Positions 1 to 29,876 of a DNA stretch of 29,876 nt are shown here, one piece after another. The notes under the pieces are model-generated. The model saw only the letters and a program-made list of their open reading frames with translations, did no database searches and had not been told where the DNA came from. A program made the position numbers and the translations under genes. Every line of letters starts with the position of its first letter. The first letter of the stretch is position 1. The DNA is from a virus, in IMG/VR virus record IMGVR_UViG_3300020057_000118, positions 1-29,876 of that record; one strand, 5' to 3'.

Positions 1-1395
1 GGCGTTACCATTATTACCCGCAACTACCCCCGCCCCACCTAATCCGCCCACTTTGGAAATACTTATGATAATTCCGTTTTGGGATGATATATTCCCTTGA
101 TTGCTTTCCGCATTTACAAAAGCGTTCCCAGTTCCGTTAACTCGGTCGGTGGCGATATTAGTAACCGCCCCCGCTCCGGCTTTAAATCTCCGAATCACTA
201 AGCCATTAGCCGTTACTGCGTTTGCGTCGCTTGAGTCCGTAAGAGAAGGGTTTTTATTAGCCCCTCGTGCCGTCATAGTTATCGTGCCGTTTATTACTGC
301 ATTACCTTTTACATATATCACTAAGCACCTAGACCTATTTGCTGTCGTTAGTATGACACCCGAGTTAATTGTTAAGTCCTGATAATTCCGTACTACACAA
401 TCCCCGTCTAATGTATTAGCTACGCCGTCCGAGGTTTGTCCTAAATTTGTGCTAGTATTGTATGTAATACTCCCGAAAGATCCATCGCCCCACCAATTCG
501 TGTCCGCTATGACCGAACCAGAGATATAATCAACAACTGTCCATGTACCGCTTATTGTGTAAAGTAGTTCTACTGTTGAATAAATTTGCTCCGACTGAAA
601 TAATTGGATGGCATTTGCCGCAGAAATATTTGACGTAATATTGTTAAGTCTTATTTTCTGTGAAGCCGCTCCAGCATTTGCAAAAATATCAAACTTGCCA
701 GTGCCCTGACCAACTAACTCGATCCTGTCACCAACTGTTCCGCCATTAGGTAATGTGATAGCTTGGCGAGTAGTACCACCCCCAGTTAGAATATATGAGT
801 TATTTACCGAAGCTGTCAGTGTCGCTGCGCTTGATGTGTTAGAAGTTAAACCACTACCACCGCCACCAGCAGCACCATTAGACGCACTTGTTATTCTTCC
901 CTTAGCATCCACTGTTAAGTTGGTATTAGTGTAAGATCCAGCCGATACGGAAGTATTAATTAAGTCAATTGTGCTTGTATTAGATCCATTAGTTACTGAT
1001 AAATTAGAAGCTGTACCGCTTATGGTAATTGCTGGGCCTGTCATTGAGTTTATAGATGATAAGGATGCGCTACCTGATGGCGTTGACCAAGTCCCATCGC
1101 CTCTCCAAAATGTAGATGAACTCGCACTTGTGCCAGATCCTAAATTAGCTACAGGTAAATTCCCAGTAATATCCGTAGTGAGAGATATTGATGCTTGAGT
1201 TGTTGCTACTCCTGAATTAACTTTAACAAACCCAGTCCCTCCTAGTTCTTTAACCTTGCTCCCACTTGTCCCATTGAATAAAAGTACCGCTCCATTAGTC
1301 GCAGAGACGGGCTTATAAATCGGAGGGGGAAAACCCGCCAAAGCAGAAGCTATTAGAATTAAACTTACTAAAAATGCACTAAATATTTGTTTCAT
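1..1395 (-). CDS. Tail fibre/receptor-type protein with N-terminal signal-like segment, 3' partial
   Basis: The frame stays open from an ATG at 1395 to the left edge of the window (465 codons, no stop), so the C-terminus is missing. An AAGAGG Shine-Dalgarno lies just upstream and the gene starts 3 bases after the preceding stop. Residues 1-20 look like a Sec signal: Lys2, a hydrophobic stretch from about 4 to 19, then ALA before Gly21. Residues 96-103 read FWRGDGTW inside a Ser/Thr/Gly-rich context, a motif common in phage tail fibres and collar-type proteins. The rest is rich in Asn, Thr, Gly and Ser with beta-type repeats and becomes glycine-rich near the edge (GGLGGAG), as in fibre tips. 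It is last in the late block visible here, where host-recognition proteins usually sit. The fibre role is an inference from the motif and position; the receptor is unknown. Confidence 0.8.
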   Translation of the reverse strand, partial: MKQIFSAFLVSLILIASALAGFPPPIYKPVSATNGAVLLFNGTSGSKVKELGGTGFVKVNSGVATTQASISLTTDITGNLPVANLGSGTSASSSTFWRGDGTWSTPSGSASLSSINSMTGPAITISGTASNLSVTNGSNTSTIDLINTSVSAGSYTNTNLTVDAKGRITSASNGAAGGGGSGLTSNTSSAATLTASVNNSYILTGGGTTRQAITLPNGGTVGDRIELVGQGTGKFDIFANAGAASQKIRLNNITSNISAANAIQLFQSEQIYSTVELLYTISGTWTVVDYISGSVIADTNWWGDGSFGSITYNTSTNLGQTSDGVANTLDGDCVVRNYQDLTINSGVILTTANRSRCLVIYVKGNAVINGTITMTARGANKNPSLTDSSDANAVTANGLVIRRFKAGAGAVTNIATDRVNGTGNAFVNAESNQGNISSQNGIIISISKVGGLGGAGVVAGNNGNA

Positions 1396-1398
1396 TAA

Positions 1399-2844
1399 TT
1401 ACCTCTTAAACCACTGAACCATTACTTTACATGAACCCGATTCCGCACATACTGAAATATCTGTTCCTGCTTCAAAGCCTTCACTTCTTCCAGGTTGAAA
1501 CTGCATACCACTTGACGCTGTAGCAACCGAACCTTGTTTTACTCGAAGATTAGTTGTGTTTGTTTCATCTGTCATAATCAGTGCCATAAATGTCCCTGCT
1601 GGAGCGACTAATGTTTGAGCCGTCGTTACTGTGGCCTCCACGAACTCAGCAGTCTGGGCGGCTTGAGTAATCGCTAGTGCTGGCTGGTCACTTGGCAACA
1701 CAACCGCAAGCGAAAGCGCTTGAGATTTCTGCCCTATTGACGAAGGTAATTTTCCATTTATTGCATCGAGTGCTGTTTGTTGAGTCACCTGGATAGCTGA
1801 AGTTGAAGCTCCTGCTGGCAAAGGTAAACTTGCCGCCGACACAGGGAGGGCCAATTGATCAGAGGCGATCACGACCGGAGCCGAATTTGCCATTGTTTTC
1901 TGGCCAAGTGAATTAAATTTAACTAATAGTGCTGCTAAAGTTGCTTCTGTTGAAAAATCTTTAGCTATAAGAGAATCTAATTTTGTGTTATGGGATACTT
2001 GATGAGCCGCTGTTGAGAAATCCTTAGCTATTAATGTGTCTAATTTTGTTAATTCTGATGTCTGGTTAGCCGAAGTTGCCCCTCCGGTAGGTAGCGGTAA
2101 ACTTGCCAATGATACTGGTTGAGTCTCTGTTAAGTCTGCTTTTAACTGAAGCTCAGCTAAAAGAGCATCCGCTTTAGTGTTGGCAGAAGTACTAATTACA
2201 TTCAATTCTCCAGCAGCAGTAATTAAAGCAATCTCTACCCCGTCACCAATCTGCATAGAGTCTGCACTTGCACCAATATGAGATGTTTGGATGTTGATAT
2301 CGCCAGCAGTAAGCGTAACATTCGTTCCACCTACGGCAACTATTTTAACAGGCAAAGCGACTGTATTTGATGGAGTAACTGTGTCTTCTGTCACGACTTG
2401 GTTGACGCCATTTCTAGTATAAATTAAAGGCGAAGGTGAGACCGTCGCTAGTGTTGCCCCTGATATATCAACCTTGGGAGTCTTAGGTCTCAATAAATCA
2501 AAAGTTGAGCCAACTAAAGAAGCAGAGCAAATTGAACCAAGTTCAAAATTATTAGCATCTATAATCCTAGCTATATGAACTTCAAACTCTAGTTGAGTGC
2601 CCGAAAGAAAAACAACAATGTCTCCAACTCTTGCACCATGAGCGACTAGCTGAATTCTTTGATCTGTTGAGCCTGCCCCTGCTGTCTGTGCCGATGCATA
2701 AGCATAGGCCATCATAGCAACTACATCTAACCCGATCCTATTTGAACCGATCGGTTGAGCTGTAATATAATATGGTTCGATTTTTTTTCCGGTAGCACCA
2801 TCATCTAGTTTACCATACGCTGATTTACCTGTTATTCCGGCCAT
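1399..2844 (-). CDS. Phage tail/fibre-type structural protein
   Basis: This 481-residue protein starts at an ATG preceded by AAGGAG. Residues from about 58 to 108 resemble the small beta domain often inserted in phage virion proteins (HGARVGDIVVF, then DANNFELGS). The middle, about 225-390, has repeated elements: SLPLPTG/SLPLPAG, two copies of a KLDxLIAKDFST segment, and the GQKTMANSAPVVIASDQ type repeat that recurs in tail and fibre proteins of many phages. The C-terminal 90 residues look like a compact beta domain ending in a basic KR. There is no enzymatic motif. The gene is flanked by the internal-protein genes and the signal-bearing fibre gene. A role as a virion surface or fibre protein is likely; the exact position in the particle is not determined. 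Confidence 0.75.
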   Translation of the reverse strand: MAGITGKSAYGKLDDGATGKKIEPYYITAQPIGSNRIGLDVVAMMAYAYASAQTAGAGSTDQRIQLVAHGARVGDIVVFLSGTQLEFEVHIARIIDANNFELGSICSASLVGSTFDLLRPKTPKVDISGATLATVSPSPLIYTRNGVNQVVTEDTVTPSNTVALPVKIVAVGGTNVTLTAGDINIQTSHIGASADSMQIGDGVEIALITAAGELNVISTSANTKADALLAELQLKADLTETQPVSLASLPLPTGGATSANQTSELTKLDTLIAKDFSTAAHQVSHNTKLDSLIAKDFSTEATLAALLVKFNSLGQKTMANSAPVVIASDQLALPVSAASLPLPAGASTSAIQVTQQTALDAINGKLPSSIGQKSQALSLAVVLPSDQPALAITQAAQTAEFVEATVTTAQTLVAPAGTFMALIMTDETNTTNLRVKQGSVATASSGMQFQPGRSEGFEAGTDISVCAESGSCKVMVQWFKR

Positions 2845-2892
2845 ACTCCACTCCTTAAAGGGTTTCTTAGTTAGTGAGAATATTTTAGCTTA

Positions 2893-5355
2893 TTATTTAA
2901 ATATGTCTAGCGCATTTGTGCTGTGATCTAGGTAAAAATGGCGATTATCTCCACTAAGTCCTTTGTGTCTGGATAACTTCTCTGCTTCCCTGTCAAGGTA
3001 GTCAGGGTCAAATGTCTCTCTAATAGGATCACCTAGTAAAAAATCTAAGCCCCTTTTTGCCCAAAATGTATTGACTACAGGCGCTCTGTCCCAAATGAAG
3101 TCAAATGCGTCTACTGCGTGTTTGTTGCCACTGTACAATCCCTTCATTAACTTGCCACCGTCCAAGAGCATTGCCACCGCTGGAGGTGCCAACCCAGACG
3201 GGATATCAAAGCCATGTGATTTCATATAATAAAACTGGAGAGCCAAATCACCTATTATTGGGGCAGCACTTTTAATCATGTGCTTTAAAAAAACATCAGG
3301 TTCTCTTGGATCTTCCGGTTCTTTCCCTTGCATTAAATCAGTAGCAGTTGCCCCCATGTAAGAAGCGGCTGCTATACCCATACTAAGGACACCCAGGTTT
3401 GCTATGGTTGATTTATTGCCCAGTTTCCACTTACCTATGTGCATTGCCTGTTTGCTCGGATCATAATTCTTTATGCCTCCTAGCACCGAGTAATGGGAAA
3501 TTCCAAAATTCTTGTACTGATTCATGAGAAGCTGATAAGATCCAATGGCCGAATTTGGGTCATTTACCTTCAATGTTGCTCGTTGTTTGATTTTACCACC
3601 AGGTATTCCTGCATTAACAGTTAAGCCAAATAATTGAATAATTGAATTTCTGGCCTTTATCTTTTGTCCAGGAGTTAGGTTTAATTTCTCTAAACCATGA
3701 ACATTTAACCATTTCACTCCCTTCACATCTTCAACCGATTTCCTGATAACGCCTTCCCATAGTTTCTCATCAATCCCAGCAAGCCCTAGCACCCCTTGAG
3801 TCTCGATGGATATATCCTTAAAAGCGTGTTCGCTCAAGTAACCCATCTCTATTTGATGGATCGCTGCTGATGTTGTATGTGAGTGGCCGAACTGCCTGTC
3901 TGCCAAAGTGAATTTCATAAGCATCCCTGCCATTTTAGACATATCACCTGGACTACTGCTGTTCTTGGCAAGGATAGTGTCGAAAGCGTCTCCGATGATG
4001 ATGTCGTTTGATTGCCCAATCCCTGCCATGACTCTATCTGCCGCTTCTTTTGACATATAACTGTACTGTTGCTTTAGCATTGAGGCATATCTCATGAATA
4101 TATTTCCACCAAACTGCGAGGTCATTTTTGAAGCAGAATACATCGGATCAGACATCCATCCCTTAGCAGCTGTCATCCCTAAATATGCCACATTCGTAAC
4201 AGTGTTTAGAGACTTAGCTAGTCGGGCACGGCCAGATGTCCCCCATGCAGGAGTGGGTTTCATAATAGAGCTAAACTGGTCATTAATATTAATTTCTGAT
4301 TCTTTAAAATCTTTTGCATCATCCGGAAAAGCTCGCTGTGCTTTGTTTTTAAATTTACCAAATCCATTTTCAGGATCAGCTCCGAATAACTCATACCCTG
4401 CAAGCTCCCTTGATGATTTATTAATGTATTTCATCTGAGAAGCGAACAAATTACCCTCTCCGAATTTCTCTTGGTATTTAAAAACATTCTCTCCATTTGA
4501 AAAAATAAAAGTTTTTGCCTTTAGCATCTTTTGGGCCATACCGTCTGTGCTTGTTTTTTTAGGAGCTTGGCCGTTTAAGTCCAAATCATCCAAACCGATA
4601 ATGCTTTCATATTGAGATTTAAACCACATATCTTTATATTTAATATTATTCTCAAACCCTGCACCTAATGTTTTTGTTAAATCTAAAAGTGGCTCAATAA
4701 ACGCTCTCCATACTTCAAAAATAACAGACGCTACTTTAGTCGGATCATGCCACATTGAGCCACCAAAAAAGGAATCATTATGTCTGACAGGTATCCCTGA
4801 ATTTCTCTTATCGGACAAGATAACGTCATTCACTTTCTTAAGCGCCTGAGCTGTCTCTACTGCATGAGCATTTCCAGTATCAGCGCCCTTGATGCCACCT
4901 TGTAAATTAAAGGCTTCGATTGAAATATCTCTTCTTAGCTTTGGATCTGCCCTTTTAATGGAGTCGATTAAATCCTTGGAGTTAAGAGAACTGAAAAGAT
5001 TATTTGTGTAATCCTTCCGGCGGCTCTTGTAAGTAGTATCAAGATTAGTCATCATAGTATCCAAGGCATGAACCGATCCCATAACCCCTGGCCCTGCAAG
5101 AAATTTGTCCATATTTAATTCTGTTCTAATATTGTGAGCATGAAAAAGATTTTCTCGGGATTCAAAAAACCTATAATCCTCGTAAAAATTCCTAAATGCT
5201 TCTTTTTTCTGAGCAGGGTTCAATTCTTTAACTGACTCATCAAAATCAGTAAATGCCCCTTTTACACTATCTAGCCATTTCTGCTGTTTTAGCATTTCAT
5301 CTTTATTGGTTATCTGGGAAATTTCTTGTTGTAATTTCATAACACATTCAGACAT
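2893..5355 (-). CDS. Large internal virion (DNA ejection) protein, C-terminal member
   Basis: I place the start at the ATG at 5355 (820 residues), with GGAGG 9 bases upstream. A longer reading from a TTG at 5373 would have the Shine-Dalgarno inside the gene. The N-terminus is charged and helical. A hydrophobic Ala/Gly/Met-rich segment lies roughly 150-180 residues from the end, followed by a C-terminal part with RAPVVNTFWAKRGLDFLL and DPxYLDREAEKL. That tail pattern is typical of the last large protein in podophage internal or ejection clusters. I saw no lysozyme or transglycosylase motif. By position it corresponds to T7 gp16: a protein stored in the head and ejected to help DNA cross the envelope. 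That role is inferred from position and tail pattern. The junction with the upstream gene has been altered by a 35-bp tandem duplication. Confidence 0.7.
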   Translation of the reverse strand: MSECVMKLQQEISQITNKDEMLKQQKWLDSVKGAFTDFDESVKELNPAQKKEAFRNFYEDYRFFESRENLFHAHNIRTELNMDKFLAGPGVMGSVHALDTMMTNLDTTYKSRRKDYTNNLFSSLNSKDLIDSIKRADPKLRRDISIEAFNLQGGIKGADTGNAHAVETAQALKKVNDVILSDKRNSGIPVRHNDSFFGGSMWHDPTKVASVIFEVWRAFIEPLLDLTKTLGAGFENNIKYKDMWFKSQYESIIGLDDLDLNGQAPKKTSTDGMAQKMLKAKTFIFSNGENVFKYQEKFGEGNLFASQMKYINKSSRELAGYELFGADPENGFGKFKNKAQRAFPDDAKDFKESEININDQFSSIMKPTPAWGTSGRARLAKSLNTVTNVAYLGMTAAKGWMSDPMYSASKMTSQFGGNIFMRYASMLKQQYSYMSKEAADRVMAGIGQSNDIIIGDAFDTILAKNSSSPGDMSKMAGMLMKFTLADRQFGHSHTTSAAIHQIEMGYLSEHAFKDISIETQGVLGLAGIDEKLWEGVIRKSVEDVKGVKWLNVHGLEKLNLTPGQKIKARNSIIQLFGLTVNAGIPGGKIKQRATLKVNDPNSAIGSYQLLMNQYKNFGISHYSVLGGIKNYDPSKQAMHIGKWKLGNKSTIANLGVLSMGIAAASYMGATATDLMQGKEPEDPREPDVFLKHMIKSAAPIIGDLALQFYYMKSHGFDIPSGLAPPAVAMLLDGGKLMKGLYSGNKHAVDAFDFIWDRAPVVNTFWAKRGLDFLLGDPIRETFDPDYLDREAEKLSRHKGLSGDNRHFYLDHSTNALDIFK

Positions 5356-5366
5356 TAGAAAAACCC

Positions 5367-5433
5367 TCCACAATCACCTAGCACTTTAATTATTTTCGCT
5401 TTCCACAATCACTTAGCACTTTAATTATTTTCG
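5367..5433. repeat. 35-bp-period tandem duplication at a gene junction
   Basis: Two 32-base copies, 5367-5398 and 5402-5433, differ at one base and are separated by 3 bases, giving a period of 35. The copies cover the 3' end of the 391-residue gene and the spacer before the next start. Because 35 is not a multiple of 3, the second copy changes the reading frame and supplies the present stop of the upstream gene. With only one copy, that gene would end a few codons later in a TAATG overlap with the ATG at 5355. Confidence 0.95.
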
Positions 5434-6565
5434 TTCTCTGCTTAGAATCTTCTAAGTTATTTCTTAACACTTTGTAATCTGCTTCTTTTATCTGTCCATC
5501 GGCATAGTAATCATCAATTATTTTATATGCTTTATCCACCTCTATTTCTACGTCATTTATCTTTGAAGTCATAGGAGCCTCTGTGTTCTCAACTCTAAGC
5601 GAAGCATCGGAGTCGTGCAGGAAGTGAGAGTCAGGAGAGGCCATTCTTTCTATGAACTCTTTAGATTGCTCTTTTGTGATAATTTCTTCCCTTTGAGAAA
5701 TATCAACAGGGCTTCCATCTGATAAGGATTCAGATTTAAGATCTTCTGTAAGCTGATTGGCCCTACTTCTGTTCACTGATTCAGTTAAGCCAAAGTCAGG
5801 CTTCTTATCTGCTTCTAAGCTCATCTGGATCATTGTATTGTTGGTTTCAATCTCACTGTCTATTATTTTTTGATTAATTGATTTTTCAGGAAATTTATCA
5901 AAAGCAAAGTTGGCAACTTTTTTGACTCCAAGTTCTAACCCTGTTCCCAAAAATGCTCCGCCGATAATATTCATAGGAGCATCAGTCATGTAGTCATAAC
6001 TTTCTAGGTTTAATTTGTGTGCATAGATATTGCCAGGCTCAACTAGTAAATTTTCGGCAAGATTAGAATACAGTGAGAAAAATTTTGGACTACTCCCTGC
6101 GAACCTCGCAATGGGAGCAATTGTTCCGGCCGCTGCACCAACACCCATGGATAACAATAAATCCAAACTAGAAGTTCCGCCCGCTATCTCTGCTCCAAAC
6201 TTAAGAGTAGAATTGACTGCTGACTGCGGAGAGTACTCATTTATTCTCGCTATCTTATCTAACTCTCTTTTTCTTTTATCTATCCGAGTAAATTCTCCAA
6301 TAGTTGTAGGATATTTTATATCGACTGTTGAGTCTGGAAAATATTCCTTAAGTTCTTGTGGTGAGTATGTAGGTCCACGTTGTTTAAGTGTATGACTACT
6401 AATTATGTCTGCAAGATTGGAAATAGTATCATTCATATCTCCGAGGCGATATCTCGCCTCCATTGCTTCTTTGAATGAATATTGTGGAACAGTCTTGGCT
6501 ACTTGCTTTGCTAGGTAACCTGGGGTCTCTTCTTGTAAATCAGATGATAATGGGAGTGTTGGCAT
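5390..6565 (-). CDS. Internal virion protein, N-terminal member of a two-gene set
   Basis: This 391-residue protein starts with an ATG overlapping the upstream stop (TAATG), with a GAGGAAG Shine-Dalgarno. It is mostly helical and charged, with an Ala/Gly-rich hydrophobic region around 130-160 (LLLSMGVGAAAGTIAPIA) and a second near 200-215 (IIGGAFLGTGLELG). Both could insert into or cross a membrane. The C-terminal third is acidic and looks flexible. It lies between two large internal-protein genes, so it is probably stored in the capsid or forms part of the ejection apparatus. That is inferred from position; no enzymatic motif was recognised. The last residues (DCGKRK) come from a 35-bp tandem duplication; the inferred older ending was DCGGFF. 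Confidence 0.65.
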   Translation of the reverse strand: MPTLPLSSDLQEETPGYLAKQVAKTVPQYSFKEAMEARYRLGDMNDTISNLADIISSHTLKQRGPTYSPQELKEYFPDSTVDIKYPTTIGEFTRIDKRKRELDKIARINEYSPQSAVNSTLKFGAEIAGGTSSLDLLLSMGVGAAAGTIAPIARFAGSSPKFFSLYSNLAENLLVEPGNIYAHKLNLESYDYMTDAPMNIIGGAFLGTGLELGVKKVANFAFDKFPEKSINQKIIDSEIETNNTMIQMSLEADKKPDFGLTESVNRSRANQLTEDLKSESLSDGSPVDISQREEIITKEQSKEFIERMASPDSHFLHDSDASLRVENTEAPMTSKINDVEIEVDKAYKIIDDYYADGQIKEADYKVLRNNLEDSKQRTKIIKVLSDCGKRK

Positions 6566-9057
6566 TATTTTTTACTTCCTCTTCTTTGAAATCTAGGCAT
6601 TTCGCTTTCAGTTCTCCTGATCGCCGCCAATACAGCCGGTGATACATAGTTTGGATCACCCTTCGGTGCATCCATTTCATTCTTAATAGGTGTAGCTTCT
6701 TTAGGATTGGCTTCTTTAGGGGAATCAGGGAGAACTGGAGTTAATGGTACTGCTCTCGTACCTTTTTTTAATATTGAATCAAAGGTAATTTCAAGAGGTC
6801 TACCATTGGCTCCTAAAACATAGGCTAGTGTCGGACTATCCGGAGAAGGCTTATATTTTAACCAGACACCCGTAAGTGTGCTATTGCCACCAAATCCACC
6901 ATCTGAATTAACGATAGTGGAAGCGTATTCATCATAGTCTTTTATGTTTGCAGGGAGCTTAGAGCCAACATCTTGTAGATACTTTTTGATATTTTCCTTT
7001 TTAGTAAAATTATCTGCCCACTCTCTTATAGGAGCTTCTGGTAAATTTGCAGGGAAAATAAAAGAAACATTGTCATTATCAACTACTTTAAAATTTTGCT
7101 CAATTTCGGACTTCCACGACTCACCAGCTTCCTCTCCGGATGAGCCTTCAAGTATTTTCTTCATCATATAAAGTTTTCCAACTTGGTTAAAGGAATTTTG
7201 CAGAGACAAGTCGGTTCCAGTTAACTTACTATTTCTCATACCCTTGTAAAACTTGCTAGTGCTAGTCGCTAGTTCGCCCTCTAGTAAATTCATCTTCTTC
7301 GCTGAATCCTTCATAGCTCCCCAACTTTCCTTAAGTGGTGCCTTTTGAGCAACTAAATTAGCAACCCTATTCATCGAATCTCTGTTGGGGAAGTGATAAA
7401 TTGATTTATATAATGGGTCGAAGCCTTCCTTGCCATGCGCACCTACTCCATCCTTAACTGACTGATCCAATATTTTAAATATCGCCGCCTGAGAGTAATT
7501 ATTCAAAAAAGCATCGTTAAACATATCTGAATTGGAAAGAGTAGTAGATTTGGCAGACTCCATCATGTCGTTAGAAAGTTTCTTAATCATTTCTTTCGGG
7601 AGTATTCTTCGATCCTTAACGGCCGTTTCTAAGACTGTGGCTTGGTTCTCTTCAGTTGTTTTGATTATATGATCCATTGCCATTTGCTTCTGCTGCGGAG
7701 AAGAATTTTGGTTATTAATTATCTCTACATCTGTCACAAATTTACTCGCATTAACTTTAAAATCATAAGCAGCCGGATCGGCAGACATTTCTTTAACTAA
7801 AGCTGCTGACTGCTTTTTCGCTAGTACTCTTAGTTCCTCTCTATTTACGCCTTCAAAGGCCTTTGATCCTGCCTTAATATTTGGGTTAGCCGCTGCTAGT
7901 TCAGCAGACAGGGCATCGACATTGTTCAATGCCTCATCAATAGCAGCGCCTCTTTTAGAAGGTGAAATACCCGCTAAGTTATTCATCACTCCGGCAACAT
8001 GGGCATCTTGTAACAAATTCTTCTGCAAGCGAGACCTGTCAGTGTCGTCTTTTGCGTATTTTAAAATATCAGACATTAGAAATCTTTTCTCATCCTGATC
8101 TACTTTCCCAGAAGTTAACCAAGAAACACCAGCCTCATCTAATCTATTTTTTAAATTGCTCTGGTTCGCCTTAAATAAACCAACCTCTGCCGCCGCAATA
8201 TTACTAGCATATTTTTGCGCCATAGCTGGCTCGATTGTATTATTATCAATCCCTAGTTTTATGGCCGTTTTTCCCATATTTAAAAGCTTTATCTTCTCAA
8301 TGTCAGAACCAATCGCCCCTGAGTAGAACTGATTAATAAGGCCACTGTGGTAATTATCCTGAGCGACTGCCCCATAACTTTTCACCATCTTCTCAGCGAT
8401 AGCAGGACTAACAACGCCATTTGGGCCTTGGGCATCTACATAGTTCTTGTAATCGGCCATATCACTAATTAGCTTCCCTGCACTGGTTGAACCATCTGAA
8501 AGGATTGTGGGCCCTGCGCCGAGAGTCGAGGCTTTAGCTGCGAAGATGTTACCGTTATCGTCAAGTTTCTTAACTCTATATTCGATATTTTCTTTAAATT
8601 GTTTACTTTGAGAATGAAGGACATTCCCCGTTGCAGAAGACCTAACAGAGCTTTCAAACATATCTTTTTGTAAACCAGTTTTAGCTCGCTTACTTGTTTC
8701 TGAAATCTGCTTGTCTTGGAACCTTTGGATCATTTCATTTGGATTCTCTGAATCAATAACTGTTCCATCATCTAAAAAATCGCCCTTAGTTAATGAACCG
8801 TCTGCATTTGTTTTACTACTTACTCGGTTTATAAATTCATTGGTATTTTTGTGAAAATTAGCTGTGTTCTCATAGGTGAAATCTACGGCATCGGCTTTAG
8901 TTATTTTTTGCTGAACATCTACCCCAATATCAAAAACAGTCTTGCCTAGTTTTTCAGCAGCGTCGCCTATAATGCCCATAGATTGAGGGTTTATATTCTT
9001 ACTTGGCGTTTGCAATGAAATATTTTGATCAAAATTAGCTGAAGGTATAACTGGCAT
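6565..9057 (-). CDS. Large internal virion protein (T7 gp15-like by position)
   Basis: This 830-residue protein starts at an ATG with AGGAG 5-6 bases upstream. The first 40 residues carry the short Pro/Ser/Gln leader followed by GDAAEKLGKTVFDIG, a pattern common at the N-terminus of podophage internal core proteins. The body is long, helical, highly charged and rich in Lys, Asn, Asp and Ala, with no signal peptide and no clear membrane segment. The C-terminus has a Pro/Lys/Glu linker (PKEANPKEATPIK) and a basic end. Its place between the gp14-like gene and the last internal genes matches the T7 gp15 position, a protein ejected into the cell to form the periplasmic DNA conduit. Function is inferred from context and architecture rather than from specific residues. 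Confidence 0.7.
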   Translation of the reverse strand: MPVIPSANFDQNISLQTPSKNINPQSMGIIGDAAEKLGKTVFDIGVDVQQKITKADAVDFTYENTANFHKNTNEFINRVSSKTNADGSLTKGDFLDDGTVIDSENPNEMIQRFQDKQISETSKRAKTGLQKDMFESSVRSSATGNVLHSQSKQFKENIEYRVKKLDDNGNIFAAKASTLGAGPTILSDGSTSAGKLISDMADYKNYVDAQGPNGVVSPAIAEKMVKSYGAVAQDNYHSGLINQFYSGAIGSDIEKIKLLNMGKTAIKLGIDNNTIEPAMAQKYASNIAAAEVGLFKANQSNLKNRLDEAGVSWLTSGKVDQDEKRFLMSDILKYAKDDTDRSRLQKNLLQDAHVAGVMNNLAGISPSKRGAAIDEALNNVDALSAELAAANPNIKAGSKAFEGVNREELRVLAKKQSAALVKEMSADPAAYDFKVNASKFVTDVEIINNQNSSPQQKQMAMDHIIKTTEENQATVLETAVKDRRILPKEMIKKLSNDMMESAKSTTLSNSDMFNDAFLNNYSQAAIFKILDQSVKDGVGAHGKEGFDPLYKSIYHFPNRDSMNRVANLVAQKAPLKESWGAMKDSAKKMNLLEGELATSTSKFYKGMRNSKLTGTDLSLQNSFNQVGKLYMMKKILEGSSGEEAGESWKSEIEQNFKVVDNDNVSFIFPANLPEAPIREWADNFTKKENIKKYLQDVGSKLPANIKDYDEYASTIVNSDGGFGGNSTLTGVWLKYKPSPDSPTLAYVLGANGRPLEITFDSILKKGTRAVPLTPVLPDSPKEANPKEATPIKNEMDAPKGDPNYVSPAVLAAIRRTESEMPRFQRRGSKK

Positions 9058-9084
9058 CTGTTCTCCTGAGTAAGTTTTTAATTT

Positions 9085-9534
9085 CTATGCAGCATCCGAA
9101 GCTGTTTTTGTTTCATAAACACCCCTAGTCACTCCCGCCGCTGCTCCGAAATAAGAAGCTATTTTAACGTCCCTTGCTTGCCGTCTCATATTAGATGCAG
9201 AAGCTCTAGTTTGAGAAGAAGCAAACTCTGTCTCTCTTAATATATTAGATTTGGCCACTGATGCCTTATATGCTGTGTTTGCGTAGTTCAAAAGAGGTGA
9301 GCCTGTATCAACCGCAGCGCCACCATAGGCTGATGCAGTCACTTGGTCGCCCATAGCTTCCTGAGCCTGCGTGTCTATTTGAAGAAGATTTAATTTGGAT
9401 CGCTCCCTCATTTCTTTATCACGAAGGAGAAGATCATCAGCCTCTTCATTTATCCCCTTGGCTTGCTTACGAGCTGAGTAAATGCCGCCAATAGTTTGTA
9501 TGGCCATTGCGCCCAATATTAATGCTGGAACCAT
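9085..9534 (-). CDS. Small internal virion protein (T7 gp14-like)
   Basis: This 149-residue protein has a hydrophobic N-terminus at about residues 2-19 (VPALILGAMAIQTIGGIY), then a basic helical stretch (SARKQAKG) and an Ala/Arg-rich coiled region. Such small Ala-rich proteins directly follow the nozzle gene in many podophages. In T7 the equivalent, gp14, is ejected and forms the pore in the outer membrane. The start overlaps the preceding stop as TAATG, with GGAGG upstream, so the two genes are translationally coupled. The motif AYGGAAVDTGSPL near the middle, followed by SQTRASASNMRRQA, resembles other members of this group. The family call rests on position, size and composition. Confidence 0.7.
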   Translation of the reverse strand: MVPALILGAMAIQTIGGIYSARKQAKGINEEADDLLLRDKEMRERSKLNLLQIDTQAQEAMGDQVTASAYGGAAVDTGSPLLNYANTAYKASVAKSNILRETEFASSQTRASASNMRRQARDVKIASYFGAAAGVTRGVYETKTASDAA

Positions 9535-11819
9535 TAGATTTCCTCCGTAACGCCACGATAACCGACCTGAAGTATTATCGCAGGAAAAGGCTTATCTGTT
9601 TCAATTATTATTTGTGGAGCAAATTCTGAGATCCCTTGAAGCGCCTTGCTTTTAATATCTGAATTTAAAGTAGTAGTAACTAGGCTTGTGTCTATTTCTA
9701 AGTCCAGTAAATTAGAAGAACTTGTCCCGAACAAAAGATGCTTCGTTCTCAAGTATCTGACCCATATCTTATCTAATCTCTTTTTTGAAGGGAGGGCGTC
9801 GTTATTACCAAAGGCTCCCAAATTAGGAGGAAGCAATTTCATTCTAGAGGTAAAAGCTAACCCAAAAACAACCTTTGACGAAGAAGGAAGTGTAATATTG
9901 CCAGAGGCATCTAATACTCCGGTGAAATAAATTCCGTCCCTTAGCCCAACAACGGCCACTGATTTCAAAACAGGATGGTTGAAAACTGTTGCAGGCGCAC
10001 CATCATAAATTTTGGCGCAATCAACATAAGTTGGCATAAAATTGTAATTAGTCGTATCAAGTGAACCAATTGTGCCTAGATAATCAACTAAAGATGCCCC
10101 CTCAAATGCGTTGCTTATTATCTCTACGCTGAACACGTCAACTCCTAAAATTGTTCGTTTGGTAGCTATATATAGCTGTTCTTTTAAATTATCTAAGTTT
10201 TGGATTGTGCAAATAGAGAGGACTTTATTAGCTCCTGCTAGTTGATGTTTACTCCAACCGAGAACATTCACAGTCTCGTCTACTAGAATAGAAAGGATGC
10301 AAGACTCGGTGGAATTATTTACCAAGGCATAAATCATGCCTTTTGATTTATCCAATGCGAGGCTCGTGAATAGCGCTGTTACGAAATTAGTTATTAATGA
10401 GCTTTCAATTCTTTCCCCTAAAATAGTTAGGTCTTTTGAAATAACTGATCCATTGTTGAAAGAATATTTTAATTGCCTTAAATGTTTCCCATCCCGACTA
10501 ATATGAATAACTGAATTATCAACCGCTATTGGCTGAACGTATGATGAACCAATATTTGATTCTGGATTTATACTAAAACTGGTCTTAGAAAGAGCAGAAT
10601 TGGCCCCTGATATTGAGAACTCAGCACCTACTGATCCTGCGTATAAAGTTCTAGTGGCCATAAGCCATTCAATTTTATTAATCTCGTTTGATGCTATTTG
10701 GAATGCAAACGGGTCGGAGTCTACTGCTGGCCCAAAGTAATTGGCACCGGAGCCATCTGTCGCTAAATCTTGTGCAAGTTTCTTCTCCATGAACATTGAT
10801 AAGTTCGCCGTCTGTGAACCCCAAAATGTATCAGGTTGATCTATTGTTGAGCCTAGAATAAGTCTTTGCTCGAAGAATGAAGATACCGCAGGGAAGCCCC
10901 ATTTTGAGTTCCATGCAGAAATTTCCCATAGTTTAGTAGCGGTAACTGGAGTATTTATATGTATTGTCACATTAACGACTGTGGGACTAATATATTCAGT
11001 TATCAACATAACACCAGTAGTTGCTGCTGTTAACTTTAACCAAGAACCAACTATTCCTAATGAAAAATAAGCTTGAGAACTAGTGACTGTAGTATTGCCT
11101 GATACGGCACCCGCTGTCATTGTTATTTGCGTTGAATTAAGATCTCTGAATGGCTGAGACATTTCAGAAAAATGGCCAGATAGATTGTGATTTTTTGTCG
11201 AAAGAGATGGCCCTGAGACATTATTGGATAAATTATTATTTCCAGCAAATGTCAAAGCGCCAGAAGAAGGGGCTACATAAGAAGCAAAGTTAAGATACCA
11301 TAACGGAGCGCCCGTTGTGTCCCTGAGTGAAATAAACAAAGGAGGAACAACTCTTGACTCGAAAGTCAGTACCATTAGTGTCCCCGATTGAGTGTATTGT
11401 ATTTTTTGAATATCTGTATTATATGGAAGATAATCAGTGCTCAATACAGAGCTATTGGAACCGTGGGAATAGGCAAGCCCAGTGAATGCCTGTGCTTTAT
11501 AAAATTGAATCCTTATTTTTGTTTGTAATTTTAAAACCGCCACAATGTACTGCTCATCACCCGACAACTTATAAGGAATTATTTTAATATCAGTGATTAA
11601 TTCAGTTGGGCCATATTCACCTATATGTGCAAGGTCATGACTGGGACTAAAGTGAAACTTACTCCCATTTCTCCGCTGGAAACCGCCACCCTTCATAGGA
11701 AAGGCATTAAGGCACTCAGCTAACCCATCTTTATACTGATCGAGCGAAGGTCTGCCGTGGAGCAATTCACTTATCTCGCCTGCTGTAAAAGAATCTTGGT
11801 TATTTATGAAGCGTCCCAT
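9534..11819 (-). CDS. Tail tubular protein B / nozzle (T7 gp12-like)
   Basis: This 761-residue protein begins with the typical nozzle start: FTAGEISELLHGRPSLDQY, then LNAFPMKGGGFQRRNG. This is the phage pattern F-x-GE-[IL]-S-x-L-x-GR-x-D/S-L-x-x-Y followed by GG-x-x-RR-x-G. Around residues 300-350 it has SKWGFPAVSSFFEQRLILG and a PDTFWGSQ-type stretch, the second conserved block of the family. The protein forms the distal part of the short tail and contacts the fibres and the membrane. The start is the ATG at 11819 in a TAATG overlap with the adaptor gene, with GAGG upstream. Adaptor and nozzle are adjacent as in T7. It is close to the 794 residues of T7 gp12. Confidence in the family is high. 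Confidence 0.88.
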   Translation of the reverse strand: MGRFINNQDSFTAGEISELLHGRPSLDQYKDGLAECLNAFPMKGGGFQRRNGSKFHFSPSHDLAHIGEYGPTELITDIKIIPYKLSGDEQYIVAVLKLQTKIRIQFYKAQAFTGLAYSHGSNSSVLSTDYLPYNTDIQKIQYTQSGTLMVLTFESRVVPPLFISLRDTTGAPLWYLNFASYVAPSSGALTFAGNNNLSNNVSGPSLSTKNHNLSGHFSEMSQPFRDLNSTQITMTAGAVSGNTTVTSSQAYFSLGIVGSWLKLTAATTGVMLITEYISPTVVNVTIHINTPVTATKLWEISAWNSKWGFPAVSSFFEQRLILGSTIDQPDTFWGSQTANLSMFMEKKLAQDLATDGSGANYFGPAVDSDPFAFQIASNEINKIEWLMATRTLYAGSVGAEFSISGANSALSKTSFSINPESNIGSSYVQPIAVDNSVIHISRDGKHLRQLKYSFNNGSVISKDLTILGERIESSLITNFVTALFTSLALDKSKGMIYALVNNSTESCILSILVDETVNVLGWSKHQLAGANKVLSICTIQNLDNLKEQLYIATKRTILGVDVFSVEIISNAFEGASLVDYLGTIGSLDTTNYNFMPTYVDCAKIYDGAPATVFNHPVLKSVAVVGLRDGIYFTGVLDASGNITLPSSSKVVFGLAFTSRMKLLPPNLGAFGNNDALPSKKRLDKIWVRYLRTKHLLFGTSSSNLLDLEIDTSLVTTTLNSDIKSKALQGISEFAPQIIIETDKPFPAIILQVGYRGVTEEI

Positions 11820-12655
11820 TAGTACCTCGACAAGGAAAAGTAATCCACTTGATGAGGCTCTTGTGTTGACTCGTAGCCATTTTTAAATTTAGCATCTGCT
11901 AGTGCCTCTTTGAATTCCTTCATCAAGGAATCAGCTAGTTCTTTGCTTTGGACTATATCGTAGGCGCAATCAGCAGCCAAAAGAAGTGCGAAACACTCAG
12001 CGAAATCATCTGTAAAAAGAGAAGCATCGGTTAAATTATAAGTAAACATAATATAACACTCGGTCTCGTTAGTTAGGAGCTTCCCTGACTCAAGCCTGTG
12101 GTCAATGTTCCTCAAACCATCAGCATCGCTTGTTACTTTATGGATAGTATTATAATCAGAAGGGAGAGTCATTTGAGAATCAAACCCAAACTCAGGAGTA
12201 ACGTCCTGTGGGGTAATAGTATGAGTCCCTGTTCCTTGAGCGGTAATATCAATAACCGTACTCGCCAAAGCATTGCTAAGAGAAGTAGCGAGCGCAAAAG
12301 TGTCCACTGTTAATTTAATGATATAATAATTAGTTAATAGCGCCAACCCAGTAGGAACGGTGCCATCTGTTGATATTTGAATTTTCAACCCAGTTGGGTA
12401 GCCATGCTTTGAAGCAATAAAGGAGTCATTTGCAACAATAACATTACCGAATTCGATATTGCTAACCGCAACCGATAGTTTGACTCTCTTCATTGCGAAT
12501 GACCAAGGATGGTGGCGGATGAGTCGTTTTCTTATTTTTGCAAATTGTTCAGAAATGGTTATTCCACGTTTAGTTGTGGCGTCTGGAAATACGGAAATTT
12601 TCTCTTGACCAAGCTTTATTAAAGCCGAATTAGCGATATCTAGGTCTATGGCCAT
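11819..12655 (-). CDS. Tail tubular protein A / head-tail adaptor (T7 gp11-like) with inserted domain
   Basis: Residues 1-60 match the adaptor pattern: DIANSALIKLGQEKI, then RKRLIRHHPWSFAMKRVKL. The conserved continuation, FGFDSQMTLPSDYNTIHKV, follows from about 156. Between them, about 65-148, is an extra beta domain with YPTGLKIQIS, TGLALLTNYYIIK, FALATS and GTGTHTI. That motif set is found inserted in several unrelated phage virion proteins. The C-terminal third is helical, as in gp11-like proteins. The protein forms the ring between portal and nozzle. T7 gp11 is 196 residues, so the insertion accounts for most of the extra length here (278). The start is an ATG with GGGG upstream, and a promoter candidate lies 35-63 bases before the gene. 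Confidence 0.85.
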   Translation of the reverse strand: MAIDLDIANSALIKLGQEKISVFPDATTKRGITISEQFAKIRKRLIRHHPWSFAMKRVKLSVAVSNIEFGNVIVANDSFIASKHGYPTGLKIQISTDGTVPTGLALLTNYYIIKLTVDTFALATSLSNALASTVIDITAQGTGTHTITPQDVTPEFGFDSQMTLPSDYNTIHKVTSDADGLRNIDHRLESGKLLTNETECYIMFTYNLTDASLFTDDFAECFALLLAADCAYDIVQSKELADSLMKEFKEALADAKFKNGYESTQEPHQVDYFSLSRY

Positions 12656-12689
12656 TAAAAACCCCTACAAAAAGAAAGTTGTATTCCTA

Positions 12690-12718
12690 ATTATAGGGGC
12701 TAGTATTTAATTAATCAA
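12690..12718 (-). promoter_or_regulatory. Sigma70-type promoter candidate before the adaptor gene
   Basis: On the minus strand TTGATT (12713-12718) and a perfect TATAAT (12690-12695) are 17 bases apart. The -35 overlaps the last bases of the upstream gene. The predicted start near 12683 would give a leader of about 28 bases to the adaptor ATG. It may boost tail genes within the late block. Confidence 0.55.
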
Positions 12719-13157
12719 GAACATACTCTACCATGATTTGAATCAACCCAGTTGACCCAGTTGCATTGATCGTAGCGAATATCTGAACTTCTTCTGAAAA
12801 TTTGGATCCAAATTTGGCTCCAACTTTAGAAGAAAGTTGCAAGATCCCTGCTGAAACCAAAGAAAAAGCTGCGCCTAGAGAGTCTACATCAGCAGCTTCT
12901 CCACCTGGTGCGCTTACTTGGTTCCCGATATCAACGGTACAAGATCCACCTTGAGCTGCGGACTTAATCCACCCACCCACGATTCTTGCTCCTGCTGGAA
13001 TTTTCCCCAAAAGGATAGTGTCAGCAGATGCTAAATTGGCCAGTGGTTGATACTCGTTGTAGTTCCAACGAGATTTTCCACTAACTTCTCCAGCGTCGAT
13101 TGGTAATAAAGGCTTCGAGTTAGCCTTTACATAATTTGAACTCTTAAATTCAGCCAT
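12711..13157 (-). CDS. Small virion-associated protein after the capsid gene
   Basis: This 148-residue protein of unknown function starts at an ATG with AGGAG upstream. It is rich in Gly, Ala, Ser and Val, with predicted beta strands (ADTILLGKIPAGARIVGGWIK, then IFATINATG and LIQIMVEYVLD) and no cysteine cluster or enzymatic motif. The middle segment, IPAGARIVGGWIKSAAQGGSCTVDIG, reads like the beta-sandwich proteins encoded next to capsid genes in many podophages and siphophages, some of which decorate the head. It sits between capsid and adaptor, so a structural role is likely. Whether it is a head decoration protein or a minor head protein cannot be told from sequence. Confidence 0.6.
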   Translation of the reverse strand: MAEFKSSNYVKANSKPLLPIDAGEVSGKSRWNYNEYQPLANLASADTILLGKIPAGARIVGGWIKSAAQGGSCTVDIGNQVSAPGGEAADVDSLGAAFSLVSAGILQLSSKVGAKFGSKFSEEVQIFATINATGSTGLIQIMVEYVLD

Positions 13158-13181
13158 AAAAATCTCCTATTTGTTAAACAT

Positions 13182-13203
13182 TAATTAAGCACTAATTAAG
13201 CAA
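13182..13203. repeat. 11-bp tandem duplication over the capsid stop codon
   Basis: Copies at 13182-13192 and 13193-13203 match at 10 of 11 bases (TAATTAAGCA core). They straddle the TAA stop of the capsid gene at 13196-13198 and create a second in-frame TAA a few codons later. Confidence 0.85.
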
Positions 13204-14155
13204 CTTCTGCGCAAATAACTTCAACTACTTTAGCTTCTTCCATTCTAGTTGCGCCCATGTTCATGCAGTAATAAACTTGCATATTGTACGATAGGTCTGC
13301 TCTCTCGCTGATTCTTGACTTAGTTTCTTTCTTGATAGCAAGAAGAATACCATCATGGCACCAAGCAATACACTTGCGGGCATTGTTTGAAGCTATTGTG
13401 ATAGTTCCCGTTCCTGATCCGAAAGCTCCATTGTTTACATTGTAAGTCACATCATCTGTTGCCTTAGCAAGTCTCTCGATTTGAATAAATTCAAACCCCA
13501 TGAAAGTGTTAATCTCACCTTGAACCAATGTTTTAATGATGTTGTAGTCAGAGCTAGTTACTTCTGTTTGAGCTAAAAGGCTCATGATTTGACTAGCTGA
13601 ACAAGCAAGAAATTTCTTCATGCTATTATCAACTTCATTGGCCATAAACTTCTCTTTTACTTTACGAAGAGTTTTAACATTCAAGTTTACTCCTGTAGTA
13701 GTTGATCCGTCATGCGCTACAACTTTTTGGCTACTTGGGAAAGCAACAGTTGTCGCTCCTGCTCTTCCAGAAAAAGCATAACCTAAAGCCTCAGCAATGA
13801 TGATATCGTCAATCTGGCGACCAAATTTCATGGCCATTATTTTAGCGTACTGAGAAGTCGGGTCATGAATCATTGACAGTGTATCTAGATCGTCAACAAG
13901 GATATTATCCTCATACTCGTCACCAGTTACTTTACGTCTTGAATGATCTACAGAAGAAACCGGAGTCGCTGAATGACGACCTGTTTTCTTTGTAGGAGCT
14001 GATCCTGCGGCGTATCGGTCATAATAACCAGACTCACCTTTAAGTGGCTCGTTTCTTACTAATGGCTTTAAACGAGATTCTTTTTGTTGTGACAAGTGGA
14101 ACACGTTTGCGCTGTACTGATCTACTTTTGATTGGTCAATAGTTTCGTTTGACAT
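13196..14155 (-). CDS. Major capsid protein
   Basis: I start it at the ATG at 14155 (319 residues), which has GGAGG 5-6 bases upstream. The longer reading from a TTG at 14167 places the Shine-Dalgarno inside the gene. The sequence follows a known phage capsid family with an HK97-type fold: a long charged N-terminal arm, DNILVDDLDTLSMIHDPTSQYA at about 83-104, FGRQIDDIIIAEALG, and further on TSSDYNIIKTLVQGEINTFMGFEF. The last block is the family's best-kept region. The gene follows the scaffold gene after a 190-base gap with its own promoter, as expected for the most abundant virion protein. It forms the icosahedral shell. Confidence 0.88.
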   Translation of the reverse strand: MSNETIDQSKVDQYSANVFHLSQQKESRLKPLVRNEPLKGESGYYDRYAAGSAPTKKTGRHSATPVSSVDHSRRKVTGDEYEDNILVDDLDTLSMIHDPTSQYAKIMAMKFGRQIDDIIIAEALGYAFSGRAGATTVAFPSSQKVVAHDGSTTTGVNLNVKTLRKVKEKFMANEVDNSMKKFLACSASQIMSLLAQTEVTSSDYNIIKTLVQGEINTFMGFEFIQIERLAKATDDVTYNVNNGAFGSGTGTITIASNNARKCIAWCHDGILLAIKKETKSRISERADLSYNMQVYYCMNMGATRMEEAKVVEVICAEVA

Positions 14156-14274
14156 AAAATCCTCCAAATAAGTTTAGGTAACAAAATGTTAATGTGTTTT
14201 TTTTGATTATCCGATTTTAAGCGGGTCTTGAATGTGAACTAGATAGGATTCGAGAAGAGTTGTCCTACATTGGT

Positions 14275-14304
14275 ACTATACTCTATGATATGACAGTGAG
14301 TCAA
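14275..14304 (-). promoter_or_regulatory. Sigma70-type promoter for the capsid gene
   Basis: On the minus strand TTGACT (14299-14304) and TATAGT (14275-14280) are separated by 18 bases, in the 190-base gap between scaffold and capsid. The predicted start is near 14268, giving a leader of about 110 bases. The same -10 hexamer and 18-base spacer occur in the early promoter at 20970-20999. Confidence 0.65.
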
Positions 14305-14324
14305 GCCCCTTTTTACGAAGACTT

Positions 14325-14360
14325 GACTTTTTAGACTTTTTAGACTTTTTAGACTTTTTT
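14325..14360. repeat. Four 9-bp tandem repeats at the scaffold gene 3' end
   Basis: The unit (gacttttta on the plus strand) is repeated at 14325, 14334, 14343 and 14352, the last copy slightly altered. Read on the minus strand the unit is in frame with the scaffold gene as AAA-GTC-TAA, so three in-frame TAA stops follow each other at 14349, 14340 and 14331. Confidence 0.95.
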
Positions 14361-15248
14361 CCAGTCTCTTAATTCTACAGCGTAATTAACCAATCTCTCG
14401 TGATCTGGATGATCCTTATCAAAATAAGCAGGGTTCGACATTATCCCATTAAGCTCTTTATCGGCAGCCATTGGGGTTAGTGCGTTAGAAGTAGCTCCAC
14501 CTAGATCATTTTGATCCTCTGATAAACTCTCCCCTACTTTTGCAAATAACCTGGCCAATTTAGTGTTTGTGTCTAGCCCTGACTCTTTTAAGTAAGTCAT
14601 GATCTCGTCTCCGCCAAAGGCTTTTAACGCCACTTGAGCCGCCTTAATCTTGCTATCGTAAGCTGCGCCCCATTCTTTCTTCAGTTCACCGATCTCTTGA
14701 TTCGTCTGCTCGTCTTCGTAAGTTATCATTTGGGCCTGAGCATCTTTCACTTGCTTGTCGTAAAAATTAGAGAACTCAGTTGCCTGTTGTGGGTTAAGTC
14801 CTGCTTTAAACGCAGCTTCTTTAAATCCCTTCATGAACTCAGGGGAAATAAGTGAACCATCTTCTGACTTAATATCATACTTATCAGCGGCTTCTGGTCT
14901 TCCAAGTTTTGTGTAAATGTTTGTCCATTCATCAGGCGTAGCGTATTTATTAGGAACAAGAAACTTATCTGCCCCAATCATTCGTTGAGCATGAATATAA
15001 GATTTAACTGCCGTTGGAATATCTTTAATGTGCTTCAAGCTAGGATCAGTCTTTAAATCTTCCTCTAGGAAGTCCTTCCAGTTCTCGCTGTTCCAGTCTG
15101 CTTTTGATTCCGTGGCAATAATTGGCGCTGCTGATGGAGTGACCGGCGCTGCTACTGGATCAGGTACCAATAAACCGCCACCGCCGCCACCTTCGTCAAT
15201 ATCTGGTAATCTAACTAGGTGCCTTCTACTTAAGAATGTCATACGCAT
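14349..15248 (-). CDS. Scaffold protein
   Basis: This 299-residue acidic protein lies directly upstream of the capsid gene. The pattern is typical of phage scaffolds: an N-terminal Pro/Ala/Gly-rich segment with six glycines in a row near residue 20, VPNKYATPDEWTNIYTKLGRP around 95-115, then long charged helices with many Glu, Lys and Gln. The second pattern is the scaffold block (Y-x-x-P-[DE]-x-x-E-[FW]-x-x-[IVL]-[YF]-x-x-LG-x-P). It would direct procapsid assembly and leave the shell before or during packaging. The start codon lies inside the 3' end of the preceding gene, with GGAG 4 bases upstream; a second ATG 6 bases later is an alternative. The C-terminal end and stop are made of 9-bp repeats. 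Confidence 0.78.
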   Translation of the reverse strand: MRMTFLSRRHLVRLPDIDEGGGGGGLLVPDPVAAPVTPSAAPIIATESKADWNSENWKDFLEEDLKTDPSLKHIKDIPTAVKSYIHAQRMIGADKFLVPNKYATPDEWTNIYTKLGRPEAADKYDIKSEDGSLISPEFMKGFKEAAFKAGLNPQQATEFSNFYDKQVKDAQAQMITYEDEQTNQEIGELKKEWGAAYDSKIKAAQVALKAFGGDEIMTYLKESGLDTNTKLARLFAKVGESLSEDQNDLGGATSNALTPMAADKELNGIMSNPAYFDKDHPDHERLVNYAVELRDWKKV

Positions 15249-15531
15249 TGTCTCCTTGGTTTTCTTCCATGTCTTTGTCTATTTTCGCCAAAATGGCATT
15301 GAGTTTTTGATGATCCATTTTTAGTATCTGTATTAATCTAAGCCCTACTGATCGCTTGCCTTCGTTATAGGCCATTGCTTGGGGGCTATCACTATACGAG
15401 CCATGAAAAACACCTGTCTCTTTTAAAAGGTCTTTTAGGATAATTTTGCCATGATCTGTTTTGAATAATTCTTGGTACTGTGCGATTAATTTAACGCTCG
15501 CATTGCGCTTTTTTACATTTTCACTTATCAC
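15226..15531 (-). CDS. Bbp19-like small phage protein
   Basis: This 101-residue protein matches the pattern of the Bbp19-type phage family: YQELFKTDHGKIILKDLL at about 19-36, then a small variable part with DSPQAMAYNEGKRSVGLRLIQIL at about 48-70. In related proteins this reads F-x-T-x-x-G-x-x-VL-x-DL and A-x-x-x-G-x-R-x-V-x-L-x-I. Members sit between portal and scaffold or capsid genes; their role is unknown, probably in head assembly. The start is a GTG with GGGG upstream, and no in-frame ATG serves better. The 3' end overlaps the scaffold start by 23 bases, which suggests coupled translation. Confidence 0.65.
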   Translation of the reverse strand: MISENVKKRNASVKLIAQYQELFKTDHGKIILKDLLKETGVFHGSYSDSPQAMAYNEGKRSVGLRLIQILKMDHQKLNAILAKIDKDMEENQGDNAYDILK

Positions 15532-15556
15532 TCAATTCCCCTATTGATAGGATTGA

Positions 15557-17170
15557 TTAAGCAGTTGCTTTGCTAGATTTCTGGGCAACATCGGCAGCTA
15601 CTTGAGCTTGCTCCATTTGTGCCTGTTGTTTAGCGACTTCCGCTCTTCCTTCTCTTATTTTCTTAGTATCACTTCTTCCATTTAGTAATTTTTGTGGCAA
15701 TCCTGAAATCTCAGAGATATAAAGAAATGTTTCATCTACATTCAGGTTATCTAAGATATCAGGTTTCATTTGGATAAGTCCACCCATTAATCCCAAAACC
15801 CTTGTCACTGTTTCAGCGTTAACTGCTTTCTGTGCCCGAGCAATCATTGAGCTATACTGAACTTGAATATCAATATCTTTTAACTTAGAAGGAATCTTAG
15901 GAGGAAGTAAATTATTCCTAAGCATGATACCAAAAAGCCTATCAACGAGGGGTTTGAGTAGTTCATTATGTAATCTCGATAGAACAGGTGCCATTATCCG
16001 TAGACTTTCATCTGTTCTTTGCAAAACCTCTGTTGCTGTCATTTGAGGATTATTCTGTGCTAGTTGTAGCTGATTTAAGTAGTAATGTTGCTTGATTCTC
16101 TCATGTACTGCTGCGAGTAGCTTCTCCCCTATTTGAGGATTAACTCCAGTATTTATAGGAGAAATACCTTTCGATCCTGGTCTTGTTAAATTAATCGCCC
16201 CAGGTGTGTAGTTGATTATTTGATTAACACCATCATCTTCTCTTTGAAGTGGAGGTCTGACTGATAATTGAGCTGCTTCAATGTTTATTCTCGACATAAC
16301 ATTGGCCATTTTTATGTCCGGCATGGCATCCATTGTCGGTGATCGTCCAAGTTTTTCACCAGGTAACTTCATCCATCGAGGAACCAGTGCTGGAAACTCA
16401 TGATACCCACTTTCTTCTAAAATGTGCCCATCATCCTTCAATATATAGACTGAAGCAAACGCCATATTCTTAGGGCCAGGCAAAGGAGCGCCATCATCAA
16501 AGAGTCTTATATCTTCACGAGGATAAACCATGTGAACAACCGTTAATACCTCAGATAATCTTGATGAATTCAGCGTACTGTCTTTAAACTTAGGAGGTAG
16601 TGACTCTATTCCGAATTTTTTGATAATTTTCCGCAACTCCCATTTAAAGGAGTGTCCAATCGTATCGACTATACCTTCTGGGTTTTCGTCAATTACACAG
16701 TGGTAAATTGGCTGAGTATTTAGCCTCACTTTGTTCTTTTTGTCTTCTTCTATGAAAGCAACGGCAGTTCCGAAACCAGTAAGTCCCACATAGGTCTCAT
16801 GAATCTCTGTTTGAAAATTTGATCCATTGAGAATAGAATGCATTGAGTTAGTTGCCTTCTGTAACCAGTCTCTCACTTCTTCGTCGCTATCTAATTCCTC
16901 TATTCCAGTGGTTAAACCAAAGAAAGGGATCGAAGGATTGGACAACATTGAGTGAAGTCCAGAAGCCAGTAGTTTAAGTGACTGGTAAGCTGTCGTATCG
17001 TAAATTTTAGAGTGATTTTTCTTCTGACCTTGGACTTGAGTGTCGTAAATATCATCATAATTAGCTAAAACATACTGAGATATTTCATGCCAGTTAGTTT
17101 TCCACCAAGAACGCATTTCTGCTTCCAGTGTCGCATATCTTGCTAACAGCGCCCTTGCACTTGGTTTCAT
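15557..17170 (-). CDS. Head-tail connector / portal protein (T7 gp8-type)
   Basis: This 537-residue protein belongs to the T7-type portal family. The N-terminus has WWKTNWHEISQYVLANYDDI, then KIYDTTAYQSLKLLASGLHSML at about 55-76 and PWFGL-like PSIPFFGL. The middle contains GFGTAVAFIEE, VHMVYPRED, and SGYHEFPALVPRWMKLPGEKLGRSP near 255-280. The C-terminal third has QNNPQMTATEVLQRTDE and ends in a Gln/Ala-rich coiled tail. Twelve copies form the channel through which terminase pumps DNA and to which the adaptor binds. T7 gp8 is 536 residues, so the length fits well. Its ATG overlaps the preceding stop as ATGA; the Shine-Dalgarno (AGGA) is distant, so translational coupling is likely. Confidence 0.9.
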   Translation of the reverse strand: MKPSARALLARYATLEAEMRSWWKTNWHEISQYVLANYDDIYDTQVQGQKKNHSKIYDTTAYQSLKLLASGLHSMLSNPSIPFFGLTTGIEELDSDEEVRDWLQKATNSMHSILNGSNFQTEIHETYVGLTGFGTAVAFIEEDKKNKVRLNTQPIYHCVIDENPEGIVDTIGHSFKWELRKIIKKFGIESLPPKFKDSTLNSSRLSEVLTVVHMVYPREDIRLFDDGAPLPGPKNMAFASVYILKDDGHILEESGYHEFPALVPRWMKLPGEKLGRSPTMDAMPDIKMANVMSRINIEAAQLSVRPPLQREDDGVNQIINYTPGAINLTRPGSKGISPINTGVNPQIGEKLLAAVHERIKQHYYLNQLQLAQNNPQMTATEVLQRTDESLRIMAPVLSRLHNELLKPLVDRLFGIMLRNNLLPPKIPSKLKDIDIQVQYSSMIARAQKAVNAETVTRVLGLMGGLIQMKPDILDNLNVDETFLYISEISGLPQKLLNGRSDTKKIREGRAEVAKQQAQMEQAQVAADVAQKSSKATA

Positions 17171-17607
17171 ATACTGTAAAGTCCTGTTCCTGATTGGTTA
17201 TAAAGGGAAGCTCCACCGCCACTCTTGGGAGCAGAGCCTGGTCTACCGCTTAAGGCAGACTTCTTTTTAGCAGAAGCTCCAAAATTAGCCTCAACGAGAG
17301 CTTGATTTTTTTGATATTCAGCCTCAGCTTCGTTGCTTATATACATGAAGTCCTTGTAATTTGATTTTCCACCCGCAGCCGATCTACTGATAGCAAGTTT
17401 AGTCTGCGTAGGGTCTCGTTCCATGTCTCTTTGTTGCTCTAGCGACTGTGTTCCACCTTGAGTCGGCGTTAACGGATTTCTAGGATTTGGATTAGCTGCA
17501 CCTACTTCTTCTGCCATTCTTTTCTTAATAGACTCGGCGTGAAAATTTATTTGACTACGGGGCGTATTCGCAAATCGCCTTTCTTCTTCTGTTACTTTCT
17601 CTGCCAT
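17167..17607 (-). CDS. Small low-complexity protein between terminase and portal
   Basis: This 146-residue protein has no recognised domain. It starts at an ATG with AGGAG upstream and ends in an ATGA overlap with the portal gene. The first half is charged and helical (EKVTEEERRFANTPRSQ), the second is rich in Gly, Ser and Pro (SGRPGSAPKSGGGASLYNQSG) and probably disordered. No cysteine, membrane segment or catalytic motif is visible. Small proteins in this position are common in podophages and often poorly conserved; a role in packaging or portal assembly is possible but not supported by any residue. Confidence 0.6.
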   Translation of the reverse strand: MAEKVTEEERRFANTPRSQINFHAESIKKRMAEEVGAANPNPRNPLTPTQGGTQSLEQQRDMERDPTQTKLAISRSAAGGKSNYKDFMYISNEAEAEYQKNQALVEANFGASAKKKSALSGRPGSAPKSGGGASLYNQSGTGLYSI

Positions 17608-17616
17608 AATAAACTC

Positions 17617-18942
17617 CTAGTCAAAGACATTATAGTCTGCACTGGCCTGTGTAATCAAGCGGTTTCTTCTCATTTGCTCCATTGGTGGCTTTATCGCAAC
17701 AGCTAATGTCCTGAAAGCATCCGCCCCATGTGATGCCCAGTTATGCAGAGGCGTTCTCGAAAAGGTCTGTTTTATAGCATCGTGAACTCTTTGGTAGTTT
17801 CTTAGGCACTTCAACCCTTCCGTTGTGTTTGGCTCATCAAATGTGCAACGAGGGAGCAACATTCGTACGGCATTGATACCATCAAGCACACCCATTTTTT
17901 CCGCAACATGAATCGTCCCCTGTGGAATCCCTAAATTGTAAAGCGTCTGTTCTCTGGTCACGCCTGTCCCAAGCTCTCTAACTCTTATGTCATGAGGCAT
18001 ATAGTGCCTACTGTAGATATACCTCTTTTTATAGAGTAACCCGACGTAGTGATCTAGTCCCTTCCCGTTATCTGAGATGTAATCAATTACCCTGACTTCG
18101 CCCCTGATCTGCTGAATTATCCATATAGTATTTAGATCTGACATACCCAAGTCCCAAGCAGTCTCACACTCAAAACTAGGATCATGAGGATAGACACCAA
18201 CTCTTTTTCCCTCAATGAGCTTCTCAACATCTGACCCATAGTAAGACCCAATCATGGCCGCTGTCTCGTCGCACTCAAACTCAAGAGCGTACTGTTCCGG
18301 CAACATAGACATTCGCTGGATATCTAACTCTTCTTGACTTATGACACCTGACTCTGACGCTTTTATCTTACAAGTGAACCACCCTGCGGTACTCTTGAAC
18401 ATATTTAATTTGATAGTCAGGTCACAATCGCCCCGTGGAGTCCCGAGGATAATCATCCATCCCTTTCTGTCTGCAAGCATCGGCATGAGTTTGTTAAAGA
18501 AGATGGGGTTAATATCCTGATATTCATCTAGAACAACTCCGTCGGCGTATCTTCCGATGGCAGATGTTAACGAGTCAGCTGACTTCAACTGAATAATTAT
18601 GTGGTCGCCTCTATCAGGTCGATCTATCTTCGCTCGCAACTTCTGTTGGTTCCACTCAACTCCTGGAACATCTTTCAGAAACTGCTTCAAGTACGCCCAA
18701 GCGATATCCTCCACTAGTGAATATGTAGGAGCATAGTAAATATAAATTGGATACATTTGATTGCATCGAAGCGCCTGATCTATCATTTCATTGATAGCAA
18801 ACACCGACTTACCAAAGCGTCGATGGCACATTAGGACGTTGAATCTTTTCAGTTTGTTATGCAGTAGCGCTTGGATTGATCTCGGAATATATCCGGTGCT
18901 GACGTTTTTGACTCTACCAATATTCTTTGGAGGAAGGCTCAT
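17617..18942 (-). CDS. terL: Terminase large subunit
   Basis: This 441-residue ATPase-nuclease packages DNA through the portal. The ATPase half has a Walker A variant CHRRFGKS at 39-46, Walker B VVLDE at 136-140 and the coupling motif ILGTPRG at about 165-171. The nuclease half has the RNase H-like acidic residues Asp264 (AWDLG), Asp318 (MPHDIR) and Asp408 in HGADAFR. All expected catalytic positions are present, so the enzyme looks intact. The Shine-Dalgarno is weak (AGAG), so translation may depend on genes upstream. It lies after terS and a small basic protein and before portal, as is usual for the packaging module. Family identification is firm; cos or pac type cannot be read from the sequence. 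Confidence 0.95.
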   Translation of the reverse strand: MSLPPKNIGRVKNVSTGYIPRSIQALLHNKLKRFNVLMCHRRFGKSVFAINEMIDQALRCNQMYPIYIYYAPTYSLVEDIAWAYLKQFLKDVPGVEWNQQKLRAKIDRPDRGDHIIIQLKSADSLTSAIGRYADGVVLDEYQDINPIFFNKLMPMLADRKGWMIILGTPRGDCDLTIKLNMFKSTAGWFTCKIKASESGVISQEELDIQRMSMLPEQYALEFECDETAAMIGSYYGSDVEKLIEGKRVGVYPHDPSFECETAWDLGMSDLNTIWIIQQIRGEVRVIDYISDNGKGLDHYVGLLYKKRYIYSRHYMPHDIRVRELGTGVTREQTLYNLGIPQGTIHVAEKMGVLDGINAVRMLLPRCTFDEPNTTEGLKCLRNYQRVHDAIKQTFSRTPLHNWASHGADAFRTLAVAIKPPMEQMRRNRLITQASADYNVFD

Positions 18943-18963
18943 TCAAACTCTCTATCGCTTGGT

Positions 18964-19293
18964 CTACTTCTTTCTTCTTGACTTTCCACTTATCGCTGTG
19001 AGTATACCCTTGTTCGCTTGGTTAGCGCCCTTAAGCATCTCTGCTGAGTCCGAGAACGGCACACTGACTGGTGCGCTCTTGTACCCACTCACGCTCTTCT
19101 CGGCCGGAGCCTTCTTATCACTAGGTGGAGAACCATATTTATCTAGTTCCTTCTGGTTGTACACGACGCCCTTTTGTCCCTTCTCGTTGGTAGTCTCAAC
19201 CATTCCGGCCCCTGTCTTCACAACGTCCGTACTGTAGGTTCCCTGGCTCTTCGATATTTTCTTAAAGTCAAACTTTGGCTTCTTCTTATCCAT
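18964..19293 (-). CDS. Small basic low-complexity protein between the terminase subunits
   Basis: This 109-residue protein starts at an ATG with GGAAG upstream and overlaps the 3' end of the small terminase gene by 8 bases. It is very rich in Lys, Ser, Gly and Pro, with basic clusters at both ends (MDKKKPKFDFKKISK and SGKSRRKK) and no predicted stable domain. The composition suggests binding to DNA or to an acidic protein. Its place between terS and terL points to packaging. No homologous family was recognised; the reading frame is credible because of the Shine-Dalgarno, the overlap and the tight packing. Confidence 0.6.
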   Translation of the reverse strand: MDKKKPKFDFKKISKSQGTYSTDVVKTGAGMVETTNEKGQKGVVYNQKELDKYGSPPSDKKAPAEKSVSGYKSAPVSVPFSDSAEMLKGANQANKGILTAISGKSRRKK

Positions 19294-19876
19294 TCTGAAC
19301 TTCCTTATAGTCGGTTTCTTTTATTACTACAGTATCACCTGAATCCTCTCCACCGTCAAGCGGTTCCCTCTTTATCCCTGTGTCCACTCGTATGACGACA
19401 CTCCCTCCGCTACCTTCTCCAGCAGAAGCCTTAGTCTTGTACTTCTCTGAGTTGTCCGCTTCCGCTAATCTAAACAGTGTATCAATTAATAGTTTCTTCG
19501 ACGGCACCTCATCCTTACCTAGACCATCTATTGTCTCGGCCGCATCAAGTAACTTGTCATGAAATATATCTGCTCTATCCTTCTCCGCTTCCCTCAGCGC
19601 AATCCTAAACTCTTCCGACGCCGCCTTCCATGCGTACAATACACTAATAGGAGGCATCCCTTCCATCTTAGATATCTTAATCAACGTCAGGCCATGCGAT
19701 CGTACTAAGTTAGTTATCACTGATATCACTCCAGGAGATATGACGTACCTTCCCTGTATCCTACTTACCACCTCATAAGTCGCCACTTGTGACAACACGT
19801 TGCCTGTCGCACATTCAACGATTTCAATTTCCCCAGTTTCGTTAATCCTTTTATAGGTTGCAACTGCTAAATCCAT
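19286..19876 (-). CDS. terS: Terminase small subunit (Sf6-type)
   Basis: This 196-residue protein has the helical block typical of small terminases: LIKISKMEGMPPISVLYAWK followed by SEEFRIALREAEKDRADIFHDKLLDAAE at about 75-125. It matches the pattern MP-x-x-S-x-[VL]-x-x-W-x and then A-x-x-x-R-A/D that binds DNA and oligomerises. The first 60 residues form an unfamiliar N-terminal part and the last 40 are acidic and Gly/Ser-rich. It recognises the packaging site and regulates the large subunit. It is the first gene of the late block, with GGGGA just upstream and a structured leader and promoter before it. The terminase identity is well supported; the N-terminal part is not explained. Confidence 0.8.
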   Translation of the reverse strand: MDLAVATYKRINETGEIEIVECATGNVLSQVATYEVVSRIQGRYVISPGVISVITNLVRSHGLTLIKISKMEGMPPISVLYAWKAASEEFRIALREAEKDRADIFHDKLLDAAETIDGLGKDEVPSKKLLIDTLFRLAEADNSEKYKTKASAGEGSGGSVVIRVDTGIKREPLDGGEDSGDTVVIKETDYKEVQNG

Positions 19877-19897
19877 AATTTCCCCGAAATCTATTTC

Positions 19898-19961
19898 GCC
19901 CAGGAACCAAGATTGAAGGAGTGTTTTATAGCACTCACGATATCAATGCCCAGTTCCCAAG
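19898..19961 (-). promoter_or_regulatory. Structured leader of the late transcript
   Basis: Two 14-base near-copies, 19898-19911 and 19948-19961, match at 11 of 14 positions. Their differing centres are complementary (GGAAC against GTTCC), so the RNA can form an outer stem. Inside is a second stem, 19919-19923 with 19932-19936 (GAGTG/CACTC). The structure would begin at about the first transcribed base from the promoter at 19969-19997. Confidence 0.45.
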
Positions 19962-19968
19962 CTCTGTC

Positions 19969-19997
19969 ATTATAAAATAAACATCAGTCAACTGCAA
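19969..19997 (-). promoter_or_regulatory. Late promoter candidate before terS
   Basis: On the minus strand TATAAT (19969-19974) lies 17 bases from TTGCAG (19992-19997). The -10 is perfect, the -35 is weak (the first TTG matches), so an activator may be needed, as expected for a late promoter. The -35 overlaps one copy of the repeated 8-mer TGCAAGCA (19993-20000). Confidence 0.5.
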
Positions 19998-20066
19998 GCA
20001 CTTACTATTTGAAAATTCTAAATTTTAAAAATTTGGATCTGAATATAATTAATGGGGAATATTAGT

Positions 20067-20095
20067 GCAAGCAGCAAGACAGCAGACAGCAAGCG
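20067..20095. repeat. GCA(A/G)-rich quasi-repeat
   Basis: Four adjoining units of 7-8 bases read GCAAGCA, GCAAGACA, GCAGACA and GCAAGCG. They lie about 70 bases upstream of the late promoter -35. They could be regulator sites or simple slippage. Confidence 0.6.
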
Positions 20096-20162
20096 ACTAA
20101 TTTGGGAATTTTGATTTTGTGGGAGGGGATGGGTTCAAATGAACACAGCTTCAACTTACTTT

Positions 20163-20174
20163 GGGGGTACCCCC
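20163..20174. promoter_or_regulatory. 12-bp perfect palindrome GGGGGTACCCCC
   Basis: A perfect GC palindrome without a loop inside otherwise AT-rich non-coding DNA. It has no space for an RNA hairpin loop, so a dimeric protein site is the simpler reading. No binding protein can be named. Confidence 0.5.
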
Positions 20175-20346
20175 TTCAAACCAAGTTTTTTAGAACATAG
20201 CTACAGTTTCATTTTCGTTACACCTCAATGAAACTTACTAGTATACTGGCCTCAATAGCTTCGTTGAATGTACTTAGACTTAAGGTAGTCACTGTTTGTT
20301 ACTTACTCATCTACACTACACAGTAATAATGGGGGATATTGAGAGC

Positions 20347-20410
20347 AATAGATATAATAGGTAATAGATATAATAGGTAATAGATATAATAGGTAATAGA
20401 TATAATAGAT
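20347..20410. repeat. Four 16-bp iterons containing TATAAT
   Basis: The unit AATAGATATAATAGGT is repeated head to tail at 20347, 20363, 20379 and 20395, the last with one change. Degenerate relatives (CAATAGCTAAT, CAATAGATTC) follow to about 20447. No spacers are present, so it is not CRISPR. The 16-base period and AT content fit replication iterons or a DNA-unwinding element; each unit also contains a -10 hexamer, but no -35 stands at a suitable distance on the plus strand. Confidence 0.9.
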
Positions 20411-20420
20411 AAGATGTCAA
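20393..20420 (-). promoter_or_regulatory. Weak minus-strand promoter candidate at the iterons
   Basis: On the minus strand a perfect TTGACA (20415-20420) is 16 bases from TATTAC (20393-20398), the latter inside the iterons. A transcript would run through the iterons toward terS with a leader of about 500 bases. The -10 is a 4 of 6 match. Confidence 0.3.
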
Positions 20421-20549
20421 TAGCTAATGTAATATACTCAATAGATTCTCGGATTTCTTGTCAATTAGTGAACAAGAGCATTGCTTTTAAGGTTGAAAAT
20501 AGCACGATTTCCGCACAAATTCCTGACGCTGACAGATTCATCAAATAAT

Positions 20550-20559
20550 ACCTGCAGGT
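20550..20559. promoter_or_regulatory. 10-bp palindrome ACCTGCAGGT
   Basis: A perfect palindrome 10 bases before one copy of TGCAAGCA. It may be an operator; the length is short enough to allow chance. Confidence 0.3.
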
Positions 20560-20638
20560 TTTTAGCACTGCAAGCATGAATAAAACTTATTGAGTAGTAT
20601 AAGTTACTGGAATATAACAAAATGGTGAAAGTGTTAGG

Positions 20639-20712
20639 TATACCGAACAATTCCTATAGAAAAAGCCAAGAAGGCTGGCTAAAATAATGAGTAAAATCTA
20701 AAGTTCGGTATA
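20639..20712. repeat. Inverted repeat TATACCGAAC / GTTCGGTATA
   Basis: Perfect 10-base arms at 20639-20648 and 20703-20712 are 54 bases apart. Weaker similarity extends outward on both sides, including GAAAGT (20627-20632) and its complement near 20717-20722. A small hairpin, AGCC-AAGAA-GGCT at 20664-20676, lies between. It could be two operator sites joined by looping, or a folded RNA. Confidence 0.7.
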
Positions 20713-20918
20713 TCAAACTTTCGTTGAAATTCAATTTATTCCTACTGCTACTTTATAAAAAAATATCAACACATTGACACAAAATAGGCTATTATAAAAC
20801 AATAACATAAACTTGACGCATCTCACCCATCGTGACACATGTGTCGGCACAAGCACACTTCGACACGCTTTTAGCCATTTTTCGACTCTATGTACTGTAA
20901 TTTCTCGCTGTCATGATT

Positions 20919-20946
20919 TTGACATAAATAATTAATACCCTAAAAT
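20919..20946 (+). promoter_or_regulatory. Plus-strand promoter candidate, distal early
   Basis: TTGACA (20919-20924) and TAAAAT (20941-20946) are 16 bases apart. The predicted start is near 20953, so the leader to the first early gene would be about 370 bases. Confidence 0.5.
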
Positions 20947-20969
20947 TAACGCATCTCTCGATGGTTTTT

Positions 20970-20999
20970 TTGACACCTACTTAGCTCACTTTTTATAGT
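20970..20999 (+). promoter_or_regulatory. Strong plus-strand early promoter
   Basis: A perfect TTGACA (20970-20975) and TATAGT (20994-20999) are 18 bases apart, the same layout as the capsid promoter. The predicted start near 21006 gives a leader of about 320 bases that contains two hairpins. The -35 is part of a GACAC site, so a regulator could block it. Confidence 0.65.
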
Positions 21000-21078
21000 A
21001 ATAATTATTTAGGTTCAGACTAATATATTAAACTTGTTTATGGTTTTTTGGTTTTTGTGTCGAAGTTTTGGTTTTTTG

Positions 21079-21100
21079 CAAGCATTTTTAAACATGCTTG
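21079..21100 (+). other. Hairpin in the early leader
   Basis: Arms CAAGCAT (21079-21085) and ATGCTTG (21094-21100) with an 8-base AT loop. The left arm contains most of a TGCAAGCA copy. No U-tract follows, so it is not a terminator. Confidence 0.5.
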
Positions 21101-21279
21101 GCACGTGACACATACTTGTAACACACTAACTTTTTCGGGTTATTTTGTAGCTCTTTTTGGGGTTATTTTGTTTTAATTATTACTTTTTAATTGGTAAAGA
21201 TTACATGGTACAAAATAAAAATGATTATAGTAATGATTTTATTTTACTTTATATAAAATAAGCGTATATTGAGAGAATA

Positions 21280-21300
21280 GAAAGCAAGCGGGTTGCTTTC
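21280..21300 (+). other. 5' UTR hairpin before the first early gene
   Basis: Perfect 8-base arms GAAAGCAA (21280-21287) and TTGCTTTC (21293-21300) enclose the loop GCGGG. It stands 24 bases before the ATG and just before the AAGGA site. It could protect the early mRNA from decay or control initiation. Confidence 0.7.
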
Positions 21301-21324
21301 ATCAAACAAAAAGGAAAAATTTTT

Positions 21325-21840
21325 ATGTTAGTTCAAGAGCAATTAATTCTTATCGCTAAAATGAAAGCTATCTTAGAGAGCTTTGGAAGTCAGGAAGTGT
21401 TTAATCGAGAATTAGAGGATTACTCGGATTCATTCATGGAATTAAGAGACATTCAACATGAACTTGGCTACTTTAAAGATCAGTATAGTAGTGATCAAAT
21501 GGATGACATTACAGATGACTATGATTACTTGATGCAAGTTCAGCCTGAATTAGATATCGTGATTGTCGGGATTAAATTCACTGAACAGTCAATGGTTATT
21601 TCAACTAAAAACATTGGTGGTAATGTTTTTGCATTGATATTTTTAGCTATTCCAGACAGTAACTATGAATATGTTAAATCGTGGGACTACGTAGTGACGG
21701 GTCCGAATTGGTGTTCGGGACATTTAAAAGCACTTCATGGTTGTAAAAATGAAGAGATTTTAGAATATTGGGATAATACTGGTATGAATGATGTTCGTGA
21801 TGCTTGGGATGCTCACAATTCTCGAGTAATAGAATACTAA
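21325..21840 (+). CDS. Unknown acidic early protein (first gene of the early operon)
   Basis: This 171-residue protein has no recognised domain. It starts at an ATG with AAGGA about 9 bases upstream, behind a leader hairpin. It is strongly acidic: about 31 Asp/Glu against 12 Lys/Arg, with acidic runs such as DQMDDITDDYDY near residues 57-68. The C-terminal half contains hydrophobic strands (VIVGIKF, VFALIFLAIP) and ends with WDNTGMNDVRDAWDAHN. Being the first early gene and so acidic, it could act on a host nucleic-acid enzyme, as the DNA mimic Ocr of T7 does, but no similarity to Ocr is claimed. A 15-base stretch encoding RDAWD is shared with the gene at 22383-22889. Confidence 0.75.
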   Translation: MLVQEQLILIAKMKAILESFGSQEVFNRELEDYSDSFMELRDIQHELGYFKDQYSSDQMDDITDDYDYLMQVQPELDIVIVGIKFTEQSMVISTKNIGGNVFALIFLAIPDSNYEYVKSWDYVVTGPNWCSGHLKALHGCKNEEILEYWDNTGMNDVRDAWDAHNSRVIEY

Positions 21841-21909
21841 AGATAGATAAATAGGTTACTTAGAACTTGAAGCAAAACACTTTAATTAAAGGATGAGGAG
21901 TAAATAAAA

Positions 21910-22119
21910 ATGAAACCATTAGAAATAATTCAAGGCTACATTTTATGTAGTGAGGGTGACGATTATGGCGATAGTATTTTTGAAAAGTTTGGAAGGGAAG
22001 TACATACTGAATTTATCAAATTAATAAGCCATGATGACTTAATAAGATTCGCAAAGAAGTATCCAATCAACCACATTTACCATCATTGTCTAATGTCTAT
22101 TGAAGAAGAGGGGGTTTAA
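21910..22119 (+). CDS. Small early protein of unknown function
   Basis: This 69-residue protein starts at an ATG with GAGGAG 9-10 bases upstream. It is acidic in the first half (LCSEGDDYGDSIFEKFG), then has a helical stretch (HTEFIKLISHDDLIRFAKKY) and a His-rich end (HIYHHCLMS). No family was recognised. The stop is followed after one base by the next ATG. Confidence 0.65.
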   Translation: MKPLEIIQGYILCSEGDDYGDSIFEKFGREVHTEFIKLISHDDLIRFAKKYPINHIYHHCLMSIEEEGV

Positions 22120-22120
22120 A

Positions 22121-22396
22121 ATGAAAGTATTAACGAAAGATCTAGAAGCAGTCGTAAGTAGAATTAACTTAATTACAGGTTCACCGCAGACATCTTACAC
22201 CAGTGAGAATGGAAAAAGTGTAGCTAACATTGGTAACTATCATTTAAGTTGGGCTTATGGTGGCGTCTGTTTGCAGAGGATGAGTAACTCCAGCGGTGGC
22301 GTAAGTATCCCTATCAGTAGCGGCTACACTACCAAGGAAGATCTTTATAATTTAATGCATGCTTTCATTAATGGGGTAGAAAATGTTAAAAGTTAA
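22121..22396 (+). CDS. Conserved small phage protein (GNYHLSWAYGG type)
   Basis: I start at the ATG at 22121 (91 residues), one base after the preceding stop and with GGGGG just upstream; a start at 22100 would lie inside the previous gene. The protein carries a pattern found in many short phage early proteins: a helical start ending in LITGSPQTSY, then NIGNYHLSWAYGGVCLQRM at about 42-60, then GGVS and a helix TKEDLYNLMHAFINGVE. The role of these proteins is unknown. It overlaps the next gene by 14 bases. Confidence 0.75.
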   Translation: MKVLTKDLEAVVSRINLITGSPQTSYTSENGKSVANIGNYHLSWAYGGVCLQRMSNSSGGVSIPISSGYTTKEDLYNLMHAFINGVENVKS

Positions 22397-22889
22397 ATTA
22401 TTAATAAGAGGTACACCGAAAAGTAAGCGTAAAGAATCTCTTCAAAGTATCGAATTAGGAATCATTGACGATTTAGAATTTGAAAACGCTAGGTCAGAGG
22501 TATGTGACCGTTTTGAAAGAATAGCGCAAAATATAGTTGGTGAAATCTTTTCAAAGCATAAACTATGCTGCGAAATAGGATTCTTTAAGTTTGATGCTTT
22601 CGGAGATATTGAGAGGGTTAGTTTCTTTCCAGATTTTACACAATTAATTTTATTACAAGGGAGACTTAAAATGACAAGTGAACAACTTCAAAAATTACAG
22701 AACTATTTAACTAAAACTCTTATAAGAGAAATACAGGACGCTTCGTGTGATTTCAAGAAGTGTATTAAGCTTCTCAAACAGATAGAAAGCTTAGATATTG
22801 ACAGACGTGATGCTTGGGATACTGAAAAATTTGGCGCATATAATGATATAGCTGATAAAATGTTTACAACGGATGATATACCGTTTTAG
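22383..22889 (+). CDS. Unknown early protein with a possible internal start at 22671
   Basis: This 168-residue protein starts at an ATG with GGGG 6 bases upstream. The first half (KVKLLIRGTPKSKRKESLQ, then IGFFKFDAFGDIERVSFFPDF) has mixed strands and helices. The second half is a helical bundle (SEQLQKLQNYLTKTLIREI, KKCIKLLKQIESL) ending in DDIPF. An in-frame ATG at 22671 (Met97) has AGGGAG 7 bases upstream, so a separate 72-residue product is plausible; alternatively two genes fused. The segment IDRRDAWDTEKFGAYND shares a 15-base identical stretch with the first early gene. No family was recognised. Confidence 0.7.
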   Translation: MLKVKLLIRGTPKSKRKESLQSIELGIIDDLEFENARSEVCDRFERIAQNIVGEIFSKHKLCCEIGFFKFDAFGDIERVSFFPDFTQLILLQGRLKMTSEQLQKLQNYLTKTLIREIQDASCDFKKCIKLLKQIESLDIDRRDAWDTEKFGAYNDIADKMFTTDDIPF

Positions 22890-22899
22890 GAGATAAAAA

Positions 22900-23100
22900 A
22901 TGATCTACATACTACTTATTGACTCATATCATTACGGTATTTCAGTCGAGTTATTTTCAAAAAAAGAAAGCTTACTAAAGGCAGTTCGTGGATATGATAT
23001 AAGTAGTCGAGAATATTCCGAGTTGAGAGAATCGAAAGAAGTTAAGACGGGCGATGCTATTTTTAAAATAATAATCGTACAAAAGGGGAATATAAAATGA
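22900..23100 (+). CDS. Small early protein of unknown function
   Basis: This 66-residue protein starts at an ATG with AGGAG 7 bases upstream, the Shine-Dalgarno overlapping the preceding stop. It has a hydrophobic first strand (IYILLIDSYHYG), a helix with basic and acidic residues, and ends in a strand (AIFKIIIVQKG). The fold looks like a small alpha-beta domain. It ends in an ATGA overlap with the next gene. Confidence 0.6.
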   Translation: MIYILLIDSYHYGISVELFSKKESLLKAVRGYDISSREYSELRESKEVKTGDAIFKIIIVQKGNIK

Positions 23101-23258
23101 AAGCTGGAGACATTTACAAAACATTATCGAGTTGCATAGTTTTAATAACTGACGTAACTGACGATCAGATCAGTTACAGAATATTGAGCGGTGAGACTGT
23201 CACGTCGTCACTAAAAGACAACGAAAAAGGTTATAGATTGATCGGAAGTGTAGAATGA
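23097..23258 (+). CDS. 53-residue early protein
   Basis: The frame starts at an ATG in an ATGA overlap with the preceding stop, with GGGG 7 bases upstream, and ends in another ATGA overlap. The peptide begins MKAGDIYKTLSSCIVLITDV, continues with an ISYRILSGETVTSSLKDN stretch and ends GYRLIGSVE. It looks like a small beta-rich (SH3-like) domain. The double overlap and Shine-Dalgarno make it a credible gene despite its size. Confidence 0.6.
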   Translation: MKAGDIYKTLSSCIVLITDVTDDQISYRILSGETVTSSLKDNEKGYRLIGSVE

Positions 23259-23359
23259 TTGAATTAACTTATGACCTAGTGTGCGGATTTCTAACGGCCA
23301 TTACTTGGATAGGCTTGTATCTATTGTCAGGGATATTGCTGAAGGGAGAATGGGAATGA
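23255..23359 (+). CDS. 34-residue membrane peptide
   Basis: A short frame from the ATG at 23255, with GGAAG 6 bases upstream, ends in an ATGA overlap with the next gene. The peptide is mostly hydrophobic: residues 8-29 (LVCGFLTAITWIGLYLLSGILL) form one membrane-spanning helix, followed by KGEWE. It has no signal cleavage site. Such single-pass phage peptides may alter host membrane function or exclude other phages; its role is unknown. Confidence 0.55.
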   Translation: MIELTYDLVCGFLTAITWIGLYLLSGILLKGEWE

Positions 23360-23622
23360 TTTGTAACCTAAAATTCATCCCAACAAAACGCTTGAATACA
23401 ATTTTAGCCGATCCCTACACTAGAGGCATTGACGGCAAAGACTATGGGCCACTCAAAGAAGAACTTCAGGACATTGTTTGGGGTCGTGCCGAAAAACAAC
23501 TTATGAACTTTCACGCACTGGCTGAAAAGGAACTAAAAGACTATGAGGATTTTCTTGATAGTGAAGGTGTCCCACCAGTGACTAGTGAAATATTTAACGA
23601 GACCTTTTATGCAGTAAATTAA
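23356..23622 (+). CDS. Early protein of unknown function, ATGA-coupled
   Basis: I start at the ATG at 23356 (88 residues), which overlaps the preceding stop (ATGA) and has GGGAG 7 bases upstream. A longer reading from a GTG at 23281 would run through the membrane-peptide gene in another frame and has no comparable support. The protein begins MICNLKFIPTKRLNTIL, has a GIDGKDYGPLKEELQDIVW stretch and a charged helix. No family was recognised. Confidence 0.65.
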   Translation: MICNLKFIPTKRLNTILADPYTRGIDGKDYGPLKEELQDIVWGRAEKQLMNFHALAEKELKDYEDFLDSEGVPPVTSEIFNETFYAVN

Positions 23623-23662
23623 TAAAGATTTAATAATTAATCTTTTAAGCGGGAGAAAAATA

Positions 23663-23929
23663 ATGAATGTTTCAATGTGTGTGCATAATGAACCTTTAAG
23701 AAGTGAGGTTTTTAAGAGCAAAAGTCTTACAGTGACCACGACGGATTCTGGTTATAAATATTTAACAGCAACTATCAGGTTAGAAGAGTTGGTCATAAAT
23801 GTTTTTTCAAAAACAGTGTCGGCAGAGGAATTTGAAGAGTTTGAATCAGAAAAATGGGAAGCTTATGATAATGAAAACACTTATGATCTTAGACCATCAG
23901 AATTAAAAATAATGGCAAGGGGGATATAA
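23663..23929 (+). CDS. Small early protein before recT
   Basis: This 88-residue protein starts at an ATG with GGGAG 8 bases upstream. The first part is beta-rich (SLTVTTTDSGYKYLTATIRL); the second is acidic and helical (SAEEFEEFESEKWEAYDNEN). It ends in a TAATG overlap with the recT start, so the two are likely co-translated. No family was recognised; a function in recombination is suggested only by position. Confidence 0.65.
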   Translation: MNVSMCVHNEPLRSEVFKSKSLTVTTTDSGYKYLTATIRLEELVINVFSKTVSAEEFEEFESEKWEAYDNENTYDLRPSELKIMARGI

Positions 23930-24897
23930 TGAGTAATTTAGTTTTATTAAAAGATCAGGTGCTTGGTTTTAAAAAAGAGTTTGAAGGAATCGCAAATGAC
24001 TTAGACTTTCAAAAAGAGTCAATGTTTGCGTTACAAGTGATCGAAGGCAATGACTTTGCTTTAAATATAGCAAAGAGTAATCCAAAGGCTCTTAAAAATG
24101 CCATTATTAACGTCGCAGCAATTGGATTAACACTTTCACCAGCGGAGAAATTAGCTTATTTAGTACCGAGGAAAGGCGGGATTACTCTCGTTGTTTCCTA
24201 TCAAGGCTTATGCAAGATTGCTACTGACTCGGGATCGGTTGAATGGATTCATTCTGAAATTGTGAGGAAAAATGATCTGTTTGCTTTAAGTAACCAGGGC
24301 AAGCCACCAGAGCATAAATTCAATCCCTTTGACAAAGAAGTTGATCGAGGTGAGGTTATCGGTGCTTATGTTGTTGCCAAAGTAAAAAGTGGTGACTTTC
24401 TAACCACGACAATGAGTATTGAGGAGATCCATTCGATTAGAAACAGAAGTGAGTCATGGAAGTCAAAAAGTGGCCCATCGGGGCCTTGGGTTTCTGATCC
24501 GTTAGAAATGATGAAGAAAACCGTTATCATTAGAGCATCAAAGGCATGGCCAAAGACAAAAAGATTCGCTGAGGTGATTGCACATAATAATGAAGTTGAC
24601 GGGATTGACTTTAAAGCAGAAGTGATTGAGGCGGCCAAGGCAAGTGATCGGTCACTTGTTGAAATAAAAGGAATTTTGGCTGGAATAACAAGTGGTGAGA
24701 AAAGACTACTTGCTCACTTGTCGGATCAATTCAAGGTCAAGATCTTATCAGTTGATGATTTAAATAATATCCAAGCGGTATATGCACTTGGTTTTCTAGA
24801 TAAATATAAGTCAAAGAAACCGGACGTTGTGGTTATTAAGGAAGAGGAAGTTATTGAAGAGAACATTTTATTAACAACAAAAGATATTAAATTTTAA
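23929..24897 (+). CDS. recT: RecT-type single-strand annealing protein
   Basis: This 322-residue protein belongs to the RecT/Bet family. It has the N-terminal helical part ending in LKNAIINVAAIGLTLSP at about 55-71, then EKLAYLVPRKGGITLVVSYQGLCKIA, and further on VIGAYVVAKVKSGDF, MSIEEIHSIRNRS, and the helix MMKKTVIIRASKAWPK at about 198-213. These are the marks of RecT annealases. It coats single-stranded ends and anneals them to complementary DNA, here with the exonuclease encoded next. The start is in a TAATG overlap with GGGGG just upstream. The C-terminal 80 residues are acidic and less conserved. Confidence 0.93.
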   Translation: MSNLVLLKDQVLGFKKEFEGIANDLDFQKESMFALQVIEGNDFALNIAKSNPKALKNAIINVAAIGLTLSPAEKLAYLVPRKGGITLVVSYQGLCKIATDSGSVEWIHSEIVRKNDLFALSNQGKPPEHKFNPFDKEVDRGEVIGAYVVAKVKSGDFLTTTMSIEEIHSIRNRSESWKSKSGPSGPWVSDPLEMMKKTVIIRASKAWPKTKRFAEVIAHNNEVDGIDFKAEVIEAAKASDRSLVEIKGILAGITSGEKRLLAHLSDQFKVKILSVDDLNNIQAVYALGFLDKYKSKKPDVVVIKEEEVIEENILLTTKDIKF

Positions 24898-24908
24898 AAG
24901 GCGGGGCC

Positions 24909-25604
24909 ATGAACTTTCATCAAACACAATTCGAGAAGCTTGAGACGTACAAAGAGAAACTGGGCTTTGATCCATCAACAATAGAACAAGGGTCAAGTGA
25001 CTGGCTAAAAATGAAGTTAGGAGTAATTTCTGCCAGTAATGCTAAATATCTACTAGGGAAAAGAACAGCAGATGGCAGAGCGACTTATATGGCCTCTTTA
25101 ATTGCCCAGGTTTGCACAGGTGTTTCTCCTGAGTTAAGTGCCAAGCCTTTGCAATGGGGGAAAGATAATGAACAGAGCGCACGATCAGCTTATGAGTTTG
25201 AAAAAGATGAAAGCGTTTTAACTCTGCCATTTATCTATGCCCATGATTACAGAGTTGGTTGTTCGCCTGATTTTCTTTCAGTTACTACTAAGTCTGGAGG
25301 GGAGCTAAAGTGTCCTTTCAATTCAGAAAATCATATTAAGTTTTTATGTTTCGATGATGTAAAGAAAGAATACTACGCTCAAGTGCAATTCTCCCTATGG
25401 GTGACTGGTGCGGATTTTTGGGCATTTGGCAGTTATGATCCGAGAATGAAGAAGAATCAGTTAGCGACAACTATTTTTGAACCAGATACGGCAATGTTTG
25501 AGCGGTTTCTTGAAGAAACGAGTTATTTTATCGCTGAAATGGATGAAAAACTAGAACGATTAGAAGTCAAGTTTGGCGACCAATGGGCAATGGTTACGGT
25601 ATGA
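24909..25604 (+). CDS. YqaJ-type (lambda exonuclease-like) recombination nuclease
   Basis: This 231-residue nuclease belongs to the YqaJ/lambda-exonuclease group. The N-terminus has the GSSDWLKMKLGVISASNA block, then WGKDNEQSAR at about 83-92 with Glu88. The PD-(D/E)xK core is Asp121 in GCSPDFLS, Glu132 and Lys134 in GGELKCP, and Gln158-Gln160 in YYAQVQ. It digests the 5' strand of double-stranded ends and supplies 3' tails for the RecT protein. It follows recT by 11 bases with GGCGGGG at the start, and ends in an ATGA overlap with the next gene. All active-site residues are present. Confidence 0.9.
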   Translation: MNFHQTQFEKLETYKEKLGFDPSTIEQGSSDWLKMKLGVISASNAKYLLGKRTADGRATYMASLIAQVCTGVSPELSAKPLQWGKDNEQSARSAYEFEKDESVLTLPFIYAHDYRVGCSPDFLSVTTKSGGELKCPFNSENHIKFLCFDDVKKEYYAQVQFSLWVTGADFWAFGSYDPRMKKNQLATTIFEPDTAMFERFLEETSYFIAEMDEKLERLEVKFGDQWAMVTV

Positions 25605-25849
25605 TATTAGAAAACGGATCAACTTGGGGCTTTCTTAAGATATTAAACTTGGCAGATGCCAGGTTTGTGTCAAAAGGGGCGCATAAGATGTTTGAACATT
25701 ATTATGTTTGTGAATGTACTTGCGGGACAATCGTGAAGAGAGCGAGTCGTTCAATTTATTTAAAAAAAGTGAATAGCTGTATATCATGTTCAATGAAGCA
25801 GACTAAAATTAACCAAGAAAAAATAGGAGTTCACAGTGGAAGTAATTGA
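25601..25849 (+). CDS. Small zinc-ribbon phage protein
   Basis: I start at the ATG at 25601 (82 residues), in an ATGA overlap with the nuclease gene. The longer reading from 25583 has no support. The protein has the layout of a small phage DNA-binding family: G-S-x-W-G-F-L-K-I at the N-terminus, then YYVCECTCGTIV with Cys37, Cys39, Cys41 and NSCISCS with Cys60 and Cys63. In relatives these read C-x-C-x-CG and SCGC and bind zinc. It is probably a nucleic-acid-binding protein of the recombination module; the precise target is unknown. Confidence 0.7.
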   Translation: MILENGSTWGFLKILNLADARFVSKGAHKMFEHYYVCECTCGTIVKRASRSIYLKKVNSCISCSMKQTKINQEKIGVHSGSN

Positions 25850-26177
25850 AAAAAAGAGATACCAGACACTTAAGAATCACATTCACGAAGGGAAGCTAAT
25901 TAGGAAATTAAGACTTGAATTAAATATGAGTCAGGCTAGCTTTTCTGCAAAGTTTTTAGGCGGGAGTGTTGCGCAAGTTATTTCAAACTGTGAGAGGGGC
26001 ATTTGCCCTCTTCCTCTTAAATATTGGTCAGAGATTTCCCTCCTAAGTGAATATCCAATAGGGCCTGAAATAGCATCGGCCAGGGCGTTTGACGTTAGTG
26101 ACCTGGTTCTCGCTTTTCTCGCAAATAATAAGCTAAAAATTACTAGCTTGCCTATTGGTGTTGGAGACCAAACATAA
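25836..26177 (+). CDS. Xre-like HTH regulator
   Basis: This 113-residue protein contains a helix-turn-helix of the lambda repressor/Xre type at about 20-52: LIRKLRLELNMSQASFSAKF, then an AQVISNCERG recognition part. The start is GTG at 25836, with GGAG 6 bases upstream, inside the 3' end of the preceding gene. The rest, from about 60 on, is a small hydrophobic domain. It likely regulates transcription of this phage; the palindromic and repeated sites in the non-coding regions are candidate targets, but no link is shown. Its 3' end overlaps the primase-helicase gene tail-to-tail by 45 bases. Confidence 0.78.
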   Translation: MEVIEKKRYQTLKNHIHEGKLIRKLRLELNMSQASFSAKFLGGSVAQVISNCERGICPLPLKYWSEISLLSEYPIGPEIASARAFDVSDLVLAFLANNKLKITSLPIGVGDQT

Positions 26178-28499
26178 TCCTTGAAAGCAACTAAGAGGGT
26201 TAAGGCTACGATATACTCTGGCCCTAACTTTCTTTATTCCACAACTTCTGGTTTGTGCCATCCTCTCAAATTCCGTCAAGAAAGAAGTTCGCCTAATTGC
26301 AGAGACTCCAGCCTCGTAGCAGTAAGCCCTAAATGACTTATATAGTTCCTCACTTGATTCCATTAAGCCTTCCTCGAATTTCAAATTGTCTTCCATGAAT
26401 CCAAGAATGGGATTATTAGAAAATGTATATTCCTTAATCATGGCATTGGTTTCTTCGGTTTTAGAGAAACTTCCTTGCGTACTTAGTTTCTTATAGCCGT
26501 CTATCATCCAGTTTAAGATACCGGACGCTTCATTCTTTAACTTATTTTTTATGTCTGGATCAAAATTAGCGTCGGTTTCTGCTGTGAAATATCCCTCAAA
26601 TGGTACGATAATTAGACGCTCTAAAAACCCAACAGAAGTGTCATTGGTCATTGGTAAATGATTACAGGCCATGACAAATTTTGTCCGGTTAGTTACCTGG
26701 ATCGAGTCAGAGTAAAGCTTTCTTGTCCTAAACTCTCCCCCAGCGATAAGGTTTTTCATTTTGGCACTTACATTTATAAATTCTTTTTTCCCTACTTCTT
26801 CTGAGAAATTAACTAATTTATTCCTCATCGAGTAAGATGTTTCCGGCATTACTACATCATCCCACGCCAGCGATGAGTAATTCCCGTTCCCTAAGACAAA
26901 CATAATTGTTTCCATGATTGTTGATTTACCGTTACGGCCAACTCCAGTTAGAATTAGTGCCTTATGGTGCTGATATCCATTAGATAGGCAGTAGCCAAAG
27001 AACTCTTTAAGTAGGTCTACGAGGTGCGGGCGACTAAGCATAACTTTGCTTAATGTCTGATCCCATAGTGGGCACTTTGCTTCTGGTATAAATGGAAAAG
27101 GTATAACAGAAGTGAACCCGTGGTGCGAACTATGTGGCGCTAATGTCCACGTTCCAAGCTTAAGAACTCCGTTCTCGAAATTTAAGTATCCATCGGTTGA
27201 TTTATCGAAAAAACTAGCGTCCTGGATTGTGTCGATGCGAACCATGCGAACAAATTCATCCCATTCATGCGGGCGACTTATTGGCTTTACTCGCTCTTTG
27301 CAAAAGAGAGCTATCTCGTCAGATTCAATTGACTCCCAGAATTTCCCTTGGTGGCGATAGAATGTATTGCGATTAATGGAAACTATTTTATTGCTCTTAA
27401 AGAATGTTTTAACCAGTCCTTCAAAGTCTATCTTCCCTGCTTCACCTTTATTGGTTAAAAACCTAAATCCACTCTCAGTAGTAGCAACGAAATCTACGCT
27501 TTTTAACAAAATCGGAGAGGTTATATTTTTGTTATCTCTATGGGGGCAAAGTTTGCAGCCATCATAAGTTTTTTCAATAGTTGAACACTTCATTGGGCCT
27601 GAGCGCTCACTTGCTTGCTCTGCCTTACTCTGTGTTTCATTGAAATTATATCTTGGATCATGCTTTGAGATATCATGGCAGACAGAAAAACCATTAGTTA
27701 AATGAGAAGCGATATTAAGAGCGTTGTACCATTGCCTTTCAGAGATATTGCCAGTAGTAGATGCATATACCATAAAAGGGCACTGGGTAAGAACGGCCTT
27801 TGTGTCGGCCGGTAATTGCTTAAGTTTATTACTCATTTGTAATCTAGTTAGCGCCTCGCCTTCTGGGATTGGTTGCATACCAGCTCTTTCTTGGAGATCA
27901 AAGTCAATAGGGAAAAGAATAGCTTGAATTATTCTTACAACTTTAGTTGCTTTATCTTTCTTTCTATTTTCTGTACCTGGTAATCTAGTCATGTAAGCAG
28001 GAGCAAAAACAGCTGAGTCAACTTCTTTAAATGGCAACTCCAGTCTGCGAAATTCTTTTTCTATAAGGATGCAAAGATGTTTATAATAAGTGCGATTACT
28101 TTCAAAAAATTCAGTATCCAAGATAGGCGCATTTGTCTCAACTAAAACGTGCAGTCCATTACCAGTGGCAATGAAGCCAGTAGTTGCATAATCAACTTGC
28201 AGTACTCTACAAATAGCTTCTGTATACTTATCCATATAAGTGTAATCAATCTCATCAATGTCGAAAGGGATAATGTTTTGCTCTTTAAGCACTCTGCCCT
28301 TAGATTCCTGACATTTAGCGAAAGTAACGAACATATTGTATCGCTCGCCTTCTGGAATAAGTTCTAAGTAATTTTCATGATTAAGAAGAAGCTCGCTTAA
28401 AGATTCTACTCTCCAGTTTTTATCAAAGAACCTGTCTGCTTTTTTTACTCGTTGAGATTTTCTGTCAAAGTATTCTCGAATACCTAAAATTTGATGCAT
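26133..28499 (-). CDS. Primase-SF3 helicase (AEP primase fused to D5-type helicase)
   Basis: This 788-residue replication protein has an N-terminal archaeo-eukaryotic-type primase: the catalytic FDIDEID at 79-85, TGNGLHV at 112-118 and RLPGTENRKK at 172-181. A cysteine cluster (Cys305, Cys315, Cys318, His320) follows, likely zinc-binding. After a linker region comes the helicase: Walker A GVGRNGKST at 519-527, motif B VNFSEE around 563-568, sensor ACNHLPM at about 611-617 and arginine finger in GFLERLI at about 624-630. It unwinds and primes DNA at the fork. The start has GGT upstream and lies next to a divergent promoter region. It is the only replication enzyme in the window, encoded on the strand opposite its neighbours. 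Confidence 0.93.
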   Translation of the reverse strand: MHQILGIREYFDRKSQRVKKADRFFDKNWRVESLSELLLNHENYLELIPEGERYNMFVTFAKCQESKGRVLKEQNIIPFDIDEIDYTYMDKYTEAICRVLQVDYATTGFIATGNGLHVLVETNAPILDTEFFESNRTYYKHLCILIEKEFRRLELPFKEVDSAVFAPAYMTRLPGTENRKKDKATKVVRIIQAILFPIDFDLQERAGMQPIPEGEALTRLQMSNKLKQLPADTKAVLTQCPFMVYASTTGNISERQWYNALNIASHLTNGFSVCHDISKHDPRYNFNETQSKAEQASERSGPMKCSTIEKTYDGCKLCPHRDNKNITSPILLKSVDFVATTESGFRFLTNKGEAGKIDFEGLVKTFFKSNKIVSINRNTFYRHQGKFWESIESDEIALFCKERVKPISRPHEWDEFVRMVRIDTIQDASFFDKSTDGYLNFENGVLKLGTWTLAPHSSHHGFTSVIPFPFIPEAKCPLWDQTLSKVMLSRPHLVDLLKEFFGYCLSNGYQHHKALILTGVGRNGKSTIMETIMFVLGNGNYSSLAWDDVVMPETSYSMRNKLVNFSEEVGKKEFINVSAKMKNLIAGGEFRTRKLYSDSIQVTNRTKFVMACNHLPMTNDTSVGFLERLIIVPFEGYFTAETDANFDPDIKNKLKNEASGILNWMIDGYKKLSTQGSFSKTEETNAMIKEYTFSNNPILGFMEDNLKFEEGLMESSEELYKSFRAYCYEAGVSAIRRTSFLTEFERMAQTRSCGIKKVRARVYRSLNPLSCFQGLCLVSNTNRQASNF

Positions 28500-28522
28500 G
28501 AATGTTACCTCTGTGTGAAGAA

Positions 28523-28551
28523 AGGTTAATTTGACTTTTATTTTACGTCAA
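28523..28551 (-). promoter_or_regulatory. Promoter candidate for the primase-helicase
   Basis: On the minus strand TTGACG (28546-28551) lies 17 bases from TAACCT (28523-28528). The -10 is weak. It overlaps the opposite promoter at 28531-28559, so the two cannot be used at once. Confidence 0.35.
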
Positions 28552-28559
28552 GATATAAA
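28531..28559 (+). promoter_or_regulatory. Plus-strand promoter ending in a terminator
   Basis: TTGACT (28531-28536) and TATAAA (28554-28559) are 17 bases apart. The predicted start near 28567 is about 35 bases before the terminator hairpin at 28601-28630, and 130 bases before the HNH-like gene. Confidence 0.6.
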
Positions 28560-28600
28560 TTAACAAGTGTTTGATTTTTTTTGTCCCGCCAAATTAATCG

Positions 28601-28630
28601 AAAAAAGCCTAGAGAAATCTGGGCTTTTTT
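28601..28630. terminator. Bidirectional intrinsic terminator with GAAA loop
   Basis: Thirteen-base arms (28601-28613 and 28618-28630), one G-U pair, enclose a GAAA tetraloop. The outer six pairs are A-T, so there is a U-tract on both strands. It lies in a divergent region, not after a gene. Confidence 0.85.
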
Positions 28631-28641
28631 ATTTCCTTGAC

Positions 28642-28664
28642 TGATTGCAATCAAGGTGCAATCA
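28642..28664. promoter_or_regulatory. Operator-like palindrome plus half-site
   Basis: TGATTGCAATCA (28642-28653) is a perfect 12-bp palindrome. Its half, TGCAATCA, recurs at 28657-28664, 11 bases (one helical turn) further. The wider CCTTGA/TCAAGG arms (28635-28640, 28651-28656) enclose it, and TTGACT (28637-28642) could be a -35. It lies between terminator and the HNH-like gene. Confidence 0.5.
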
Positions 28665-28697
28665 TTAAAAAAGAACAACAACGAACAGGCAGGGGAA

Positions 28698-29114
28698 ATG
28701 AAAATTTGTTTTGATAGAAAAGAATACAAGGTAGGAAAAAAAGAGGTGGAGATATATTATAGCTTGTATCTCGGTGGCTTAACTTCTGGGCAAGTAGTTA
28801 ATAAATTAAAGTTGCAATTTTCCCCAGAGTATCTGTGTTTGCTATTCAAGAGAGAAGGGTTTTTAATGAGAAAAAGATGTAAGCCTTTTATTATTTTCAA
28901 TGATTCAAAGTATTCAAAAGTTTTAGGAAAATGGATAACAACAAAGAGACCATTTACTCAATTAGGTCGTGATGTTTGGGAATTTCATAATGGCAAGATA
29001 GAGAACCGACTAGCTGTATTTTTCAAAGATGGAAACCCAGATAATTATTTAATTGATAATTTATATTTAAAAAAGAATCAACCACACTTACTCAACAGAA
29101 GGGGCAAAGTATGA
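28698..29114 (+). CDS. HNH-like protein with degenerate active site
   Basis: I start at the ATG at 28698 (138 residues), with AGGCAGGGG just upstream; the GTG at 28656 lies in the operator region. Residues about 15-55 look like a helix-turn-helix (YLGGLTSGQVVNKLKLQF). From about 88 to 123 the sequence follows the HNH nuclease layout: LGRDVWEFHNGKI, then AVFFKDGNPDNYLIDNL. In the usual family the positions before RxxWE and before xDGN hold His; here they are Gly and Phe. The nuclease may be inactive or use other residues; some phage relatives also lack the second His. It could bind DNA and regulate. Confidence 0.65.
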   Translation: MKICFDRKEYKVGKKEVEIYYSLYLGGLTSGQVVNKLKLQFSPEYLCLLFKREGFLMRKRCKPFIIFNDSKYSKVLGKWITTKRPFTQLGRDVWEFHNGKIENRLAVFFKDGNPDNYLIDNLYLKKNQPHLLNRRGKV

Positions 29115-29428
29115 AAACTAATTATTCATTAGAGGTTAGTGATCTGAAAAAAGATTACCAAGATGAAGTCTCGAATTTATCAGACAAGTTGTATGAGTTA
29201 TTAGAAGAAGCGCTAGATGACTCAGAGGTGACGGCAGAGTGTAGCTTTATTAAAGGCCGTGGTCAAACTATGGACAACCCGCCAGAAGAGGATGAAATGC
29301 TCGTGGAGGATTTAAAGGTAGTGATTATATTTAAAGGTCAGTATCTAGATATCGTAGACAGAATTGAAGAAAAAGTTATTAAAAAAATAGAAGAATATAT
29401 TTACGCTGAATGGAGCGAGCAAAGCTAA
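29111..29428 (+). CDS. Acidic coiled-coil early protein
   Basis: This 105-residue protein starts in an ATGA overlap with the HNH-like gene. It is very acidic and helical: VSDLKKDYQDEVSNLSDKL, then ELLEEALDD, and a C-terminal helix with alternating charges (IEEKVIKKIEEYIYAEW). A middle segment with DNPPEEDEML is disordered. No family was recognised. Confidence 0.65.
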   Translation: MKTNYSLEVSDLKKDYQDEVSNLSDKLYELLEEALDDSEVTAECSFIKGRGQTMDNPPEEDEMLVEDLKVVIIFKGQYLDIVDRIEEKVIKKIEEYIYAEWSEQS

Positions 29429-29451
29429 CATTACGATATAAGGAGAGAATT

Positions 29452-29475
29452 ATGAATGCGAGGAGTAATTTATGA
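29452..29475 (+). CDS. Possible 7-residue leader peptide
   Basis: ATG at 29452 with AAGGAG 6 bases upstream opens a 7-residue frame (MNARSNL) whose TGA overlaps the next start as ATGA. The short frame also contains the Shine-Dalgarno of the next gene. It may be a translational coupling element or chance. Confidence 0.25.
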   Translation: MNARSNL

Positions 29476-29636
29476 GCAAATCAGTTAGGTTTTATTATTT
29501 TTACGGGGATATTTGTTATATTGAAGACAATAAAGTTTATTATATATGTCAAGATGGCGTTATTCGTTTGTCTAGTTGTTCTGCAAGCGAAGTAGACCGG
29601 TATTTTGAGTTTATCGAAGAAGTATTTAATTATTAA
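29472..29636 (+). CDS. Small early protein, 54 residues
   Basis: The frame starts at an ATG with AGGAG about 6 bases upstream and ends at a TAA at 29634. The peptide is rich in Tyr and Phe (RFYYFYGDICYI, then VYYICQDGVIRL) and looks like a small beta domain with three Cys. No family was recognised. A convincing Shine-Dalgarno and the compact spacing support it. Confidence 0.6.
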   Translation: MSKSVRFYYFYGDICYIEDNKVYYICQDGVIRLSSCSASEVDRYFEFIEEVFNY

Positions 29637-29653
29637 ATAGGAGTAACAACTAA

Positions 29654-29876
29654 ATGGTATCAATAAGAGTTAAAAAATATACTGGAAATTATTTCGCTAC
29701 TCTGCCAGGGCAAATCCGTTATAATTATAAAAGAATGTATTCCTATATTAGAAATGGTGGAGATATTGAATTTTTAAATCTTGATCAAAATAAAACTTTA
29801 TTATGTATTATAGAAAGTAATGAATATAAATTAGTAAATGAAAAAGATATAGAGTTATTATGGAGAGTATTTAGAG
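29654..29876 (+). CDS. Unknown protein, cut by the window end
   Basis: The frame opens at the ATG at 29654 with AGGAG about 11 bases upstream and stays open for 74 codons to the right edge. The start reads MVSIRVKKYTGNYFATLP; the rest is rich in Asn, Tyr, Lys and Ile, in line with the AT-rich DNA. The C-terminus is missing and no family was recognised. Confidence 0.55.
   Translation, partial: MVSIRVKKYTGNYFATLPGQIRYNYKRMYSYIRNGGDIEFLNLDQNKTLLCIIESNEYKLVNEKDIELLWRVFR

Follow-up and report, generated by a model that had tools for sequence, protein, structure and literature searches.

A proposed divergent control region and a predicted small RNA between the primase gene and an HNH operon of a putative tailed phage

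Introduction

Short RNAs that have their own promoter and intrinsic terminator are known from phages, the OOP RNA of lambda (pO-oop-tO) and the sar RNA of P22 being described examples (PMC5869508, PMC12197685). Each of them is encoded antisense to the gene that it targets. Bacteria commonly have bidirectional promoters, including E. coli, and activation of one direction can repress the other (PMC12825309, PMC10268837). In the class reported by Warman et al. the -10 element is shared and the two starts lie 7–25 bp apart (PMC10268837). In attenuators and in lambda-type early terminators, a terminator separates a promoter from a gene that lies downstream on that strand.

The region described here lies between a primase gene and an operon headed by an HNH endonuclease-like gene. 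Like OOP and sar, the RNA predicted from it is short, has its own promoter and intrinsic terminator, lies near replication or regulatory genes and possibly acts on a phage mRNA. Its predicted start and the end of its Rho-independent terminator are 64 nt apart, within the size of less than about 100 nt that characterizes RNAs of the OOP/sar type. Unlike them, it has no gene lying opposite to it (no likely gene was found on the minus strand at 28567–28630, the primase beginning at 28499), and its possible target, yqaJ, lies 3.7 kb away. This excludes membership in the cis-antisense class and is compatible with a trans-acting small RNA.

The layout of the region is real and beyond chance, and it resembles an ordinary gene for a small RNA, or an insulated promoter, more than a switch. 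The reading proposed here, plausible but held tentatively, is that of a divergent region in which two promoters (P- and P+) stand back to back and a separate small RNA of about 64 nt is insulated from an HNH operon with its own promoter.

Phage record and gene context

The window, i.e. the whole stretch of DNA that was analysed, is the complete virus record IMGVR_UViG_3300020057_000118 (29,876 bases). From its structural and replication genes the record was judged to be a tailed phage, and the nearest matches of its terminase among phage records were Methylophilales phage Venkman and Pelagibacter HTVC-type phages (38–42% identity). We know of no transcript maps for this phage group. The structural genes are oriented leftward and occupy positions 1–19,876, followed by a 1.4-kb intergenic region and a rightward operon containing recT and yqaJ (21,325–26,177), the end of which overlaps the end of the primase gene at 26133–26177. 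Three genes are relevant to the region:

24909..25604, plus strand: YqaJ recombinase gene, possible small-RNA target (Pfam, E 3.8e-22)
26133..28499, minus strand: primase-helicase gene with D5_N and DUF5906 domains (Pfam and PHROGs)
28698..29114, plus strand: HNH_3 endonuclease-like gene, which opens a rightward operon (Pfam, E 2.8e-8)

Predicted overlapping divergent promoters

Promoters were predicted with a sigma-70 weight matrix, applied at all positions and spacings on both strands of the window; the true consensus of the host may differ from this matrix. The following elements lie upstream of the primase gene:

28523..28551, minus strand: P-, predicted primase promoter, TTGACG-17-TAACCT (matrix scan, rank 15, region-wise p 0.024)
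28531..28559, plus strand: P+, predicted divergent promoter, TTGACT-17-TATAAA (matrix scan, rank 17, region-wise p 0.028)
28531..28551: inverted repeat TTGAC-N11-GTCAA, made up of the two facing -35 hexamers (pattern search)

The region-wise p values (about 0.03) compare the best site on each strand with dinucleotide shuffles of the region. Transcription from P- is predicted to start at about 28516, 17 nt ahead of the primase ATG, with a ribosome site (AGAGG) at 28512–28508; the predicted start of P+ is at about 28567. A preliminary description of this DNA had named two candidate promoters on opposite strands, and both were recovered at the same positions. It had also regarded them as mutually exclusive, which follows for the predicted promoters from the 21 bp that are common to both.

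When the region was shuffled 1000 times with its dinucleotides kept, no equally strong overlapping divergent pair arose, and three promoter sites of at least 8.7 bits within 199 bp did not arise either (0/1000). In the entire 29,876 bases, P- and P+ form the only overlapping divergent pair of at least 8 bits, and the TTGAC-N11-GTCAA pattern was found twice against an expectation of 0.24. A stricter consensus scan of the window listed neither P- nor P+, because it requires 9/12 matches and a T as the final base of the -10. The number of promoter-like sites from that scan is only about that of shuffles (38 versus 33.4), which would agree with promoters that are chance matches in AT-rich intergenic DNA and with the terminator alone being real. 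Since neither the overlapping pair nor a trio of sites as strong came up in the shuffles of the region, this explanation is considered highly improbable.

As in the pseudo-symmetric bidirectional promoters of Warman et al., one DNA site would be occupied by polymerase in two exclusive orientations. In P- and P+, however, it is the -35 and spacer sequences that are shared and the -10 elements that are separate, and the distance between the predicted starts (28516 and 28567) is about 51 bp instead of 7–25 bp, which places the pair outside that class.

The intrinsic terminator

Downstream of the P+ start the following element was detected:

28601..28630, plus strand: intrinsic terminator with a GAAA loop and a T6 tail, acting mainly in the plus direction (folding and terminator scans)

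Its 13-bp stem folds at -17.1 kcal/mol on the plus strand (z -4.6), a strength that was reached by 0/200 shuffles, and an independent scan ranked it in the top four of the window. On the minus strand, where a C-A mismatch replaces a G-U pair, the fold is weaker (-11.3 kcal/mol, z -2.1), indicating a mainly rightward terminator. The strong GAAA-loop hairpin that had been proposed after the P+ start was thus borne out in its strength, but not as a terminator acting equally in both directions.

Such a terminator might instead serve to stop rightward read-through that leaves the recT-yqaJ operon and crosses the primase gene in antisense, P+ being incidental. The overlap of the operon and primase ends would agree with this, because it leaves no intergenic terminator at that place. 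Against this, a terminator-like hairpin is already present directly 3' of the operon, at 26194–26233, and the overlapping promoter pair would be left unexplained, so that a role in read-through appears quite improbable.

The promoter candidate P2 and a possible operator of the HNH operon

A third promoter candidate, not included in the preliminary description, begins 7 bases beyond the terminator:

28637..28665, plus strand: P2, candidate HNH-operon promoter, TTGACT-17-AATCAT with TG before the -10 (consensus and matrix scans)
28642–28653 and 28657–28664, in the P2 spacer and -10: possible operator, palindrome TGATTGCAATCA and half-site TGCAATCA

Given this candidate beyond the terminator, the HNH operon likely has its own promoter and would not need P+. 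The half-site covers the -10 of P2 and is in register with the palindrome, at a distance of 11 bp (one helical turn). The spacer and -10 of a promoter are the usual location of repressor sites. The presence of a 12-bp palindrome with a half-site before the HNH-like gene, as described earlier, was confirmed, but the palindrome alone is not significant, as the window contains 15 perfect palindromes of 12 bp. For the same reason, and since no second copy of it was found, TGATTGCAATCA was rejected as a genome-wide operator. A small protein encoded at 25836–26177 resembles, by eye, a Cro/CI-type helix-turn-helix protein, with no Pfam match, and is a possible ligand of this palindrome.

From these elements we infer three sigma-70-like (host-type) promoters in a compact divergent control region. 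Polymerase bound at the shared P-/P+ site and facing left would transcribe the primase mRNA; facing right, it would produce an RNA of about 64 nt whose 3' end is set by the intrinsic terminator. Transcription of the HNH operon would start from P2, just past the terminator, and P2 would probably be under the control of a repressor bound to the palindrome. The terminator would keep the P+ RNA out of the HNH operon.

A possible attenuator

The terminator between P+ and the HNH gene, all on the same strand, had also suggested an attenuator acting as a switch by which either the primase or the next operon is expressed. Here, the HNH operon would be transcribed mainly from P+, with the terminator overcome by an antitermination factor or with time of infection. 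P+, the leader, the terminator and the HNH gene are all in line, and a terminator early in a phage operon would fit an antitermination system, for which such a position is typical (lambda N and Q).

Growing transcripts were folded from position 28,567. Until the terminator forms, a weak hairpin at the 5' end (-4.7 kcal/mol) was the sole structure, and it is compatible with the terminator. The best alternative structure of the leader without the terminator likewise reached only -4.7 kcal/mol, versus -19.8 kcal/mol with it, and no competing antiterminator was found in the P+ leader by partial-transcript folding. An Rfam search of the stretch returned no family, leader and antitermination RNAs included, at the gathering score or even at E values up to 5. 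A GTG frame of 25 codons at the 5' end of the transcript was considered as a leader peptide and rejected, having no ribosome site and running through the terminator; a leader peptide, if there is one, would have to be leaderless.

In contrast to known attenuators, therefore, the region has no antiterminator fold, and its HNH gene has a promoter candidate of its own past the terminator. Together with the missing Rfam match and ribosome site, these results make the attenuator the less likely of the two ideas put forward for the plus transcript, the other being a small RNA gene, and in itself improbable. The layout can be explained without the switch, and nothing in the data shows P+ feeding the HNH operon.

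The predicted small RNA and its possible target

If the predicted P+ and the terminator both work, a plus-strand RNA of about 64–65 bases, as was originally suggested, is the expected product. It has the following parts:

28567..28630, plus strand: predicted RNA of about 64 nt, with a U-rich, weakly folded 5' part followed by the terminator hairpin (folding)
28567..28590, plus strand: 5' segment GUGUUUGAU...GUCCCGCC, containing two blocks complementary to the yqaJ translation start (24900–24927)

The P+ transcript would most likely be a small RNA in its own right, non-coding and possibly directed at phage mRNAs such as that of yqaJ. No tRNA or known RNA was detected in the stretch.

Pairing was computed between the 34 nt ahead of the terminator stem and 34 translation start regions. 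The best partner was the yqaJ start (-27.1 kcal/mol), followed by the start of a gene at 9,534 (-25.6 kcal/mol), and when the whole window was scanned on both strands, these two were the best sites besides the RNA's own complement. When accessibility was left aside, the yqaJ duplex strength was reached by 31/2400 shuffled RNAs (family-wise 1.3%), and a second-best target as strong as that observed by none of the 2400. With accessibility included as the cost of opening both RNAs, yqaJ was still the best target at -16.3 kcal/mol, twice the next, and 54/913 shuffles reached this value (family-wise 6%). The gene at 9534 was rejected as a target: its site is buried, and the strong raw duplex drops to a net -6.7 kcal/mol. 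Action of the RNA on its own downstream HNH start was also rejected, the pairing being no better than in shuffles (p 0.54).

The pairing with yqaJ consists of a 9-bp block, AUCAAACAC, that begins exactly at the predicted first base of the RNA, and of a second block of 8 bp over the ribosome site. Elsewhere in the window AUCAAACAC occurs solely as the RNA's own complement, and contiguous 11-base matches to the RNA exist in other parts of the window. The best relatives (L033 and L034) do not have the complementary blocks at their yqaJ start. The start region of yqaJ in this phage (24896–24927, AAAAGGCGGGGCCATG) is unusually GC-rich for an AT-rich genome, and the relatives use GAGGAG. The pairing is regarded as a lead and not as a result. 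That an RNA made by polymerase in the reverse orientation would pair with the ribosome-binding site and first codons of the YqaJ exonuclease gene, so that the choice of orientation connects replication (primase) with recombination (RecT/YqaJ), is doubtful and on balance improbable.

The RNA may also have no function. P+ would then have arisen as a by-product of the primase promoter or would compete with it, and the terminator would only block stray divergent transcription into the HNH operon and its repressible promoter. The -35 elements that face each other are in keeping with such an arrangement, as are the terminator, which points in the plus direction and sits right before P2, and the frequency of bidirectional promoters in bacteria, which can become mutually repressive when one direction is activated (PMC12825309, PMC10268837). 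P+, however, scores equal to P-, and is thus unlike a weak by-product, and the pairing of its RNA with yqaJ is suggestive. A functionless transcript is rated as rather unlikely, and a separate small RNA, insulated from the HNH operon, remains the preferred reading. If this RNA is real, the phage would couple a replication gene and a regulatory RNA in compact form through one polymerase-binding site; if it is not, the region would be an ordinary insulated divergent promoter region.

Relatives of the region and other repeats in the window

No homologues of the junction were found in phage records, viral contigs or genome contigs. A sister phage contig (L002) is 98.3% identical over 15,350–21,555 and does not extend to it. 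The only distant relative with both head genes and a primase (G008, L024/L031) has this primase inside a rightward operon, showing that the layout is not common to it. A replication origin at the region was considered and rejected, as there is no iteron array.

In the large intergenic region a 16-bp unit (AATAGATATAATAGGT-type) is repeated in tandem at 20345–20410, and the sister contig lacks 32 bp (two units) of this array. In the same 1.4-kb region, an inverted repeat (GGTATACCGAAC / GTTCGGTATATC, 11/12) surrounds a smaller GC-rich hairpin at 20637–20714. A further hairpin, GAAAGCAAGCGGGTTGCTTTC, lies at 21280–21300, immediately upstream of the gene that opens the recT operon, and has no T tail on the plus strand. 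On the minus strand, a terminator-like hairpin (12661–12718, -18.5 kcal/mol) is located 3' of the gene at 12711–13157 and overlaps a promoter-like site, TTGATT-17-TATAAT.
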